Source: Terriglobus albidus
GTDB taxonomy: Bacteria; Acidobacteriota; Terriglobia; Terriglobales; Acidobacteriaceae
Length of the DNA: 64,000 nt
Reading direction: 5' to 3'
Assembly (NCBI RefSeq): GCF_025685425.1
Contig: NZ_JAGTAS010000025.1
Span: forward strand, 1 to 64,000
Shown here: positions 1 to 64,000 of the stretch, in pieces
How the letters are laid out: the number at the start of each line of letters is the position of its first letter
How positions within the stretch are numbered: position 1 is the stretch's first letter
Made by a program: the position numbers and the translations under genes
Notes under the pieces: generated by a model
What the model saw: the letters and a program-made list of their open reading frames with translations, nothing else
Database searches by the model: none
Told to the model about the DNA's origin: nothing

Positions 1-76
1 TTCCCAGATTCCCACCGCCTCCACCACTACCTGAGACAAAAAAATGGCTCACATTCATAAACCTACCGAGCAAAAA

Positions 77-120
77 GTGTTACCCATCTGCCCGGTCTAA
101 ACTGTTACCTATCTTCCAGG
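77..120. repeat. Pair of 19-bp near-direct repeats, possible IS21-type end remnant
   Basis: Two copies of a 19-base motif (GTGTTACCCATCTGCCCGG at 77-95 and CTGTTACCTATCTTCCAGG at 102-120, 15 of 19 identical) lie 25 bases apart in the same direction. Multiple direct terminal repeats of this size are typical of IS21-family ends. No istA/istB-like gene is in the window, so this would be a remnant or the edge of an element lying to the left. Inference only. Confidence 0.3.
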
Positions 121-135
121 CTGCACACAAGACAG

Positions 136-252
136 TCGCGCTAATGCGCGAACGGGTGGCAGCCGTGGACTTAGTCCACGGTTTACCGCCACTAAAAGGC
201 CCAGGGCTAAAGCCCGTTTAATTTTTACTTCATCCGTGGGCTGAAGCCCACG
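136..252. repeat. Cluster of GGCTAAAGCC-type short palindromes
   Basis: Several perfect hairpins follow each other: CCGTGGAC/GTCCACGG near 162-180, GGGCTAAAGCCC at 204-215 and CGTGGGCTGAAGCCCACG at 234-251. They belong to the same style of palindrome as the clusters near 4.4, 28.9 and 62.4 kb. They sit downstream of the leftward yidC-like gene and might act as a transcript end. No gene is seen in the first 288 bases. Confidence 0.5.
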
Positions 253-288
253 ACTCCCACCCGTTTCGAACCACACTCGAAGGTCCAA

Positions 289-1149
289 TCAACCCACACT
301 GCCCGCCGGTAACCCTCCCATCTCCTTTCCTAAAGGTGAAAGGTTAATCACGGCTTGGGTCGCGATCGAGAAGATACTGCCTGTCAGTGCATACAATGCC
401 AACCCCGAGGCGTAGTGCCAACTAACGTAGCCGAACCCGATCGTCATCAGACAGGCCATGGTCTTTTGTTGTTTTGCATCGACCCCAGGCGACGGCGTAT
501 ACCACTGCATCAGCAGTTGGAAGACAACCATGAGGATCGGCAGAATGTGATACGGATCAGCTGAGGAAAGATCATGCAGCCATAGCCACCCTGCACCGTG
601 CAGTGCGGCTGCCTTCCGTAACATCCCGAAGAAGGCAAATAAAAGCGGCATCTGGAGAAGCAGAGGGATACATCCACCAAAGACATGGATGCCATTGTCT
701 TTCTGTAGCTTTGCGATCTCAGCAGCCATGTCGTTGTGTCGTGGGTCTGTCAGCTTGACTCCCTTATAGCGGGCCTTGATGTTCTCGATCTCCGGCTGTA
801 TACGTCGCATCTTAAAGCCGCTTCGCATGCTGGAGATACGCAATGGCAGGATCAGCAGATTGACTCCACCGGTAAGCAATACGATCGCCCAACCCCATGA
901 GCCATCCCACCCCGCAGCCACATGGGATTGAACGAACGCCAGCACGATAAAAAGCTCCTGCTCAACGAGGTTCATCGACACGGGAGCAGGCGAAGCGACT
1001 TCCTCGGTTCTCTTGTTGTCCGGGGCCTGCTGTCGTTGCGTGATCGGTGCAGGGCGCCGCTGAAAGCTGAAAAACATCGCTGCTATGAAGACCAGGACTA
1101 TGTACAACCGCACGCCATTGTCCTGGCGCGGGTTTTTAAACTCCGCCAT
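289..1149 (-). CDS. Short YidC/Oxa1-family membrane protein insertase (paralogue type)
   Basis: This 286-residue inner-membrane protein belongs to the YidC/Oxa1/Alb3 family, which inserts and folds membrane proteins. One N-terminal transmembrane segment (about residues 14-28) is followed by a short linker, not the large periplasmic P1 domain of ordinary Gram-negative YidC (about 550-600 residues). The core then reads like YidC: a W-G-W-A start of TM2, the cytoplasmic helical hairpin (K-M-R-R-I-Q-P-E), the GGCIPLLLQMPL segment and two further membrane spans. The conserved groove arginine of TM2 (Arg366 in Escherichia coli) aligns with Asn97. Start ATG 1149 is chosen because AGGAGAG lies just upstream; the frame is open to 1185. 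It is probably an accessory paralogue, with the main yidC elsewhere. Confidence 0.85.
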   Translation of the reverse strand: MAEFKNPRQDNGVRLYIVLVFIAAMFFSFQRRPAPITQRQQAPDNKRTEEVASPAPVSMNLVEQELFIVLAFVQSHVAAGWDGSWGWAIVLLTGGVNLLILPLRISSMRSGFKMRRIQPEIENIKARYKGVKLTDPRHNDMAAEIAKLQKDNGIHVFGGCIPLLLQMPLLFAFFGMLRKAAALHGAGWLWLHDLSSADPYHILPILMVVFQLLMQWYTPSPGVDAKQQKTMACLMTIGFGYVSWHYASGLALYALTGSIFSIATQAVINLSPLGKEMGGLPAGSVG

Positions 1150-1331
1150 AAATCTCTCCTCTCGCGGACACACGGCGGTCGGCACATGCCACGGCCGTGT
1201 GCGCGTTGATGCTCTGTGGGTACTCGCGTCCGCATGTCAGCCGAAGGCGGAAAGCACGCGGATATGCCTTCGCAGACAGCACGGCACTGGACTGGTCATC
1301 TACACCAGAACGGTCATGACTGCTGTAGCAC

Positions 1332-1446
1332 TAGCGCATTTTCCCTGTTGCTGGGTATCCCGGAAGGGCGTGCAGCGGCGTTTTCATTGCGGAAAACGCC
1401 CATAGATGCGGAAGCCCTACACGACACCTACAGGGAAAAAGCACTA
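1332..1446. repeat. MITE-like palindromic element, copy 1
   Basis: A ~115 bp non-coding element with imperfect terminal inverted repeats (consensus TAGAGCATTTTCCCTGT), a GTATCCCGGAAG block and an internal hairpin with arms GGCGTTTTC and GAAAACGCC. It recurs throughout the window. Its right end overlaps the stop codon of the leftward ORF ending at 1444. Confidence 0.85.
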
Positions 1447-1776
1447 ACGAGAAAGCGATGGAGGAGGAAGCTGGAAACGGAAGGGAAGAACCAGGGTGGT
1501 TGTGGGCAGGCAGACGGCGACCGGCTGTCTCACCACTCGTCGATAGAGACCAGGTGCAACCAGCACGCCAAGCCGATTACTAAGGCTTGTGGCAATTGCT
1601 TCATGAATCGACGAGGAGGAGCTAACGATGAAAAGGACGAGGCTTGAGAAGATCAGGAAACCGGCAATTGCCACCAGTCCGCTGACTGCGGACTCTGAGA
1701 ATCGGCCCGTCAAGTAACCGACAAACAGCGATAAGCTCAATGCAACATGCAACCGGCGATATCGATGCGCATCCAT
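1444..1776 (-). CDS. Small hypothetical membrane protein
   Basis: A 110-residue ORF with two clear hydrophobic stretches: about residues 8-24 and 32-52, the second rich in Leu, Ile and Phe and ending in a run of serines. A GGAG sequence lies about ten bases upstream of the ATG at 1776. No family is recognised. Its TAG stop is the terminal TAG of the MITE-like element at 1332-1446, so the protein may have been shortened or extended by that insertion. The serine/proline-rich tail could be non-native. It could also be a chance ORF. Confidence 0.4.
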   Translation of the reverse strand: MDAHRYRRLHVALSLSLFVGYLTGRFSESAVSGLVAIAGFLIFSSLVLFIVSSSSSIHEAIATSLSNRLGVLVAPGLYRRVVRQPVAVCLPTTTLVLPFRFQLPPPSLSR

Positions 1777-1927
1777 GGCTCAGCTTCTCCGAGGCAGTTT
1801 GAAGGTACCATGTCATGCAATGACCTGCAACGGTCTTACTGCCATTGGCAGCCCGCGAAGCCAGCAGGAAACGGTCGCACTTAAGCGCGATACCCACGCT
1901 CTACCCCAGCGAACACGTTCGCCGGGA

Positions 1928-1962
1928 CCCCACCCTTCGCGATAAAGCCGCGAAGAATGGGG
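1928..1962. repeat. Hairpin, CCCCACCCTTCGCG / CGCGAAGAATGGGG
   Basis: Two 14-base arms with one mismatch around a 7-base loop lie between the methyltransferase stop and the small membrane ORF. It may serve as a terminator-like structure or be a repetitive extragenic palindrome; no T-tract follows. Confidence 0.5.
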
Positions 1963-2007
1963 CAACGGGAGTATAGCCTCACCAACTTTGATGCCAGATG
2001 CCAGAAT

Positions 2008-3021
2008 CTAAGGCTTCGTCGCCAGTATCAGCGGCGACGGCCCAGGAGCATCGAGCGTACGAGCATCGACGAAGCCTGCTGCGTTCAGCCACTTGCTGAT
2101 TTCTTCGAATGAGAAAGCATCGCCGTCCTCAGTGTTGACCAGCATGTTGACGGCGAAGATCAGCGATCCCGGAGGTCCGGTGCGATCGGCGTTGACCAGG
2201 AACTCAGCGATGACGATGGTGCCGCCCGGTTTCAGCGCATCGAAGGTCTTCTTCAGCAGTGTCTGGCTGTGAGCCGCGCCTTCGCTGTGCAGGATGTGGC
2301 CCAGGGTGGCGACGTCGTAGCCGCTGCCGAAGGGTGTTGTGTTCAGGTCACCGGCAATGAAGTTGTAGCGTGCGGTGAGTCCGAAGCGCTCTACCATGGC
2401 GCGTGTCGCGGGTAACACGCCCTCCCAATCGAAGGCTGTTGCTTCCACGTTTGGCCCGCTCTGCATCAGGCCGATACTCCACACGCCGGAGCCGGCGGCC
2501 AGATCGAGTATGCGTACCGTGCCCTCGCGCTTGCCCAGGGCGAGATGCGCAGCCAGCACCTGGGTCGCCGCATAGCTCATTGGGAAGATGTCATGCACGA
2601 AGGCCTGGAAGAAGGCGGCGCCATCACCCTCTACGTTCACGGAGCGCGCCGGCTTACCGGTCGCGACCACTTCATTCAGCCCCAGCCACTTCGGGAGAAG
2701 CTGCCGGCTGATGTGTTTGAACATCCCGCCCTGGAAGCTCGGCTTTGTGCTCACAAGAAAGGCCTCGCTCTCCGGAGTGAGCCTGTACTTGTCGCCGCTG
2801 CGCTCCAGAAGGCCCAGGCCGACGAGCAAATTCATGATGCTGCGCAGACCGCGCTCGGAGGCTCCGGTGGCGGCCGCCGTTTCGGTGAGGGTTTTGGGTT
2901 CGCCATCGAGGACATCGAAGACATGATGATGGATGGCGGCTTCGATTGCGAGCGTGGGGGCGTAGCCCCAACCAAACTGCATGATGCGTTCGGGGGTAAC
3001 GGGTGCAGGTGTCGTACTCAT
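2008..3021 (-). CDS. SAM-dependent O-methyltransferase family protein
   Basis: This 337-residue protein has the two-domain layout of plant/bacterial-type O-methyltransferases. Residues about 10-90 form a winged-helix dimerisation domain (T-L-T-E-T-A-A-A-T-G-A-S helix-turn-helix-like part, then L-L-V-G-L-G-L-L-E-R). The C-terminal Rossmann domain carries the SAM-binding motif I ILDLAAGSGVW at 171-181, the acidic AFDWE after strand 2, and the A-L-K-P-G-G-T post-motif. Substrate unknown; hydroxylated small molecules are usual. AAAGGAGAT precedes the ATG. It is divergent from the alcohol dehydrogenase at 3246 across a 224-bp spacer with a strong palindrome, which suggests shared control. Confidence 0.88.
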   Translation of the reverse strand: MSTTPAPVTPERIMQFGWGYAPTLAIEAAIHHHVFDVLDGEPKTLTETAAATGASERGLRSIMNLLVGLGLLERSGDKYRLTPESEAFLVSTKPSFQGGMFKHISRQLLPKWLGLNEVVATGKPARSVNVEGDGAAFFQAFVHDIFPMSYAATQVLAAHLALGKREGTVRILDLAAGSGVWSIGLMQSGPNVEATAFDWEGVLPATRAMVERFGLTARYNFIAGDLNTTPFGSGYDVATLGHILHSEGAAHSQTLLKKTFDALKPGGTIVIAEFLVNADRTGPPGSLIFAVNMLVNTEDGDAFSFEEISKWLNAAGFVDARTLDAPGPSPLILATKP

Positions 3022-3153
3022 GGTCGATCATCTCCTTTAATAACGCGGTGGCTGCATCCCATGGAGCAAAGCGCAGAGGGATGGATGGGAGCACAAAAAC
3101 AAGGAGCCGCCATTCTGTCACAAAGCATGCAGGGCGAACAAAGGTGTCTTCGT

Positions 3154-3172
3154 GAACCTTCGGTGAAGGTTC
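3154..3172. promoter_or_regulatory. Perfect palindrome in a divergent promoter region (candidate operator)
   Basis: GAACCTTC (3154-3161) and GAAGGTTC (3165-3172) form an 8-3-8 inverted repeat between the divergent methyltransferase and alcohol dehydrogenase genes. A TTGACG box follows at 3189-3194 on the plus strand. The 19-bp size would suit a MerR-type regulator, but no regulator gene is adjacent, so the binding protein is unknown. Confidence 0.45.
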
Positions 3173-3245
3173 CTGGGAATGAGGCAAAGTTGACGCCACT
3201 TTCGTCTGCCCGGCATCAAACCTGTGAAATACAAGGAGAGGGGCC

Positions 3246-4265
3246 GTGGCCAAAACAATGAAGGTTGCGCAAATCAGTAAGCCGGGCGGAGATTTTGAAC
3301 TGGTAGAGCGTGAGATTCCTCAACCAGGCGCAGGGCAGGTCCGGGTGAAGGTCGAGGCCTGCGGCATTTGCCACAGCGACGTACTGGTGAAAGACGGCGC
3401 CTGGCCTGGGCTGCAGTATCCCCGGGTGCCGGGACACGAGATCGCGGGCCGTATTGATGCTGTCGGTGATCGGGTGACGACCTGGAAGGTCGGAGACCGC
3501 GTCGGTGTTGGCTGGCATGGTGGACACGACTTTGTCTGCGACCAATGCCGCCGGGGCGACTTCGCCATGTGTAACAACCGCAAAATTACGGGTATCGACT
3601 TCGATGGCGGCTATGGCGAATATATGATCGCACCGGCGGAGTCGCTCGCGGCCATTCCCGATGGATTACCGGCGGAGGAGGCCGGTCCGTTTATGTGCGC
3701 GGGAGTCACGGTCTTCAATGCCCTACGCAATGCGGGTGCCCGCGCCGGTGATGTTGTCGCCGTGCAAGGCATTGGCGGGCTTGGGCATCTGGGTGTGCAG
3801 TACGCGCGCAGGATGGGCTTCGAGACCGTTGCGCTGGGCCGGGGCAAAGACAAGGAAGCACTGGCGAAGAAGCTTGGTGCGCACCACTATATCGACTCGG
3901 ATGTTTCCGATACAGTTGCGGAGTTACAGAAGCTCGGTGGCGCGCGCATTATTCTGGCAACCGCTCCCAGCGCAAAAGCGATCTCCTCGGTAGTGGAAGG
4001 GTTGGGGATCAATGGGAATCTGCTCGTCCCGGCTGCGCCGAATGATCCATTGAGCACGAGCGTGTTTCCGTTGATTATGGGCCGGCGCCAGGTGTCCGGG
4101 TGGTACTCCGGCACAGGGCGCGATTCGCAGGACACGTTGAAGTTCAGCGCCCTGAGTGATGTTCATCCGATGATTGAGAAGTATCCTCTGAGCGAGGTTG
4201 CGGCAGCGTATGAGCAGATGCACAGCGGCAAAGCGCGGTTTCGTGCTGTGCTGACGATGAGTTGA
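3246..4265 (+). CDS. Zinc-dependent alcohol dehydrogenase (MDR family)
   Basis: A 339-residue medium-chain dehydrogenase/reductase, expected to oxidise alcohols or reduce aldehydes with NAD(P). The GroES-like half holds the catalytic zinc ligands Cys42 (GICHSD), His64-Glu65 (GHE) and Cys151. The structural-zinc lobe has Cys98, Cys101 and Cys109, but the first of the usual four cysteines is replaced by Asp95, a variant found in part of this family. The nucleotide fold is marked by GIGGLG at 175-180. Start: GTG at 3246 is placed 4-5 bases after AAGGAGAG; an ATG four codons further in is the alternative. Divergent from the methyltransferase gene. Confidence 0.92.
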   Translation: MAKTMKVAQISKPGGDFELVEREIPQPGAGQVRVKVEACGICHSDVLVKDGAWPGLQYPRVPGHEIAGRIDAVGDRVTTWKVGDRVGVGWHGGHDFVCDQCRRGDFAMCNNRKITGIDFDGGYGEYMIAPAESLAAIPDGLPAEEAGPFMCAGVTVFNALRNAGARAGDVVAVQGIGGLGHLGVQYARRMGFETVALGRGKDKEALAKKLGAHHYIDSDVSDTVAELQKLGGARIILATAPSAKAISSVVEGLGINGNLLVPAAPNDPLSTSVFPLIMGRRQVSGWYSGTGRDSQDTLKFSALSDVHPMIEKYPLSEVAAAYEQMHSGKARFRAVLTMS

Positions 4266-4346
4266 TGGGTGGACTGGAAGGCCTATCCATTGTTGTATTG
4301 GGTGGGAGCAGCGGGCTGAAACTTGCTGCTTCCACGATTTAAGCGA

Positions 4347-4607
4347 TGACCTCAGCGGCTAAAGCCGCGTGTCTTTCTGCACTGCCACGGCATGGCTAAA
4401 GCCATGCTCTTAAGCAAGGCATTCGCGCTTCGCGCGAACGGAAAACCGTTTGTATAGCATCTATTCGCGAACCGGCTTTCTATGGGACATACACCTCAGT
4501 CGTGAAGGAAAGCAGGGCTGGATCAAGCATTTGTTTTGCTTAAGGGCACGGCTTTTAGCCGTGCCGTAACAAGCCCGAAGAAACGCGGCTTTAGCCGCTG
4601 AGGTCAA
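4347..4607. repeat. Inverted pair of GGCTAAAGCC / CTTAAGCAAGGCATTCGCG palindrome repeats
   Basis: This 428-base gap (4266-4694) holds one forward unit (4347-4440: CTCAGCGGCTAAAGCCGC, then GGCATGGCTAAAGCCATGC, CTTAAGCAAGGCATTCGCG) and one reverse unit (4531-4607: GCTTAAGGGCACGGC, then GCGGCTTTAGCCGCTGAGG). Each unit contains two hairpins. The same paired arrangement recurs at 28817-28986 and 62376-62549. No gene is seen here; the 62-codon leftward ORF at 4461-4649 lies within the repeats. Confidence 0.75.
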
Positions 4608-4694
4608 ATCCATCTCGGAGCGTGGAGTTTCTGGAAGATTGAAAAACAAAAGGCGCCGAAACTCACCCAGCTCCTAACCCTTTCCAAAAATTTC

Positions 4695-5540
4695 TCAACA
4701 AAATCGCTGCCAGAAATCGAGCACCGCGGCGACGATCGCCTCCGGTGCGTCCTCCTGGACCAAATGTTTTGCATTCGGGATGACGGTAAACGAAGCCTCA
4801 GGAATTCGTCGCGCGAGCTCCTTTCCGTCGTTTAATGGAATGAACTCGTCCTGCTCTCCCCAGAGGATGGCGACAGGACAGCGGATCTCACCATAGCGGT
4901 GTTCCACCTCCTGGCTGTAGGTGTCGTCCATCTGAGCGATCTGTCGCCAGAATGCTTGCTTCCCTTCGTCGCCAAGCCATGGATTCAGATACAGCCGCAT
5001 TTCGGCTTCGCTCAACTGCCGCTTGATTGCTGCACCGATATACGCCCGCAGAATGGCTTCGTGAATATAGGCAGGCAAGCCGGTGAATATTTGCTGATGT
5101 GCTTTGGCTGCCTGCACCAGCGCCGATCCCTGTGGGCTGATGGCTACCGGATCGACGAGCATCAGACTGCTGTATTCCACGCCGTTCAAGAGATGTGCCC
5201 GTAACGCGGCCGAGCCGCCGAAGTCGTGAGCTACAACAGCGGGTCTTTGAATGCCCCAGTGATGGATCAAAGCGGTAAGCAATTGGTTCTGCGTGCTATG
5301 CAGAATGTCCATGTCCGGCTTTGCCGAGTCGCCGAAGCCGAGCATGTCGTAGTAGTAAATCTTTCTATATCGCGCCAGCCATGGCACGATCCGGCGCCAT
5401 TCCACGGATGAAAATGGAGATCCGTGGATTACGACTGCCGGAGGGCCGTCACCGAGTGCTCCCCAGGCTACTTGATGGCTTTCGTATTCGAATCGCTCCG
5501 GTAATTGCCAGTCCAAACTCACCTCATATCGCACGCACAT
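4695..5540 (-). CDS. Alpha/beta hydrolase, haloalkane dehalogenase-like
   Basis: A 281-residue alpha/beta-hydrolase. The oxyanion region is VIHGSPFSS (about 37-45). The nucleophile elbow is AHDFGGS with Asp106 where esterases carry serine; this HDxGG form is typical of haloalkane and fluoroacetate dehalogenases and epoxide hydrolases. The acid is in GEQDEFIP and the histidine in AKHLVQED near the C-terminus. So the reaction is probably hydrolysis of a carbon-halogen bond or an epoxide; substrate not predictable. The frame is open to 5657, but similarity begins near the ATG at 5540; no good ribosome site is seen at either start. Confidence 0.82.
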   Translation of the reverse strand: MCVRYEVSLDWQLPERFEYESHQVAWGALGDGPPAVVIHGSPFSSVEWRRIVPWLARYRKIYYYDMLGFGDSAKPDMDILHSTQNQLLTALIHHWGIQRPAVVAHDFGGSAALRAHLLNGVEYSSLMLVDPVAISPQGSALVQAAKAHQQIFTGLPAYIHEAILRAYIGAAIKRQLSEAEMRLYLNPWLGDEGKQAFWRQIAQMDDTYSQEVEHRYGEIRCPVAILWGEQDEFIPLNDGKELARRIPEASFTVIPNAKHLVQEDAPEAIVAAVLDFWQRFC

Positions 5541-5673
5541 GTGTGATTGATGACGGGCGATAACGGATGCCTGGTCCGAAGACGATCTCTTCGATACTGG
5601 TGTGCGTGAGCGATCGCGGCGACGTTCGCTGGGAGCAGCGGTGTCCCCAACCAGCATCGCCGGATGAGGTGTT

Positions 5674-5695
5674 CAGCGGGCTTTTAAGCCCGCTG
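5674..5695. repeat. Perfect hairpin CAGCGGGCTT / AAGCCCGCTG
   Basis: A 10-bp perfect stem with a two-base centre, lying between the hydrolase start and the end of the oxidoreductase large-subunit gene. It is a short extragenic palindrome that could end transcripts of the leftward oxidoreductase operon. Confidence 0.45.
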
Positions 5696-5757
5696 CTCCC
5701 ACCCAAGTGCGCTCACGAATCGACCGCCCACAATACTCCCGACTAATCGCGGAAGCA

Positions 5758-8100
5758 CTATGAAGCAGTTCTTACAGTCTTCAACAGCCCACTCACATAA
5801 GCCGGAGTCAGCGGGATACGACGGGGATGAATCCCCGTAGCGTCATGAAAGGCGGCCGCAATTGCCGCAGGGCACACTGCATTCGCCGGCTCGGAGCCTC
5901 CGGCGTAGCCCTTGTCGTCGCGGGAGATCTGCACCGTTTTGATCTCCGGCATCTCTGCCATGGTCAGAATCTTGTAGCCGCTCCAGTTGGTGCTGGTGAT
6001 CTTGCCGGTGTCGAAGGTGACCTCTTCTTTCAAAGCTTCGCTGATGCCCATGACAACGCCGCTGAGCATACAGCGCTCAAGCTGGCGAGGATTGATGATC
6101 TTGCCCACGTCTGCCCCGATGGTGAACTGTGTCACCTGGATCATCCCCGTGGAAGGCGTAACGACAATCTCAGCAATGCCAACCCAGCACCCGTTCTGAC
6201 GGATCATCAGGCACATTCCGCGTCCATGCAGTTGCTTCCCATCTTCGCTGCGGGCCATGGGATTCGGAGATGGCCGCGGCTGCCACTCTGCCGCCTTGGC
6301 TGTCGCCTGCACCAGTTCGATCACCCGCTGATCTGAGGTGTGCGCCAGGCGAAACGCGATGGGATCCATACCTGCTGCGGCGGCCGCTTCATTAAGAAGC
6401 GATTCGAGAGGGAAGTTCTGCTGCCGCTGACCGGGCGTGCGCATAATGAGTCCGCGCATACCGACTCCACTTGGAGCATCGCTACCAAGGTTAGGTCTAC
6501 CGTAGGCCTCTTCCCGGCGATGTGGAATGCGGTCATAGGGCCACTCCGTCGCAATCCAATAACCCGGCTTCGGCTCGCTGGTGGGCATGCCGGCGAGGAT
6601 CGCTCCAACAATGCGGGCATCGTTCGATTGGCATGAGTAAAACGAGCTCTTGATGGCAGTGATCCGGTTGTTCGCATCGAGGCCACAAGCGATCTCTTCT
6701 ACCCAGCCGGGAGAACTGGCGGACCATGCGAAGTCATCCTGCAACATCCACTGCACGCGTACCGGCCGATGCAGCATTTGAGAAAGGATCGCGGCATCAC
6801 CCTCGGCTCCGTCTCCTCCAAAGGTCGTCCGGCCGAACTGCCCGGCATGATCGAGCCAACGCATCACGACCTTATCGAACGAGATGGAAAGCGTATTGGC
6901 GATCTGTGCTCGCAGGCCCTGCAGATTGGCCGAGTGAGACCAGACCGTTGCAGAGCCATCTGCGCGAACGTCGGCCAGCGCCACAAACGGGCTGATAGGA
7001 GCGTGCTTGATAAAGGGCTGCTCGTAAATAGCGGAGACCTGTTTTACAGATGTGCTGAGCGCAGCGGCAGTCTCCTCGATACTTCCCTTCCCTTCCGAGG
7101 GTGCCTTCCACGGATAGCTGCGCAGGAACCCCGTCAGCTTGTCACTGCCCGGAAGTCCCGCCCATTCTGTCCACTTCGTCGTGGAGGCAACGGCGCGTGA
7201 GGCACTGATGGCCTCCCACTCGTTGGGTGAGACCACAGCAACCAGGTTCTTCTTCACCACAACCTGTGCATTGGGGAACTTCGTCTTGTCGAGCGTACCT
7301 GCCGCGATCAGCGTCGAGCCCAACGTGGGAGGACGCACCACGCGGGCATGCAGCATATTCGGCAGTGCGACATCGCACATCCACTGCGTGCGGCCCATTA
7401 CCTTGTCGGGGATGCCGGGCATCGGGTAGGAGGTGCCCACGACCTTATACCCACTCATCGGCCGCATCGGGGGATTGCCCAGCACGACCAGACCGTCGAG
7501 CCCGGAGAGGCCATTCCACGACTTCGGATCGACGCGAGCGGCTTCACCCGAAACAGGGATGGTGAGATCGAGCTGCTGGTTGCGGACAAGCTCTGCGTAG
7601 CTGATCTTTCGTCCATCGCCCGAGACGACACCGTCGCTGACCGTGAGCTGATCCACTGGAAGATGCAACTTCTCCGATGCCAGGCGCAGCAGCGCCTGAT
7701 AGGTGTAAGCAGCCACCTTGCGGAGATTCTCAGCGCCGGTGAGAAAGCCGGCCGAGAAGCCACCGTCAGGGGTGCGGTCGGTATCACCCATGATGAGGGA
7801 GATCGTCTCGGGCCGGACGCCGAGCTCGTCGGCGACGATCTGCGGGTAGAAACCACTCATGCCGGTACCGATCTCAGCGCGGCCAGTGCGGACGAGAATG
7901 CTGCCGTCATCATGCAGCTCAAGCCAGGAAGCAATCGGCATCCGTCGCTGCGGTACAGCTTGCGATGCCTGTGACGTAAGCCGCGGCGTTGCCAGCGACA
8001 CCATCAGCACACCGCCGGTCTTGAGAAAACCGCGGCGAGTCAGCTGAGGCAGAAACTCTTGCGAAGGAACGGTGCTCGACACCGGAAGCATGATCTTCAT
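5758..8100 (-). CDS. Molybdopterin-dependent oxidoreductase large subunit, Tat-exported (IorB/aldehyde-dehydrogenase type)
   Basis: A 780-residue large subunit of the xanthine dehydrogenase family, nearest to the isoquinoline 1-oxidoreductase beta-subunit / membrane aldehyde dehydrogenase type. The molybdenum cofactor centre hydroxylates aldehydes or N-heterocycles; the substrate is not known. A twin-arginine signal (T-R-R-G-F-L-K at 21-27 plus hydrophobic stretch) indicates folded export. The molybdopterin domains include DHAGQFGRTTFGG and, near the C-terminus, GGSEPANAV, where the catalytic glutamate lies. Start ATG 8100 overlaps the small-subunit stop as ATGA and has GGAG upstream, although the frame is open to 8175. 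Cotranscribed with the 2Fe-2S subunit; no cytochrome or CoxG-type maturation gene is adjacent. Confidence 0.92.
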   Translation of the reverse strand: MKIMLPVSSTVPSQEFLPQLTRRGFLKTGGVLMVSLATPRLTSQASQAVPQRRMPIASWLELHDDGSILVRTGRAEIGTGMSGFYPQIVADELGVRPETISLIMGDTDRTPDGGFSAGFLTGAENLRKVAAYTYQALLRLASEKLHLPVDQLTVSDGVVSGDGRKISYAELVRNQQLDLTIPVSGEAARVDPKSWNGLSGLDGLVVLGNPPMRPMSGYKVVGTSYPMPGIPDKVMGRTQWMCDVALPNMLHARVVRPPTLGSTLIAAGTLDKTKFPNAQVVVKKNLVAVVSPNEWEAISASRAVASTTKWTEWAGLPGSDKLTGFLRSYPWKAPSEGKGSIEETAAALSTSVKQVSAIYEQPFIKHAPISPFVALADVRADGSATVWSHSANLQGLRAQIANTLSISFDKVVMRWLDHAGQFGRTTFGGDGAEGDAAILSQMLHRPVRVQWMLQDDFAWSASSPGWVEEIACGLDANNRITAIKSSFYSCQSNDARIVGAILAGMPTSEPKPGYWIATEWPYDRIPHRREEAYGRPNLGSDAPSGVGMRGLIMRTPGQRQQNFPLESLLNEAAAAAGMDPIAFRLAHTSDQRVIELVQATAKAAEWQPRPSPNPMARSEDGKQLHGRGMCLMIRQNGCWVGIAEIVVTPSTGMIQVTQFTIGADVGKIINPRQLERCMLSGVVMGISEALKEEVTFDTGKITSTNWSGYKILTMAEMPEIKTVQISRDDKGYAGGSEPANAVCPAAIAAAFHDATGIHPRRIPLTPAYVSGLLKTVRTAS

Positions 8101-8630
8101 GACGATCTCCCATCCGATGTCATCACCGTCGACGCTCGCTGCACCGCACGGATGATCGCGGCATAGGTTCCGCAACGGCAGAGATGCGGCGATGGAGGCT
8201 TATTCGTATACGCATCTTTGATCTGCGCAACGCTGGGCGTTGGGTTCGCGGCAAGCAGCTCGACGGCGGCAATCATCATGCCGCTCTGGCAATAGCCGCA
8301 CTGCGGAACCTGTTCGTCGATCCATGCTTGCTGCACCGGATGCAGCGTCCCCGCACCCACGGCGGCACCTTTGCTCTGCGCCCAAAGCGCGGGAAGCCCT
8401 TCGATGGTGACGATTTTCTTTCCGCTCATAGCTGAGACAGGCGTGATGCAGGAGCGGACTTCCGCTCCATCGACCAGGACAGCGCAAGCGCCGCACTGCG
8501 CCATGCCGCAGCCATAACGCGGCCCGGTACAGTGGAGCTCATTGCGCAGCACGTAGAGCAAGGGGGTCTCAGCCGTTGCGTGGACGGAACGCTCCTGCCC
8601 GTTGACGTTGAGGATGAGCTGATCTGCCAT
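8097..8630 (-). CDS. (2Fe-2S)-binding subunit of the molybdenum hydroxylase (IorA type)
   Basis: A 177-residue iron-sulfur subunit that passes electrons from the molybdenum centre. The plant-ferredoxin-like cluster uses Cys41, Cys46, Cys49 and Cys61; the second, helical cluster uses Cys111, Cys114, Cys151 and Cys153 (QCGYC, then LCRCGTY). All eight ligands are present. Length fits the family (about 150-180). AAGGAG lies just before the ATG. It has no signal peptide of its own; the subunit is expected to ride with the Tat-signal-bearing large subunit encoded by the overlapping downstream gene. Confidence 0.94.
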   Translation of the reverse strand: MADQLILNVNGQERSVHATAETPLLYVLRNELHCTGPRYGCGMAQCGACAVLVDGAEVRSCITPVSAMSGKKIVTIEGLPALWAQSKGAAVGAGTLHPVQQAWIDEQVPQCGYCQSGMMIAAVELLAANPTPSVAQIKDAYTNKPPSPHLCRCGTYAAIIRAVQRASTVMTSDGRSS

Positions 8631-8685
8631 AAGCGATGCTCCTTGAGGGCCGTGTTCAAACCCGGCCGCCGATAAGAACTACATT

Positions 8686-8712
8686 GTGATACTAATCAAA
8701 ACACCCTGTCAA
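8686..8712 (-). promoter_or_regulatory. Possible sigma-70-like promoter of the oxidoreductase operon
   Basis: On the minus strand TTGACA (8707-8712) is followed after 15 bases by TATCAC (8686-8691), about 55 bases before the 2Fe-2S subunit start. The -35 box is perfect, but the spacer is shorter than ideal, so this is a tentative call. Confidence 0.3.
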
Positions 8713-8731
8713 ACAATGGGGTACCGATAAA

Positions 8732-8842
8732 TGGGTGCCCCATATCTGGCAGTTTTATCGCCAGATGTGGGTTTCCCAGTACAAAGCTAGACAATGTCCT
8801 GCAAAACCCACATCTCGGCGTAGCCGAGATATGGAGCACCCA
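8732..8842. repeat. 111-bp extragenic palindrome (ATATCTGGC / GCCGAGATAT type)
   Basis: The outer arms GGGTGCCCCATATCT (from 8733) and AGATATGGAGCACCC (to about 8841) match with one difference. Inner arms GCCAGATGTGGGTTT and AAACCCACATCTCGGC also pair, so the segment folds as a double hairpin. It occupies the 412-base gap between the oxidoreductase operon and the M28 peptidase. No other copy was recognised in this window. Confidence 0.6.
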
Positions 8843-9043
8843 ATCGTGGACTCATTGAGTTGGGGGTCCCCCCTCTGTTGCGTCTCAGACGCAGATTCGA
8901 TAGGTTTGACCCATTACAACAATTTGAAAATCATCCCGCGACAGCATTCATCGCTGGGCTCGCAGGGGATTTCTCCAGCTTCTGTCCCTCGGATTCCTTT
9001 TTGTCCGCTTTAATCAGATTTCTCTTCGAAAGCGAGAAGTTCC

Positions 9044-10672
9044 ATGAATCTGTATCGCATCATGCAGGCCGCCGCCCTGGCCGCGGCGCTGCTGGTTATT
9101 CCACCCGCCGCCGCGCAGGAACAGGCAGGCGACAAGGTTGATCTGGATGTTCTGGCGCAGATCAAGCACGAGGCCTTTCAGAACTCACAGGTGATGGAAA
9201 ACCTTTACTACATCTCTGAGGTATACGGTCCGCGTGTCAACAACAGCCGCAATCATCGCGCGGCTGCGGAGTGGGCCATGCAGCAGATGAAGGCCTGGGG
9301 ACTGAAAAACGTCCACCTGGAATCATGGGGGCCCTTCGGCTATGGCTGGCAGATCAAGAAGTACTACGGTGCGCTGGAGTCGCCGGCCTATGCCGCGCTG
9401 ACCGGCTTCCCGCTGGCATGGACTCCCGGCACCGATGGGCCCATCACCGCCGATGCAATATGGGCGCCCATTCATTCGAAGGATGACTTCGCCAAGTACA
9501 AGGGCAAGCTGAAGGGCAAAATCGTGCTGATCTTCGATCCGCCTCAGCTCAAGCTCCACTCCACAGCCGAAGCTGCGCCCAGCCCGACCGATGAAGAGAT
9601 CGAGGCACGCGCCAAGACTCCTCCGACCGGTCCTCGCGGTGGAGGCGGCCGCGGCCGTGCCGGAGAAGGAGATTGGGATTACACCCCGACCTCGCTTGCG
9701 CTGTCAGGGCCGAAAGGTCACACGCTTCGCAATGAGGTCAATGCCTTCCTCAAGGAAGAAGGCGCAGCCGTCGTGCTGACGCCGGGCTATAACGGCGACG
9801 GCGGCACGGTCTTCTCAACCTACGGTGGATCTGAAGATCCGAAGGATCCCGTCCCACCGCCGATGGTGGCGGTTACGCCCGAGCAGTACAACCGCGTCGT
9901 TCGCCTGCTGCAGCATGGCACCACTCCGAAGCTGACCTTCGACATCCAGGTCGACTACCAGAAGAGTGACCAGATGGCCTTCAACGTCATCGGAGAAATT
10001 CCGGGCACGACCAAAGCTGATGAGGTCGTTATGCTCGGCGGCCACTTCGATAGCTGGCAGGGCGGCACGGGCGCGACCGACAACGGCACCGGCTCCTCGG
10101 TCGCACTGGAGGCTGTACGCATCCTGGCCACACTGCATAAACCGATGGCCCGCACCGTCCGCGTTGCCCTGTGGGGTGGCGAGGAAGAAGGCCTCTACGG
10201 CTCCATCGCCTATGTGCAACAGCACTTTGCGCAGCGCGACACCATGAAGAAGACTCCGGAGTATGACAAGCTGGACGTCTACTTCAACGACGACTCAGGC
10301 TCTGGCCGCTTCCGTGCCGTGTCGGCGCTGGGCAATCCGCAGCTTGCGACGATCTTCAAGTCCTGGATTGAACCCATCAGGGACCAGCACATCGTTGCCG
10401 TAATCGGCGGCACGGAGTTCAAGCCAACCGCGCAGCCCGGCGGCACCGACTCCACCAGCTTCTCCTGGATCGGCCTGAACGGCATCGGCTTCCAGCAGGA
10501 CCCGCTGGAGTATGGCACCCGCACTCATCACTCCAACGCGGACCTGTATGACCGCGTGCAGAAGGACGACGTGATGCAGGGCTCTCTGGTCGAAGCGTGG
10601 TTTGCCTACAACGCAGCTACCCGCGCCGAGATGCTGCCGCGCATTCCAACACCGGAGCCGCTGAAGAAGTAA
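9044..10672 (+). CDS. Secreted M28-family zinc metallopeptidase (PA-domain aminopeptidase)
   Basis: A 542-residue exported peptidase. A signal peptide (about residues 1-24, ending AAAQE) is followed by a helical N-terminal part, a PA insert (about 130-300, with a Gly/Arg-rich loop GGGGRGRAG), and the M28 catalytic domain. All zinc ligands and catalytic residues can be read: GGHFDSW, the bridging Asp in GATDNGTG, the Glu-Glu pair in WGGEEEGLYG, Asp in DDSGSGR, and His in THHSNADLYD. It should release N-terminal amino acids or dipeptides outside the cytoplasm. A monocistronic arrangement is likely, since a strong hairpin follows at 10686. Confidence 0.93.
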   Translation: MNLYRIMQAAALAAALLVIPPAAAQEQAGDKVDLDVLAQIKHEAFQNSQVMENLYYISEVYGPRVNNSRNHRAAAEWAMQQMKAWGLKNVHLESWGPFGYGWQIKKYYGALESPAYAALTGFPLAWTPGTDGPITADAIWAPIHSKDDFAKYKGKLKGKIVLIFDPPQLKLHSTAEAAPSPTDEEIEARAKTPPTGPRGGGGRGRAGEGDWDYTPTSLALSGPKGHTLRNEVNAFLKEEGAAVVLTPGYNGDGGTVFSTYGGSEDPKDPVPPPMVAVTPEQYNRVVRLLQHGTTPKLTFDIQVDYQKSDQMAFNVIGEIPGTTKADEVVMLGGHFDSWQGGTGATDNGTGSSVALEAVRILATLHKPMARTVRVALWGGEEEGLYGSIAYVQQHFAQRDTMKKTPEYDKLDVYFNDDSGSGRFRAVSALGNPQLATIFKSWIEPIRDQHIVAVIGGTEFKPTAQPGGTDSTSFSWIGLNGIGFQQDPLEYGTRTHHSNADLYDRVQKDDVMQGSLVEAWFAYNAATRAEMLPRIPTPEPLKK

Positions 10673-10685
10673 CCGAGCAAAACAC

Positions 10686-10725
10686 AATAAGAAAGGGTAA
10701 GGCGTAAGCCTCACCCTTTCTTATT
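10686..10725. terminator. Bidirectional hairpin terminator
   Basis: An 18-bp stem with one mismatch (arms AATAAGAAAGGGTAAGGC and GCCTCACCCTTTCTTATT) lies 14 bases after the M28 peptidase stop. The A/T-rich ends give U-rich tails in both directions. It lies between two convergent genes. Confidence 0.7.
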
Positions 10726-10750
10726 GCCCTCGGCGGCAAACAAGACACAT

Positions 10751-11239
10751 TCAATGGTAAGTAGTGATCATCAGACCTTCGTCAGGGTGAGGAGGCTGGA
10801 ACCATTTGCAAATGCTGCGGAACTCTTCTTCCGTGGTACTGGCAAAATAAAGTCCCTCGGGTTGTCTTGCATTTCGATCCAGAAGGCGATGCAGACATTC
10901 GTCTTCGCTCACATCCAGAAAATGCAGATGATGCGGACTACCGGCTTGCACCGACAAGCCTTTCGCCCATGCACGTTCCCTGACGGTGTTACCGGCGAAA
11001 TCCAATACGACGGAAGCTCCGGCTCGCAATGTGTCCACGATAAGAGGCTCCATCACGGAACGGCAACGGCGAGACCACTTCAGGTAGTCCTCGAATGAGG
11101 AGATCCCATCGGATAGCCGTGAAAGCCACACGTCTTCGCAAAAGAACACGGCCCGATTCTCGGTAGCGATTTTCCTCGCCAGTGTCGTCTTACCGGCTGC
11201 AAGCCTGCCCGAGATGAAATGGAGAGTTCCTGGCGACAT
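10751..11239 (-). CDS. P-loop kinase / AAA_33-type ATP-binding protein
   Basis: A 162-residue predicted small-molecule kinase. The Walker A motif GRLAAGKTT lies at 11-19, an acidic FFCEDVW segment follows strand 2, and a V-V-L-D-F-A-G strand and a lid region with R-N-A-R-Q-P follow. This layout resembles zeta-toxin/AAA_33 kinases (COG4639-like), which phosphorylate small substrates or nucleotides; the substrate is unknown. ATG 11239 is used; a TTG two codons upstream (11245) is also possible. The 148-residue gene at 11269 lies 29 bases upstream on the same strand, so the two are probably cotranscribed. Confidence 0.8.
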   Translation of the reverse strand: MSPGTLHFISGRLAAGKTTLARKIATENRAVFFCEDVWLSRLSDGISSFEDYLKWSRRCRSVMEPLIVDTLRAGASVVLDFAGNTVRERAWAKGLSVQAGSPHHLHFLDVSEDECLHRLLDRNARQPEGLYFASTTEEEFRSICKWFQPPHPDEGLMITTYH

Positions 11240-11268
11240 GGTCAAGACTTACGTCCTGTTGGACATCG

Positions 11269-11715
11269 TTATGGCTGGTGGTCACCGTTGCTGGCAGTTC
11301 TTTCCGCCTCGGCTCGAACGTCATAGAAGACATCATGGAGCATCTCACCGTTCTCTGGATTGATCACGGTCCGGTTGCCTTTTTCATCCATCGCAATCAG
11401 CTTGAATGAGCCCTCGTATGATCCGATTCCGTCCAACACGTTGAGGATTGACACGGCGGAGAGCTCGGCGCACTCCTGCAGGAGTTCTTTCACAAGCTCC
11501 CGACCATTGTCGTCAAGATCATGGAACCAGCGCGCCCGGCGCTGTTCGGTCTCCGCGCGAGCATGCAGGGACATACCTACGCTTTTGTCGACCTCGGAGG
11601 TCCAGGCTTCCATCGGCATAGTCGGTTTCGGATGCAGCAGCTCCTTCAGGATCTTTTTATACGGGGCGTCAATCGCTTCACGTTGTATGACTTCAATAAA
11701 CTCACGTGCATCCAT
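11269..11715 (-). CDS. Hypothetical protein, helical N-half, in operon with P-loop kinase
   Basis: A 148-residue soluble protein without signal peptide or membrane segments. The first ~90 residues look helical and charged (many Glu, Lys and Arg; D-D-N-G-R-E-L-V-K-E-L-L). The C-terminal part has a beta-like region L-I-A-M-D-E-K-G-N-R-T-V-I-N-P-E-N-G-E, which is typical of small immunity or cytosolic domains. No family is recognised. AAGGAAAT precedes the ATG. The start lies 14 bases from a MITE-like element (11730-11841) that would have to contain or flank the promoter. Possible toxin/antitoxin-like partnership with the kinase is speculation. Confidence 0.7.
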   Translation of the reverse strand: MDAREFIEVIQREAIDAPYKKILKELLHPKPTMPMEAWTSEVDKSVGMSLHARAETEQRRARWFHDLDDNGRELVKELLQECAELSAVSILNVLDGIGSYEGSFKLIAMDEKGNRTVINPENGEMLHDVFYDVRAEAERTASNGDHQP

Positions 11716-11729
11716 CGTCGATTTCCTTA

Positions 11730-11841
11730 TCGCATTTTCCCTGTTGCTGGGTATCCCGGAAGAGGAGTGCAGCGGCGTTTTTCATTGCGGAAAACGCCCA
11801 TAGATGGAAAGCCCTACTCTACACCTACAGGGAAAATACTC
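11730..11841. repeat. MITE-like palindromic element, copy 2
   Basis: Full-length copy, from CGCATTTTCCCTGTTGCTGG to CAGGGAAAATACTC, with the internal GGCGTTTTTCATTGCGGAAAACGCC hairpin. It lies between the divergent genes starting at 11715 and 11900. Confidence 0.85.
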
Positions 11842-11899
11842 AGCGTAATTACCATTTTGCAGCATTCCACATCCCTCGTAGAATTCTGCCGGAGGAGAC

Positions 11900-12739
11900 A
11901 TGCGCCTATACGTTGCGCTTCAGCTTGGCATCTCCACTTGCCTGATCTTGGGGCCACGCCCAATCCTGTCGCAGGATGTCTCTCACTCACTGGACGAGAT
12001 CTTAAATAAGGCCCAGGCGAATATTGAGAGTTATCGCACCTCCGTGCCCAATGTGTACTGCACCGAACACGCAGTTGCCAACCGGAAAATCCCGAACTCT
12101 TCACCGGGACCTGCAAGTTCAACGCCAGCCAGCCGCGCAGCCACCATCGAGGATTCCGCTGAGAGCTCAGCCATCTTCCGCCTGAAACGGCTGCCGCAAC
12201 CTTCTGAAAACGGCATCTTTGAAGAGTCGCGCATCTCACAGCACGTTACTTACAGTTCAGATGCGCCTGGGTATGAAATGTTTGGCATCCCGGCCCTTCT
12301 TTATGGAGTCTTCAGCAACGGCCTGAATATTCTGTCACCTGAAGCAAGGCAGTGCTTCTCGTTCAACCTTCGTAAGGTAAAGCAGGGTAAGCCAATTGTG
12401 GTTGAGTTTGCCGACTTACCCGCCGATCAACGAGCAGCAGGCTGCCTTGCCTTCCAAAACGCACGCGGCGCCATCCAGATCGACCCCGAGACCATGCACG
12501 TCGCGCAGATCGAGAGAAGCGTTCCCCGCCAGGTGCTTGTCGGAGATATCAAGGGAGAGTGGACTTGGAAAGAGAAGTACTCTCCAGTCACTCTGATGGG
12601 AAAGACCTTCTGGCTGCCGAATTCGATTACATCGCGAAGCGTCTCATCCGATCAGCGGAGCGTTTGGACCTTCGATGCCACATATAAGGACTACCATCTC
12701 TTCTATTCCACGACCCGCATCCTGCCTGACAAGCCATAG
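11900..12739 (+). CDS. Hypothetical secreted protein
   Basis: A 279-residue protein with a signal peptide (hydrophobic V-A-L-Q-L-G-I-S-T-C-L-I-L-G, cleavage near LSQ-DV at about 25). The mature part starts with a helix, then a Ser/Pro-rich linker (about 65-90), then what looks like an all-beta domain rich in aromatic residues (W-T-W-K-E-K-Y, F-W-L-P-N-S-I). Layout and size recall acidobacterial outer-membrane lipoprotein-sorting-like (LolA/RseB-type) hypotheticals, but no motif proves that. GGAGGA lies before the ATG. Alone between two repeats. Confidence 0.75.
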   Translation: MRLYVALQLGISTCLILGPRPILSQDVSHSLDEILNKAQANIESYRTSVPNVYCTEHAVANRKIPNSSPGPASSTPASRAATIEDSAESSAIFRLKRLPQPSENGIFEESRISQHVTYSSDAPGYEMFGIPALLYGVFSNGLNILSPEARQCFSFNLRKVKQGKPIVVEFADLPADQRAAGCLAFQNARGAIQIDPETMHVAQIERSVPRQVLVGDIKGEWTWKEKYSPVTLMGKTFWLPNSITSRSVSSDQRSVWTFDATYKDYHLFYSTTRILPDKP

Positions 12740-12872
12740 ACAATCACGTGGATACAGTCTCACCATTCCAAGCTATCTATAGACAAATTCGTTCTGTCGT
12801 TTTATTAGAACTTTTGGGGTGTTCTCGCCGACCCTAACTCCGTGAGCGTGGGGCACCCCGGAAGGATGAGAA

Positions 12873-12970
12873 TGAGCGCTGAAGGCGCGCTCTATACCAG
12901 CCTGTGGCAGCAACGCCCCAGGTTTCAATGCCCACAAGCTCTAAATGGAACTGAAGGCCGGCCCTATAGC
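12873..12970. repeat. GAAGG-type palindromic repeat, forward copy
   Basis: Unit structure: GAGCGCTGAAGGCGCGCTCT, ATACCAGCCTG, a hairpin with arms TGGGGC and GCCCCA (here one mismatch), a ~30-base spacer and CTGAAGGCCGGCCCTATA. It fills most of the 361-base gap 12740-13101. The remaining part is A/T-rich (TGATATAATACT near 13054) and probably holds the promoter of the gene at 13102. Confidence 0.7.
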
Positions 12971-13101
12971 TCCGCAGCGAAATTCGGATCTCTAGATATG
13001 CTCAAGCCTTTGATACTCAGGCACCTCAATATTGAATCCACAACAGTAAGTGTGATATAATACTAAAGTCAGTTTAACGTCAGAACTTACTATGAGGTCT
13101 T

Positions 13102-13536
13102 ATGTCTATCTCACAAGACGCTGTTGCATCGTTCTTCCAGAATTTTGCAGCCAGCAGCAACTCCAAAGACACACCGTCCGAAATCTCACACTTCGCCAAT
13201 GTCTTCGTGGCTGCGGGGCCAGCGGGTAGCGCAGTCGTCAAAGTGGAAGACTTTGAGAAGGTGCTCCCAAAAAGAAGGCAGCTCCTGGAAGCCTCCGGCC
13301 TTGTGCATACCTCACTGAAATCCTTTGACATTACCGCTGCAACAGACCGCCACGTCGTCGTGAACAACACCTGGGAGATGGATTTCGAAACACAGACACA
13401 CGGTCGGGTCACGATACCGGTATCCGCCACCTTCACGATCGACATGGCGACTGATACGCCCAAGGTGCTTGTCTATCTCGCACATCAGGACATCCTGCAA
13501 ATTCTTCGGGATCGCAGCATGCTGGCCGGTACCTAG
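13102..13536 (+). CDS. NTF2-like / SnoaL-like family protein
   Basis: A 144-residue cytosolic protein with the alpha+beta cone layout of the NTF2/SnoaL superfamily. An N-terminal helix (A-V-A-S-F-F-Q-N-F) is followed by S-H-F-A-N-V-F-V-A-A-G and a central helix. Three long strands then end in V-Y-L-A-H-Q-D-I. Such proteins act as isomerases, hydrolases or ligand carriers; no catalytic pattern is clear. GAGG lies about eight bases before the ATG, and a TATAAT-like box lies in the A/T-rich upstream stretch. The aldo/keto reductase 104 bases downstream could be linked but has its own ribosome site. Confidence 0.75.
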   Translation: MSISQDAVASFFQNFAASSNSKDTPSEISHFANVFVAAGPAGSAVVKVEDFEKVLPKRRQLLEASGLVHTSLKSFDITAATDRHVVVNNTWEMDFETQTHGRVTIPVSATFTIDMATDTPKVLVYLAHQDILQILRDRSMLAGT

Positions 13537-13640
13537 TACAAAGTACTTTTTAACGATCGAAACCTGCGCCCAGTTGATAGCTTCTGGCATCAGGAGCTTA
13601 AGGAGCTTAGTGCGACGTTACCGAGGCGCGGAGGTACCCC

Positions 13641-14579
13641 ATGCATGAATCGCTCGATCTTTCGATGACCACGATCCCGCTCAAGCATGCTGCGGGCCAT
13701 ATACCGGCGCTTGGATTCGGTACTTTGATTCCTGACGCGGCTGAAACAATAAGTGCGACCAGAGATGCGCTGCGAGCCGGGTTCCGGCACTTCGATGCAG
13801 CAGAACGTTATCGAAACGAACGCGAGGTAGGTGAGGCATTACAGGCTGGTCTCACCGCCGGAGAGGTCACCCGGAACGATATCTTCGTAACCACGAAGTT
13901 ATGGAATACCAATCATCGGCCCGAACGTGTCGGACCGGCTTTTGAGGCGAGCCTGCACAGGCTCGGGCTTGACTATCTGGATCTCTACCTCATTCACACA
14001 CCATTCGCATTTCAACCCGGAGATGATCAGGATCCGCGAGATCAGAACGGTAATGTCATTTACGACAAGGAGATAACGTTGCTCGATACGTGGCGAGCGA
14101 TGGAAGCGCTCGTGGATGGCGGCAGGTGCCGGGCCATCGGGCTCTCGGACATCACGCTGGAAGGGCTCTTGCCGATCTATGAATCTGCGAGGATCAAGCC
14201 TGCTGTTGTCCAGGTCGAGTCACATCCCTATCTGCCGGAGATAGAACTTTTTGAGTTCTGCAAACAGAACGGTATCGTGTTGCTGGCGTTCGCACCTCTG
14301 GGTCATGGAATGAGGCCCGGGCTGCTGGAAGATCCGGTCATCTTGTCGATCGCGGCGCGCGTTGGAAAGACTCCGGCACAGGTCCTGCTGGCATGGGCAG
14401 TCCAGCGCGGCACGGCTGTACTCACCACACCTAAAACCGCGACGCGCGCAAAAGAGAACTTCGATATCTCCGACCTACCCAAGGATGCGTTTGACCAGAT
14501 CAACAACATTCAGACAAGACAGCGACTCAATTCGGTGGTGCACACCGGCGTGCCCGGTTTCATTGCGCGAGCTCAATGA
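13641..14579 (+). CDS. Aldo/keto reductase
   Basis: A 312-residue NADPH-dependent reductase of the AKR TIM-barrel superfamily. The catalytic tetrad is visible: Asp and Tyr in HFDAAERY (about 49-56), Lys in VTTKLW (about 85), and His in LIHTP (about 117). The cofactor-binding end reads VLTTPKTATRAKENF, typical of AKR. It reduces aldehydes or ketones to alcohols; the physiological substrate is open. GGAGG(T) lies before the ATG, which fixes the start. Length is usual for the family. Confidence 0.93.
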   Translation: MHESLDLSMTTIPLKHAAGHIPALGFGTLIPDAAETISATRDALRAGFRHFDAAERYRNEREVGEALQAGLTAGEVTRNDIFVTTKLWNTNHRPERVGPAFEASLHRLGLDYLDLYLIHTPFAFQPGDDQDPRDQNGNVIYDKEITLLDTWRAMEALVDGGRCRAIGLSDITLEGLLPIYESARIKPAVVQVESHPYLPEIELFEFCKQNGIVLLAFAPLGHGMRPGLLEDPVILSIAARVGKTPAQVLLAWAVQRGTAVLTTPKTATRAKENFDISDLPKDAFDQINNIQTRQRLNSVVHTGVPGFIARAQ

Positions 14580-14650
14580 TATTGGGTAGGCGATGTTAAC
14601 CCTGCTGACTCGGACCACGTAAGACAACGCACCGCAAAAATGGAGGGAGC

Positions 14651-16429
14651 ATGGCGAAACTGCTCTCAGTCAATGTCGGCCTCCCACGTGAGATCGAATG
14701 GCAAGGCAAGCGGGTCTACACCGGAATCTGGAAGCGTCCTGTCTCGGGCCGTGTCTTCGCCCGCCGCTTGAACCTGGACGGCGATGGCCAGGGAGATCTC
14801 GCAGGCCATGGTGGCGAGCACCGCGCCGTCATGGTCTACCAGATCGATGCATATCGTTATTGGGAGAAAGTGCTCGGCCGGAACGATTTTGAGCACGGGC
14901 AGTTCGGGGAGAACTTCACGGTAGAAGGTCTTGCGGATGACGAGGTCTGTATCGGCGATCGCTACAGGATCGGCGGCGCGGTCTTCGAGGTGACACAGCC
15001 TCGCGTTACCTGCTACCGGGTTGGAATCCGCATGAACAATCCCCAGATACCTGCGTTGCTCGTCTCGCATCGCAGACCGGGATTCTATTTCCGGGTAATT
15101 ACGGAGGGCGAGGTCGGTGCGGGCGACGAGATTCAGAAGGTCGCCGATGGTCCCGGGCGGATCACCGTCGCCGAAGTAGATGCCCTGTTGTATCTACCGA
15201 ATCATGATCCCAAACGCATCGCGGTTGCCGCCGGCATTCCTGCGTTGAGCGGTGGATGGAAGACTTCCCTTGAAGAATTACTGAAGGCAGACGAGAGGGG
15301 CGTGCATAGCGGAAACGCCGGCCTTACCTCCTCCATTGCATCTCCTCCACTGTGGAATGGCTTTCGGATGCTGCGCGTCGCCGCAGTGCACCAGGAGACC
15401 AGCGAAGTAAATTCCATCGTGCTGGAGTCCGCCGATGGCTCGCCTCTTCCGGCGGCACAGCCCGGGCAGTATCTTGTCTTGCGGCTTTACCCGGATAAGG
15501 GCTCGCGCCCTTTGGTGCGCAGCTATTCCATCTCAGGCGCTTGTGATGCCGGAACCTACCGCATCAGCGTAAAGCGAGATACAGGTCCGGGCAGCAGATA
15601 CATCACAGATGTAACCCAGGCCGGCGACATGCTTGAAGTCAGTGCTCCGCGTGGCGAGTTTGTATTGCGTCCTGGGAAGCGTCCGGTTGTTCTGCTGAGC
15701 GCAGGTATCGGCGTCACCCCGGTCTTATCGATGCTGCATGCTCTTACCTCCAGGAACGCAGCCTCTCATCGCGAGGTGTGGTGGATTCACGGGACACGTA
15801 ACGCCCAGATGCATGTGTTTGCCGACGAGGTTCGTGGCCTGCTGAACACAATTCCCGGAAGCCATTCGGTGATTGTCTACAGCAAAGCGGACCCTGCAGA
15901 TCGGCTCGGAAAAGACTTCGATATCGCAGGGCGCCTCGACCTCGATCGCCTGCAAAAGCTCGGCATGCCTCTCGACGCCGATTTCTACCTGTGCGGTCCT
16001 GCGGGTTTTCAGAACGACATCACCCACGATCTAAGTTCTCTGTCTGTTCCGCAGGAAGCGATTCATCAGGAGATCTTCGGTTCAATCGGTTCTATCGAGC
16101 CAGGAGTCGTGAAGCCAGGAGTGGTGAAAAGCAAGATCAAACTTCCACATCCGCCACCTGACTCAACTGGAAGCGGACCGTTTGTCTCGTTCACTCGCAG
16201 CAATCTAACGGTGCCGTGGGACAGCAGATTTCGCAGCCTGCTGGAGTTCGCCGAAGCCTGCGATGTCCCTGTGCGATGGTCCTGTCGCACCGGCGTCTGC
16301 CATATGTGCGAATGCGGTTTGCTGAACGGCAAAGTACGCTATGCGCCCGAGCCGCTGGATCAGCCGGCGATCGGGAATGCACTGATCTGTTGTTCGACGC
16401 CGGAATCGCAGATTGATCTTGACTTGTAA
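14651..16429 (+). CDS. MOSC domain - FAD/NAD reductase - 2Fe-2S ferredoxin fusion protein
   Basis: A 592-residue three-part protein. Residues about 1-170 are a YiiM-type MOSC domain with the conserved cysteine in RVTCYRVG. About 230-470 form a ferredoxin-NADP-reductase-like module: RSYSISGA for FAD, and GIGVTPVLSML plus DFYLCGPAGF for NAD(P). About 500-592 are a plant-type ferredoxin with CRTGVCHMCECG and a fourth Cys in ICC. MOSC proteins use the molybdenum cofactor, so the fusion is expected to pass electrons from NAD(P)H through FAD and 2Fe-2S to a Moco reductase site, perhaps for N-hydroxylated compounds. GGAGGGAG precedes the ATG. Confidence 0.92.
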   Translation: MAKLLSVNVGLPREIEWQGKRVYTGIWKRPVSGRVFARRLNLDGDGQGDLAGHGGEHRAVMVYQIDAYRYWEKVLGRNDFEHGQFGENFTVEGLADDEVCIGDRYRIGGAVFEVTQPRVTCYRVGIRMNNPQIPALLVSHRRPGFYFRVITEGEVGAGDEIQKVADGPGRITVAEVDALLYLPNHDPKRIAVAAGIPALSGGWKTSLEELLKADERGVHSGNAGLTSSIASPPLWNGFRMLRVAAVHQETSEVNSIVLESADGSPLPAAQPGQYLVLRLYPDKGSRPLVRSYSISGACDAGTYRISVKRDTGPGSRYITDVTQAGDMLEVSAPRGEFVLRPGKRPVVLLSAGIGVTPVLSMLHALTSRNAASHREVWWIHGTRNAQMHVFADEVRGLLNTIPGSHSVIVYSKADPADRLGKDFDIAGRLDLDRLQKLGMPLDADFYLCGPAGFQNDITHDLSSLSVPQEAIHQEIFGSIGSIEPGVVKPGVVKSKIKLPHPPPDSTGSGPFVSFTRSNLTVPWDSRFRSLLEFAEACDVPVRWSCRTGVCHMCECGLLNGKVRYAPEPLDQPAIGNALICCSTPESQIDLDL

Positions 16430-16667
16430 CTTCGTAGTTAGCGACGCGAGACGGCGCATCACCGTTCTCGATCTAACCGGATTAATTCAAGCGTATCGCC
16501 AGATTTGAGATAACCCATGCACCGGGCGCCCGATGTCCCCTTAGGGACGTGGGCATCGCGCTACGCGCGACCGTTTTCGTTTGTCATTTCGTAGCGAAGC
16601 AGAGAAAATCTGCTCCTCCGCGGCCTGGTTAAACGATCTGCGACAGTTACAACCCATAAAAGAGGAC

Positions 16668-16757
16668 TATAGAGCGGGCCTTCAGCCCTTAGTCTTTCAA
16701 TGTGCCAGCAACCTGGGGCGTTGCCCCAGGCTGGTATAGAACGCGCCTTCAGCGCTC
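16668..16757. repeat. GAAGG-type palindromic repeat, reverse copy
   Basis: Reverse-oriented unit (TATAGAGCGGGCCTTCAGCC, CCTGGGGCGTTGCCCCAGG, CTGGTATAGAACGCGCCTTC). The gap 16430-16822 also contains a diverged stretch near 16560-16620 with TCATTTCGTAGCGAAGCAGAG, a motif echoed near 31796. No gene is seen here. Confidence 0.7.
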
Positions 16758-16822
16758 TAAGCTGAACGGCAGACCAGCGGGCAAACCCGATTTACCCTTA
16801 GTGGATAGGTGAGAACATTACA

Positions 16823-17257
16823 ATGGTCATCGCGCTTTGTATCGGAGCCCTCTCAGGCGTATTAGCTGTTATCGCATACCAGCGGAAGCGATCGGCACAC
16901 TTCAAAGCCCTGGCGAGTCGGTTCGGATTCATGTATCTCGGAAATGCTCTTCCGAAATCACTCACGGTCTCTGGCACAGACATCGCTAATCTCTCTTCGG
17001 TCTGGAATGTAATCGACGGCGAGCGCCAGGGTGTGCGAGTCGTCGCTTTCGACTGCAAGATCGGAACAGGTAAAGGAAGCCGGCGCCGGACTGTCATCGC
17101 TGTTCAGAGACCGGATGAAGGCTTAAGATATCTGGCCGGCAATCTTGAACTACATCGTTCCAATGACTGGAGCTTGCTCTATGGACCACGAGCTTCGATG
17201 ATCCAGCCCGGCTTGATGCCTGTCACAGAGCTGAGCGGATACATTGAAGCCCTGTAA
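16823..17257 (+). CDS. Hypothetical membrane-anchored protein
   Basis: A 144-residue protein with one N-terminal membrane segment (about 2-20, I-A-L-C-I-G-A-L-S-G-V-L-A-V-I-A-Y) followed by a positive patch Q-R-K-R, so the rest should face the cytoplasm. The soluble part is an alpha/beta domain with G-F-M-Y-L-G-N-A-L-P and a strand V-R-V-V-A-F-D-C-K-I-G-T-G-K-G. It resembles small 'GxGKGSR' bacterial hypotheticals; no function is recognised. Ribosome site weak (GAGAACATTACA). Confidence 0.65.
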   Translation: MVIALCIGALSGVLAVIAYQRKRSAHFKALASRFGFMYLGNALPKSLTVSGTDIANLSSVWNVIDGERQGVRVVAFDCKIGTGKGSRRRTVIAVQRPDEGLRYLAGNLELHRSNDWSLLYGPRASMIQPGLMPVTELSGYIEAL

Positions 17258-17353
17258 ATGACGTCACATGTGCTCACTCTTTCGATCGGATCGGAGGATC
17301 ATCCCGCAGACCAGAAAGCACGCCTTTGAAGAATTACCCACGCATAGTGCACG

Positions 17354-18436
17354 ATGGTAGAGATGAGTGAGTTTGTGAACGTTGGTCTTATCGGTTATGG
17401 ATACGCTGGTCGTGTTCTACATGCTCCATTAATTCAGGCAGTTCCTGGTCTGCGTCTCACCACCGTCGCCTCTTCCAAAGGTGACCAGATCCGCGAGGCT
17501 TTGGGAGACGTCCGCGTCTGCACGCCGCAGGAGCTGATTGCCGACGAACAGATTGACCTGGTCGTCATTGCCACTCCCAACACCGAACACTTTCCGCTCG
17601 CGATGGCGGCGCTTGAGGCAGGCAAGCACGTTGTGGTCGACAAGCCGTTCACGCTCGATCTCGCCGAGGCAGAGAAGCTGCGCGCCGCTGCCCTTCGCAA
17701 AGACCGCATGCTCACCGTCTTCCATAATCGCCGCTGGGAGAGTGAGGTTCTCGCCATCCAGGAAGTGCTGCAACGAGGCATACTCGGCCGGATAGCGCAG
17801 TTTGACTGCCACATGAATCGCTACCGCCCCGTCGTCCGCAAGCGATGGAGAGAGGACGCCGGACCCGGCGCCGGACTCTGGTTCGATCTTGGTCCACACA
17901 TGATCGACATGGCGCTGCACTTCTTCGGCCTGCCCCAGCAGATCACGGCTTCGTTCGCGATCCTGCGTGAAGGCGGACAGACCGATGACTGGGCGCACGT
18001 CGTCCTCAGCTATCCGGACAAGCGCATCGTCCTCGAGGCCATGAACCTTGCTTCCGGTTCGCTGCCTCGTTCCATCCTTCATGGAACGCAAGGCACCTGG
18101 GTAAAGTATGGTCTCGATACGCAGGAGGCACAGTTGCAGGCCGGCATGTCTCCCCTTGACCCGGCCTTCGGTATTGATCCTGTACCCGCGGTCTTCTACG
18201 CCGGCACAGGCGAGACCGTGGAATTCGCCACGCCTCGCGGGAATCAATTGCCGTTTTATGAAGGCGTGCGCGACGCTATCCTGCATCGCAAACCCGCACC
18301 TGTCTCCTCGCGAGATGCCCTCGCGGTCATGGCCGTTCTTGAGACTACCTTCCGATCAGGCGAACAGCAGCGCACTTTGCCGCTTGAGTTCAAGCTGCCG
18401 CAGGAGCCGGAATGGGGTGAACCAGGACGCCAGTAG
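17354..18436 (+). CDS. Gfo/Idh/MocA family NAD(P)-dependent oxidoreductase
   Basis: A 360-residue sugar or cyclitol oxidoreductase. The Rossmann start is GLIGYGYAGRVLHAPLI, a form close to the YdgJ/IolU scyllo-inositol dehydrogenase group. The conserved lysine is in VVVDKPF (about 98) and the family histidine in DLGPHMIDMALH (about 180). Two in-frame ATGs (17354 and 17363) compete; GTAGAG before the second makes it a good alternative. A DUF1080 (3-keto-sugar hydrolase family) gene follows on the same strand. Oxidation of a sugar at C3 and cleavage of the keto-glycoside are a known pairing for these families, so the two may act together. Confidence 0.9.
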   Translation: MVEMSEFVNVGLIGYGYAGRVLHAPLIQAVPGLRLTTVASSKGDQIREALGDVRVCTPQELIADEQIDLVVIATPNTEHFPLAMAALEAGKHVVVDKPFTLDLAEAEKLRAAALRKDRMLTVFHNRRWESEVLAIQEVLQRGILGRIAQFDCHMNRYRPVVRKRWREDAGPGAGLWFDLGPHMIDMALHFFGLPQQITASFAILREGGQTDDWAHVVLSYPDKRIVLEAMNLASGSLPRSILHGTQGTWVKYGLDTQEAQLQAGMSPLDPAFGIDPVPAVFYAGTGETVEFATPRGNQLPFYEGVRDAILHRKPAPVSSRDALAVMAVLETTFRSGEQQRTLPLEFKLPQEPEWGEPGRQ

Positions 18437-18502
18437 AGGTTCATGCTTTCTTCAAAAAGCGCAGGTGACATATCAGGGCCGAAAAACGGTACACTCAAAC
18501 GC

Positions 18503-19450
18503 GTGAAAACGAAGATCCTGTTTGCATCTATCCTGGCGGCCGGACTGGCCTCCACCCTCACCGCGCAAGACGCCAAGGCATTTCTCGGCCGGTGGGATAT
18601 GACCGTTACCCCCGCCACCGGCAAGCCTTATCCGCAATGGATCGAGCTTACGGAGAACGGCGGCAAAATCGAAGGCCGCGTTCAGCCAAGGGGAGGCGGA
18701 TGGCATCCGATCTCGGACGCCCACATGGAGTCGGGCAAACTGATCGTGGCTGTGGGAGAAGCAACGAACTGGGAGCTCACCTCCCCCAGCGCGGGCAAGC
18801 TGACCGGCGTTGAGAAGCACGGCGCCACCGACGGCCCAGCGCTTGCCGGTGTGAAGGCGCCTTCGCTTGATCGGCCGATGCCAAAGAAGTGGACCAAGCC
18901 CAGGCCTCTGTTCGACGGCAAGGATCTGAAAGGCTGGGAGCCGATCGGAAACGTCGATAACAACAAGTGGGTCGCGCGCGATGGCGAGTTGGTAAACGAT
19001 AATCCGGAAGTTCCCGGTCAAAAGACCCACGGCGCAGCCAACATCATGACCACCGAGAAGTTCCAGGACTTCAAACTGCATATCGAAGTGAACTGCCCGG
19101 AAGGCGGCAACAGCGGCATCTATCTGCGCGGCCGTTATGAGGTACAGGTGGGTACCGAGGGTGGCAAGCTGCCATCGCATGAGATGGGCGCGATCTACAG
19201 CCATTATCCGCCGCCAGCCGGCTCAGAGCTTGGGCTTGGAAAGTGGACGGCCTTTGACATCACCCTGGTCGGCAGACATGTCACGGTTCTGCGCGACGGC
19301 AAGATGTACCATGACAACGTCGAGATTCCCGGCCCTACCGGAGGCGCTCTGGATAGCAATGAGGCCGACCCCGGACCGTTCTATCTGCAGGGCGATCACC
19401 ACGGCGTCATTCGATACCGCAACATCACCATCTCCGTTCCGGCGAAGTAA
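18503..19450 (+). CDS. Secreted DUF1080 / 3-keto-disaccharide hydrolase-family protein
   Basis: The family (PF06439) has a concanavalin-like fold and includes hydrolases of 3-keto-glycosides. From GTG 18503 a signal peptide is read (K-T-K-I-L-F-A-S-I-L-A-A-G-L-A-S, cleavage near TAQ-DA), giving 315 residues. An N-terminal small beta domain (about 28-120) precedes the DUF1080 domain, which starts with LFDGKDLKGW and contains GGNSGIYLRGRYEVQV and the closing HHGVIRYRNI. The frame is open to 18443, but that extension lacks a signal sequence. It lies 66 bases after the oxidoreductase. A long hairpin follows at 19475. Confidence 0.88.
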   Translation: MKTKILFASILAAGLASTLTAQDAKAFLGRWDMTVTPATGKPYPQWIELTENGGKIEGRVQPRGGGWHPISDAHMESGKLIVAVGEATNWELTSPSAGKLTGVEKHGATDGPALAGVKAPSLDRPMPKKWTKPRPLFDGKDLKGWEPIGNVDNNKWVARDGELVNDNPEVPGQKTHGAANIMTTEKFQDFKLHIEVNCPEGGNSGIYLRGRYEVQVGTEGGKLPSHEMGAIYSHYPPPAGSELGLGKWTAFDITLVGRHVTVLRDGKMYHDNVEIPGPTGGALDSNEADPGPFYLQGDHHGVIRYRNITISVPAK

Positions 19451-19474
19451 GGCCCTGTTCTGAAACGCACGGCT

Positions 19475-19517
19475 GCCGGCTGCCCTGCCAGTGATATCTA
19501 TCTGGCAGGTAGCCGGC
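19475..19517. terminator. Terminator-like hairpin after the DUF1080 gene
   Basis: Arms GCCGGCTGCCCTGCCAG and CTGGCAGGTAGCCGGC pair almost completely around a 10-base loop, 25 bases after the stop. A clear T-tract is missing, so it may be an RNA-stabilising end and not a classical intrinsic terminator. Confidence 0.55.
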
Positions 19518-19614
19518 TGATGCGTTTAAGCTGCCTCACAAGCAGTCGCGATTGATGCCGGAATAGCACCATAGACGTCCAAACCTGGAGAGCACTCAAG
19601 GAGAACCGAGCGCC

Positions 19615-20085
19615 ATGCAAACCTGGGCGATAGCCTTGCTCTTTGCATTTCTTTCATGCTCCAAAGCGTTGACGCAGGTCTCAGCAACCTTCTATCTGGA
19701 GAAAGACGTCATCAAGCCGGGACAGACGGCCATCGTTCACTTCAAAGTGACAAATTTAGGAGCATCTCCCTACCTGTTGGACACCACAGGCCTTCCCAAT
19801 CAACCGTCTTGCTCCGGTTATTTGTTCAAGGTCTTGCGTCAGCCAAGTTCTACCGCTAATCCAAATGGACCGCTGGCTAGCACCTGCGTCATCAATGGAC
19901 AGTTCCATCATGTGTCCATCGCTCCGGGGGTGACCTACGTTCAAGACCTCGATCTCAGCCTATATCTCGATCTTCGAGTCAGAGGAGAATATACGATCGA
20001 GGTGGCCCATCGTGCTGTGCCATGGTCGGGAGGTACTCATGATCTGGCGAATGCCAAAGCTGAGTTGAGCTTTCGTGTTGAATAG
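19615..20085 (+). CDS. Hypothetical secreted protein, Ig-like fold suspected
   Basis: A 156-residue exported protein. The signal peptide (A-I-A-L-L-F-A-F-L-S-C) contains a cysteine, but the cleavage site LTQ-VS fits signal peptidase I. The mature part runs as beta strands with K-P-G-Q-T-A-I-V-H-F-K-V-T-N-L-G, a pattern common in Ig-like and BsuPI-type domains. Two further cysteines (CSG and STCV) could form a disulfide. AAGGAGAACC is upstream of the ATG. No specific function can be given. Confidence 0.75.
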   Translation: MQTWAIALLFAFLSCSKALTQVSATFYLEKDVIKPGQTAIVHFKVTNLGASPYLLDTTGLPNQPSCSGYLFKVLRQPSSTANPNGPLASTCVINGQFHHVSIAPGVTYVQDLDLSLYLDLRVRGEYTIEVAHRAVPWSGGTHDLANAKAELSFRVE

Positions 20086-20120
20086 GCATCCGCGATGTGC
20101 TCGTTGCTCGGCATCCGTCA

Positions 20121-20480
20121 TCAATCGATAGGCTGCCAAAGCTCGATACGATTTCCTTCCGGATCGGTGACCCAGCCAAACTTTCCGAAATCGTAGCTCT
20201 CGCGCTTTGGATCGACGGTGACGCCCTCGGCCATCAAGCGATCGAGCACTCCATCAAGGTCATCCACTTGAAGATTCATCATCGCCTTCTGTACTGGAGG
20301 AAAGTACTCGTCCTCTTGCTTGAAGAAGGAGACGATCACCCGAGCCTGCTGCGTCGGCGCGGGAAATGAGAACGCTCCGTCCGCCTTCACCAGGCCGAGA
20401 TGCCGCTCATACCACTGATAGAGAGCCTTCGGATCATTCGCCCGCAAGAATGCTCCGCCAAAGCCGGTAATGGATGCCAT
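20121..20480 (-). CDS. VOC-family (glyoxalase-like) protein
   Basis: A 119-residue single vicinal-oxygen-chelate domain with two beta-alpha-beta-beta-beta modules: G-F-G-G-A-F-L-R-A-N-D-P then a helix Y-Q-W-Y-E-R-H-L-G, and a second half with M-N-L-Q-V-D-D-L-D. It closes with the family signature DPEGNRIELWQP, whose Glu is a usual metal ligand. The N-terminal ligand position is not an obvious His, so metal use is unclear. Members act in aldehyde detoxification, fosfomycin resistance or as ring-cleavage-like proteins. ATAGGAGA before the ATG sets the start. Confidence 0.85.
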   Translation of the reverse strand: MASITGFGGAFLRANDPKALYQWYERHLGLVKADGAFSFPAPTQQARVIVSFFKQEDEYFPPVQKAMMNLQVDDLDGVLDRLMAEGVTVDPKRESYDFGKFGWVTDPEGNRIELWQPID

Positions 20481-20573
20481 GCAGTCTCCTATGAGAAACG
20501 TTATCCATAGCTTACGTCTGGCGAATGACAGTGTACCGGATAGGTTAAGAATTTGAGGTATGCCCTACCAGCC

Positions 20574-20688
20574 TAGAGCATTTTCCCTGTTGCGGGGTAT
20601 CCCGGAAGAGGAGTGCAGCGGCGTTTTCATTGCGGAAACGCCCATGGATGCGGATACTTTGGACTACACCTACAGGGAAAATGCTCTA
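20574..20688. repeat. MITE-like palindromic element, copy 3
   Basis: Full-length copy with near-perfect ends TAGAGCATTTTCCCTGTTGC and TACAGGGAAAATGCTCTA. It lies 33 bases after the rightward-moving palindrome-free spacer between the VOC gene start (20480) and the GT2 gene start (20765), so it sits in their shared upstream region. Confidence 0.9.
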
Positions 20689-20764
20689 CTGACGTTGACA
20701 CTCCGGGGCAGGCTCTCGTCGAGACGTTCAGGCTGAGCGACAATAGCGTCGAAAGGATTTTCTT

Positions 20765-22021
20765 ATGGGCTCACCCACGATCGAACTTTCCATGATCGTG
20801 AAAAATGGCGGCAGCAGTCTGGAACGGTGTTTAAAGAGCGCACGCTCCATTGTGGATCGCATCGTCATCGGCGACACGGGATCTACCGACGACACCGCCG
20901 AGATTGCAAAGAGGTTTGGGGCTACGTGGATGCCCATTCCCTGGAATGAAGATTTCGCCGAAGCAAGGAACATGGTGCTGCAGCAGGCGACCTGTGACTG
21001 GATTCTTGTCCTTGACGCCGACGAGATGATGGACCCGCAGAGCGCCGAGCTTCTGAAGAAGCTGGTCGCAAAGACGGAGATGGCCGCCTTCGATGTGGTG
21101 CGATGGAATTACGTGCGGCAGGCCAATAGTCGAAGCGGCGCGGAAGGAGCCCTGGTAAATCCGCGCATTCTGCCGGAATCGGCTACCTTCCCTGCTTATG
21201 TCACCACCATCAATACCCGTCTCTTCCGCCGGAACCCTGAGGTCCGGTTCGAACGCCCGGTGCACGAGACGGTTGTCTATCGCGTGCAGGAGCTCGGTCT
21301 CCCCATTGGCCAGGCGCCCTTCGTCATTCATCACTTCGGGCTCGTCGACGATAACGAGAGCGTTCGCGATGCCAAGAACGCACTTTATCTGGAGATCAAC
21401 AGGCGACATTTTGAGGCTAATCCCGAAGACAGCAGAACGGCCTACGAACTGGGCTGGGCCGAGTTGGAGTTCTCCAAAGACCCGCAGCGAGCCCTGGACA
21501 TATTGATTCGGGCCATCCAGTTGGACGAGTCCAATATGGACGCCGTCATTCTGGGCGGGGTTTGCCTGCTGCGCATGCAGCGTTATGAAGACGCGATCCA
21601 ACTGCTCTCGCATGCCATGGCGAGGAATGTGACCAGCATCGTCCTGTACGAGACTTTGGGAGACGCTCGTCTGCACTTGCAGCAGTATGAGGAAGCCGCG
21701 CATGCCTACAGCACGGCTCGCAGGCAAGGCGGAGCGACCGCGCTGATTCTTGCGAAGTATGGAGTATGCCTGATTCATCTGGGCAAGACGCAGGAAGGAA
21801 TAGAGATTCTCCGTCAGGCCTGCTCGATGGAGCCCAAATACCCGGAGCTCCTGGATATTGTGATTGCCGGCGCTGTGGCGATGAACGAACTCGCCTTTGC
21901 CGCCGAGATCGCACAGCAACGCCTGGAACTTCCAGGGGCAACTGACCTGCATCGCTCGATTGCGGACTATTTAGAAGAGGAGAAGGAACAGCCAGGGATT
22001 TCCGCCTCGCCCGCCCCTTAG
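20765..22021 (+). CDS. Family 2 glycosyltransferase with C-terminal TPR repeats
   Basis: A 418-residue cytosolic or peripheral protein. The GT-A domain (about 1-200) starts L-S-M-I-V-K-N-G-G (the SunS/WcaA-like group), with GDTGSTDDT for nucleotide-sugar binding and the metal-binding LDADE motif. The C-terminal half (about 205-400) is a set of helical repeats of about 34 residues, read as tetratricopeptide repeats. Such fusions transfer sugars to proteins or cell-surface glycans; acceptor unknown. AAAGGA lies before the ATG. A MITE-like copy lies 76 bases upstream. Confidence 0.9.
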   Translation: MGSPTIELSMIVKNGGSSLERCLKSARSIVDRIVIGDTGSTDDTAEIAKRFGATWMPIPWNEDFAEARNMVLQQATCDWILVLDADEMMDPQSAELLKKLVAKTEMAAFDVVRWNYVRQANSRSGAEGALVNPRILPESATFPAYVTTINTRLFRRNPEVRFERPVHETVVYRVQELGLPIGQAPFVIHHFGLVDDNESVRDAKNALYLEINRRHFEANPEDSRTAYELGWAELEFSKDPQRALDILIRAIQLDESNMDAVILGGVCLLRMQRYEDAIQLLSHAMARNVTSIVLYETLGDARLHLQQYEEAAHAYSTARRQGGATALILAKYGVCLIHLGKTQEGIEILRQACSMEPKYPELLDIVIAGAVAMNELAFAAEIAQQRLELPGATDLHRSIADYLEEEKEQPGISASPAP

Positions 22022-22087
22022 GCACATGGGGCAGCACATCTTGCTCTGTCCGCATCTGAAATTGCTACAGAACGGAGGACGATTGAG

Positions 22088-22333
22088 ATGACCACAGCAG
22101 ACCGCGTCAAGCATGCAATAGCCATTACCCTGATCGGCGATGGAGTGGTTGCCGCATTGCATCCCAGGCACGACGCACAGTTCTGGAAGAAAGGACCTGC
22201 CGGCTGGCGGCGCTGCATGCGCTGGTGTCGGCGCCATCCTCGGGCAACCCGCATATTCGCCATCGCGCAGGCCGGCCTCGCAATCATGTGGGTCTTGCAT
22301 CACGAACGCGGAGCCAGGAGCCTCTTTGGCTGA
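22088..22333 (+). CDS. Small hypothetical protein with C-terminal hydrophobic segment
   Basis: An 81-residue protein with GGAGGA well placed before its ATG, which favours this frame over the overlapping leftward ORF. It reads as a short helix, the motif A-L-H-P-R-H-D-A-Q-F-W-K-K-G-P, a basic stretch R-R-C-M-R-W-C-R-R-H-P-R, then a hydrophobic helix (A-I-A-Q-A-G-L-A-I-M-W-V-L). The 'R/HPR...W..GP..W...HPR' layout is shared by small acidobacterial membrane-associated proteins as far as I recall. No function known. Confidence 0.6.
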   Translation: MTTADRVKHAIAITLIGDGVVAALHPRHDAQFWKKGPAGWRRCMRWCRRHPRATRIFAIAQAGLAIMWVLHHERGARSLFG

Positions 22334-22387
22334 CCCTTGCGGAATGATGTTCGTTAGAAATCCGAAAGGTGGGGCACTTGGGAGATA

Positions 22388-22652
22388 AGCGCTGAAGGCG
22401 CGTTCTATACCAGCCTGGGGCAACGCCCCAGGTTTTGATACCCACAAGATGTTAAAGGGCTGAAGGCCCGCTCTATATAAGAGTCTTTAATTCCATTTCG
22501 CACCGTTCATTGGTTGAAACTGTCTCGCTCAGAGAGATTGTGACATTGCGCGATTGGTGATTATAGGTCGGGCCTTCAGCCCTCTCACCGTTCCGCTGTC
22601 CGTTACCTGGGGCGTTGCCCCAGGCTGGTATAGAACGCGCCTTCAGCGCTTA
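22388..22652. repeat. Head-to-head pair of GAAGG-type palindromic repeats
   Basis: A forward unit (22388-22480) and a reverse unit (22560-22652) face each other across ~80 bases, making a 265-bp imperfect palindrome. Each unit has GCGCTGAAGGCGCG, the CCTGGGGCAACGCCCCAGG hairpin and GGGCTGAAGGCCCG. This fills the 388-base gap between the small ORF at 22088 and the VWFA gene; no gene is seen inside. Confidence 0.8.
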
Positions 22653-22721
22653 TTCTCGTTCTGCCAGGGTGTCCGCCTTGGGAACCGGCGAATTTGTTTG
22701 CTGAGACAAACGCTCACAGCG

Positions 22722-24818
22722 CTAACGCACCGCAAGGGTAGTCCGCCAAAAGTTGACTTTCCCGCCGCTTGGATCGATGACAGTCACCTGGCACTCGTAT
22801 TCGCCGGGTGTTCGGTCACGCAGAGGAATTGCGAACTCAAGAGCGGTCGTATTGAGTTGCCCAGCCCCTTTCGCAGCTTCTGTCGGCGTGCTCTCGAATA
22901 CCCTCTGTCCATCGCGATAAAGGCTCACCTGCGCAACGATCGGTGAAGCGCTTTTAGCGCGCGGCTTGTATGCCTGGAGATAGACAAACATGATCTGGTC
23001 TGTCTGAAAGACACGTGTGACGCTTGGAACCAGTGTCAAGCCGTTCTCAACGAGTGGGTGTTGCTCCGCCGCTTTTGCATTTCGTTTCTGCGCGTTGTAG
23101 ATCGCATCCTTCAGAGCGGTTCGCTGGCTGCTGAGGACTACGGAACTGATAGGCAGACGCTGGTCCTCCTTATCGAGGTTGGGAACCTCAAATGCCGTCT
23201 GATAGCTGCCGATCCGGCCCGTCTCATTATCGCGTGCAAGGAACTTGATGGTGTAGCGGCCGGGCAGCAGTGTGAAACCTGTGCTGTACACAATGGGATG
23301 GTGGGCGATCTCCGCGGCATCGGTGTCACTCAGCTTCGCGCTGACCTTGTCCCTCACGTTTGCGACCGTGGTACCCGAGCTGTCTTTGATTTCGCCAATG
23401 AAGTCAATAGTGGTTCGCTCTGCGCCGAAACGCTTTGCCAGTGCGAGCTCGCGCCCGGGGATCTTTACGGTCAATGGAATGAAGTATTCGGCATGGTTGA
23501 TCTGGAAGTAATCCAGCTCCATCGCAATCGTGAGGTCCGTAATCGGATCGGGGAGCATCAGTGCATCTTCAAGCTGACGCTCCTTATCGGCCACATTGAA
23601 CTGACTGAACTCTTTGTTCGCGTAGTAGCCCTGGCGGTAATCGAGATCGGCTTCAAGATTCTCGCGATTAAGCGCCACCTTCACATGACGGTACTTGCCA
23701 TCCTTTGCGGTATTGGTGGTGTAGTAGCCGATGATGTAGTAGCTGGAGATCGAGCGCTCTGCATTGCGGATGCCGCGACCAAGATCATTACTGTCCAGCA
23801 GCGCCTTACCGCCGGTGTCACCGGCAAGCGCGTACAGGGTGTCCTGCGACTGCTGCATCCGGTTTGTCATGGCTAGTGCCGAAGCCCCCGTATACATTTG
23901 CGATCCGCCGGAAGAGCCCTGCGTCGCATCCCCGAGCGGTGCACTGGCAACCAGACCGCGAGCATCGATCGGCCAGAACGAGACTCCGGCGCGAATGGCC
24001 GAGTTGACGGTGGCATGGAGCTGTGCCTGATTGTCCAGGCTGTTGAGCCGCAGTCCGCTCGCGAAATATACGAGGCACTTCTTCTCGCTCAGGCGGCCGA
24101 GCATGTTTGCCGCTGTCTGCAGCGCGGAGAGCTGGCGATCCGTATTGAAGATGTTGAACTCCGAATCGTCCTGACCAAAGGCCGAGCCGGAATCGGCTGC
24201 CGCGGCGTCGCCGCTCGTGGAGTTGTCATATCCCCGATCTTCTCCAACAGAGAGTGTGGCAAGGATGCTGAGGAGGCGCGTACGATCGGCGGTGAAGTCC
24301 TGCAAGACCTCCACCGATGAGCCCGCGTACCGGAGGATGGCAAACATGTCCTGCGGCTGCATCTCGGTGCGGATGAACTTCTCTGCCGCCGAGATGGCAC
24401 GATATTGATCTCCGGGATCCATCCCGGCCATGTCGAAGTAAAGCGCGAGAAGCCGCTTATCGCGATACTTGCCGCTGCCTTTCGGCTCGGGCTCAATCTC
24501 AAAGTGCGACAACTTGTTGTACGGCTTTACGTACGCAGGCGCCGGGCGCATTGCGACAGCCGTGGGCTCGGCCAATGCCTGATATTCAAAGACGCGAATA
24601 TTCTGCGGCGTACCGTTTTCTGTAACAGTGAAATCCTTCTGCGTGAGGCCGGAGACCGGATTGCCCTTCTTGTCCTTGACGGAGATGGTTTCGATGACAA
24701 GTTGCGATGACACTTTCAGAACGGTCACGCCGTCGCTGGTAGTAGACGCATTTTGCCCCACCTGCTGTGCCTGGGCAATCCACGAGAACAGCAATGCGGT
24801 AGCGATGATGAATCTCAT
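22722..24818 (-). CDS. Secreted VWFA-related protein (TIGR03436 type, acidobacterial)
   Basis: A 698-residue exported protein with a signal peptide (I-A-T-A-L-L-F-S-W-I-A-Q-A-QQ). Residues about 40-95 form a small beta domain (V-S-G-L-T-Q-K-D-F-T-V-T-E-N-G), followed by a von Willebrand A-like domain (about 125-390). The domain starts LLALYFDMAGMDPGDQ, a degenerate MIDAS where the usual DxSxS is DMAGM, so metal binding is doubtful. The C-terminal half is beta-rich with P-G-R-Y-T-I-K-F-L-A-R-D-N-E. Typical of the acidobacterial VWFA-related family; function unknown. Last gene of a three-gene operon (four bases after the TonB-like gene). Confidence 0.88.
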   Translation of the reverse strand: MRFIIATALLFSWIAQAQQVGQNASTTSDGVTVLKVSSQLVIETISVKDKKGNPVSGLTQKDFTVTENGTPQNIRVFEYQALAEPTAVAMRPAPAYVKPYNKLSHFEIEPEPKGSGKYRDKRLLALYFDMAGMDPGDQYRAISAAEKFIRTEMQPQDMFAILRYAGSSVEVLQDFTADRTRLLSILATLSVGEDRGYDNSTSGDAAAADSGSAFGQDDSEFNIFNTDRQLSALQTAANMLGRLSEKKCLVYFASGLRLNSLDNQAQLHATVNSAIRAGVSFWPIDARGLVASAPLGDATQGSSGGSQMYTGASALAMTNRMQQSQDTLYALAGDTGGKALLDSNDLGRGIRNAERSISSYYIIGYYTTNTAKDGKYRHVKVALNRENLEADLDYRQGYYANKEFSQFNVADKERQLEDALMLPDPITDLTIAMELDYFQINHAEYFIPLTVKIPGRELALAKRFGAERTTIDFIGEIKDSSGTTVANVRDKVSAKLSDTDAAEIAHHPIVYSTGFTLLPGRYTIKFLARDNETGRIGSYQTAFEVPNLDKEDQRLPISSVVLSSQRTALKDAIYNAQKRNAKAAEQHPLVENGLTLVPSVTRVFQTDQIMFVYLQAYKPRAKSASPIVAQVSLYRDGQRVFESTPTEAAKGAGQLNTTALEFAIPLRDRTPGEYECQVTVIDPSGGKVNFWRTTLAVR

Positions 24819-24822
24819 GGAA

Positions 24823-27800
24823 CTAGTACCTCAGTCGTGCAGTCATTTGCAGAGTGCGCATGTTGCTGGGTGAAGCCGGCAGGCCGAATTGTGTGCTTTG
24901 GATATTGGCAACATACGATCCGAAAGCAACATGATTGAGTACGTTGTTTGCCTTGATTTGCAGATCAAGGTTCCAATGATCCCGGAGACGGAAGGTGCGG
25001 CTCATGGCGAAATCCATGCTCAACTGCGATGGGCCGGTGATAGAGTTCCGGCGTGCGTTGCCGAACTTCCCTGATGCCGGAGCTACAAAGGCAGCAGGAT
25101 TCAGGGCGAGCCCCGCGGGCGCGGCATAGACAGACGCACCGGTAAGATCAGGCCGCACGGAGCCATGCGCTCCCGTGCCTCCCAACAATGCAGCGGTATA
25201 CGGCGTGACCGGCAAACCGCTGCCGGCGGAGATCGTAAGCAGCGCTGTCCACTCTTTGTAGAACGCACCGCGCCAGCCGTCGATAAGCGAACCACCACCG
25301 ATGCCCATGCCCGTGGTGTACTGTGCGGACGCAGTGAGCAGGTGACGTTGATCGTTGCTGGACAGGCCGCGTTCCGCCGCGAGATCGCGCCAGTTCTGAG
25401 CAGCGGGCAAGGTCGCACTGCCTCCGTCTTTGCCGCCGAGCACCGCGTCATTGTCGATGGACTTGGCGAACGTATACGAGACACTTGCGGCAAAGCCGCT
25501 ATGCAAACGCCGTCGTAGCTGGAGCTGCCCTGCTTCACGGGTCGAATTGCCGCCGGAGCTGATGTATGCAAATCCGACTGGACACTCAGGGCACGGATTC
25601 CCGGCTCCGGGAGCATACGAGTTCGGATAGGACTTCTGCATCCCGTGCGTACCCTTGTTGCCGAGATAGCTCGCGCTCCATTGCAGCGACCACGGCAGAT
25701 CACGCTGCACCTCGAGTCTCCATGTTTGTATGCTGCCTATTTTCAGGTTCGGATCAACCGCGAAAGTATTCTGCGTTGTCGTGGCGCAGGGATTGAAGGC
25801 CGAGGCTAATGTCAGCGGGCAAGCAGTGCTGTTTTGTAGGCTGAGAGTCTTGGAAAATGGGACCTGTTGCGCAAGCTGGAGATAGAGCGATGGATAGACA
25901 GACGTGTCGTAATTGATACCGTAACCACCACGAACAACCATTGAGGTTCCAGTATTTGGATGCCAGGCAAAGCCGATTCTCGGTTCCAGACCAAGACGGT
26001 ATGGACGCAACAGTGAATCGGGATAGCGCTGGCCCGTAACCGTTCCCGCAGGCGCGCTTGCGAGCACAGGTGCGGCGGCGGTGAAGTCATTCGAGAGATC
26101 GAGGTTGACCAGGCGATCCTTCAGCTCAGTCATCGGTGCACCAAACTCCCAGCGGATGCCGGCATTGATGCTGAGTTCCGGGCTCAGCCGCCAGTCGTCA
26201 TTCACATAAGCGTTGTAAACGGATTGGCGCAGATACTTGTCGGCATTACCGAAGGAGATCGCGCTGGCGTCAGGAACACCAATCAGAAAGCCGGCCAGAT
26301 CGGAACCGCTGCCTGGGACGTTACTGTTGCTGGTCGCAGTTCCGGTGAAGGTCAACGTACCGCGAGGGTTCGCCTGTGCAAGGTAGTTGAACTGCTGCCG
26401 GCGAAAATCAAAACCGAATGCGAGGTTGTGCCCGGAGTGATTCCAGGTGAGGCTCGCCGACACTTTGTCCGTCTGGTTGCGATTGTGGGCACTAACGCCA
26501 TCTGTCAGCTCAGCGATGCCGCTGCCGCCGGAGAAGCTGAGAGTGGGCGGACCCCAATCGACCGGGGCACGGCTGTTGCCCTGGATACCTGCGCTGCCGG
26601 AGATATCGGTGCGGTTCTGCCAGTAGGGGACGTCTGTCGTTGCCAGGCGGCTGAAGTCGTATGCGAGATCGAGACGAAGGCGCTGATTGAAGCTGTGGAG
26701 CCAGTCGATGTTGCTGTTGAGGCCCAGAACGCGTTCGGTGTCCGTGAAACCAAAGAGGTTGCTTCCACTGGAGCGCGTGTTGGAAAAGTTGAAGTACCCT
26801 CTGAGCTGGTTCTTTGTGTCGACACTCTTATCCATCCGCAGGTTTCCGGCATCGACATGCGAACTACTGAGAAGCGGAAGCTGGAAGTTGAAGCGGCGAT
26901 TGCCCGCAACATTCGGCAATGGATAGAGATTGAGCAGAGCCTGCGCCTGCGGCGTAACCGGCACTTTGTTGTTGGCATACGGTTGTCCAGTCGCAGGGTT
27001 GTAGATGACAAGCGGTTGCCCCGTAACCGTTGTCTGGCTTGCGAGATCACCTGTGCGCTCGGCGGCGGTCGGCACCAGTGCAGACGTAGTAGCAGCAGTA
27101 CTGACGCGGTGCCAGGTGTACTGCGCAAAGAAGTGTGGACCATCGCGTAGCAGCCGCGGAATCCGCAAAGGACCGCCGAAGGTCACAGCGCCGGTGAAGT
27201 TGTTATAGGTGGGCTTGGCGCCCTCGTTTCCGGCAAGCGAATATGAGCGTGCATCTAGAGCCGAGTTCTGTTCCTGGGCCACCAGGCTGAAGTTGTACGG
27301 TCCGTGCCCGCCGGAGCGATTATTCCCAAACCCACCCGGCAGGTGGAACGTTGATGTTGCTCCATTGCTGACGCTGCCGTTCACCAGCAGCCCAGACTCC
27401 GCACCCAAGACGGCGCTGTCCGGCCGTTGCGAATCTCCGCTTGTGGAAGGTCCAGGAGTAGCGGGCTGCGCGGCAAGCTGCGGTGGGCGCGGTGCGGCGT
27501 ACACGTTTTTCTGAAGCTCGCTGAGGGTGAGTAACGACAGCTCCCAGCGACGCGGCGTGCTATCGGAGCGGACCTCAGAGCGGATCTCGATCTGCTCGTG
27601 CACCGTCGTGAAGCCGAACATCTCGACGCTGACGGTCCAGGTTCCGTCGCTGAGCTCTGCAAACGTATACGCACCTGCAGCATCGGTGACAGCAGTAACA
27701 GTCTTGCCGTCACGCGATGCTGTGACCAATGCGCCCGGGACAGGCAGGCCTTTGAAAATGACGGTGCCGCGAGCGTCTGCAGCATAAGCCTGGAGGATAG

Positions 27801-27846
27801 GCGCCGCAAGCAGCGCGAGAGCGAGCCAGAGCGAAGACGAGCGCAT
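24823..27846 (-). CDS. TonB-dependent receptor-like outer-membrane protein with carboxypeptidase-regulatory domain
   Basis: A 1007-residue acidobacterial 'Oar-like' outer-membrane protein. After a signal peptide (L-A-L-A-L-L-A-A-P-I-L-Q-A-Y-A) comes a carboxypeptidase-regulatory-like domain (about 24-90: ARGTVIFKGLPVPGALV, DAAGAYTFAEL). A Pro/Ser-rich linker and a plug-like region follow, then a long beta-barrel with many aromatic strand ends, closing T-A-R-L-R-Y. It may import large ligands or serve adhesion; cargo is unknown. Its ATG overlaps the stop of the upstream TIGR03435 gene by one base (TGATG), and the VWFA gene starts four bases after its stop. Confidence 0.9.
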   Translation of the reverse strand: MRSSSLWLALALLAAPILQAYAADARGTVIFKGLPVPGALVTASRDGKTVTAVTDAAGAYTFAELSDGTWTVSVEMFGFTTVHEQIEIRSEVRSDSTPRRWELSLLTLSELQKNVYAAPRPPQLAAQPATPGPSTSGDSQRPDSAVLGAESGLLVNGSVSNGATSTFHLPGGFGNNRSGGHGPYNFSLVAQEQNSALDARSYSLAGNEGAKPTYNNFTGAVTFGGPLRIPRLLRDGPHFFAQYTWHRVSTAATTSALVPTAAERTGDLASQTTVTGQPLVIYNPATGQPYANNKVPVTPQAQALLNLYPLPNVAGNRRFNFQLPLLSSSHVDAGNLRMDKSVDTKNQLRGYFNFSNTRSSGSNLFGFTDTERVLGLNSNIDWLHSFNQRLRLDLAYDFSRLATTDVPYWQNRTDISGSAGIQGNSRAPVDWGPPTLSFSGGSGIAELTDGVSAHNRNQTDKVSASLTWNHSGHNLAFGFDFRRQQFNYLAQANPRGTLTFTGTATSNSNVPGSGSDLAGFLIGVPDASAISFGNADKYLRQSVYNAYVNDDWRLSPELSINAGIRWEFGAPMTELKDRLVNLDLSNDFTAAAPVLASAPAGTVTGQRYPDSLLRPYRLGLEPRIGFAWHPNTGTSMVVRGGYGINYDTSVYPSLYLQLAQQVPFSKTLSLQNSTACPLTLASAFNPCATTTQNTFAVDPNLKIGSIQTWRLEVQRDLPWSLQWSASYLGNKGTHGMQKSYPNSYAPGAGNPCPECPVGFAYISSGGNSTREAGQLQLRRRLHSGFAASVSYTFAKSIDNDAVLGGKDGGSATLPAAQNWRDLAAERGLSSNDQRHLLTASAQYTTGMGIGGGSLIDGWRGAFYKEWTALLTISAGSGLPVTPYTAALLGGTGAHGSVRPDLTGASVYAAPAGLALNPAAFVAPASGKFGNARRNSITGPSQLSMDFAMSRTFRLRDHWNLDLQIKANNVLNHVAFGSYVANIQSTQFGLPASPSNMRTLQMTARLRY

Positions 27847-28694
27847 CAGTTCTCCGTCGGTGTCTTCTCAAGGTGGTCCACTACAAGCATCGTCAGAGGC
27901 GCCTTGCGGGATTCAAGCCTGAGACCATACTGTTGCACCGCGTCGAAGACGGTGGCGTGTGGTTCGGAGTGAGTGTCCGCGCCTCCATCAGGGCCCTGTC
28001 GCGGTCCCCCTGGTCCTCCGGCCATGCGGAGCATCATATTTTCCGGAAAGAAAGTGAGATCGATGTCGTACTCTCCCTGAAGACCGGTCTGATCTACGAT
28101 CGGTTTGTCGGTAAAGCGGGAGAGCGTTTCGCAGAGTGTGCTCAAAGTCACGGCGGGTCCCGTCAGGTGCATACCGGACGGGCCTCCCAGCATCTGCATG
28201 TCACCGTGCACCGGCGTGCCGGGGCGACGATTGGAGCTGTCAGGATAGTCCGACGCCTGGAGCTTCGTCGGCTTAAGCTTCGGTCCGTTCTTGCCCACAA
28301 CCAGCGCGTAGACTGCCTGCTCTTTCGTCTCGTGGTGCAGCTGGAGCTTGAAGCGGTCTCTCAGCAGAGACTCCAGCATCTCCGGGACCTGGTCTCTTGT
28401 GGCGCCCTCGGGATACTTCGCCTCGATGTCGAAGCGATTGCGTATCCAGTCAGGGCCGCTGATCTGAAACTCCTTCACGCCGTAGGCCACGCGGATGAGG
28501 TCCCGCACGGAAACATTCACGTAGTGGATCATCGAGCGGTCGGCATTCATTCTGATCGCGATCATCTCCGCCGTTGCGGATGCTCCCGGGCGAATGGACG
28601 CGACCTCGAACGACCGGTTGCTTTGTGGCTGTTGTGCAGTTGCAGCCGCAAAGGAAGCGGCAAGCACGATAGGAAGGATCGAGAGCGGTTTCAT
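27846..28694 (-). CDS. TIGR03435-family secreted protein (soil acidobacterial family)
   Basis: A 282-residue exported protein with a signal peptide (I-L-P-I-V-L-A-A-S-F-A-A-A-T-A-QQ). The family hallmarks are readable: SFEVASIRPG near the mature N-terminus, M-I-A-I-R-M-N, V-S-V-R-D-L-I-R-V-A-Y-G-V-K-E-F-Q-I, L-E-S-L-L-R-D-R-F-K-L-Q-L-H-H-E-T-K, and V-V-D-H-L-E-K-T-P-T-E-N at the end. This family is greatly expanded in Acidobacteriota, often beside BlaR1-like peptidases; its biochemical role is unknown. Here it heads an operon with an outer-membrane receptor-like protein and a VWFA protein. Confidence 0.9.
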   Translation of the reverse strand: MKPLSILPIVLAASFAAATAQQPQSNRSFEVASIRPGASATAEMIAIRMNADRSMIHYVNVSVRDLIRVAYGVKEFQISGPDWIRNRFDIEAKYPEGATRDQVPEMLESLLRDRFKLQLHHETKEQAVYALVVGKNGPKLKPTKLQASDYPDSSNRRPGTPVHGDMQMLGGPSGMHLTGPAVTLSTLCETLSRFTDKPIVDQTGLQGEYDIDLTFFPENMMLRMAGGPGGPRQGPDGGADTHSEPHATVFDAVQQYGLRLESRKAPLTMLVVDHLEKTPTEN

Positions 28695-28816
28695 GAGCCC
28701 GATTGTGCAGCGGTGCGCAGGTCAGGCGTGCAAATTGTATGTAAGGAATGTAAAGTCCCGGTAGATCAGTGTGGGTACGTCGACTTTGAGGGACATTCGA
28801 GCGAAGCTCGAACGGT

Positions 28817-28986
28817 CTTGCTTAAGGGCACGGCTTCTAGCCGTGCCGGTATAGCGCGGAGAAAAGATGCGGCTTTAGCCGCTGAGGTCAATGTATCCGC
28901 AATTCGACCTCAGCGGCTAAAGCCGCCGTCTGTGTGGATTCTGTACAGGACGGCTGAAGCCGTCCCCTTAAGCAAGGCATTCCCAC
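28817..28986. repeat. Inverted pair of GGCTAAAGCC-type palindromes
   Basis: A reverse unit (28817-28890, GCTTAAGGGCACGGC to GCTTTAGCCGCTGAGGTC) and a forward unit (28899-28986, CGACCTCAGCGGCTAAAGCC to CCCTTAAGCAAGGC) face each other. Same composite structure as 62376-62549. It lies in the 540-base gap upstream of the TIGR03435 operon and downstream of the response regulator. Confidence 0.8.
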
Positions 28987-29101
28987 CTTCGGTGCGAAAC
29001 GGTTGCGCGCCGCGCAAAACGGCTGAGCATAAACGAAGGGCCTGCTTCTTCAATGCTTCGGATAGCAAATGCATTTCATTGCGCGAATTAACGACCTAGG
29101 G

Positions 29102-29222
29102 CTCTAGTGTGGTGTCTAAGAAGTTCTACTCATAAATTTGTCATCCTGAACGTAGTGAAGGACCTGCTTTTTAACGCTTCGGATGGCAAAAATCTTCATG
29201 ATTTATGTCATGAACTTTAGAG
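29102..29222. repeat. Repeat with 'GTCATCCTGAACG(T)AGTGAAGGACCTG' core, forward copy
   Basis: About 120 bp running from CTCTAGTGTGGTGTCTAAG through TGTCATCCTGAACGTAGTG and TTAACGCTTCGGATGGCAA to GTCATGAACTTTAG. A reverse-oriented copy lies at 62555-62674, again next to a GGCTAAAGCC-type pair, and a remnant of its end (TATCTCAGAAGTTCTTC) lies at about 35088-35105. The core pairs TCATCC with GGATG to form a hairpin. Confidence 0.7.
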
Positions 29223-29235
29223 ACAGAACGCTAGA

Positions 29236-29916
29236 TCAGACCGCCAGTTTGTATCCGGCGCCCTTGATGGTGAGCAGAAAGCGCGGGTAGCGAGGATCAG
29301 CCTCGATCTTCTTGCGCAGGCCGGCTACGTGCACATCGACCGTGCGGCTCAGCATGCCACCATCGGCGGACCACACATTCTCGAGCAGTTCTTCGCGAGT
29401 GACAACGTTGCCACGACGTTCGAGCAGATACTCGAGCAAGCGGAACTCAATCGGCGTAAGAACCACGGCGGCGCCCGCGCGAGAAACTTCATGCTGACGG
29501 AAATCAACGCGGATGTCACCGAACGACGCGATTTCAGGAGAAGTCACCACCGATTGTGAGCGACGTAGCAATGCTTCGATGCGCGCCATCAGCTCGATGG
29601 GTTCGCAGTTCTTTTGCACGTAATCGTCCGCGCCAAGCTTCAGGCCCAGGACGCGATCGATCACCTCGCCCCGTGCCGTGAGCATAAGCACGGGCGCGGA
29701 GACGCCATCCCGCCGCAGATCGCGGCAGATGTCGAATCCGTTCTTACCTGGGAGCGAGACATCGAGCAGGATGAGATCAAACGGATTCGCGCAGGCAACC
29801 TGATACCCTGCGCTTCCGTTACTCTCCCATCTGATGTCATAGCCGTCGGCACGCAACCGGTCGATCACACCGATTGCAAAAGCGGGCTCGTCTTCAATGA
29901 ACAGAATGCGGGTCAT
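29236..29916 (-). CDS. OmpR/PhoB-type response regulator
   Basis: A 226-residue two-component regulator. The receiver domain (1-118) has the acidic pair in FIEDE (about 8-9), the phospho-acceptor Asp in LILLDVSLPG (about 52), the T in M-L-T-A-R and the switch Lys in DDYVQKNCEP (the usual KP is KN here). The C-terminal winged helix (about 130-226) carries LTPIEFRLLEYL and the recognition helix S-R-T-V-D-V-H-V-A-G-L-R-K-K-I. It should bind DNA direct repeats once phosphorylated. It overlaps the histidine-kinase gene stop (ATGA); that kinase precedes it in transcription... order on the minus strand is kinase first at 31574, then... regulator start at 29916 lies just inside the kinase's end, so the kinase is promoter-proximal. 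Confidence 0.93.
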   Translation of the reverse strand: MTRILFIEDEPAFAIGVIDRLRADGYDIRWESNGSAGYQVACANPFDLILLDVSLPGKNGFDICRDLRRDGVSAPVLMLTARGEVIDRVLGLKLGADDYVQKNCEPIELMARIEALLRRSQSVVTSPEIASFGDIRVDFRQHEVSRAGAAVVLTPIEFRLLEYLLERRGNVVTREELLENVWSADGGMLSRTVDVHVAGLRKKIEADPRYPRFLLTIKGAGYKLAV

Positions 29917-31574
29917 GCGGGAATTCTCAGCGTGAAGGTGCTGCCTTGTCCGGGTGTGCTTACCATCGTGATAGAACCGCCGTGCGCCTCGGCCGCTGAG
30001 CGTACGAGACTGAGGCCGATCCCAGAGCCCGAAGCACCCGTTGCTACGGCAGCTTTGCCGCGGTAGAAGGGTTCGAACAGGCGTTCCTGGTCAGAATCCT
30101 CGACACCCGGACCGCGGTCAGAGACATGAATAAGAATCGCATGTTCCTTGACAGAGTGTTCAGCTTGGATGCCGATCCATCGGCCGCTCTTTGCGTACTT
30201 GATGGCATTCGAAAGCAGATTATCGATGGCAATGCGAAGCAGGTTGGCATCGCCTTGAACGGCGGGAAGCTTCTTGGGAACGATCAGCTCTACATGAAAC
30301 TGCTCACGAGCCAGCTCTTCCTTGCGTCCGTCCAGGGCAGTAGCGATCACTGCTTCAACATCAACAGGAGTGCGATTTCTTGTGCCGAGGTGAGAGTGTA
30401 TGCCGGCATACTGAAGCGTCTGTTCGATCATCTCGCTGAGCCGGCGTGACTGCTGATGAATCAGTTCGCCGTACTGCGCAACCTTGTCCGCACCCGACAC
30501 CAGACCGTCTGCCTGATTGCGCGAAAGCATAGAGATGGATGATACAGGTGTGCGTAGTTCATGCGAGATTGCGGCAACGAACTGCATCCTCTGTTCGGCA
30601 ACCTGCTGCATCCGGTGCGCGCCAATCAAAAGAAGGACAATTGCCGCGCCAAGCAGCAGTTCCGCCGCGAGACCAAACAGGAGGTCGCGCCGGCGCTCAC
30701 CTCTGAAAGCGGCAGGAAGCGACATGCCGTGACGCGCGATCTGTAGCTCCCAGATTCCGTCTCCCAATTGAGGAGGAAGACGCGGCGCTCGACTGTGGGT
30801 TCCGATCTCATAGCGCTGAAAGATGGAGATCTCCTTTCCCGAACTACTGGGTGGACGCTTTGGCGCTGGTAGCAGATTTCGCAACTGCACCGTGAAGAAC
30901 GTCCTTCTGAGGTCCGGAGTAACCCTCGGGCCATAGATCCGCTCGCCGTCGCGACTGCGCGAGACGATCGCGAAATCATAGTCATTCATGGAAGATTCGC
31001 CAAAGGTCTCCTGCAAAAGCGTCGGGATGAGTGTGCCCTTGATGAAGTTCTCATTCAGCAACGCAACAAAGCAGAGGCTGCCGCGGGATGTCCGGAGTAT
31101 CCTGCGATCTCCGCCTGGAGCCTGCTCTTCACGGATAGAGTCAAACACGGGCGAAATGATTGCAAGCGGTTGCTGCGAGATCAAACTTGTGCATTCAACC
31201 TGCTTCATCCACTCGGGTATCGATGCGGCAGCAAAAGAACCGGAAGCATAGGCACGCTTGACGCGGGGCTGTGAACCTGAAGTATCCAGAAGGTAGAGCC
31301 CGTCCAGAAGCTTCGGAAACGCGGGCAATGGCGTCCCGGTTGACCATGCCGTTTGTGCATCGTTCTGAACGAACCCAACCGCGTCTGCGATGTTCCGACT
31401 GAAACGCGTCACGAAAAGAGAAGCGGAAACGTTGAGGTGCTCGCGCTCCCGTTGTATATCTGCAGCGGCAACGCGGTTTGACCATCGATACTGCACAAAC
31501 GCGACGACGCCAAGCAGTATCGCCAACGTAACGCAAATGGCGATCAGAGTTCGGAAGCCTAAGCGCAGGTGCAT
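29913..31574 (-). CDS. Membrane sensor histidine kinase
   Basis: A 553-residue kinase. One N-terminal membrane helix (about 8-27), an extracytoplasmic sensor region of about 270 residues with no recognised domain, a second helix (L-L-F-G-L-A-A-E-L-L-L-G-A-A-I-V-L-L-L), the dimerisation helix with the phosphorylated His in ISHELRTP (about 345), and an ATPase domain with DNLLSNAIKY, DRGPGVED and GSGIGLSLVR. It should phosphorylate the overlapping response regulator. Start: ATG 31574 is preferred because residues read from further upstream (to 31658) are the antisense of a MITE-like element. No good ribosome site is seen there. Confidence 0.9.
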   Translation of the reverse strand: MHLRLGFRTLIAICVTLAILLGVVAFVQYRWSNRVAAADIQREREHLNVSASLFVTRFSRNIADAVGFVQNDAQTAWSTGTPLPAFPKLLDGLYLLDTSGSQPRVKRAYASGSFAAASIPEWMKQVECTSLISQQPLAIISPVFDSIREEQAPGGDRRILRTSRGSLCFVALLNENFIKGTLIPTLLQETFGESSMNDYDFAIVSRSRDGERIYGPRVTPDLRRTFFTVQLRNLLPAPKRPPSSSGKEISIFQRYEIGTHSRAPRLPPQLGDGIWELQIARHGMSLPAAFRGERRRDLLFGLAAELLLGAAIVLLLIGAHRMQQVAEQRMQFVAAISHELRTPVSSISMLSRNQADGLVSGADKVAQYGELIHQQSRRLSEMIEQTLQYAGIHSHLGTRNRTPVDVEAVIATALDGRKEELAREQFHVELIVPKKLPAVQGDANLLRIAIDNLLSNAIKYAKSGRWIGIQAEHSVKEHAILIHVSDRGPGVEDSDQERLFEPFYRGKAAVATGASGSGIGLSLVRSAAEAHGGSITMVSTPGQGSTFTLRIPA

Positions 31575-31586
31575 GGACGTGGATTC

Positions 31587-31702
31587 TAAAGCATTTTTCC
31601 TGTTATTGGGTATCCCGGAAGAGGAGTGCACCGGCGTTTTCATTGCGAAAACGCCCATAGATGCGGATGCCCTACTCTACACCTACAGGAAAAACGCTCG
31701 AG
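31587..31702. repeat. MITE-like palindromic element, copy 4
   Basis: Full-length copy (TAAAGCATTTTTCCTGTTAT to CAGGAAAAACGCTCG) that starts only 13 bases upstream of the kinase ATG. It therefore occupies the expected promoter region and ribosome site of the two-component operon. The rest of the gap to 31854 is A/T-poor sequence with a TCATTTCGTCGAGCAGCGGAG motif; no gene is seen. Confidence 0.9.
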
Positions 31703-31854
31703 CTACGGCTCGTATGAAATACCAGCAGAGGACCTGGGACTCTACGTTGGAACAGCGCGATGTGCTCGTGCGATCTTGGGACATATAGGATGTTTTTGTC
31801 ATTTCGTCGAGCAGCGGAGAAATGAAAAAAAGGCGACGCAGATACGCACTGGCA

Positions 31855-34515
31855 CTATTCGAAGCGCAACGCGGTCATCGGGTCTACCCTGGTGGCGCGC
31901 ACAGCCGGAATCCACGTGGCCACCAACGCGACGACGCTGAGCAACAACGGCGTCAGGAGAAATGCCAGAGGATCCCACTTTTCAACCCCAAAGAGAAAGC
32001 TGGCGAGGAATCGCGTCAGCCAGAAGGCCGCGCCTATACCGATCGCCACGCCGAAGACTGTCAGAACCATTCCCTGACGGAGGACCATGTTGCGAAGGTG
32101 TGACGTTTGCGCTCCCATCGCCATCCGTATGCCCAGTTCCTGCGTCCGCTGTTCCACGGAAAAGGCCATCAGTCCATAGATACCTACGGCGGCTAGCAAC
32201 AGTCCCGATGCACCGAATACCGTCAGAAGCAGCATGTTGAAGCGCTGCCGTGAAACGGTCAGGCTGTCGATCTCGTCCATGGTTCGGATGTGTGCGACGG
32301 GCAGCCCGCCCGTAGCTTCACGCAGCGCCGAGGTCACTTGCGCGACAACAGCATGTGGCTCGCTGTTCGTGCGCACGACCCACCAGAGCGGAGCGACACG
32401 CGAATTGAGCGCAGTCTCACCGTCAGGCATCTGCGCCAGAGGGATGTACATCGTCGGAAAGGGATTGTGATCGAGACCATTGTCACGCGTGTTGCCGACG
32501 ATACCGACGATCTGGCGTGGCGGTTCAGCGAAGGGCGGCCCGGAGCCGGGAGCCTTCTGCAGACGATCCCGCAACGGATCTCCATTCGGCCAATACTGTT
32601 TCGCCAGGGCTTCGTTGATGATGATCACTCCCGGAGCCGAGGCATTGTCTCTCTCCGTAAATGTGCGGCCGCGTAAAAGAGGAATCTTTAAAGCCTCGAA
32701 ATAGTTCGCTGAGACCGAGTAGTACCCTGCGCCTCCGGTAAATGCAGCATTGCCTTTCGCCCGTCCGACAATATCGAACGGCATTCCGAAGGCTCCTTGA
32801 AGAGGGAGGCCATTCCCCGCAGCAGCTTCGACGACACCGGGGACGGCCTTGATGCGTTCCGTGCCCTGCCGAATGATCTGATCCACGGGATCGCTCGTCT
32901 GAAAGCGGCCTCCACTGATCGACATGGCCATCGTCAGCGTATTATGCGTATCGAAGCCGGGATCGACGCCCTGCAATTTGAGATAGGTTCGGATCAACAG
33001 CGTAGAGCCAACCACCAGAACCAGCGCCAGCGCAATCTCCGTAATCACAAGAGCTGACCGGAAGTTGGCGCTACGGAAACCAGTGCCAGTGCGAGTGCCG
33101 CTTTCATTCAGATTGGAGACAAGATTGGTGCGTGAAGCACTCACAGCAGGGACAAGGCCGAACAGAATCCCGGTCAGCACCGAAACACCGAATGTAAAGA
33201 GCAGAACGCGCATGTCTAAGGAGACAGCTAGGCCATTCTCACCGACCCGGGGAAGGTCGCCGTCATTCACATGGAGTAGCAGGCGAACACTGGTATAGCC
33301 GAGAAGCAGACCTAGCAGGCCGCCGGAAAGCGACAGCATAAGGCTCTCAGCCAGAAGCTGACGGATGATCTGCCAACGGCCCGCGCCAAGAGCCGCCCGT
33401 GTCGCAAACTCGCGTTGCCGGCCCGAAGCTTTGGCCAGCAGGAGATTTGCGACGTTCGCGCAGGCGATCAGCAATACCAACCCAACCGCACAGAGCAAGA
33501 TGAGCAGCGGCGTGCGTGTATCGCCGACCGTCGCCTCTTTCAGAGTGACAACGCCATAATGATTTTGCGGACCGATCGCATTAGGCATCACGCGACGGAA
33601 CTCGTCGGATGCAACCTTAAGTTGAGCATTCGCCTGTTCGATGGTGACACCGGGCTGCAACCGTGCCGCCACGCTGAAATAGTGCGCCATATCATGAGTA
33701 GTCAGGTCGAACTGATATGGGATCCAGAGGTCTGCTGGATTATCAGAAACGAATCTTGGGCCGATGATTCCCACCACAAGATAGGGAGTGTTATCGATCT
33801 GTACGGTTCGACCGACGATCTTCCTATCACCGCCGAAGCGCTGCTTCCACAGCCCATAGCTGAGCACCACCACATTGCCGCCATGGGGACTGTCTTCCGC
33901 TTCCGTGAAGGTGCGGCCTGCGATTACCGGAGCACCAAACAACGTGAAGTAATCATGAGTGACATGGACTCCCTGCACCTGGATCGGATGATCTCCGCCG
34001 GTAAGATTCAGCCCGGCGCCGCCTGTGTCATAACCCGCCACATCGCGAAGCACTCCGGTCTGCTGCCGCCATAGATTGAACTCGGGAACGCTGGCTCCAT
34101 CGAGCGTGCGCTGCGGCGTAAAGAGAACCAGCCTCATCAGCGACTGCGGATCGGGATACGGCAACGGCTGCAGCAACACGGTATTCACGACCGAAAAGAC
34201 CGCCGTGTTCACACCGATTCCAAGCGCGATCACAAGCAGAGCGACAATGGTGAGTCCGGGAGTCCTCCGCAACGAACGCCAGGCGTCGCGAAGATCGCGA
34301 AAGATACCATCTACGATTGGCAGAGAGCGATAGATCCAGACTCGTTGCCGCACGGCGAGAGGATTACCGAACTTCAGCCGGGCCTGGCGCCGCGCCTCAG
34401 CATCCGCGAGGCCGCGTGCGAGGTTTCTATCGGCCTCGTGCTCCAGGTGCGATTGGATCTCTTCGGCCAGATCCCGATCTTTACTTTCGCGATTGAGGTA
34501 GCGCTGGAAACCCAT
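31855..34515 (-). CDS. ABC transporter permease, ADOP family (MacB-like), copy 1
   Basis: An 886-residue acidobacterial duplicated orphan permease. An N-terminal cytoplasmic helical domain (about 1-75, D-L-A-E-E-I-Q-S-H-L-E-H-E) is followed by TM1 (T-P-G-L-T-I-V-A-L-L-V-I-A-L-G-I-G-V-N), a MacB-type periplasmic domain, three FtsX-like helices, then a second half repeating periplasmic domain plus three helices; it ends V-D-P-M-T-A-L-R-F-E. These proteins work without an adjacent ATPase gene and are thought to act in export or mechanotransmission. AGGAGGGAAG precedes the ATG. The PadR gene at 34641 is the usual partner, but a MITE-like copy separates them. Confidence 0.92.
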   Translation of the reverse strand: MGFQRYLNRESKDRDLAEEIQSHLEHEADRNLARGLADAEARRQARLKFGNPLAVRQRVWIYRSLPIVDGIFRDLRDAWRSLRRTPGLTIVALLVIALGIGVNTAVFSVVNTVLLQPLPYPDPQSLMRLVLFTPQRTLDGASVPEFNLWRQQTGVLRDVAGYDTGGAGLNLTGGDHPIQVQGVHVTHDYFTLFGAPVIAGRTFTEAEDSPHGGNVVVLSYGLWKQRFGGDRKIVGRTVQIDNTPYLVVGIIGPRFVSDNPADLWIPYQFDLTTHDMAHYFSVAARLQPGVTIEQANAQLKVASDEFRRVMPNAIGPQNHYGVVTLKEATVGDTRTPLLILLCAVGLVLLIACANVANLLLAKASGRQREFATRAALGAGRWQIIRQLLAESLMLSLSGGLLGLLLGYTSVRLLLHVNDGDLPRVGENGLAVSLDMRVLLFTFGVSVLTGILFGLVPAVSASRTNLVSNLNESGTRTGTGFRSANFRSALVITEIALALVLVVGSTLLIRTYLKLQGVDPGFDTHNTLTMAMSISGGRFQTSDPVDQIIRQGTERIKAVPGVVEAAAGNGLPLQGAFGMPFDIVGRAKGNAAFTGGAGYYSVSANYFEALKIPLLRGRTFTERDNASAPGVIIINEALAKQYWPNGDPLRDRLQKAPGSGPPFAEPPRQIVGIVGNTRDNGLDHNPFPTMYIPLAQMPDGETALNSRVAPLWWVVRTNSEPHAVVAQVTSALREATGGLPVAHIRTMDEIDSLTVSRQRFNMLLLTVFGASGLLLAAVGIYGLMAFSVEQRTQELGIRMAMGAQTSHLRNMVLRQGMVLTVFGVAIGIGAAFWLTRFLASFLFGVEKWDPLAFLLTPLLLSVVALVATWIPAVRATRVDPMTALRFE

Positions 34516-34530
34516 ACTCTTCCCTCCTGC

Positions 34531-34643
34531 TAGAGCGTTTCCTGTTTCCAGGTATCCCGGAAGGGACGTACAACGGCGTTTTCATTGCGGAAAACGCCCC
34601 TGTGATGTGGAAGCTCTAGACCCACCCACAGGGAAAACGCTCA
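34531..34643. repeat. MITE-like palindromic element, copy 5, between padR and ADOP genes
   Basis: Nearly full copy (TAGAGCGTTTCCTGTTTCCA to CAGGGAAAACGCTCA). Its right end contains the TGA stop of the PadR gene, and its left end lies 16 bases from the permease ATG. PadR and ADOP genes elsewhere in this window touch each other, so this insertion has spread the pair apart. Confidence 0.88.
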
Positions 34644-34991
34644 GCCGTTCGATTCTCCGAGGATGAGGCCGATGGCGCGGGTCATCCGTCGCCAGCGGCT
34701 GGTTGCTGCCGCCAGCTCTTTATGACCCTTTGCTGTCAGCCTGTAGAACTTGGCCCTTCGGTTGTTGTCGCTCACACCCCACTCGGAGGAGACCAGCCCC
34801 CGATCTTCAAGCCGGTGAAGCGCCGGATAGAGTGAGCCCTGCTCCACTTCGAGAGCGTTTTCCGACGTACTTTCGATCGAGTGCGCAATCGTGTGCCCAT
34901 GTGCGGGACCAAGGATCAGCGTGCGCAAGATGAGCAGGTCAAGCGTTCCCTGAAGAATCTCGCCTGCATCCGGTGTTTTATTCCTCGCCAT
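34641..34991 (-). CDS. PadR-family transcriptional regulator, copy 1
   Basis: A 116-residue winged-helix repressor. The PadR core is clear: LQGTLDLLILRTL (helix 1), G-H-T-I-A-H-S-I-E (helix 2), QGSLYPALHRLEDRGL (recognition helix), the wing W-G-V-S-D-N-N-R-R-A-K-F-Y-R-L-T, and a C-terminal dimer helix ending in G-E-S-N-G. It should repress itself and the ADOP permease at 31855. GGAGAGGCC precedes the ATG. The last residues and stop run into the MITE-like element. Just upstream lies a direct-plus-inverted repeat that looks like its operator. Confidence 0.93.
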   Translation of the reverse strand: MARNKTPDAGEILQGTLDLLILRTLILGPAHGHTIAHSIESTSENALEVEQGSLYPALHRLEDRGLVSSEWGVSDNNRRAKFYRLTAKGHKELAAATSRWRRMTRAIGLILGESNG

Positions 34992-34996
34992 GGCCT

Positions 34997-35050
34997 CTCC
35001 ACTCGAATGACTATGGGGAGACCATAGTACTCCACTCGAATGACTATGGG
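34997..35050. promoter_or_regulatory. Candidate PadR operator: direct repeat with central palindrome
   Basis: A 21-base sequence beginning CTCCACTCGAATGACTATG occurs twice in the same direction (34997-35017 and 35030-35050). Between the copies ACTATGG (35010-35016) and CCATAGT (35022-35028) form an inverted repeat. It overlaps the region where the padR promoter must lie, six bases before the start codon. The same geometry with other sequence is found before the PadR gene at 52768. Confidence 0.7.
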
Positions 35051-35102
35051 AAAAGAAATTTTTACGGGGCTCAAGACGTAGGTGTGGTATCTCAGAAGTT
35101 CT

Positions 35103-37847
35103 TCAATCGTGCCGTAGAGCGCGGATGGGATCGATTCTGGAGGCGCGACGGGCAGGTGCGAAAGCTGCAAGGAGGGATACGACGATCAAAAGCACTGCTG
35201 TACTTCCCAACGTGAGCGCGTCCAGGCTTCCAAGGCCGTACAGCATGACGCGAATGAATCTCGTGAGCCACAGAGCAGCAATCAACCCAAGAACGATACC
35301 TGCACCCGTCAAGCAGAAGGCTTCGCGCAATATGCGGGAGAGAACCTGCCTGGCCTGTGCTCCCAGCGCCATGCGCAAGCCGATTTCTCCGGTCCGCGTA
35401 GTGACCGCATACGCCATCATTCCATAAATACCAATGCTTGCAAGCACCAGCGCCAGCAAGCTGAAACCTCCCGCAAGCTGCGCGAGAGCGCGTTCATCCG
35501 CCAGCGTTGACCGTACCTGCTCCTTCATCGTGCGCACGTCGGTCATTGGCAGATCTGCGTCAAGAGATTCAACGGTTGTTCGAGCCTCGGTCAATACACT
35601 GGCCGGATCCGCAAGGGTGCGCAGTTCAACCATCATGCGACTCGGCCCGTTCGACTTCTGCACGTACGGGGCATAAAAAGTGGGAGGGGTGTCAGTGCGC
35701 AGATCAGCATAACGCGTGTCCGCAGCGATGCCGACGATCTGAACCGGACCCTCTACGACATCTGTTTCGAACGTCTTTCCGATGGCGTTCTCGTTGGGAA
35801 AGAACTTCTCTGCCAGCGCGCGATTCACAACTGCGACTTTAGGAGAGGTCGAATTGTCATGCTGGTTGAATGCGCGTCCCTGCAAGATCGGGATGCCGAG
35901 TGTCTCAAAGAAATCCGCACCGACACCATTGGTTTGTACCCGAACGGGATCCTTTTCCTTCGGACGGCCCAGGACATGGAAATTCGCTCCCGAATGTCCA
36001 TCACCGATGATGCCGATGTTATTGACGGTTACGGAGCGAACTCCGGGAAGTGACGCGAGTCTTTCCTCAAGCTGTTTAAAGAAAGTCGCCATTTGCGCAT
36101 CGCTGTAGCGGGTGCGCGGAAGGTCCAGGCGGAAAAGCAGGATGTTGTTCGAGTCGAAGCCCAGGGGGATGCGATTGAGATTGACCAGTGTGTGTACGAA
36201 CAGCCCTGCGCCCATCAGCAAGGTCGCCGAAACTGCAATCTGGCCAATGACAAGAGTCTTGTCAAGCCAGAGCCGATGCCGATTAACGGTGGCTCCTCCC
36301 CATTCCCGGAGCCCGCAATAAGTAGCCATTCGCATCGCCTGCCAAGCAGGCGCCAATCCGAACAGGATGCCGGTAGCGATTGAGATTCCCAGGGTGAACA
36401 GAAGCACACGCCAGTCGAACTGCACTTGCTCGAGTTCCGGCTGTGGCGAATTTGTTAGCAGCCTTAGGACAACGTTGCGGCCGAGGTAGCCGAGCAACAA
36501 TCCCGCTATCCCACCGAAGCTGGAAAGCAACAGGGCCTCGGTTAACATTTGCCGGATAATACTTCCGCGGCCGGCTCCCAGCGCCATCCGTGTACTCAGT
36601 TCACGCTGCCTGCTGGCCGAACGCGCAAGCAGCAGGTTGGCCAGATTGAGACAGGCCAGCAGCAAAACGAACCCTGCAATCGCCAGCAGCACGTACGATA
36701 GCCTCGCGTATTCCGCTCGCAAATAGTCCAACCCGCGATCGCCCGGTGCGAACTGCAAGTGAAATCGATCAAGATCGCCTGTGTGTTTCAGAACCGGCAT
36801 CGCGGCCTGGCGCAGCGTTGTATCAAGCTCGCCCTGAGCCCGCCCCTCAGAAACGTCCGGACGCAATCGAACCAGGACCTGTAGCCACCATGACTGGGGA
36901 TTGTCCAGCAGAGAGACACTCCCATTCTGCGCCTTGGGCAGAATGAGAGGCTGCATGGTGAGTGGGGCGAAGACCTGCATCGAGCTTCCCATCTGCAAGC
37001 CTGCAAAACGACCGCTGCTGACGCCGATGATTGTCACCGGGACACCATTCAATGAGATCGATTTCCCCACAACCAGAGGAGACCGCGCGAATCGCTGTGT
37101 CCAAAATCCGTCGCTGATGACCACCACCGGGCCGCTGCCAGGTGCAAGATCATCGGCCGGGCTCAGGGTCCGGCCCAACTCCGGTTTTACACCGAGGGCT
37201 TGAAAGGCATTGCCGCTGATCAACTCTCCGCTGATCGTCTCCGCATGCCCGTCGATCGTTGCGGTCATCGGAGCGTCTTTGAAAGCGACGAATGACTCAA
37301 CGGCGTCAGCTCTCTTGCGCATCTCCTCAAACACGGGATATGAGAAGCTGTTCGAGGTGAGTCCGCCGGCTTCATTCGGCCCGACATCTCCCCACACTGG
37401 TGGAACCGGCAGTTCATGACCGCTAACCCAGGTCAGCATCCGCAGTTGATGAGGGTTCGTCACTGGCAGCGTGTCGAACAGCACTCGTTTTGCCGCAGTA
37501 AAGATAGCCGTATTTGCACCGATGCCGAGGGCCAGCGAGGTAATCGCCACGCACGTCAGAATGGGATTTCGTGCCAACTGGCGCAGACCAAAGTGGAGAT
37601 CGCGCATTAGCGTGGTTAAGCTGGATAACGTGCGCTGCCTGTAGTGACGCTCTCTCAACAAAGTTGTGTTCCCAAATTGACGCCGCGCCGCTGCTTCGGC
37701 ATCGCCGGGCTTCATACCCTGGAGAACGAACCGGTCTGCAAGCATTTGGATGTGTAACTGGATCTCGTTTTCCAGTTCGCAGTTTGACCGTTGCCGGCCA
37801 AATAACCCCCGAAGCTTCGCCATGAATACCCGGATACGAGTGGCCAT
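35103..37847 (-). CDS. ABC transporter permease, ADOP family, copy 2
   Basis: A 914-residue duplicated permease with the same order as its paralogues: N-terminal helical domain (E-L-E-N-E-I-Q-L-H-I-Q-M), TM1 N-P-I-L-T-C-V-A-I-T-S-L-A-L-G-I-G-A-N-T-A-I-F, MacB-like periplasmic region, FtsX-type helices twice, and the C-terminal S-R-I-D-P-I-R-A-L-R-H-D. The start could be 37847 (AGGGGGAACC upstream) or Met9 at 37823. Its own PadR gene is only a relic (37884-37944), so it may have lost specific control or answer to the PadR encoded next downstream at 34991. Confidence 0.92.
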   Translation of the reverse strand: MATRIRVFMAKLRGLFGRQRSNCELENEIQLHIQMLADRFVLQGMKPGDAEAAARRQFGNTTLLRERHYRQRTLSSLTTLMRDLHFGLRQLARNPILTCVAITSLALGIGANTAIFTAAKRVLFDTLPVTNPHQLRMLTWVSGHELPVPPVWGDVGPNEAGGLTSNSFSYPVFEEMRKRADAVESFVAFKDAPMTATIDGHAETISGELISGNAFQALGVKPELGRTLSPADDLAPGSGPVVVISDGFWTQRFARSPLVVGKSISLNGVPVTIIGVSSGRFAGLQMGSSMQVFAPLTMQPLILPKAQNGSVSLLDNPQSWWLQVLVRLRPDVSEGRAQGELDTTLRQAAMPVLKHTGDLDRFHLQFAPGDRGLDYLRAEYARLSYVLLAIAGFVLLLACLNLANLLLARSASRQRELSTRMALGAGRGSIIRQMLTEALLLSSFGGIAGLLLGYLGRNVVLRLLTNSPQPELEQVQFDWRVLLFTLGISIATGILFGLAPAWQAMRMATYCGLREWGGATVNRHRLWLDKTLVIGQIAVSATLLMGAGLFVHTLVNLNRIPLGFDSNNILLFRLDLPRTRYSDAQMATFFKQLEERLASLPGVRSVTVNNIGIIGDGHSGANFHVLGRPKEKDPVRVQTNGVGADFFETLGIPILQGRAFNQHDNSTSPKVAVVNRALAEKFFPNENAIGKTFETDVVEGPVQIVGIAADTRYADLRTDTPPTFYAPYVQKSNGPSRMMVELRTLADPASVLTEARTTVESLDADLPMTDVRTMKEQVRSTLADERALAQLAGGFSLLALVLASIGIYGMMAYAVTTRTGEIGLRMALGAQARQVLSRILREAFCLTGAGIVLGLIAALWLTRFIRVMLYGLGSLDALTLGSTAVLLIVVSLLAAFAPARRASRIDPIRALRHD

Positions 37848-37869
37848 CGTTACGGTTCCCCCTGCAGGC

Positions 37870-37887
37870 TAGAGCATTTTCCCTATA
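37870..37887. repeat. Terminal fragment of the MITE-like element (copy 6)
   Basis: Only the end TAGAGCATTTTCCCTATA remains. It lies 23 bases upstream of the ADOP copy 2 start and truncates the padR relic read leftwards from 37944. Confidence 0.7.
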
Positions 37888-37944
37888 AGTATTCAGGAAT
37901 CATCAGGTCGAGAGTGCCTTGCAGAACCTCGGACTTTTCCGCAT
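37884..37944 (-). pseudogene. Relic of a PadR gene, cut by a MITE-like end
   Basis: On the minus strand the frame E-K-S-E-V-L-Q-G-T-L-D-L-M-I-P-E-Y-L-stop is the start of a PadR protein (compare D-V-L-Q-G-T-L-A-L-M-V-L at 56056). AAAGGAGG lies before an ATG at 37944, but that ATG is one base out of frame with the PadR sequence. After the first helix the sequence passes into the MITE-like terminal fragment, which supplies the TAG. So both a frameshift and a truncation are present. The relic sits exactly where a PadR gene is expected before an ADOP permease. Confidence 0.75.
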
Positions 37945-37950
37945 AGGCCT

Positions 37951-37969
37951 CCTTTGCACACCGCAAAGG
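37951..37969. promoter_or_regulatory. Residual palindrome upstream of the padR relic
   Basis: CCTTTGC (37951-37957) and GCAAAGG (37963-37969) form a 7-bp inverted repeat at the position of the operators found before intact PadR genes. It may be the surviving operator of the lost regulator. Nothing else was recognised between 37970 and 38290. Confidence 0.4.
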
Positions 37970-38296
37970 TATCATCGGCTCCTTTGGAATGTCCATAGGA
38001 GAGTTAGGCTATCTGTTTGGCTGTGTCCCGCGATTTACGGGAACATGGCAACGCACTCATTGAGTAGGTCGCTTTGACATCCACCCCGGGTGTCAACTTG
38101 ACGTGAATTGGCGTGAGAATCAGGCTCAGGAATAGCGACTCTGCGGCCCGCTATGCTGAACCATCCCAGTCGGGTGAGATAGCCCGGCGAAAAGTGACAA
38201 TGCCTTGACAACCCGCAGAACTGCCGGGGACTAGCATTACTCGCTCGACAAACCCATCGATAACGTGTGGCGATTTCACTTGAGGAGGACATGAAT

Positions 38297-39421
38297 ATGT
38301 CAGGTGGAAAGAAGGCGCATTTTAGGCTGACCGCAGCGGCAGTGGGATTGCTGGTGACCCTCTCGGCCATGACTCAGGCGGTTGCTCAAACATCCTATCA
38401 ACGCACGAATCTGGTCTCCGATATCCCTGGTGTCGCTAACTTTGCTGATTCGAACCTTGTCAACCCGTGGGGGATTGTCAATGCCGGCAGCACGGGGCCC
38501 ATCTGGATCGCCGACAATGGAACCGGGCTCTCTACGGTGTACACCGGGGAGGGCGTGGCATTTCCAACGGCTTCTCCGCTTGTCGTGATTATCCCCACGC
38601 CACGCCATAGCCCGGCCGGTGCGGTCGCCGCGCCGACAGGCATCGTGTTCAACAGTACGAGCGGTTTTGTCGTTTCGGCCGGCGGAAACTCCGGTGCGAG
38701 CCGTTTCATCTTCGCTACGGAAGAGGGCACCATCAGCGGATGGAATCCGACAGTAGATCCGACTCACGCCATCCTGGCTGTGAACCATTCTGGTCCAGGC
38801 GCCAGCGCGGGTCGCACCAGGCTTGGGGCCGTCTACAAGGGTCTGGCAATCGGCAACAACGGGTCTGGGGATTTTATTTATGCGACCAACTTCCGTGACG
38901 GCATGGTCGAAATGTACGACACGCACTTTCAACTGGTGAAATCGTTCACGGATAGCGAGATTCCCAGCGGATTCGCGCCGTTCGGCATTCGCAACATCGA
39001 TGGCAAGTTATTCGTGACCTATGCGAAACAGGACGCGAAACGTCATGATGACGTGAAAGGGCCAGGCAATGGGTACATCGATATCTTCGACCTGAATGGC
39101 ATTCTGCAGAGCAGGTTTGCCGCCGATGGAGCGCTGAACTCACCGTGGGGATTGGCAGTTGCTCCCATTAATTTCGGCGCATTCAGCGGCTCATTGCTGG
39201 TCGGCAACTTCGGGGACGGCAGGATCAACGCCTTCAGTCAGAGCACGGGCAATTTTCTCGGCCAGTTGCAGGACACATTCGGAAACCCCATGACGATCAA
39301 TGGCCTGTGGGGGTTGGAGTTCGGGAACGGCGCCCATCAGGCCCCGACGACAACGCTCTTCTTTACTGCCGGTATCGGTGATGAGAGTCACGGCTTATTT
39401 GGAGCGATTACTTCCCAGTAG
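38297..39421 (+). CDS. Secreted TIGR03118-family protein
   Basis: An exported protein of 374 residues from ATG 38297 (GGAGG eight bases before; the ATG at 38291 is too close to it). Signal peptide: L-T-A-A-A-V-G-L-L-V-T-L-S-A-M-T-Q-A-V-AQ. The mature protein looks like a beta-propeller with repeated glycine-rich strands: L-V-N-P-W-G-I-V, G-P-I-W-I-A-D-N-G-T-G, P-T-G-I-V-F-N, S-P-W-G-L-A-V-A-P, L-L-V-G-N-F-G-D-G, and I-N-G-L-W-G-L-E-F-G-N-G near the end. These are the marks of the TIGR03118 group, common in Acidobacteriota and other soil bacteria. Function unknown; an NHL-type extracellular propeller is likely. Confidence 0.88.
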   Translation: MSGGKKAHFRLTAAAVGLLVTLSAMTQAVAQTSYQRTNLVSDIPGVANFADSNLVNPWGIVNAGSTGPIWIADNGTGLSTVYTGEGVAFPTASPLVVIIPTPRHSPAGAVAAPTGIVFNSTSGFVVSAGGNSGASRFIFATEEGTISGWNPTVDPTHAILAVNHSGPGASAGRTRLGAVYKGLAIGNNGSGDFIYATNFRDGMVEMYDTHFQLVKSFTDSEIPSGFAPFGIRNIDGKLFVTYAKQDAKRHDDVKGPGNGYIDIFDLNGILQSRFAADGALNSPWGLAVAPINFGAFSGSLLVGNFGDGRINAFSQSTGNFLGQLQDTFGNPMTINGLWGLEFGNGAHQAPTTTLFFTAGIGDESHGLFGAITSQ

Positions 39422-39631
39422 GAAGTGAGCGTGCGCGCCGAGTCGCAGGAACTGAACGGGTTGCCGCATTCAGCGGGTCAGGCCGCTCCGTTCCTATAAC
39501 AGAAAGGTCGCGAACCGCAGTCGGTTTGAATGCGATGCAGGCCTCGTCGTCGTACAGGCATCCTGAAACGCCACTGGTCCGGAGCGGCTGACGAGCTTGG
39601 ACCGCGACCTGAGCTTGTCACGGAAAATGCT

Positions 39632-39979
39632 CTAACAGGTCACGTGCAGAATGGCATTTGTCGCAGGTTCCCTTTCTATAAGCCGGAGGGCCTCACTGGT
39701 CGGTACGATAACCAACTCGACGTGGCGGCGTTCCGCCTCAACCTTCACCTCTGTCATAACTGGCAAACGACCGTACTGTCCGGTGCCGATCACAAGCCGC
39801 TTGCATTTCCAAGGTATCTTTTCTTCGATGGACAGGGGCGTATGCCCAAACTCATCGCGGAACTTCCTGGAAGGGGCCTTCTTTCGTTTGCGGACTTCTC
39901 CGTGGTCGATCACCACATCCTGTTCGTACGTGCGGCCGTCGATTCGGAGCGCACCGAACGAAAATTTGTCGAAGTGCAT
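39632..39979 (-). CDS. Mth938-like domain protein
   Basis: A 115-residue protein of the Mth938/NDUFAF3-like family. It begins F-S-F-G-A-L-R-I-D-G-R-T-Y-E-Q-D-V-V-I-D and contains the conserved core K-R-L-V-I-G-T-G-Q-Y-G and V-P-T-S-E-A-L-R-L-I. In mitochondria the homologue assists complex I assembly; the bacterial role is unsettled. AGGAGG precedes the ATG. The FmdB-like gene ends 25 bases upstream on the same strand, so the two form a small operon. Confidence 0.88.
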   Translation of the reverse strand: MHFDKFSFGALRIDGRTYEQDVVIDHGEVRKRKKAPSRKFRDEFGHTPLSIEEKIPWKCKRLVIGTGQYGRLPVMTEVKVEAERRHVELVIVPTSEALRLIEREPATNAILHVTC

Positions 39980-40003
39980 ATGCGCCTCCTGGCGCCGCTG
40001 TAT

Positions 40004-40171
40004 TCAGGCGCTCTTTTTCGAGGTGACAGCAGAGAAGGCTGACCAGCGCTGCTCTACCTCCTGACTGCCGCAGTGCGGGCAGGAGGCCTTTTCCGCTTCA
40101 TGCTCTGCCATGGTCATGATCTTCGAGAATGTTTTCTTGCATGCTTTGCAGAAGAACTCATAGTGGGGCAT
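40004..40171 (-). CDS. FmdB-type zinc-ribbon protein
   Basis: A 55-residue protein. It starts M-P-H-Y-E-F-F-C-K-A-C-K-K-T-F, the normal beginning of FmdB-family putative regulatory proteins, and has a second CPHCG knuckle, so four cysteines (CxxC twice) can bind zinc. GGGAGG lies six bases before the ATG. It is followed after 24 bases by the Mth938-like gene. The function of this family is not firmly known. Confidence 0.85.
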   Translation of the reverse strand: MPHYEFFCKACKKTFSKIMTMAEHEAEKASCPHCGSQEVEQRWSAFSAVTSKKSA

Positions 40172-40334
40172 AGAAACCTCCCACGGTCTTTCTGATGTTT
40201 CAGCAGGATTCTAGACCCACGGTCGGACTAGGTTCAAGATGGTAGCGGTCCTGATTCGACGTAGCAAGCGCCGGTAATGGCGTATATCCTGCGCCGCCTC
40301 CTGCATAGGAGAATTCAACGTACACTTCTGACGT

Positions 40335-40706
40335 ATGGCGCCGGCGATTGAAAGGATTTCTGCGATTACATTTCGGGTTTCGAACATGAAGGCTTCAGTG
40401 CAGTTTTACCGAAATGTACTCGGCATGGAGTTGCTTCACGGAGGAGAACAGGCGAGTTTCTCCTCTCTTCGAGCGAAGAATTCAGAATCGGTAATTCTGA
40501 ACCTCGAACAAGGTGAGAGTGTGCGGCAGTGGGGCCGGTTGATCTTCCATGTTACGGATGTCGACGCGTTGTGGGCACATCTGCGGGAAAAAGGATTTGA
40601 TCCCGAAATCCCACGGGACGCATCCTGGGGTGAGCGCTATTTCCACATGCCCGATCCCGATGGCCACGAGTTGTCGTTTGCTCGGCCGCTACAACGAATG
40701 GGCTGA
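40335..40706 (+). CDS. VOC-family (glyoxalase/bleomycin-resistance-like) protein
   Basis: A 123-residue single-domain VOC protein. The N-terminal module reads I-T-F-R-V-S-N-M-K-A-S-V-Q-F-Y-R-N-V-L-G-M-E-L. The second module begins I-F-H-V-T-D-V-D-A-L-W-A-H-L, whose His is a usual metal ligand, and the domain ends M-P-D-P-D-G-H-E-L-S-F, whose Glu is another. It fits lyases and dioxygenase-like detoxification enzymes; substrate unknown. No convincing ribosome site is seen directly before the ATG. Confidence 0.85.
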   Translation: MAPAIERISAITFRVSNMKASVQFYRNVLGMELLHGGEQASFSSLRAKNSESVILNLEQGESVRQWGRLIFHVTDVDALWAHLREKGFDPEIPRDASWGERYFHMPDPDGHELSFARPLQRMG

Positions 40707-40731
40707 TATGTTGCGCAAGAAAGATAGGAAA

Positions 40732-40803
40732 ACGGTAAGAGGGCTGAACGCCCGATCTATATTCCCCAATCCTCACAAATGAAACGGTTCGTAAAACCGT
40801 TGT
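40732..40803. repeat. Half GAAGG-type repeat plus AACGGTT/AACCGTT hairpin
   Basis: Only the right half of the GAAGG unit (GAGGGCTGAACGCCCGATCT) is present, followed by the hairpin GAAACGGTTCGTAAAACCGTTG. The same hairpin follows the units near 56376 and precedes the unit near 49400, which shows that it belongs to the repeat. Confidence 0.6.
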
Positions 40804-40812
40804 GTCATTGGG

Positions 40813-40930
40813 ATGGCCACTACCTGCGAAGGCAGGTCTCGAATAGCACCAGGAAGTCATTCGGAGTGGAGCGTCGCGATTGGATCGAAACGCATGGCGC
40901 GCAGTGCCGGAAATATAGCTGGCATCCATG
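40813..40930 (-). pseudogene. 3' relic of an ADOP permease gene with its terminal hairpin
   Basis: On the minus strand 40930-40857 reads, after a one-base shift, A-S-Y-I / P-A-L-R-A-M-R-F-D-P-I-A-T-L-H-S-E-stop, which is nearly the C-terminus of the ADOP permease at 52989 (P-A-L-R-A-M-R-F-D-P-I-T-T-L-H-S-E). The hairpin found after the stop of that gene follows here too (40813-40850). The rest of the gene is gone. The neighbouring rightward frame 40779-40988 is therefore not coding. Confidence 0.8.
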
Positions 40931-40988
40931 CAGGTCGGTTCAATTCCAAAAAGAGCCTTTATCGGTACTCGGTGATTTACGATGCATC

Positions 40989-41765
40989 ATGCGATTTATC
41001 TATTCGACGTTGGTGTTCTGCCTTTGCGCTCCGTTCTGCCACGCACAGGTAGCAACCGATGATGCGACGTTCCTAAAACAAGCGCGTGCGAAATATGACG
41101 CTCCCTTTGAACGGAACCTCCAATCCTTCAGCTGCGCGGTAGAGTTCAACTGGAAGCAACACTTCACCGAGGCCGTGCGTGTCGGCGACGAAGGATCGGA
41201 CGACGAGATCGTCAAGTTCATTCAGCCAATTCGCAATCGTGTCACTGTCACCCGTCAGAACGCAGCAGTGTCGGCTGGAATGACTGAAGGCGAAATGACC
41301 AAGCTTCCCCACGGAGGCATGGCGGAAGGTCTCCTCGAACATGCGGTACAGTACAGCTTGAATAACTGGTTGGCTGCCAGCAATAACGCGATCCTTCCGC
41401 CGGAGGGCACGTCCGCTCACGTTGAGCCGTCCAGGGCGGGCTATAAGCTCGAATTCAAGATTCAAACTTTTGATGTTGAGATGTTGTTCGCCCGAGACAT
41501 GAGTCTCCAGAGCGAAGCGGCGAAGGGATCTACTTCCGACCGCCGGGAGACAGACTTCCGTCCTGGCCCACAGGGATTTCTCTTAACCTCGTTCAAACTA
41601 GGCGAGGATGGAGACTTCAAACCAGGCAATCGGATAATCCTTACCTATACCTATCAAAACGTTGGCGGATTTCAATTACCTGAGCAGGTTGCAATCAACC
41701 GCGAGAGCCATCACGAGGTCTGGCACTACAAGCTGACCGACTGTACCGTGCAAACAACTAAGTGA
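40989..41765 (+). CDS. Hypothetical secreted protein
   Basis: A 258-residue exported protein (signal peptide F-I-Y-S-T-L-V-F-C-L-C-A-P-F-C-H-A, cleavage near HAQ). The frame is open from 40779, but the upstream part lies over repeats and the ADOP relic, so the ATG just before the signal peptide is used. The mature part begins with a helical stretch (F-L-K-Q-A-R-A-K-Y-D-A-P-F), then alternates strands and helices, with F-L-L-T-S-F-K-L-G near the C-terminus. It has the size and style of acidobacterial LolA-like hypotheticals. No family is assigned. Confidence 0.7.
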   Translation: MRFIYSTLVFCLCAPFCHAQVATDDATFLKQARAKYDAPFERNLQSFSCAVEFNWKQHFTEAVRVGDEGSDDEIVKFIQPIRNRVTVTRQNAAVSAGMTEGEMTKLPHGGMAEGLLEHAVQYSLNNWLAASNNAILPPEGTSAHVEPSRAGYKLEFKIQTFDVEMLFARDMSLQSEAAKGSTSDRRETDFRPGPQGFLLTSFKLGEDGDFKPGNRIILTYTYQNVGGFQLPEQVAINRESHHEVWHYKLTDCTVQTTK

Positions 41766-41806
41766 TCGGTCACGATAAATCGGCGTGTAGCTTGGCGGAA
41801 CGATCT

Positions 41807-43006
41807 TTAAAAATCACCGCTAGCTCCTCCGCCTCCCGATTCTCCTCCGCCAAACCGAAACTCTGGATGGGTTGGTTGCGGGGTTGGTGTTATCGATTGC
41901 GGTGTTATCAGACCGAGTACGGCAGAGCCGACGCTCATCGTGTGTTTGTCCTTCCCCGATAAACGCGCGGCCGTGAAGCCATGGCGAACTCCGTCCGGAC
42001 CAAGAGCTAGCCAGCGTCGAAGGAACAGTGAAACGGCAGCCAGTGCTATCCCGAGAAGCATCGGGTCCCAGGTATGCCGCTGCCAGCCTAGGTACGGTTT
42101 ATTGGTGATAAGGGTGAGGACGGCAGTAACCGCGCCGACCGCGAGGATGAGGCGATCCTTCTGGCGAACACCGTGTGTGAGTATGAGGGGCGGCAGGCAC
42201 CATATAAGCACCCACGTCGTCCAGTAGAACAGGTCAGCGGATTTCGAGGTGAAACGCGTGAGAAGCCCTAAATGCAAAAGCAAGCTGAAATCTGAAATTT
42301 TGAGATTGAAGCTCAGATATATACCGAGCCATAGAAACGCCTCTGAGAGCGAGTACGCATCCTCAAAGTAATCGAAGCGGTGGCGGGAGCGAATGGAGGC
42401 TATACAGATCAGCCCAGCCGCATACAACACCGCGATGGAGACATGTTGCGCCGGGTGAGATGGAGTCCAGCAAGCTGGCAGGAAGATGACGAAGATCATT
42501 GCGGCGGGAAATGCGTACCAGAGATTGAAGCGGTACCAGATCCAGAGCGAAGCCACCGCGCCAACGGCAAGAATCACAGACTGCATTTCGCGCGAGGGGT
42601 AGAGAACGCTGATAAAGGCGGATTCCAGTCCTACGCACAGACAAGCAACCGCACAGACGGCGAGTGCTTCCTCGATTCCGTAGCGATACAGACGAGCCTG
42701 GGTTACGGCGACCTCGGCCGTCGCGTAGCAGACAGCAGCGAAGATCAATAGGAAGATTCCTGTGGTTTGTTGCGACGGCCTCGAAAGAAAGATCGTGAAG
42801 AACAGCCCGATTGCGCCGGCTACGCCGACTACGGTGAAGAAGAAAAGTACGAGCCTCAAAAAGATGTTGGTGGTGCGCAGGTCGGAGACGGTGTCTTGTT
42901 CAAGGAGCTGGTACTGATCCTTGCTGAGGAAACCGTCTCCGCTCCATTGCCTCAGGAATTTGCGGGCACGCAGAGTCTCTTCGCTCGATTCCGTATAAAT
43001 TCTCAC
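41807..43006 (-). CDS. Polytopic membrane protein, DUF2157/DUF4401-like, with Gly-rich tail
   Basis: A 399-residue protein with a short N-terminal helical region (F-L-R-Q-W-S-G-D-G-F-L-S-K-D-Q), then about ten membrane helices. The C-terminus is glycine-rich (F-G-G-G-E-S-G-G-G-G-A-S-G-D-F), a tail otherwise known from TPM-domain membrane proteins. The N-terminal 'W...G.ls.dQ' pattern resembles DUF2157. Its start codon overlaps the stop of the gene at 43003 (ATGA), so the two are translationally coupled and probably form a complex. Function unknown. Confidence 0.8.
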   Translation of the reverse strand: MRIYTESSEETLRARKFLRQWSGDGFLSKDQYQLLEQDTVSDLRTTNIFLRLVLFFFTVVGVAGAIGLFFTIFLSRPSQQTTGIFLLIFAAVCYATAEVAVTQARLYRYGIEEALAVCAVACLCVGLESAFISVLYPSREMQSVILAVGAVASLWIWYRFNLWYAFPAAMIFVIFLPACWTPSHPAQHVSIAVLYAAGLICIASIRSRHRFDYFEDAYSLSEAFLWLGIYLSFNLKISDFSLLLHLGLLTRFTSKSADLFYWTTWVLIWCLPPLILTHGVRQKDRLILAVGAVTAVLTLITNKPYLGWQRHTWDPMLLGIALAAVSLFLRRWLALGPDGVRHGFTAARLSGKDKHTMSVGSAVLGLITPQSITPTPQPTHPEFRFGGGESGGGGASGDF

Positions 43007-44007
43007 TCCGGCCTCCCAAAGCGACGCCCGATCTGGACAAGCATCGCGATCATTGCGATGGCGGTGAACACGAAGTAGACCAGGACAAAGGTGCTGTCCA
43101 TGGCGTTGCTGATGATCCTCCAGCTAACACCCACATAGCCGTAGACGGCGGCGTAGGCGACGAAGACAAACTGCCGGCGCTTCACGCCCCAGGCGAGAGA
43201 TGCCGCACATGCGATCAGCAGACCGACAAGCCATAGACCATGGTCTCGCCAATCGAAGACTCCGGAAAGGATTGCCCAGAATAGTACGTTGGCAGCGACG
43301 TTCAGATACGTAGTAAAAAAATGCTGCTTCACGTTGAGGCGCTCAAGAATCGCTCCAGCTGCACCGATCACCAAACAGTAAACCAAGGCATAGCCCCGGT
43401 ATGTCGTGTCCTGATGAGACGGCCAATGCGAGATAGTGAGTCCGAACCATCCCGCAAGTGAGGACAGAGCGAGAGACAGCACAAAGCGATTGTCGAAACG
43501 ATAGGCAAGGAAGAAAAAGAGGAGGGCGGTGGCCAGCAGATAAAGATCCCACTGACCGGATAGGACGTGGAACCGACGCTCCAGGTAGGCGAGTTCGACG
43601 CACCAGACAAGGCAGCCGAGATAGAGCACATAGTCGAAGATCGCAGTCGGTGAAACCACCTCCGCAACCGACCAGGCGGACGCGCGGGAAAAGCTATACC
43701 AAAAAGAGGCGGCGAGAATGATAGAGAGAACAGCAAGGACGAGTACATCACCGAGTTGCTGCGACCAGGTGGAGACAGTCCAGCCAAGTCCGGCAACAAA
43801 CGCCAGGACACCTGCATAGAGCAGAAGGTTGAGCTCAAGCGAGAGGGAGAAAGGTTGTCGGCGGGAGAGGCTCGCTAAATGAGCCTGCTGCTCAGTCGAG
43901 ATTGCACCTTGCTCCTTCCAGAACTCCAGGCGAGCGAGGATGGTCATAGCGCTTTCAACCTCCGAACGTGAAGCAGCATGACTGTGCTGAGTATTCGATT
44001 CCGACAT
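43003..44007 (-). CDS. DUF2157-like polytopic membrane protein
   Basis: A 334-residue protein from ATG 44007. The soluble N-terminus carries L-E-F-W-K-E-Q-G-A-I-S-T-E-Q-Q-A-H-L, the typical start of DUF2157 proteins. About nine to ten membrane helices follow (for example L-L-L-Y-A-G-V-L-A-F-V-A-G-L-G-W). The frame is open to 44172, but the upstream part overlaps a decayed gene and has no ribosome site. First gene of the pair with the Gly-tailed protein. Both are similar in layout and could be old duplicates. Confidence 0.82.
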   Translation of the reverse strand: MSESNTQHSHAASRSEVESAMTILARLEFWKEQGAISTEQQAHLASLSRRQPFSLSLELNLLLYAGVLAFVAGLGWTVSTWSQQLGDVLVLAVLSIILAASFWYSFSRASAWSVAEVVSPTAIFDYVLYLGCLVWCVELAYLERRFHVLSGQWDLYLLATALLFFFLAYRFDNRFVLSLALSSLAGWFGLTISHWPSHQDTTYRGYALVYCLVIGAAGAILERLNVKQHFFTTYLNVAANVLFWAILSGVFDWRDHGLWLVGLLIACAASLAWGVKRRQFVFVAYAAVYGYVGVSWRIISNAMDSTFVLVYFVFTAIAMIAMLVQIGRRFGRPE

Positions 44008-44101
44008 ATTACATGCCGGCACACGAGAGGCCGAGTAGTTACTCAAAAGCCATCTTTGGGCGGACTTCCGTCCTTGGCACAGAGATTTCTCTCCTGAGGA
44101 C

Positions 44102-44303
44102 TCATCCAGACCGGCGAGAGCATTCGTCTCGGTATTTGCCATTTTCATCGGTATGGTAGTCCACAAATGCAAAGCTCATCGCCGATATGGGATGTCCCGT
44201 GCGACCGTTGATTACACGGACATGGATCGTAGCAGTTTGTCCGAAAAACACGGTTGGAACAGCGGGCGGACTGAAAGCATAAAAGCAACGCGAGCTTCAG
44301 CAT
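44102..44303 (-). pseudogene. Remnant of a small secreted protein gene with one frameshift
   Basis: On the minus strand ATG at 44303 starts M-L-K-L-A-L-L-L-C-F-Q-S, a typical signal-peptide start. In the frame one base off the protein continues P-P-A-V-P-T-V-F-F-G-Q-T-A-T-I-H-V-R-V-I-N-G-R-T-G-H-P-I-S and then V-D-Y-H-T-D-E-N-G-K-Y-R-D-E-C-S before a TGA. The 'V-I-N-G-R-T-G-P-I' start recalls carboxypeptidase-regulatory-like beta domains. The length is not a multiple of three, and the body is truncated. Confidence 0.5.
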
Positions 44304-44396
44304 TACGGCTTTGAAGCGTCATCGTTCATGCTTTCCATAATAGATTTCACACCTTGTTGGCCATGGCGTTCCGCGACCAGGAATTGATATCTTTTT

Positions 44397-44512
44397 TAGA
44401 GCATTTTTCCTGTTGTTGGGTATCCCGGAAGAGGAGTGCAGCGGCGTTTTCATTGCGGAAAACGCCCATAAATGCGGAATCCCTACGCTGCACCTACAGG
44501 AAAAATGCTCTA
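44397..44512. repeat. MITE-like palindromic element, copy 7
   Basis: Full-length copy (TAGAGCATTTTTCCTGTTGT to TACAGGAAAAATGCTCTA) ending 34 bases before the xylanase ATG. The xylanase promoter must therefore lie in or before the element. Confidence 0.92.
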
Positions 44513-44546
44513 CGCCGAAGAAATCGTTTTCTCGCCGGAGCCACAC

Positions 44547-46709
44547 ATGAAACGCCTCGCCCTCGCCCTTCTCGTGATTGCCGCCATCTCCGCGCACGCA
44601 CAGCCTCCGGCCCCCGCCACACCCACAACGCTCAAGGACGCTTACTTGCCCTACCTCCGCGTCGGCGCAGCGCTGAACAACGCTCAGTTTGAAGAGCGCG
44701 ACCTCCTCACCAAGGACATCATCGCCGCGAACTTCAACACCATCAGCCCGGAGAATGTCCTCAAGTGGGAGGTCGTTCAGCCCGGCGTCGACAAGTACAA
44801 CTTCGATCCCGCCGATAAATACGTCGCCTTCGGCGAGAAGCACCACATGTTCATCGTCGGCCACTGCCTCGTCTGGCACAGCCAGACGCCCAGGTGGGTC
44901 TTTGAAGACGCCGATGGCAAGCCCCTCACCCGCGACGCTCTTCTCGCCCGCATGCGCGACCACATCCACACCATCGTCGGCCGCTACAAAGGCCGCATCC
45001 AGGGCTGGGATGTCGTCAACGAAGCCATCGCCGACGACGGCACCATGCGCCAGTCCAACTGGTACAAGATCATCGGCGACGACTTCATCGCCAAGGCCTT
45101 CGAGTACGCCCACGAAGCCGACCCCGCCGCCGAGCTCTACTACAACGACTACTCCCTCGAAAACGAAGCCAAGCGCCAAGGCGCACTCGCCCTGGTCAAA
45201 AAGCTCAAGGCCGCCGGCATTCCGATCAACGGAGTCGGCCTGCAGGGCCACATGAAGATCGACCGCCCCACCCCCGCCGTCGAAGCGCAGACCATCGAAG
45301 ACTTCGCAGCGCTCGGCGTCCGCGTTAACATCTCCGAGCTCGACATCGACGTCCTGCCCCGCACCAGCGTCCTCGACTCCGCCGATGTCTCGGCCACCGC
45401 CAAGGGCGACTCGAACTCCAACCCCTACAAAGATGGCCTGCCCGAAGAGATGCAGCAGCGCCTCGCCCAGCGCTACGCCGAATTCTTCCAGGTCTTCCTC
45501 GAGCACTCCAACCAGATGGGCCGCATCACCCTCTGGGGCGTCGACGACGGCCACACCTGGCTCAACAATTTCCCCACACGTGGCCGCACCAACCACCCGC
45601 TCCTCTGGGACCGCCAGGGCAAGCCCAAGCCCGCCTTCTTTGCCGTCCTCAAGACCGCCATTGACTGGAAGGCCGCCCACCGAGGCCCGGCGAGCTCAAC
45701 CACGCCTCGCCCTACCGGCATCGAGCTCGTGAAGGCCCTCACCAAACCCAAAGGCTTCCGCGCTCCGTCTGAGAGAGACTTCGGCGGTTACCTCCTCGTC
45801 TACTTCAAGGACCAGACGCAGGCCGCCTACCTCGCCGTCAGCAAAGATGGTTATACCTTCACCGACATCAATGACGGCCAGCCCATCTTCCTCGGCACAG
45901 AGCTCGCCGAGCAGAAGGGCGTCCGCGACCCGCACATCACCCGCGGGCCCGACGGAGCCTTCTATCTCGCGATGACGGACCTGCACATCTTCGGCCAGCG
46001 CGCAGGCATCTTCAAAACACCCTTCCAGCGCCCGGTAGAGGAGTGTGGATGGGGCAACAACCGCGCTCTCGTCCTCATGAAGTCCTACGACCTCATCCAC
46101 TGGTCGCACTCAGACTTCCGCGTCGACACAGCCTTCCCGGCGCTCGGCAACATCTGCACCGCCTGGGCGCCGGAGACCATCTACGATCCCGCGAAAATGG
46201 TCTACTTCACCATGCGCTACGGCCCCAAGGGCAGCGACGTCTACTATGCCTACACGGACCCGGCCTTCACCAGGCTCGAAACCAAACCGGAACTTCTCGC
46301 CCACACCGACGGCGCGGACGGCGACATCACGCCCTTCCATGGCAAGTACGAGCTCTACTTCGTCTCCGATGCGAAGATTCGTCACGGCGTCTCGAGCACG
46401 CTCACCGGCGGCTACCAGATGGATCCGCAGCGGATCGACCCCGAAAAAGTCTCCACCGAAGCGCCCACCACCTTCAAACGTCTCGGTACGGACAAGTACG
46501 TCCTCATGTATGACGTGTATGGCGCGCGACCCAGCAACATGGGTTTCAGCGAGACAACGGACTTCCAGCAGTTCACCAACCTCGGCCGCTTCAATGAAGG
46601 CGTCATGAAGACCACAAACTTCACCAGCCCCAAGCACGGCGCAGGCACGTACCTGACGGCAGCAGAACTCAAAGCCATCGCAGATCACTGGCATGTGCCA
46701 CTGCAATAG
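44547..46709 (+). CDS. Secreted endo-1,4-beta-xylanase, GH10 fused to a GH43-like domain
   Basis: A 720-residue exported glycosidase. Signal peptide R-L-A-L-A-L-L-V-I-A-A-I-S-A-H-AQ. GH10 TIM barrel about 28-390: V-G-H-C-L-V-W-H-S-Q near 104-113, acid/base Glu159 in WDVVNEAI, nucleophile Glu264 in NISELDID, and W-G-V-D-D-G-H-T-W-L. The C-terminal ~310 residues resemble a five-bladed GH43-type propeller: K-G-V-R-D-P-H-I-T-R-G-P-D-G-A-F-Y-L, then T-A-W-A-P-E-T-I-Y-D, then D-G-A-D-G-D-I-T-P-F. It should cleave xylan and perhaps trim arabinose or xylose. GGAG precedes the ATG at 44547. Codon third positions are almost all C or G, more so than in the neighbours. Confidence 0.93.
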   Translation: MKRLALALLVIAAISAHAQPPAPATPTTLKDAYLPYLRVGAALNNAQFEERDLLTKDIIAANFNTISPENVLKWEVVQPGVDKYNFDPADKYVAFGEKHHMFIVGHCLVWHSQTPRWVFEDADGKPLTRDALLARMRDHIHTIVGRYKGRIQGWDVVNEAIADDGTMRQSNWYKIIGDDFIAKAFEYAHEADPAAELYYNDYSLENEAKRQGALALVKKLKAAGIPINGVGLQGHMKIDRPTPAVEAQTIEDFAALGVRVNISELDIDVLPRTSVLDSADVSATAKGDSNSNPYKDGLPEEMQQRLAQRYAEFFQVFLEHSNQMGRITLWGVDDGHTWLNNFPTRGRTNHPLLWDRQGKPKPAFFAVLKTAIDWKAAHRGPASSTTPRPTGIELVKALTKPKGFRAPSERDFGGYLLVYFKDQTQAAYLAVSKDGYTFTDINDGQPIFLGTELAEQKGVRDPHITRGPDGAFYLAMTDLHIFGQRAGIFKTPFQRPVEECGWGNNRALVLMKSYDLIHWSHSDFRVDTAFPALGNICTAWAPETIYDPAKMVYFTMRYGPKGSDVYYAYTDPAFTRLETKPELLAHTDGADGDITPFHGKYELYFVSDAKIRHGVSSTLTGGYQMDPQRIDPEKVSTEAPTTFKRLGTDKYVLMYDVYGARPSNMGFSETTDFQQFTNLGRFNEGVMKTTNFTSPKHGAGTYLTAAELKAIADHWHVPLQ

Positions 46710-46754
46710 ACAAACCGGGGAGCACCCTATAACTAGCTTCTAATAAGCAGTCGC

Positions 46755-46870
46755 TAAAGCATTTTCCCTATAGGTGTAGTCCAGAGCATCTGCATCTATG
46801 GGCGTTTTCCGCAATGAAAATGCCGCTACACGCCCCTTCCGGGATACCCAGCAATAGGGAAAATGCTCTA
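46755..46870. repeat. MITE-like palindromic element, copy 8, inverted
   Basis: Full-length copy in the opposite orientation (TAAAGCATTTTCCCTATAGG to ATAGGGAAAATGCTCTA). It lies between the xylanase stop and the start of the secreted protein at 46918. Confidence 0.9.
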
Positions 46871-46917
46871 AACAGGTCGGAGAGTATCTTGGCGGAGTCA
46901 AACGTATACTGGCAGCC

Positions 46918-47487
46918 ATGCGACTGATGTGGATTACCGTGATCGGCTTGATGGCGGGTTTCTTCCCCGCTGCCAGTAAGGCTCAGACGCCAGAAGTCCC
47001 GATCCATGTATCGCTGTGCGAGGTCAAAGCGCATCCAGAGAAATATCTAAAGAAATTAGTCGAGTTCACTGCTGTTGCTTCGCATGGCTTTGAAGATTCG
47101 ATGCTGGAGGACGCTCAATGTCCATGGCCAAGCAGCGGTCCGGGAGTCTGGATGGAATACGGCGGTAGTCGGTCTACGGACACAATGTATTGCTGCGGGT
47201 TTTCACCTAAACCGACTCGCGACAAACCTCTCGTTGTTGAAGGCATCCCGTTAAGCCTCATCGAAGATGAGAAGTTCCAAGAGTTCGATGCTAGCCTGCA
47301 CCCAAAGCATTCGAAGCCACAGCGAGCGTCGCACACGGTGAAGGCCACCTTACGCGGCCGCGTTTTCGGACGGTATGAAGGGATTGCCGGCACGCAGCAG
47401 AGCCCGGCATGGCGAGGTTATGGTCATATGGGATGCTGCATGCTGTTCGTTGTCACACAGGTGTTTTCAGTTGATAGGCCAAGCTGA
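46918..47487 (+). CDS. Hypothetical secreted protein with cysteine-rich mature domain
   Basis: A 189-residue exported protein (signal peptide W-I-T-V-I-G-L-M-A-G-F-F-P-A-A-S-K-AQ). The mature part starts I-H-V-S-L-C-E-V-K-A-H-P-E-K-Y-L-K-K-L-V-E-F-T, a pattern like OB-fold or NlpE-like small proteins where 'K..pekY.gk.V...g' begins the first strands. Five further cysteines (QCPW, YCCG, GCCM) suggest disulfides or metal binding. I do not recognise a named family. Two members of this type of hypothetical usually lie scattered in acidobacterial genomes, as far as I recall. Confidence 0.75.
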   Translation: MRLMWITVIGLMAGFFPAASKAQTPEVPIHVSLCEVKAHPEKYLKKLVEFTAVASHGFEDSMLEDAQCPWPSSGPGVWMEYGGSRSTDTMYCCGFSPKPTRDKPLVVEGIPLSLIEDEKFQEFDASLHPKHSKPQRASHTVKATLRGRVFGRYEGIAGTQQSPAWRGYGHMGCCMLFVVTQVFSVDRPS

Positions 47488-47608
47488 TGAATCTATTTAG
47501 ACCGTAAAGGTGGGTCGGGTTCCGTCGACTCTAAACCTATATGGTCGTTCGATAGTATTGATCGGGCTCGCTGCCGCCACGTTTGGCATCAACTGATAAG
47601 GTTGAGCC

Positions 47609-48478
47609 ATGGAAGTGCACTTGATTGATGGAACCTATGAGCTCTTTAGGCATTTTTATGCTCTTCCCTCAGCCAAAGACAGCGAAGGTCGCGAGGTGGC
47701 CGCTGTGCGCGGTGTTCTCGGTTCACTTCTGGGCATGATGCGCGCAGGTACGACGCACATCGGTGTGGCTACTGACCATGTGATTGAGTCCTTCCGGAAT
47801 CAAATGTGGCCTGAATACAAGACCGGCGAGGGTGTAGAACCCCAGTTGCTCGCACAGTTTCCGTTGCTGGAGGAGGCGCTCCGTGCGCTCGGAGTCGTAG
47901 TGTGGGCCATGGAAGAATACGAGGCAGATGATGCGCTGGCATCGGCGGCGTTTCTCGCACAGAACGATGTTCGAGTGGAGCGCGTGATCATCAGCACCCC
48001 GGACAAGGATCTTGCTCAGTGCGTTGTCGGCACACGCGTTGTGCAACTCGATCGACGCAGGCGCCTCGAACGCGATGAACAGGGAGTTGTCCAGAAGTTT
48101 GGAGTCAAACCAGGCTCCATTCCGGACTATCTCGCCTTGGTCGGTGACACATCCGATGGCTATCCGGGGCTGCCAGGGTGGGGCGCCAAGTCTGCCTCTG
48201 CCGTTCTCTCTCGCTTCGGCAAACTGGAAGCGATCCCGTCCGACCCACGAGATTGGCAGGTGAACGTTTCCAATCCGAAAGGCCTCTCCGAGGTTCTCAA
48301 TAGTAAGCGAGATCTGGCCTTTCTATTCCGAGACCTTGCTACCCTTCGAACCGATCTTCCGCTGTTCGCAACTGTTGACGATCTGCTTTGGAAAGGTCCT
48401 ACGACCACCTTTCCTCTTATAGCGGATCGCTTGGACAAGGCGAGCTTTTCGAAAGAGCGCGTTCCACGTTCCTATTGA
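47609..48478 (+). CDS. Stand-alone 5'-3' exonuclease (FEN/Pol I 5'-nuclease domain)
   Basis: A 289-residue protein equal to the 5'-nuclease domain of DNA polymerase I without the polymerase. Metal-binding acids are all visible: Asp7 in HLIDGTYELF, Asp in V-A-T-D-H, Glu and Asp-Asp in E-E-Y-E-A-D-D-A-L, Asp-x-Asp in S-T-P-D-K-D-L, and L-V-G-D-T-S-D-G-Y-P-G-L-P-G-W-G-A-K-S-A, the helix-hairpin-helix region. It should remove RNA primers or flaps. A separate polymerase I is expected elsewhere. No clear ribosome site besides GGTTGAG. Length and domain limits fit. Confidence 0.92.
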   Translation: MEVHLIDGTYELFRHFYALPSAKDSEGREVAAVRGVLGSLLGMMRAGTTHIGVATDHVIESFRNQMWPEYKTGEGVEPQLLAQFPLLEEALRALGVVVWAMEEYEADDALASAAFLAQNDVRVERVIISTPDKDLAQCVVGTRVVQLDRRRRLERDEQGVVQKFGVKPGSIPDYLALVGDTSDGYPGLPGWGAKSASAVLSRFGKLEAIPSDPRDWQVNVSNPKGLSEVLNSKRDLAFLFRDLATLRTDLPLFATVDDLLWKGPTTTFPLIADRLDKASFSKERVPRSY

Positions 48479-48519
48479 CGCGGGAAGCTGTACTGTCGGG
48501 ACGAAGGGCTAGGACATAT

Positions 48520-49116
48520 CTAGCCTGCCGCGACCTTCGCTTTTGCTACTGAATCGTTTGCGATGATGCGACGCAGGGCGAGTGATCCTAACAGGCCTGA
48601 CGACACCCCACCCACGACTCCGATATAAGTCCAAAGCGTTGCGTCTCCAGCGAGTCCGCCGCCGAATGCCGTCATAAGCTTGCTAGCGATGGGGAGACCT
48701 GATCCAACGGTAACAATTCCAGCGCACGCGGCAGTCCCGGCCAGGGCAAGCACTGCTTGCGTTGTTCGGTTTCGAAGAGCCAGGCCCAGACTCAAGCCGA
48801 AGGCAAGAAACGCTGTCAGGATGTCGAAAGGGATTCCGACCAGAGACCACACACCGAGAAAAGCCAGGGTCGCCAAAGCGCTCGCGCGAAAGACCGGTCC
48901 TACTCCTGCTTGAAACAACGCCGGCACGGACTTGCGCTGACAGAAAAAGATGATCGCTGCTGCCAGACCGAAGGAAACGATGTGGGCAATCCACTGGGCA
49001 GGAGTCATGGTGTTGCCATGCAGACCGGTAAATCCGTGAGCCAGGAAAGAATGACTGCCCAAACCGATTGTCATACCAGCAACATTAGCGACAAACCACC
49101 GTCCGAAGATGTTCAT
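48520..49116 (-). CDS. Hypothetical polytopic membrane protein
   Basis: A 198-residue inner-membrane protein with about five to six hydrophobic helices (V-A-N-V-A-G-M-T-I-G-L-G at the N-terminus, W-I-A-H-I-V-S-F-G-L-A-A-A-I-I-F-F, I-L-T-A-F-L-A-F-G-L-S-L-G-L-A-L, and A-V-L-A-L-A-G-T-A-A-C-A-G-I-V-T-V-G). It ends in a short charged tail (N-D-S-V-A-K-A-K-V). No catalytic or transport motif is seen. Convergent with the exonuclease gene. Confidence 0.78.
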   Translation of the reverse strand: MNIFGRWFVANVAGMTIGLGSHSFLAHGFTGLHGNTMTPAQWIAHIVSFGLAAAIIFFCQRKSVPALFQAGVGPVFRASALATLAFLGVWSLVGIPFDILTAFLAFGLSLGLALRNRTTQAVLALAGTAACAGIVTVGSGLPIASKLMTAFGGGLAGDATLWTYIGVVGGVSSGLLGSLALRRIIANDSVAKAKVAAG

Positions 49117-49394
49117 GATCGCTCACACCTCAAGTGCATCATGCTATCCGTGATCTTGCCCGGAGGCAATCCGGAAAGTTTCGGCGTCAATTGCCGACTT
49201 CGGCCATGCCATTCATCGAGATTCAGTCAGAGACGAGTCCAACTGCATCCTCTCCGAAATGCCCGGATATAATTTCGTGGCCGCAAAATGCCAATGATCG
49301 GGGATTCGAATCATTGAAACGTAGATCGATCGCATTCGGAATGGGAACGTCCCGTCTGTCCCCGGGTTTCATAGGTTTCATAATCCCCAATCGT

Positions 49395-49594
49395 CATAAA
49401 TGAAATGGCTCGTGAAACCGTTGTATATCTATCGGACGATACGGTCGGATTGAAGACTGTTATATAGGGCGGGCCTTCAGCCCTTTGACATCTTGGGGGC
49501 GCCAAAACCTGGGGCGTTGCCCCAGGCTGGTATAGAACGCGCCTTTCCACCCCAATGAACAAGTTCATTGGGGACCCCGGTCTTCAGCGCTCAA
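49395..49594. repeat. Hairpin plus reverse GAAGG-type repeat; MITE 'empty site' version
   Basis: ATGAAATGGCTCGTGAAACCG at about 49400 is followed by a spacer (TTGTATATCTATCGGACGATACGG) and the reverse unit 49462-49594. The same hairpin-spacer-unit order at 56376-56643 contains a MITE-like element inside the spacer. This region is part of the 591-base gap 49117-49707; no gene was seen in it. Confidence 0.75.
49546..49584. repeat. Nested hairpin insertion inside a GAAGG-type repeat
   Basis: The conserved unit text GAACGCGCCTTCAGCGC is interrupted after CGCCTT by about 39 bases. Their core is an 11-bp perfect hairpin, CCCCAATGAAC (49550-49560) and GTTCATTGGGG (49563-49573), with a two-base loop. 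CTT is found on both sides (49543-49545 and 49582-49584), as expected for a short target duplication. Confidence 0.75.
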
Positions 49595-49664
49595 TTCTCC
49601 GTAGGGCTGATCTGTGGTTGGCACGAGGAGATCTTAAATCAATCGAATTTTCCGATCCCGTCGG

Positions 49665-49702
49665 GTGGCACTACTTGCGAAGGCAAGTCTTGAGTAGTGC
49701 CG
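49665..49702 (-). terminator. Hairpin after ADOP copy 3
   Basis: On the minus strand GGCACTAC, CTTGC, CTTC loop, GCAAG and TAGTGCC form a nested stem starting six bases after the stop codon. Related hairpins follow the ADOP copy at 52989 and the ADOP relic at 40857. It may end or stabilise the transcript. Confidence 0.6.
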
Positions 49703-49707
49703 GAAAT

Positions 49708-52401
49708 TCATTCATAGCGGAGAGCCATCATGGGATCTACTTGCGAGGCTCGGCGAGCGGGTAAGTAGCCGGAGATGATGCCAACGAGGAGCAGAGCGGC
49801 GACGGACGCGATGAGAGTGATGGCGTCCGTGCCTTGAATCCCAAAGAGCATATTGGTGACGAGGCGCGAGCCGGCGAGGGCGACAGGAACGCCGATGACG
49901 ACGCCGATGGTGACGAGGAGGATGATCTCGCGCATGATAAGCCAGCTGACGTTGGAGCGTTCGGCGCCGAGTGCCATGCGGATGCCGATCTCGTTGGTGC
50001 GGCGGGAGACCATGTAGGACATCAAACCGTAGATGCCGATGCAGCAAAGGAAGACGGCGAGCAGACCGAAGAAGGTGGAGAGCTGAGCGACGGTGCGTTG
50101 CTGGGTGATGGAGCCGGCCACTTGTTCCTCAAGTGAGGAGACGCGGGTGATGGGAAGGCCGCCGTCGATGGAGTGGATGGTGTTCTGAACGGCGCCGGAG
50201 ACGATGGCTGGGTCGCCGGTATAGCGGACTACGAGGCTTTGGAGATATCGTGCGCGCTGAGCATAGGGCATGTAGTCGGTATAAGTGCGGCCTTCGCCGA
50301 GTCCTTCAAACTTTGCGTCTTTGGCAATGCCGATGATTTCCATGTCGTACTGGGGAACATTCTGGTCGACGCCAATCGCGAAGTGGCGGCCGATGGGATT
50401 GGTGTTGGGGAAAAATCTTTTGGCGAAGCTCTCGCTGATGATGGTGACTTTCTGCGAGGTGGATGTGTCCTGCGGGCCGAAGGCGCGGCCGGCGATGATT
50501 GGAATCTGCATCGCCTTGAAGTAATCGTTGCCGACAACATTCTGGCTGATGTTGTGGGAAAGGCTGGGATCGATGCCCGGGATGATGACCGAATTGTTCC
50601 AGGCGCCCTGACTGAAGGTGAACATGGCGAAGCTGGCGGAGGTAACGCCGTGGATGGCGGCGATGCGTTGCTCAATCTGCTGATAGAGAGTGCTGAGCCG
50701 GGGTTCAGAGTCCTTGTAGCCGATGGAACTGGGATCGAGGCTGAGGACGAGGGCGTTCTCGCGGTTGAAACCTGTGTCGACGTGGTTGAGGTTGATCAGG
50801 CTGCGAACGAAGAGGATGGCGCCGACGAGAAGGACAAGCGAGAAGGCTATCTGGGTGATGATGACGCCTTTGGCGAGCGGAGTTTTTTGCCCGCCGTTGT
50901 CGGCGCTGCGGCCATCTTTGAGAGATTCGGTGAGCTCAAGCTTAGTGGCACGGAGAGCGGGGAGGGTTCCGAAGAGAAGAGCCGTGAATACCGTAACGCC
51001 GATGGTGAAGAGCAGGACGTCCGTGTGGATGGAGACATCAAGTGGAATGGTATCGGGACCGCTGGAGATCATGCGGAGCAGAATGCGATTGGCGAGACCA
51101 GTGAGGGCGATGCCGAGTGCGCCACCGGCGGCAGCGAGGAGAAGTGATTCGGTGAGGAGTTGGCGGATGAGGCGCGAACGCTTTGCGCCGAGCGCCTGAC
51201 GCACAGCAAACTCGCGGACCCGTGCGGTGGACCGGGCTAGGAGAAGATTAGCGATGTTGGCGCAGGCGATGAGAAGAACAATTCCTGTTAGCGAGATGAG
51301 GACTTTCAGAGGCTTGGAATATTCACTCCGCAGGCCTGAGAGTCCTTTCTCCATGGGCGTGAGGGGGACTTGAGTTTTTTGGAGATCGGCGAGGTCTTGC
51401 TGGGTGACGTGCGCATTGCGATAGCTGAGCCAGATCTGGTGGAAGACGAGATTGATGTTCGAAGTTGCCTGATCGAGCGAGACGCCGGGTTTGAGGCGGC
51501 CGAAGATGTAGAGCGATTCGTTGCGCTTGTCGGAGTAGCTGCCCCAGTTGGGTGGAACGAAAGCGATCATGGACATGGGAACCCAGATGTCTGGCCGCTG
51601 ACCGACGGTGGTGCCGAAGAACTCCTGAGGCGCGACGCCGACGATGTCGAAGGTGGTATTGCCGAGCTTGAGTTTGCGGTTGAGAACTTGCGGGTCGCGG
51701 GAGAGACTGCCGGCCCACCATGCGTAGCTGATGACGGCGACGGGATGGTTGCCTTCGGTGTTGTCATCTTCATCGGTAAGCAGACGGCCCAGGAGAGGGC
51801 GGACGCCGAGGGTGGGAAAGTAGGTGCCGGAGATGAGCTGGACCTTCATCGGCTCAGTGTGGTCGCGGTTGTCTACGGTCCCGAAGACAGAGTTGGTCAT
51901 GCTCAAGATCGAGGCCGTATCGCTGAAGACAGTGTTGTTCTTCTGCAGGTCGCGGTAAAAGGGATAGGAATAGAGCTCGGAGATTGCCCAGGCATCTGAT
52001 CTTCCACTCCATGCGCCGGTGCCGACCAGGACGAGTTGCGAGGGCTGCTGGACGGGCAGGTTGCGGAGCAGGATTGCGTCAAGAAAACTGAAGATGGCAG
52101 TGTTGGCGCCGATGCCGAGACCAAGCGAGAGCAGGGCGACGGCGGTGAGCGCGGGACTGCGGAACAGAGAACGGATACCGTACGCGACGTCCTTGAGAAA
52201 GCTTTCCAGCCATTCCAGGCCCCAGGCAAGATGACTTTGCTCGCGAATCAGTGTGGGATTGCCGAAGGCACGCAGAGCGGCGAGACGGGCTTCTTCTGGT
52301 GATAAGCCGCGCTCCCGCTGCTCTTCCACTTCCAGTTCGAGGTCAGAGCTTAGTTCCCTCTCCAGATCTGCGTCCCGTTTCCTGATCTGCCACCATCTCA
52401 T
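49708..52401 (-). CDS. ABC transporter permease, ADOP family, copy 3
   Basis: An 897-residue duplicated permease. It starts M-R-W-W-Q-I-R-K-R-D-A-D-L-E-R-E-L-S-S-D-L with the N-terminal helical domain. TM1 follows (A-L-T-A-V-A-L-L-S-L-G-L-G-I-G-A-N-T-A-I-F), then a MacB-type periplasmic part and FtsX-like helices, repeated, closing S-Q-V-D-P-M-M-A-L-R-Y-E. ATG 52401 is used because GGAGAGC precedes it and the PadR stop lies one base before; the frame is open to 52434. G-rich third positions on the coding complement generate a long antisense frame (50173-51147). Part of a PadR-ADOP module with tight coupling. Confidence 0.93.
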   Translation of the reverse strand: MRWWQIRKRDADLERELSSDLELEVEEQRERGLSPEEARLAALRAFGNPTLIREQSHLAWGLEWLESFLKDVAYGIRSLFRSPALTAVALLSLGLGIGANTAIFSFLDAILLRNLPVQQPSQLVLVGTGAWSGRSDAWAISELYSYPFYRDLQKNNTVFSDTASILSMTNSVFGTVDNRDHTEPMKVQLISGTYFPTLGVRPLLGRLLTDEDDNTEGNHPVAVISYAWWAGSLSRDPQVLNRKLKLGNTTFDIVGVAPQEFFGTTVGQRPDIWVPMSMIAFVPPNWGSYSDKRNESLYIFGRLKPGVSLDQATSNINLVFHQIWLSYRNAHVTQQDLADLQKTQVPLTPMEKGLSGLRSEYSKPLKVLISLTGIVLLIACANIANLLLARSTARVREFAVRQALGAKRSRLIRQLLTESLLLAAAGGALGIALTGLANRILLRMISSGPDTIPLDVSIHTDVLLFTIGVTVFTALLFGTLPALRATKLELTESLKDGRSADNGGQKTPLAKGVIITQIAFSLVLLVGAILFVRSLINLNHVDTGFNRENALVLSLDPSSIGYKDSEPRLSTLYQQIEQRIAAIHGVTSASFAMFTFSQGAWNNSVIIPGIDPSLSHNISQNVVGNDYFKAMQIPIIAGRAFGPQDTSTSQKVTIISESFAKRFFPNTNPIGRHFAIGVDQNVPQYDMEIIGIAKDAKFEGLGEGRTYTDYMPYAQRARYLQSLVVRYTGDPAIVSGAVQNTIHSIDGGLPITRVSSLEEQVAGSITQQRTVAQLSTFFGLLAVFLCCIGIYGLMSYMVSRRTNEIGIRMALGAERSNVSWLIMREIILLVTIGVVIGVPVALAGSRLVTNMLFGIQGTDAITLIASVAALLLVGIISGYLPARRASQVDPMMALRYE

Positions 52402-52402
52402 C

Positions 52403-52768
52403 TCAGCTCTCCTCACCAGCAGGCCACATGACACGCGCCACAGCTTCGGCCATCTGTTTCCACTGCGATTCTTCGATCACGAGTTGTTTTTTGCCTTTTT
52501 CCGTAAGCCGGTAATACTTGAACTCCCGATTGCGATCAGGGGCCGTCTCCCATTTGGAAACAATCCAACCCTTTTTCTCCAGACGGTGCAGCGCGGGATA
52601 GAGAGAGCCATGCTGCATTTGAAGGAAGTCGTTGGTGGTCCGCTGGATATACTTGCCAATCTCACGGCCATGCGCTGCGCCGTAAACAAGCGTTCGCAGA
52701 ATGAGCATGTCCAGAGTTCCCTGGAGTACGTTGGCACGGTGCTGCATATTCTTATCCATGGTAGACAT
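52403..52768 (-). CDS. PadR-family transcriptional regulator, copy 2
   Basis: A 121-residue (or 118 from the ATG at 52759) winged-helix repressor. LQGTLDMLILRTL, A-A-H-G-R-E-I-G-K-Y-I, MQHGSLYPALHRLEKKGW, and the wing D-R-N-R-E-F-K-Y-Y-R-L-T are all present. The start lies inside its own direct-plus-inverted repeat, so bound PadR would block initiation; the message may be leaderless or have a very short leader. The ADOP gene starts right after its stop. Confidence 0.93.
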   Translation of the reverse strand: MSTMDKNMQHRANVLQGTLDMLILRTLVYGAAHGREIGKYIQRTTNDFLQMQHGSLYPALHRLEKKGWIVSKWETAPDRNREFKYYRLTEKGKKQLVIEESQWKQMAEAVARVMWPAGEES

Positions 52769-52808
52769 CCGACTATCAATGGAAATTGATAGTAGACATC
52801 CGACTATC
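52761..52808. promoter_or_regulatory. Candidate PadR operator: 17-bp direct repeat with central palindrome
   Basis: GTAGACATCCGACTATC occurs at 52761-52777 and 52792-52808, identical. Overlapping their inner ends, ACTATCAAT (52772-52780) and ATTGATAGT (52785-52793) form a perfect 9-bp inverted repeat around GGAA. The block overlaps the padR start codon. The geometry matches the operator before the PadR gene at 34991. Confidence 0.78.
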
Positions 52809-52948
52809 GACTGTCAAGGATTCAAATTCCAGCTTTGTTTGGCAGATGATCGCGTGAATCCAGAGCCCGCCGCTCCCACGGGTTCGCGCGGAGCGCGAAT
52901 ACCCAGGGCCACCCAGAGCATCAGTACTCCGGATCGATCGATACACCC

Positions 52949-52984
52949 TGGCTACTTGCAAGGGCAGGTCTCGAGCAGTGCCAA
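52949..52984 (-). terminator. Hairpin after ADOP copy 4
   Basis: Four bases after the stop, the minus strand runs GGCACTGC, TCGAGACCTGC, CCTT loop, GCAAG, TAGCC. It is clearly related to 49665-49702 and 40813-40850. Confidence 0.6.
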
Positions 52985-52988
52985 TAAC

Positions 52989-55712
52989 TCATTCAGAGTG
53001 GAGCGTCGTGATTGGATCGAAGCGCATGGCGCGCAGTGCCGGAATATAGCTGGCGGCGAGTGCGACGGCGGTAAGCACAACGGTGAAGCCCGCAAAGGTG
53101 GGGAGATCGGTAGGGGATACGCCGTAGAGCAATCCGGACATGAGGTGAGAGACAATGAGCGCACCGGCTATGCCAAGCCCGGTGCCCGCGGCAGCCAGGC
53201 CCGCTCCCCGGCGCAAGACCATCCTGAGAATCATGGCTTTCTGGGCTCCCAGCGCGAGGCGGATGGCGATCTCGCGTCTTTGTTCATTCACCACATACGA
53301 AATCGTTCCGTAGATTCCAAGCCCGGCGAGCAGCAAGGCCGTGGCCGCAAAGAACGCCACCATCTCCATGGAGAATCGCCTCACGGAAAGCGACTCGGAG
53401 AGCACCTCATCCAGAGTCTCGCCATGGAAGACCGGGAGCTCCGGATCGATGGATTGGATCTGTGTACGCATCTGCGAGGAGATGGCGCTGGGGTCGAGCT
53501 GCCCGCGAAGAAAGATCGCCAGGTCCTTGGCGGGGCGCTGGTAGATGCTGCGGTAGATCTGCGGAATGGCTGCGTCAGCCAGCGATTCTGTGCGCGCATC
53601 CGCAATCACGCCAATGATCGTTGTCCAGGGTGGCGTGGAAGAGGCCCGCCGGTCGCGGCCATCCAGGCGCAAGCGGACGCGTTTGCCTAGCGGATCCTGA
53701 TTTGGCCAATAGGTAAGAGCAGCGGCCTGATTGATGACAGCAACCTGGGGAGTCTCCTCGAGGTCCTGGTCGTTGAAAAGGCGGCCACGCAACAGCGGCA
53801 CGCTCAACAGGTGGAAGTATTCGGGCGAGACGATGGGGCTATTGATCACAGGCGCCTCGTTGTCCTTCGTCTCGATGCCTTCGCGGATCAATGGCAGCCG
53901 GCCCGGCTGGCCATGGCCCAGAGGGAGCGCGGCTTCGTCACCTACGGCTGCTTCCTCGACACCCGGCAGGGTTCGGCTGCGGCGAAGAATCTCGCGCAGC
54001 AGGACCGCTTCCTGTGTGGCCGACCGGTAGATATCGGCACTGGGATCGTTCGGTCCCGGCAGCCAGGTTTGAATGGCCATGACGCGGTTAGGATTGAAGC
54101 CGGGCTGCACCTTGAACAAGTCCCAGAAGCTTCTCAACAAAAGCCCCGCGGCGATCAGAAGCACCAGGGACAACGCCAATTCACTGATGACCAGCGTCTG
54201 GCGGGCACGCGCACGTTCCCGTGATCCGCTGGAGCCGCGGCCTTCCTGGCGAAGTGTACCGATCAGATCGAAGCGGCTCATCAGCCACGCCGGCGCGAGC
54301 CCGAAAACAGTTCCGGTCACGACAGAGACGGCCACGGCAAACACCAGCACGCCCCAGTTGATCGAGATGTTATTCAGGTGCGGCAGGCTCTCCGGAATAA
54401 GCCGCAGCAGGAAGTGCTGGGCGCTGAACAGAATGGCAACACCGGCGATTCCGCCAAGCACGAAGAGCAGCAGGCTCTCGGCGAGAAACTGGCGGATGAG
54501 CCGCGTTCTCTGCGCGCCTAAAGCCTGACGCACCGCGATCTCGCGGCCTCGCCCGCTCGCCCGGGCAAGCAATAGATTGGCCACGTTGACGCAACTGATG
54601 AGCAGCACCAGTCCCACCGCGCCGAACAGCAGAATGAGAGAGGAACGAATGCTGCCGACCACGGTTTCAGTAAGCGGGATCAGGCGCACGGTCCATGCGG
54701 TCTGCGCGGGATAGTCGGCCGGATACTGCTTCTTCAGCGTGTCCACCAGCGCATCAAGATGCCCCTGCGCGGCCGCAATCGAGAGACCCGGCTTCAGGCG
54801 CGCGATGACGGCTCTGCTCGCCAGACGCAGATCGCGCTGCGGAGGCCGGAACGGCAGACCGGTAAAGCCGGCTCCCAGCCACAGGTCCACATTCTGCTCG
54901 TCACTGGTTGAGCCCTGATCGCGAAAACCGCGAGGCATGATGCCCACAACGCGATAGGCGTCGTTGTCCAGGCGCAGAACCCTGCCAATCATCTGCGGGT
55001 CGGCGCCGAACTCCTTTCTCCAAAGCCCGTCACTGATCACGACCTCAAGGTTGTAGCCGGGAGTGGGATCGTTCGGATCGAAGGTGCGGCCCAACTGCGC
55101 GCTTACACCCAGGACCGCGAAGTAATTCGGCGTAACCTGCTTGAAGCTGAGACGCAGTGGCTGTTCACTGCCCGTGAGGTTCACGTTTGCGCCGGTGCCG
55201 GTGAGCGCCACAGACTGGAAGATTCCCGAAGCTTGCAGGTCTCTCCACTCAGGAATGGAGATGCCTACGCCGTGCGCGCCTACACCGGGAAGATCGTCCT
55301 GAACGCGCACCAGCTCCGCAGGATTTGGATACGGCAACGGGTGCAGCAGCGTGGCGTCAATCACGCTATAGATTGCCGTGGTGGCTCCTATCCCCAGCGC
55401 CATGGTGCCGATCGCAATGACCGAGAATCCAGGAGATTTCAAAACCATGCGGATCGCGTAACGAAGATCGAAGAGCAGATTCTCGAAGAAAGGAATGCTT
55501 TGCTCGGCGTGATGACGCTCCCGAATTGCTTCGACTGGCCCAAGCTTCAGTGCGGCTTGTCGCCGCGCCTCGGCAGGGGCCATACCGGCACGCACGTTCT
55601 CCTCGGCCTGAAACGCAAGATGCTCGGCGATCTCTTCCTGGAGACGTTGATCGGCACTCCGTCGAGTTACGAAGTTAGAAAACCGGATTCTGAACCGCCG
55701 CAGGAATCTCAT
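52989..55712 (-). CDS. ABC transporter permease, ADOP family, copy 4
   Basis: A 907-residue duplicated permease. From ATG 55712 (GGAGGATC before it, overlapping the PadR stop as ATGA) it reads M-R-F-L-R-R-F-R-I-R-F and the N-terminal helical domain L-Q-E-E-I-A-E-H-L-A-F-Q. TM1 is S-P-G-F-S-V-I-A-I-G-T-M-A-L-G-I-G-A-T; the two MacB/FtsX halves follow and it ends A-L-R-A-M-R-F-D-P-I-T-T-L-H-S-E. A frame open to 55859 lies inside padR and is not used. The relic at 40857 comes from a close relative of this copy. Confidence 0.93.
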   Translation of the reverse strand: MRFLRRFRIRFSNFVTRRSADQRLQEEIAEHLAFQAEENVRAGMAPAEARRQAALKLGPVEAIRERHHAEQSIPFFENLLFDLRYAIRMVLKSPGFSVIAIGTMALGIGATTAIYSVIDATLLHPLPYPNPAELVRVQDDLPGVGAHGVGISIPEWRDLQASGIFQSVALTGTGANVNLTGSEQPLRLSFKQVTPNYFAVLGVSAQLGRTFDPNDPTPGYNLEVVISDGLWRKEFGADPQMIGRVLRLDNDAYRVVGIMPRGFRDQGSTSDEQNVDLWLGAGFTGLPFRPPQRDLRLASRAVIARLKPGLSIAAAQGHLDALVDTLKKQYPADYPAQTAWTVRLIPLTETVVGSIRSSLILLFGAVGLVLLISCVNVANLLLARASGRGREIAVRQALGAQRTRLIRQFLAESLLLFVLGGIAGVAILFSAQHFLLRLIPESLPHLNNISINWGVLVFAVAVSVVTGTVFGLAPAWLMSRFDLIGTLRQEGRGSSGSRERARARQTLVISELALSLVLLIAAGLLLRSFWDLFKVQPGFNPNRVMAIQTWLPGPNDPSADIYRSATQEAVLLREILRRSRTLPGVEEAAVGDEAALPLGHGQPGRLPLIREGIETKDNEAPVINSPIVSPEYFHLLSVPLLRGRLFNDQDLEETPQVAVINQAAALTYWPNQDPLGKRVRLRLDGRDRRASSTPPWTTIIGVIADARTESLADAAIPQIYRSIYQRPAKDLAIFLRGQLDPSAISSQMRTQIQSIDPELPVFHGETLDEVLSESLSVRRFSMEMVAFFAATALLLAGLGIYGTISYVVNEQRREIAIRLALGAQKAMILRMVLRRGAGLAAAGTGLGIAGALIVSHLMSGLLYGVSPTDLPTFAGFTVVLTAVALAASYIPALRAMRFDPITTLHSE

Positions 55713-56056
55713 GACAGATCCTCCGCCTTGACGTTGAAAAACCGGGCGATGATGGCCGCGGTCTGCTCCCAGTCGCGGGTCTCTGCCTGAAGCTGTTTGC
55801 GGCCTGCGGCGGTAAGCCGATAGAAGCGCGCGCGGCGCTTGTTCTCCGATACACCCCACTCCGATGCAATCGAGCCTTCATGCTCCAACCGGAGCAGCAG
55901 AGGATAAAGCGTGCCCTGGTTCACCGCCAGAAGGTCTCCGCTGATCTGCTCGATGCGACGGGCAATCCCCCAGCCATGCTGCGGTTCAAGGACATCGAGT
56001 GTCTTGAGGACCATCAGCGCGAGAGTCCCTTGCAAAACGTCCGGCTTTTCCTTCAT
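55709..56056 (-). CDS. PadR-family transcriptional regulator, copy 3
   Basis: A 116-residue winged-helix repressor: D-V-L-Q-G-T-L-A-L-M-V-L-K-T-L, G-W-G-I-A-R-R-I-E, V-N-Q-G-T-L-Y-P-L-L-L-R-L-E, and the wing W-G-V-S-E-N-K-R-R-A-R-F-Y-R-L-T. It overlaps the ADOP copy 4 start by four bases. Upstream, GGACCT (56081-56086) and AGGTTTCC make a short imperfect palindrome, weaker than the operators before the other two PadR genes. Confidence 0.93.
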   Translation of the reverse strand: MKEKPDVLQGTLALMVLKTLDVLEPQHGWGIARRIEQISGDLLAVNQGTLYPLLLRLEHEGSIASEWGVSENKRRARFYRLTAAGRKQLQAETRDWEQTAAIIARFFNVKAEDLS

Positions 56057-56144
56057 GAGGCTTTTTCCTTCACGACAAATGGACCTTTAGGTTTCCAACA
56101 GGAATCATGACACGCTTCTTTTGGGAAAACAACAGGAGACGGAG

Positions 56145-56252
56145 ATGATGCGTTTCCTGAAGGGTGCATTTCCTTCGGATTTGCCCAGAAATGCCGATGA
56201 GTCGGAGGTCGTGGACTTCCTGAAGCAACAGCTAAAGTTCAATCTTTATTGA
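56145..56252 (+). CDS. Possible small protein of 35 codons
   Basis: ATG-ATG follows CAGGAGACGG, a fair ribosome site. The peptide starts M-M-R-F-L-K-G-A-F-P-S-D-L-P-R, has an acidic middle (D-E-S-E-V-V-D-F-L-K) and ends K-F-N-L-Y before TGA. It could be a real small protein or a remnant of a longer gene. No relative is recognised. Confidence 0.3.
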   Translation: MMRFLKGAFPSDLPRNADESEVVDFLKQQLKFNLY

Positions 56253-56268
56253 GCCAGAAAGATGTGTT

Positions 56269-56360
56269 GAGCGCTGAAGGCGCGCTCTATACCAGCCTGG
56301 GGCAACGCCCCAGGTACGGAGATAGGGAAACTGTAAGAGGGCTGAAGGCCCGATCTATAA
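56269..56360. repeat. GAAGG-type palindromic repeat, forward, with hairpin
   Basis: Unit GAGCGCTGAAGGCGCGCTCT to GGGCTGAAGGCCCGATCT, followed at 56376-56400 by the AAACGGTT / AAACCGTT hairpin. It faces a reverse unit at 56555-56643, with a MITE-like copy between them. Confidence 0.8.
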
Positions 56361-56405
56361 TCCTGATCGTCACAAACGAAACGGTTCGTGAAACCGTTGT
56401 ATGCC

Positions 56406-56522
56406 TAGAGAATTTTCCCTGTTGCTGGGTATCCCGCAAGAGGCGTGCAGGGGCCATTTTCATTTGCGGAAACGCCCATAGAATGCAAGAGCCCTACTCC
56501 ACATCTACAGGAAAAATGCTCC
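56406..56522. repeat. MITE-like palindromic element, copy 9, inside a repeat pair
   Basis: TAGAGAATTTTCCCTGTTGC to CAGGAAAAATGCTCCA. It interrupts a spacer whose uninterrupted counterpart is seen at about 49420-49445, with TA as apparent target. Confidence 0.88.
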
Positions 56523-56554
56523 ATCGAAACGATAGGGTCGAATTGAAGGCTCTT

Positions 56555-56643
56555 ATATAGGGCGGGCCTTCAGCCCTTTGGTTTCAATGGGCCGGAGACC
56601 TGGGGCGTTGCCCCAGGCTGGTATAGAACGCGCCTTCAGCGCT
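56555..56643. repeat. GAAGG-type palindromic repeat, reverse
   Basis: TATATAGGGCGGGCCTTCAG to GAACGCGCCTTCAGCGCT, with the CCTGGGGCGTTGCCCCAGG hairpin. The 220 bases after it (56644-56865) hold a short open stretch reading F-L-R-F-L-K-I-D-F-P-P-P-V-K-A-K with no start or ribosome site; nothing else was seen there. Confidence 0.8.
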
Positions 56644-56937
56644 TGATTCTCTATACCAATGTTCACGCCTCGCTTATAGGGCATTCTGACGCGCTCGTTT
56701 TTGCGCTTTTTGAAAATCGACTTTCCGCCGCCTGTTAAGGCCAAGCAGCGCAAAAAGTCCATCAGCGGCGAGAAACCGCTCCTCGCTAAAGCTGTAGGAC
56801 TTTGAGCCACGAACCGGCCGGATAGACGCCCGCTACGTGGCGGATAACGATCATCATCTCAAGTTGTGGAGTTGCTAGGGGTTTCCGCGCGAGAAATCCT
56901 GCATCCAACAATCAGAAAGGTGCCTCTGAGACGGAAT

Positions 56938-58461
56938 ATGGGCCCGAAGTATCTCTCCCGCCGTGACCTCCTTAAAATCGCTGCGGCTGCCGGTGCGTCC
57001 TCGCTCATCCCCGGCTGCGGCGCCATCAACAAAGCTGCTTCCACGGTGTCCGGGGGCGGCACCGGCGCGTCTACCTGCGCGAAGCTTACCGACATCGAGC
57101 ATGTCGTGACCGTCATTCAGGAGAACCGCTCTTTCGACCACTATTTCGGCACCTACAAAGGCGCGCGCGGCTTCTCCGAGGTCTCCAACGCATTCAAGCA
57201 ACCCTTCCCCGGCAACGTCACCGCCGCGCCGGCAGGTACGCTCTACCCCTTCCACCTCGACACTTCGAAGTGGAACGCAGCCTGCACTCATGACATCGAC
57301 CACGGTTGGATTGCGCAACACCAGAGTTGGAACAACGGCGCGAACGATGGATTTGTCACCTCGCGCATTCCCATCAATGCGAATGACGCCGTCCTCTCGA
57401 TGGGCTACTACACTCGCGCCGACCTGCCTTACAACTACGCCCTGGCAGATGCCTTCACCCTCTGCGACAACTACCATTGCTCCGTTATTGGCCCTACCCA
57501 CCCGAACCGGCTATATACCATGGCTGCCTCGATCGACCCCGATGGGAAGAATGGTGGTCCACTCATTCAGACCCTAATCTCCAATCCCAGCAGCATGTAC
57601 GGCAAGCTCACCTACACCACCATGCCGGAGCAACTCCAGTCTCGCGGAATCTCGTGGAAGATTTACAGCTCACCCGACAAGAGCCTCGGCAACGGCATCC
57701 TTTCCTCTGACAATGTCCTCCCATTTTTCAGTAAGTTTCAGGACCCCACGACTCCTCTCTACAAGAACGCTTTCGGCCCGCAGTTTCCCACAGACTTCGT
57801 CACTGACGCCGCCTCTGGCAATCTACCGGAGGTCTCCTGGATCATCCCCTCTGTCGTCGAGTCCGACCATCCGCCTTCGCCCTCACTCTTCGGGGAGCTC
57901 ACACTTGCGTCCATCATCAATGCCCTTACCGCTAACCCCGCGCAGTGGGCTAAGACCGTTCTTTTTGTGACCTACGACGAAAACGGTGGCTTTTTCGACC
58001 ACGTCGCACCGCCCACAGCACCTCCGGGCACACCCGGCGAATACATCACCGCCACACCGGTTCCGGATGCATCGGTGCTTGGCGGCATAAACGGTCCCAT
58101 CGGCCTCGGTTTCCGTGTGCCCATGCTCATCATTTCGCCGTTCACCCGAGGAGGCTTCATCTCATCCGAGGTCTTCGATCACACCTCCATCCTCCGTTTC
58201 CTGGAGACCCGCTTCGGTGCCGAAGTCCCGAACCTTTCCGCCTGGCGTCGTGCCGCCGTGGGCGACATGACCTCCGCGTTTAACTTCTCCAAACCCGACA
58301 ACTCGGTGCCCGTACTTCCCACGCTCAACGCCGCAGACACCACCCTGATCAACGGCTGCATCTCTGCCCTTACGGGCACGACGCCCTATCCGATCCTCAA
58401 TCCACAAGAACTCCCCACCCAGGAAGCCGGCACCGCCATTCGACCAAAGCCCTCGTGCTAG
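56938..58461 (+). CDS. Tat-exported lipoprotein, phosphoesterase / phospholipase C family
   Basis: A 507-residue protein. The N-terminus S-R-R-D-L-L-K-I-A-A-A-A-G-A-S-S is a twin-arginine signal and ends in the lipobox L-I-P-G-C, so a Tat-exported lipoprotein is expected. The catalytic family motif ENRSFDHYFG (about 68-77) starts the phosphoesterase domain of non-haemolytic phospholipase C and acid phosphatase AcpA. Further metal/active-site parts are G-P-T-H-P-N-R, V-E-S-D-H-P-P, and T-Y-D-E-N-G-G-F-F-D-H-V. It should hydrolyse phospholipids or phosphomonoesters. ATG 56938 is used although the frame is open from 56866. Confidence 0.92.
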   Translation: MGPKYLSRRDLLKIAAAAGASSLIPGCGAINKAASTVSGGGTGASTCAKLTDIEHVVTVIQENRSFDHYFGTYKGARGFSEVSNAFKQPFPGNVTAAPAGTLYPFHLDTSKWNAACTHDIDHGWIAQHQSWNNGANDGFVTSRIPINANDAVLSMGYYTRADLPYNYALADAFTLCDNYHCSVIGPTHPNRLYTMAASIDPDGKNGGPLIQTLISNPSSMYGKLTYTTMPEQLQSRGISWKIYSSPDKSLGNGILSSDNVLPFFSKFQDPTTPLYKNAFGPQFPTDFVTDAASGNLPEVSWIIPSVVESDHPPSPSLFGELTLASIINALTANPAQWAKTVLFVTYDENGGFFDHVAPPTAPPGTPGEYITATPVPDASVLGGINGPIGLGFRVPMLIISPFTRGGFISSEVFDHTSILRFLETRFGAEVPNLSAWRRAAVGDMTSAFNFSKPDNSVPVLPTLNAADTTLINGCISALTGTTPYPILNPQELPTQEAGTAIRPKPSC

Positions 58462-58650
58462 CTACGCGAGATGTATCAATGCGACACCTTTCATTGGGCG
58501 TTTAGGCCAATTTAACGAGTGCTGTGCGTGAGCGGACACTTTGTCCGTTGAGCTTGGTCTTCCTATTCGCCCGCTCTTACTTGTGCGGCTCGTAGTGGCT
58601 CGATCCGCTCCGGATCCTGTAGTGGGCACATATCCGCGCTGTTGGGACTA

Positions 58651-58725
58651 GCAGCGGCGTTTTCATTGCGGAAAACGCCCATAGATGCGGATGCTCTGGG
58701 CTACACCTACAGAGAAAATGCTCTA
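58651..58725. repeat. MITE-like palindromic element, copy 10, left end lost
   Basis: The core GCAGCGGCGTTTTCATTGCG and the right end ACAGAGAAAATGCTCTA are kept, but the left ~30 bases do not match. The final TA/TAG reads leftwards as the TAG stop of the beta-helix gene. Confidence 0.85.
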
Positions 58726-60399
58726 GGCTCTCTGGCCGGGTGCTGCTACGTTGCCAAGTGCGGCCATGCCCAGGCGGTCGCGTAGTTGCGTAAGGTAGAG
58801 GCTGCGTGGAGATACGTGCTTGTCCAGCGATTCGATGTAGCCGCCCTCCTTGGTCAGGTCCTGGAAGGCAGTGTTGTAGCTGATCATATCCACACCGATG
58901 TGGCCGAAGGAGTAGTTCTGTGCGGTGGGTGGCTTCTGCACCAGGAACGGACCTACGCAGTTCCAGAAGACGGTATTACCGCCGCCCCAGCCGATCACGA
59001 TGTCTTTCCAGAAGCGGGCCGTGAGCGGCGCGTGCACGTTGTCGTAGAGGCCGCCGGTGGCCCACTGCTCGTGTGTTTCGCTGGACGAATAGGGATTGGT
59101 GGCGGCACAGTCGAGATACACGTTCAGCGTGGACGTCGGCTGGCCCATCATGAAGGAGTGGCGGCCCTTGTCGGAGTGGCAGCGCTGGACCAGCGTGAGC
59201 TCTCCGCGCAAGGCAAAGGTGAAGCGGCGAGCGCCCATCCGGCGCGAGACGGGTTCGCGCGAGATGCAGTCTTCTACCGTGATCCACTTGGCTCCGCGCT
59301 GCGTGCCCACCAGGATGTTGGCAAAGTGCAGACCGGTGCAATTGCGTACCCAGCCGTTGCGGATATTGTCCATGGTGACGAAGTTCCAGAAGTGGTCCTC
59401 GTCGGCGTAGTACTCTTCGCCCTTGTAGTCGGGGCGGTCCATGTTGCCGTACTCGTTGGTCCGCTTGGTGGGATCAAACTCTGACATAGCGCGGATGTTC
59501 TCCACGCCCACGTTGGCGATGCGATCGTTGTCTTCGTACTTGAGCACCTCACCGCCTCCCCACTTCTTTTCGATGGCACAGGTGATGGGGGCGTCGACCG
59601 TGATCAGGTTCCCGCGCACCTCAACGACAACGCGGTCCCACTCCACGTTGAACGGTCGCCAGCGCGTCTGCGGCGTGGCGCCATTCATGCCCATGGCGTC
59701 AATCCATTCCTGGTTGCCGATCCGGCGAACGATGACGGTATCGCCGGGCTTGAAGCCCCGCGCATTGGCTACGCGCAGGGTATGTGATCCCACAGGTGTG
59801 TAGTCATCCGTGACCTCTTGCCTGGTTTCTTCCATTGGGACCAAGCCGGCGTTGCCTGCAATTCGGACGAGCGTGGGTTGTACGCGGCCGGGACCGGTGG
59901 CGCCGGTTGTACGGCCGGTCCCCGTGCCGATCAGGATCGTACCCGTGTCGCCCATCCCTTCGCCGCGCAGCACAACGCCGCTGGCTTTGATGCTCACTGG
60001 AGTGGCCAGTGGGTAGTGCCCCGCGCGCAGCAACAGGGCTCCCCGAAATCCATCAGCGTCCAGCGGAAGAGCAGAGACGCGCTCGATCGCCGCCTGCAGG
60101 TTGGCCGCGTTGTCGCCGGCAACCGGCCAGATGGTCTCACGCGTCGGCACAAAAGGGATGGGCACACCCCCGCCGCCATAGCCGGCGTTTGAGAAGTCCG
60201 GTATGGTATTGCCCTGTGCATCAGCCGTGTAGACCAGCTTTCCGGACGGGCCGGGGTGAACGAGGGAGACCGTGGGGCGCAGGTCGGTCTCGGTCTGAGC
60301 GTCACTCTCAGTGCTCTGGGCAGGCAACATGGCTGTGGGTGCAAAAGCTGCGGCCATCTGCAGCATTCTCCGTCGCGATACAGAAGGATTAATCATCAT
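58723..60399 (-). CDS. Tat-exported right-handed beta-helix (pectate-lyase-like) protein
   Basis: A 558-residue exported protein. The signal S-R-R-R-M-L-Q-M-A-A-A-F is of Tat type with cleavage near PAQ-ST. Residues about 60-110 carry the pectate-lyase superfamily entry (D-N-A-A-N-L-Q-A-A-I-E-R-V, G-A-L-L-L-R-A-G-H-Y-P-L), and the rest is a series of short strand repeats with N and G turns typical of a parallel beta-helix. It may act on plant or microbial polysaccharides; the catalytic residues are not evident. GGAGTGA precedes the ATG pair (60399/60396). The stop codon comes from the MITE-like end. Confidence 0.82.
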   Translation of the reverse strand: MMINPSVSRRRMLQMAAAFAPTAMLPAQSTESDAQTETDLRPTVSLVHPGPSGKLVYTADAQGNTIPDFSNAGYGGGGVPIPFVPTRETIWPVAGDNAANLQAAIERVSALPLDADGFRGALLLRAGHYPLATPVSIKASGVVLRGEGMGDTGTILIGTGTGRTTGATGPGRVQPTLVRIAGNAGLVPMEETRQEVTDDYTPVGSHTLRVANARGFKPGDTVIVRRIGNQEWIDAMGMNGATPQTRWRPFNVEWDRVVVEVRGNLITVDAPITCAIEKKWGGGEVLKYEDNDRIANVGVENIRAMSEFDPTKRTNEYGNMDRPDYKGEEYYADEDHFWNFVTMDNIRNGWVRNCTGLHFANILVGTQRGAKWITVEDCISREPVSRRMGARRFTFALRGELTLVQRCHSDKGRHSFMMGQPTSTLNVYLDCAATNPYSSSETHEQWATGGLYDNVHAPLTARFWKDIVIGWGGGNTVFWNCVGPFLVQKPPTAQNYSFGHIGVDMISYNTAFQDLTKEGGYIESLDKHVSPRSLYLTQLRDRLGMAALGNVAAPGQRA

Positions 60400-60514
60400 T
60401 CACTCCGGGGCGACCAATATACCTGCGGACGTGAACTGGCATCTGCCACCGCCGCGGATAAAGCGACAAGCTGCAACAGCTCCGTCGTGGGAACTACTGC
60501 TCACGGTGAGCCTG

Positions 60515-61030
60515 TCAGACACCAGCGACCGCTTCCCTGCGACTCTGGTTGCGGCGGTCCAATATGGCGAAGAGCGCTGTGCGCAAAGCCATGTAGATCC
60601 AGCCGAGGAAGAAGGCCATGACCGCGGCAGAACTCAAGATGAGCACATGGCGAACGTCTGGCGGAAAGCCGGAGGCGAACACAAGCGCCAGGCCGATAAA
60701 GTAGGCCGCAACAATGTGCAGCGGAGTCCATTCCATGAAAGAAAGACCGGCAGCTACAACAAACACCATGAACGGAAACGTCGCAAGACCAAGCAATGGC
60801 GTAAGGTGTGGCGCAAGGATGAGGAAGATGGCGCCGAGCACGATGCCTACAACCATCTGAAACAGGCCCTTACCGGACTTTCGCGGCTCCGCGCCGAAGA
60901 GAAAGTAACAGGCCCAGCAAATGAATACGGCCCAGGTGGGAATGTTGAGCACCTGCGGTGTGGTTAGCCAAGTGGCAAGACCGGCGAGACCGCCGATCAG
61001 GAGTGCGTTTCCAATCTTCTTCATGGACAT
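60515..61030 (-). CDS. DUF1097-family membrane protein
   Basis: A 171-residue inner-membrane protein with five to six helices and the DUF1097 style: I-G-N-A-L-L-I-G-G-L-A-G-L-A-T-W at the start, T-W-A-V-F-I-C-W-A-C-Y-F-L-F-G-A in the second span, then K-S-G-K-G-L-F-Q-M-V-V-G. Family members are small membrane proteins of unknown function. AAGGGAACGAC lies before ATG 61030. The frame is open to 61108. Confidence 0.78.
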   Translation of the reverse strand: MSMKKIGNALLIGGLAGLATWLTTPQVLNIPTWAVFICWACYFLFGAEPRKSGKGLFQMVVGIVLGAIFLILAPHLTPLLGLATFPFMVFVVAAGLSFMEWTPLHIVAAYFIGLALVFASGFPPDVRHVLILSSAAVMAFFLGWIYMALRTALFAILDRRNQSRREAVAGV

Positions 61031-61247
61031 GTCGTTCCCTTGAATTTCACTAATCAGCGGTGAGGGTGTATCACGTCGAGGTGAGAACACCGAGTTCCTA
61101 CATTTCAAGCCGCAGCCGGCCGCATTTGTTCGGGTGGCGAAATAATACTCATCGGAGTGGAAGCGAACAAGGAATTAATGGATTGAGTTAAGCAGCCGAA
61201 GAAAGCATTATTAGGTTGCACCACAAACTCTTTTCGGAAGAGAAACA

Positions 61248-61358
61248 ATGACAGACCTGCTTTACGTCAAGCGCCGCGATGATGGAGATCCCTCCGATGG
61301 CGGTGAGCCGCCAACCAAGCCTGGAACTCCAGTTCCACCGAACCCGGGGATCAAATAA
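61248..61358 (+). CDS. Small 36-residue Pro/Gly/Asp-rich peptide gene
   Basis: GGAAGAG lies seven bases before the ATG. The peptide starts M-T-D-L-L-Y-V-K-R-R-D-D-G-D-P-S, then G-G-E-P-P-T-K-P-G-T-P-V-P-P-N-P-G-I-K. One base after TAA a strong 13-bp hairpin begins, so a compact transcription unit of about 150 bases is suggested. No signal peptide or known motif. The upstream 217 bases are A/T-richer than average and could hold a promoter. Confidence 0.55.
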   Translation: MTDLLYVKRRDDGDPSDGGEPPTKPGTPVPPNPGIK

Positions 61359-61359
61359 A

Positions 61360-61389
61360 AAGAACACCCTCCTCCCGGAGGGTGTTCTT
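61360..61389. terminator. Strong hairpin terminator after the 36-residue gene
   Basis: Perfect 13-bp arms AAGAACACCCTCC and GGAGGGTGTTCTT around TCCC. An A-run lies upstream and TTCTTGTAT follows, so it should stop transcripts from the left, and from the right with a better U-tract (TTTTTATTT). Confidence 0.8.
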
Positions 61390-61464
61390 GTATCCCAGAA
61401 GATTTTGCGCAGAGCCGAATATCAAGGACCTGTGCCCTGTAATCTGAAGACATGCACGACCGCC

Positions 61465-61579
61465 TAGAGCATTTTCACTGTTGCTGGGTATCCCGGAAGA
61501 GGAGTGCAGTGGCGTTTTCATTGCGGAAAACGCCCATAGATGCGGAAGCCCTACTCTGCACCTACAGGGAAAATGCTCC
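61465..61579. repeat. MITE-like palindromic element, copy 11
   Basis: TAGAGCATTTTCACTGTTGC to CTACAGGGAAAATGCTCCA, with the internal hairpin intact. It lies between the 36-residue gene and greB. Confidence 0.9.
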
Positions 61580-61666
61580 ATCTCTGCCGATGAAGCAGCT
61601 GATCCAACCTATGAATGGGCAATCAGCTAATCGAGGCACTCATTAATTCGCGCTGGAGAGGGAAGG

Positions 61667-62263
61667 ATGCGGAAAGGTTTTACTAGAAGACCGCAAGCAG
61701 AAGAGCCCGCGGGGCACGGCAAAAACTACATCACCCCCAGTGGGCTCGATCGCCTTAAACATGAGCGCCATTTTTTACTCACCAGGGAGCGCCCTGCCGT
61801 GGTGCAGGTAGTGGCCTGGGCAGCCGGGAATGGCGATCGCAGCGAGAATGCCGACTATCAGTACGGAAAGCGAAGACTGCGACAGATCGATGCGCGGATT
61901 CGCTTTCTTACGAAACGCATCGAAGCCGCGGAAGTGGTAGATCCCGAAGCTCCGAGATCGGGCCTGCGGATGGTCAAGGCATTCTTTGGCGCGACCGTTC
62001 GCTATGTCACTGCCACAGGGGAAGAGCGAGTGGTGAGCATTGTCGGGACCGACGAAGTCGATCTCGAACGCAACCATATCAGTTGGGTCTCGCCTCTGGG
62101 GCGAGCATTAATGAAGACCGCAGCGGGTGACGAAATTGTTCTCCATGCGCCGCGCGGTCCGGAGTACCTGACAGTGTTGGAAGTACGGTACGAACGCATT
62201 GCGGTAGAACCGTTCCGCGAGCCACTTGGGGCCGAAGTCTCTACCAACGGACACGATCGCTAG
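61667..62263 (+). CDS. greB: Transcript cleavage factor GreB
   Basis: A 198-residue GreA/GreB factor that rescues backtracked RNA polymerase by transcript cleavage. The N-terminal coiled coil starts after I-T-P-S-G-L-D-R-L and carries the acidic tip N-G-D-R-S-E-N-A-D-Y-Q-Y-G-K-R-R-L, in the GreB form with Q-Y-G. The C-terminal FKBP-like domain reads G-A-T-V-R-Y-V...V-S-I-V-G-T-D-E-V-D, I-S-W-V-S-P-L-G-R-A-L, and a conserved A-A-G-D-E-I. The N-terminus (R-R-P-Q-A-E-E-P-A-G-H-G) and the tail are longer than in E. coli GreB (158 residues). The TAG stop is the first triplet of a MITE-like end. Confidence 0.92.
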   Translation: MRKGFTRRPQAEEPAGHGKNYITPSGLDRLKHERHFLLTRERPAVVQVVAWAAGNGDRSENADYQYGKRRLRQIDARIRFLTKRIEAAEVVDPEAPRSGLRMVKAFFGATVRYVTATGEERVVSIVGTDEVDLERNHISWVSPLGRALMKTAAGDEIVLHAPRGPEYLTVLEVRYERIAVEPFREPLGAEVSTNGHDR

Positions 62264-62275
62264 AGCGTTTTTCTA
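62261..62275. repeat. Terminal fragment of the MITE-like element
   Basis: TAGAGCGTTTTTCT matches the element end, and no internal part follows. It provides the greB stop codon. Confidence 0.55.
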
Positions 62276-62310
62276 AAGATATAATGCGGAGTATTAGGAT
62301 CGTTTAGGTG

Positions 62311-62350
62311 GAGCGCGCCCTATACCAGCCTGCGGCAACGGCCCAGGTTT
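62311..62350. repeat. Degenerate GAAGG-type repeat fragment
   Basis: GAGCGCGCCCTATACCAGCC followed by a damaged GCGGCAACGGCCC hairpin. Only the left part of the unit is present. Confidence 0.5.
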
Positions 62351-62375
62351 TCGCGCTACACCGAACTCCGCTCCT

Positions 62376-62549
62376 GTTTTGCTTAAGGGCACGGCTTCAG
62401 CCGTGCCGTAAAGTTGGCAACAAACGCGGCTTTAGCCGCTGAGGTCATGGCTTGGTACCTCAGCGGCTAAAGCCGCATCTCTTCTAGGCTCAGTATGGGA
62501 CGGCTGAAGCCGTCCCCTTAAGCAAGACATTCGCGCCGCAGGCGCGAAC
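62376..62549. repeat. Inverted pair of GGCTAAAGCC-type palindromes
   Basis: Reverse unit (GCTTAAGGGCACGGCTTCAG to GGCTTTAGCCGCTGAGGTC) and forward unit (CCTCAGCGGCTAAAGCCGC to CCGTCCCCTTAAGCAAG), ending with GCGCCGCAGGCGCG. The same composite as 28817-28986. Confidence 0.82.
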
Positions 62550-62554
62550 TAGAG

Positions 62555-62674
62555 CCCTGCAACTAAAGTGACATAGGTCATAAAGAGTTTTGTCATCCGA
62601 AGCGTTGAAAACAGGTCCTTCACTCCGTTCAGGATGACAACATCTATGACAAGAACTTCTGAGACACCGCTCTA
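62555..62674. repeat. Repeat with 'CAGGTCCTTCACTCCGTTCAGGATGACA' core, reverse copy
   Basis: The reverse complement matches 29102-29222 over most of its length. Its right end CTCTAG supplies the TAG stop of the leftward gene at 62672. Confidence 0.72.
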
Positions 62675-64000
62675 GTGAAGCGCATAGACATCGATTTCGC
62701 CCATGGGGTTGGCGACGCTCGTGAGATCGTGGCCGGTAGAGATATACACCTTGCCGTTGCCGACGACAGGCGAGGTGAACTTGAGACCGTAACCCGGAAC
62801 GTCGGCAGCGTTCATTGAGCTGCTGTAGAGCGTATTCGCGAGGTTGCCCGCGTCGAAGGCAAAGAGGGTAGCGTTGGTGGGCGTCGCGCCTGCGCGATTC
62901 TGTAAAGGTTGGCCTTGATCGAGCACCCAGACGATGCCATTTTGGGTTCCATCAGCGGAGATGAAAGGTGTGGCTCCATTGCTGTTCATCGAGACATTGG
63001 GTGTAGTCATGGAGCCCGGCGTAAGCGTCCCTCCGTAGTTGAACTGCCGGATGCCGGCGGGGATGCCGGAGACCGTGGGTGTAACGCCGACGTAGGCGGA
63101 GTTATTGAAGTAGGCTGCGGTGCCGAAGTCCTCGTAAGAGATGATGCTGGCTGTGTGGGTGCCTGTGCTGTCGGTGCAGCTATCGGTGTATGGCGACACA
63201 AGGCCGGTGCTGAAGAAGAAGGTCTGGGTTGCGCCTGCATCGCCAGCCTGCTGCCGGCCGAGGTTACCGGAGTCGAGCAGGTAGAGCTTTCCAGTCTTTC
63301 CTCCGACAAGAAGCTCGCCGGCGCCAGGGATGAGCAGAAGGCCACCGGCCCCAAGATCGGCATCGCGACAGTTCATGTATCGATAGCCAACGGGTGTGAA
63401 ATAGTCTTCGAGCCTGACTCCGCTGCTGAACTTGAGTACGGAGTCGCCAAAGGCGGTCTGGCCGTCCCATGGGCCATTGCCGGTAGCGATGTAGATGTTG
63501 CCGGAACTGTCGGCTACCGGGCCACCGCCGCCCATCCAGACGCCGCCTGCGGCAGCGTAGGTGCCTTCGCCGTTGAGGTTCGGGCTGGAGTTGAATACGC
63601 CTACCTGCGCAAGAGTTGTAGCATCGTAGGCTAGGAGCCAGCCGCTCTTGCAGCCGCCCAGGCCGATGTAGATGTTGCCGTTGGCCAGCAGAAGCGCGGC
63701 GCGCTGAACACACGTCGTGTTGAGCGTAACAACTCCGTTGACGGCTTCCTTACTGGTTCCGGGAACCGAGGCCTGGAGGGTGACAGGGCCTCCGAACTTC
63801 TGAGCGCCTGTGGTGATGTCAAGCGCATTGAGGCGGAAGGTCGTGCCAAGGCTTGAAACCTGCGTTGAGACAACATAGAGAGTGTTCGTAGAAGGATCGA
63901 TCACCGGTGTTGAGGTGACGCCGAGATTCGGTGCGATGGCCCCACTCGTCAACGGAAGCTCACCAGGCTGGAGGAGCGAGACCTTCCAGAGCGGCGCAAT
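62672..64000 (-). CDS. PQQ-like / pyrrolo-quinoline-type beta-propeller protein, partial
   Basis: The reading frame continues past the right edge (A-P-L-W-K-V-S-L-L-Q-P-G-E-L just inside it), so the true start is not in the window; 442 codons are seen. The repeated blades are marked by T-S-T-P-V-I-D-P-S-T-N-T-L-Y-V-V, A-D-S-S-G-N-I-Y-I-A-T-G-N-G, L-L-V-G-G-K-T-G-K-L-Y-L-L-D, and S-P-V-V-G-N-G-K-V-Y-I-S-T-G near the end. It looks like a secreted propeller, perhaps an Ig/propeller surface protein. Four cysteines are scattered. Activity unknown. The stop is donated by a repeat end. Confidence 0.85.
   Translation of the reverse strand: MAPLWKVSLLQPGELPLTSGAIAPNLGVTSTPVIDPSTNTLYVVSTQVSSLGTTFRLNALDITTGAQKFGGPVTLQASVPGTSKEAVNGVVTLNTTCVQRAALLLANGNIYIGLGGCKSGWLLAYDATTLAQVGVFNSSPNLNGEGTYAAAGGVWMGGGGPVADSSGNIYIATGNGPWDGQTAFGDSVLKFSSGVRLEDYFTPVGYRYMNCRDADLGAGGLLLIPGAGELLVGGKTGKLYLLDSGNLGRQQAGDAGATQTFFFSTGLVSPYTDSCTDSTGTHTASIISYEDFGTAAYFNNSAYVGVTPTVSGIPAGIRQFNYGGTLTPGSMTTPNVSMNSNGATPFISADGTQNGIVWVLDQGQPLQNRAGATPTNATLFAFDAGNLANTLYSSSMNAADVPGYGLKFTSPVVGNGKVYISTGHDLTSVANPMGEIDVYALH

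Follow-up and report, generated by a model that had tools for sequence, protein, structure and literature searches.

The window analysed here, a stretch of DNA of 64 kb, carries two related sites. An uninterrupted repeat copy at 49380-49550 (forward strand; central spacer and right arm) reads ...GTTGTATATC-TA-TCGGACGATACGG..., with the TA at 49430-49431 on the same strand. The second copy, as found by direct reading and alignment of both, reads ...GTTGTATGCC-TA-[114 bp]-CA-TCGAAACGATAGGG..., an element of 114 bp (56408-56521) standing between a TA (56406-56407) and a CA (56522-56523), all on the forward strand. The left flanks of the pair are identical at 34 of 42 positions and the right flanks match over 56/57 nt, a stretch in which a single 1-nt gap occurs. 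In local alignment the joined flanks scored 77, whereas none of 300 shuffles exceeded 17. The flanks are therefore homologous and, beyond the element, nothing larger than a TA-sized duplication stands between them; the outcome that would have refuted the sequence-only reading was thus not obtained. The sequence-only reading had proposed a MITE-like element at a target TA whose second copy is now CA, and on these points it was right: the element belongs to a family with inverted repeat ends and TA duplication, and the alignment of 49430-49431 with 56406-56523 gives the same target.

The same reading took the pair for an empty and an occupied site and for direct evidence of insertion. An uninterrupted and an interrupted copy are indeed present; however, the region 49380-49550 has 75 matches in the genome to which the window belongs. 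The flanks thus belong to a dispersed repeat of their own, and by itself the pair represents one repeat copy that has the element and another that lacks it, not one locus before and after insertion. The two sites are not alleles but paralogues within this dispersed palindromic repeat family, and bear on insertion only indirectly; the direct evidence comes from orthologous loci in relatives. At the 56408 locus itself, similarity with genome G002 stops at window position 56139, and in genome G015 the contig with the downstream gene does not reach the site.

The element family and its insertion at TA

The MITE is 114 bp long with inverted repeats of 15 bp, or complementary ends of 17 bp when the flanking TA duplicates are counted, and no protein gene of its own was recognised, its coding capacity being judged by length alone. 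The copy at 56408-56521 has partly decayed ends (GAGAATTTTCCCTGT / ACAGGAAAAATGCTC) and 87% identity to the family consensus. Ten matches to the consensus were found by blast in the window. Besides this copy they lie on the forward strand at 1332-1446, 11728-11843 (with a variant left end, TTATCGCATTTTCC), 20574-20688, 31587-31701, 34531-34644 (81% to the consensus), 44397-44512 and 61465-61580 (97%), on the opposite strand at 46755-46870, and, as a truncated forward copy covering consensus positions 42-116, at 58651-58725. The genome of the window gave 49 matches. Density was 51-60 matches per Mb (82 in 1.6 Mb of G002 and 44 in 739 kb of contigs of the window's genome), where the latter contigs had been sampled because they bore matches and the G002 stretches were its first 1.6 Mb and the counterpart of the window; for the acidobacterium of the window hundreds of copies are estimated. 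Among 19 sampled genomes of the same genus the MITE is abundant in four, with two weak matches in a fifth, and no match was obtained in 42 genomes of other genera. When the 160 matches were reduced to 112 distinct copies reaching both ends, TA stood at the left end in 94 and at the right end in 78. A four-base CTAG duplication was ruled out, as the base preceding TA is variable, unlike the one following TA, which hardly changes within the element.

Of 257 insertion units, 43 were dropped for missing ends or flanks, which left 214 complete at both ends and with flanks of 200 bp. A junction-spanning alignment to an orthologous empty site in another genome was obtained for 46 of the 214 units (60 pairs), and for 29 units (36 pairs) the junction was gap-free within 8 bp on either side. 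A single TA was present in at least one relative at 21 of these 29 units, and at 15 of 18 when both TA copies were intact. The other eight of the 29 had another dinucleotide in the empty allele. Small indels were more frequent at the junctions than in controls: 36 of 60 pairs were gap-free there, and 53 to 56 at the four offset positions used for comparison. The orthologous sites show that the MITE inserts at TA and duplicates it.

Two such uninterrupted sites, both without assigned strand, lie in the window. At 24806-24810, one of the eight sites just mentioned, the MITE is present in G002 (L110 13268-13383) and absent in the window, G012 and G015, and the empty alleles are without TA, the window's genome having TG (CA on the other strand). 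At 38238-38242 (CATTACTCGC, TA at 38238-38239) the orthologous alignment leads to a MITE in G015 (L263 1384-1497) between TA and TG. Among the MITE sites of G002, 16 were empty and 4 shared when compared with the window's genome, and in the reverse comparison 14 were empty and 3 shared, which places insertions after the species split. At several sites (e.g., U5, U94, U192) two genomes have the empty TA allele versus one occupied genome. Open reading frames of at least 150 aa cover 36 of 43 empty sites, compared with 0.90 of random TA, a comparison that is uninformative on gene or spacer preference because spurious ORFs are common.

The target is polar. Among 181 independent insertions YTANCG occurred at 44 and its mirror motif at 2, whereas in the background of 1752 TA the two were found at 81 and 76 (4.6% and 4.3%). 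The motif was derived from the very flanks used for counting, with control provided only by its mirror, by the background and by three separate sets of sequences. Where CG adjoins the element (17 gap-free pairs), it was already in the empty allele in 12 and had no counterpart there in 5; in three pairs CG was present only in the empty allele. Statistically, MITE insertion prefers the oriented target YTA-NCG. Such polarity is unexpected for a symmetric TA element, and it could arise if the transposase distinguished the left from the right element end.

The host repeat and the Acido-Lenti-1 motif

The repeat carrying the MITE spans 56270-56643 (forward strand) and, from its inverted repeat (I19), its Rfam matches and the same arms beside Y1 genes, is read as a putative miniature TIRtron with two inverted double-palindrome arms. 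The outer arms match the Acido-Lenti-1 motif (RF01687; gathering score 37) with 40.4 bits on the left (56270-56314, reverse strand) and 39.7 bits on the right (56599-56643, forward strand). A second candidate at 22385-22653 (forward strand; inverted repeat I12 and Rfam) has a different centre and no MITE, and its Acido-Lenti-1 pair lies at 22388-22432 (reverse) and 22606-22650 (forward). The window holds five RF01687 matches at or above the gathering threshold and the 20 Y1 loci hold eight, Rfam having been run on those 20 of 23 Y1 places for which loci were available. All eight form inverted pairs, one around each of four Y1 genes and 52-57 bp from it; thus host arms stand on both sides of the Y1 gene at 4 of the 20 loci (L319, L320, L326, L329). 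With this bracketing, the host repeat resembles a tyrosine-transposase (Y1/HUH) element, or TIRtron, in miniature. TIRtrons (TIRYT) similarly have a tyrosine transposase gene within long inverted repeats, the repeats being found elsewhere also as dimers, and the Acidobacteria make up one TIRYT group (PMC3733652). Some TIRs described there contain a GGGGWSAS motif, which was not seen by eye in the host arms. Acido-Lenti-1 is described as a probable RNA that is not cis-regulatory (PMC2864571), whereas in the five genomes of the genus on which the link with Y1 is based it would be one half of a transposon inverted end.

Among the best 30 of the 75 matches, 19 host copies were readable (11 were omitted with one flank missing or mis-paired). 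Six carry the MITE, all at one TA and in one orientation, and 13 are uninterrupted, some with the TA changed or lost. YTANCG was present in 7 of the 13 uninterrupted copies, solely at the insertion TA, and missing from 6; the mirror motif occurred in 2. The host repeat seems to be a favoured landing place for the MITE. Its central TA fits YTANCG in many copies and would have received the MITE several times, without change of orientation; the co-location is observed, and independence of the hits is favoured but not proven.

Alternatively, the MITE could have entered one host repeat once, the host transposase then copying the composite, and the six nested copies would represent one event. The identical TA and orientation in all six, together with the mobile type of the host repeat, would agree with this, and a consensus-like founder with a star-like spread would likewise give no shared variants. 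However, the mean identity of the six MITEs, one of them internally deleted, is 0.821 over 15 pairs, compared with 0.838 to 54 other MITEs of the genome and 0.861 for background pairs, and the nested MITEs are no closer to one another than to the rest. The occupied hosts are mutually closer (0.874) than their MITEs (uninterrupted hosts, 0.910), and a tree with weak support did not group them as a single clade. A single event is hence possible but unlikely, and repeated insertion is preferred. DNA transposons can excise, and a single TA could remain, yet it is most improbable that the copy at 49430 is such an excision product and not one never hit, given the 13 of 19 uninterrupted copies, some with altered or lost TA, and the empty alleles shared elsewhere by two genomes against one occupied, which fit insertion.

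The putative mobilising transposase and comparable known families

The MITE agrees with bacterial MITEs in being shorter than 300 bp, non-coding, bounded by terminal inverted repeats and present in high copy number at unrelated places, with empty sites showing insertion and target duplication. No autonomous transposon with shared ends was found: IS630, DUF4096 and DDE_Tnp_1 loci, scanned for ends or read by eye, gave no transposase with matching ends. The IS630 search covered the window's genome, G002, G012 and G015. The DUF4096 search of four genomes gave one match, in G012, whose ends differ. The DDE_Tnp_1 loci (window's genome, G002 and G015), which were only scanned for MITE ends, had no matching ends, and 15 other genomes of the genus gave only three single end matches, each with one mismatch. 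About 3 Mb of DNA held 15 unpaired MITE ends with up to 2 mismatches. The sole facing pair, at window positions 37872 and 39618, brackets an ORF (38267-39421) with no Pfam match; a passenger transposon is not claimed here because its homologues in G002 and G015 are bounded differently. The partner may have been lost or be of another family. Its absence from these searches weakens the mechanism, not the insertion.

With its TA target duplication the MITE agrees with IS630/Tc1-mariner derivatives. It is doubtful, and on balance improbable, that it derives from one particular IS630-like element located at contig ends (its own ends, TAGTGTCCTGTCCCTGAAG). This element also adjoins TA, at L036 sharing the terminal TA of a MITE, and 13 of 19 end positions agree by eye with the MITE right end. 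However, 6 of the 19 differ, the agreement was noticed after several elements had been viewed, and the IS630 search met the transposase of this element solely in fragments where contigs end. For the MITE, an origin as a REPIN-like repeat mobilised by a tyrosine transposase of the Y1 type (RAYT) might be considered from the palindromic fold (z -5.85), the tandem copies, the internal stem better conserved than the ends and the Y1 genes in the genome, but it is scarcely credible, as a 2-bp TA duplication at insertion is not known from REP transposition, and MITE matches were found at only 4 of 20 Y1 loci (L320, L324, L325 partial, L332), each time on one side only and at none on both. A selected RNA role was also considered, as in 61 of 195 copies (30 expected) both members of the end pair 12/105 have changed, yet there is no case for it because the internal stem barely varies.

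Three known families are comparable. RUP (107 bp, intergenic, 108 copies) is likewise short with a TA target, and its mobilisation in trans by IS630-Spn1 was proposed (PMC2229807). RUP ends match a resident IS630, whereas no matching partner was found for the present MITE, which also differs in being from another phylum, more numerous by estimate and polar in its target. The Correia/NEMIS elements of Neisseria (about 107 and 155 bp) share TA termini, target duplication and folded transcripts but have terminal repeats of 24 bp, versus 15 bp here (PMC2229807). ERIC elements also have TA termini and target duplication (PMC2229807), and number 30 to 711 copies by species (PMC10969869); they differ in coming from enterobacteria and in their shorter terminal repeats of 7 bp (PMC2229807).

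Taken together, the MITE is a non-autonomous DNA transposon that inserts at TA and duplicates it. Its movement would depend on a DDE transposase of cut-and-paste type acting in trans; IS630/Tc1 is the most likely family in view of the TA duplication and the weak end resemblance, no partner having been found in these searches. The pair in the window reflects the nesting of this MITE within another mobile repeat, apparently a miniature Y1/HUH element with Acido-Lenti-1 arms. We regard this whole reading, the oriented YTA-NCG preference included, as very probable. A further proposal, only somewhat likelier true than false, is that the asymmetric target (YTA-NCG, the left end on the pyrimidine side) makes the centre of the second repeat a directional landing pad, and that Acido-Lenti-1, instead of being an RNA gene, would form the outer half of the terminal inverted repeat in an acidobacterial Y1-transposase element and its miniatures.

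The family represents a countable burst of a bacterial MITE with before and after sites in related genomes, so that natural insertions can show the target rule of a TA transposon. If the Acido-Lenti-1 link holds beyond the genus, an unexplained Rfam RNA family would become a transposon end.

Insertion at TA dinucleotides

The MITE inserts at TA and duplicates this dinucleotide. The sequence-only reading had proposed an empty and an occupied site for it within the window. According to direct reading and alignment, the TA at 49430-49431 is unbroken, in the context GTTGTATATC-TA-TCGGACGATACGG, and the MITE at 56408-56521 lies between TA and CA (GTTGTATGCC-TA-[56408-56521]-CA-TCGAAACGATAGGG). The left flanks of the two sites were identical at 34 of 42 positions and the right flanks matched over 56 of 57 nt with one single-base gap, so that the matching flanks were confirmed: joined, they gave an alignment score of 77, as compared with at most 17 across 300 shuffles. 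The occupied site also bore out the claim that the second TA copy is now CA. The term "empty site", however, holds only in part; the TA is uninterrupted and its flanks are homologous, but the sequence is a dispersed palindromic repeat (the host repeat), for which the query 49380-49550 had 75 matches in the T. albidus genome. Three large MacB/FtsX-type permease genes are located on the minus strand (35103-37847, 49708-52434 and 52989-55859), two of them mutually adjacent between the two sites.

Orthologous loci were examined for 257 insertion units from T. albidus, metagenome-assembled sequences and the same-genus relatives G002, G012 and G015, 214 of which had both ends and 200-bp flanks. After deletion of the MITE and one of its two flanking TAs, 46 of the 214 units had a junction-spanning alignment with ≥80% identity in another genome (60 pairs), and the 18 bases round the junction were gap-free in 36 pairs (29 units). 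The empty allele had TA in 25 of these 36 pairs, and 21 of the 29 units had it in at least one relative; where both TA copies were intact, the figure was 15 of 18 units. When intact ends were defined more strictly (22 units, 31 pairs, 19 pairs gap-free over 26 bases), TA was present in 23 of 31 pairs. At the junction, 36 of the 60 alignments had a gap-free window, fewer than the 53 to 56 counted at each of four offset control positions; part of this excess of gaps was probably caused by misplaced decayed MITE ends, and part perhaps by real small indels. At 24806-24810 the window, G012 and G015 are empty and G002 carries the MITE, the empty alleles being TG, not TA; at 38238-38242 the window is empty with TA and the MITE is present in G015. 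Of the G002 units compared with T. albidus, 16 were empty and 4 shared (shared flanks 90-140 bp apart), and the reverse comparison gave 14 empty and 3 shared. As most units were empty in both directions, much of the spread of the MITE took place after the species split.

Polarity of the target

The target of the MITE is polar. Grouping of related flanks reduced 205 single-copy units to 181 independent insertions, in 157 of which a pyrimidine preceded the TA. CG occupied +2/+3 in 52 insertions, and the corresponding left-hand positions in 3. The motif YTANCG, defined on the same flanks as those counted, occurred at 44 of the 181 insertions and its mirror motif at 2, whereas background TA sites in the flanks had 81 and 76, respectively, out of 1752. 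By set, the counts were 15 versus 1 in T. albidus (n=54), 17 versus 1 in G002 (n=60) and 12 versus 0 in the rest (n=67); ungrouped and with host-repeat copies left out, they were 46 versus 2 (n=199). Where CG adjoined the MITE, the empty allele already had it in 12 of 17 gap-free orthologous pairs, and therefore the CG is mostly part of the target and not of the MITE end. Among further gap-free pairs, CG was in the empty allele alone in 3 and in neither allele in 24. The polarity may reflect the unequal subterminal sequences of the MITE.

Structure, distribution and possible mobilization of the family

The consensus derived from the copies is 116 bp from TA to TA inclusive (TAGAGCATTTTCCCTGTTGCTGGG...ACACCTACAGGGAAAATGCTCTA) and, because its ends are inverted, folds as a single strand into a long hairpin (-52.1 kcal/mol, z -5.85). 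Among 112 distinct copies with both ends and flanks, out of 160 matches in the loci examined, 94 have TA at the start of the left end and 78 at the close of the right end; within the family, conservation is higher in the core stem than at the ends. Ten matches lie within the window. The densities in G002 (82 matches in the first 1.6 Mb) and in T. albidus contigs (44 in 739 kb, ~0.63% of that sequence) extrapolate to roughly 330-360 per genome, in agreement with unscored first-look candidates (334 and 434).

Tandem arrays of 2-3 units were seen at five unrelated places in T. albidus (L025 1263-1608, L258 9512-9856, L260 11895-12126, L259 10188-10413 and L248 about 17229-17453), with a variant at L015 1-181. 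Their common junction type is CTCTAATCGCATTTTCC, one reads TAGTC; arrays with such a junction were absent from the sequences examined of G002, G012, G015 and the metagenome assemblies. In L258, TAATCGCA comes after the array, which would fit an origin of the junction by slippage at that place. At 37868-39640 of the window, MITE-like ends face each other 1.75 kb apart with an ORF without Pfam match between them, and similarity to a separate G002 region starts at the right one (39632).

Matches were obtained in five of 61 genomes searched, T. albidus included: many in T. albidus, G002, G012 and G015, two weak ones in G010, and none in 14 other genomes of the genus or 42 of other genera. Compared by eye, the two G010 places (L297 about 2150-2280; L298 about 3005-3160) keep the internal hairpin core and differ in their terminal repeats, indicating that an older relative of the MITE exists in the genus. 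A scan of sequence collections found a 22-base core in at least two metagenome-assembled Acidobacteria.

An IS630-like DDE transposase may act on the MITE in trans. The transposase itself was not found; in one IS630-like element, 13 of 19 positions agree by eye with the right MITE end, which is a lead only. In L036, at about 1390-1400 near a contig end, a MITE copy and an IS630-like element (end TAGTGTCCTGTCCC) lie side by side and have the terminal TA of the MITE in common. No description of the MITE was found in mainly open-access literature on MITEs in Acidobacteria or its genera, TA-target repeats, REP/RAYT and TIRYT, including PMC10969869, PMC2229807, PMC5900883, PMC8841776 and PMC6006769.

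The host repeat as a probable landing site and its relation to Acido-Lenti-1

The MITE is nested in the host repeat. The repeat centre was readable in 19 of the best 30 of 75 loci, with 13 copies uninterrupted and 6 occupied by a MITE, in one case with an internal deletion. The six MITEs share a single TA position and a single orientation. The uninterrupted copies had 7 to 12 TAs each in the compared stretch; seven of the 13 contained YTANCG, exclusively at the central TA, and two had the mirror motif, in both cases elsewhere. Such a pattern might come from repeated insertion or from the spread of one composite of host repeat and MITE. The six MITEs had a mean mutual identity of 0.821, as against 0.838 with other MITEs and 0.861 for background pairs, and their hosts one of 0.874, lower than that among uninterrupted hosts (0.910). 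Since the nested MITEs were no closer to each other than to other MITEs, and the hosts were closer than the MITEs they carry, repeated insertion into a favoured site is preferred over the spread of a single composite.

The left half and central spacer of the host repeat had no match in the G002 stretches examined; the right arm was matched there. A short palindromic stretch (CCCCAATGAACAAGTTCATTGGGG) breaks the right arm at the same place in two copies, at 49545-49590 of the window and in L295, and suggests that the host repeat in turn harbours a third type of small repeat.

The host repeat has inverted arms, each a double palindrome whose outer half matches Rfam RF01687 (Acido-Lenti-1), with matches above gathering at 56270-56314, 56599-56643, 22388-22432, 22606-22650 and 16712-16756 of the window. 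A PF01797 search of five genomes found 23 places with a tyrosine (Y1) transposase. RF01687 was present at four (L319, L320, L326 and L329) of the 20 places for which loci were available, with eight matches in all, and the Rfam search gave none at the other 16. Each RF01687 pair at these four loci is inverted about the Y1 gene, at a distance of 52-57 bp from it, and the inner palindrome is at 9-13 bp in seven of the eight places. Inverted repeats bracketing a tyrosine transposase have been named TIRtron/TIRYT, and an acidobacterial TIRYT group is reported in the same source (PMC3733652). Considering that the layout described there is that of the RF01687 pairs, a miniature TIRtron is the best reading of the host repeat. 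Acido-Lenti-1 was given as a probable RNA (PMC2864571); the passages of that paper covered here hold no link to a transposase, and none was found in the accessible literature on Acido-Lenti-1 or RF01687.

In kind, this is an ordinary bacterial MITE with a TA target, comparable to RUP or NEMIS, but it is well documented here. Two results are unexpected: the polar target, and Acido-Lenti-1, which looks like a transposon end.
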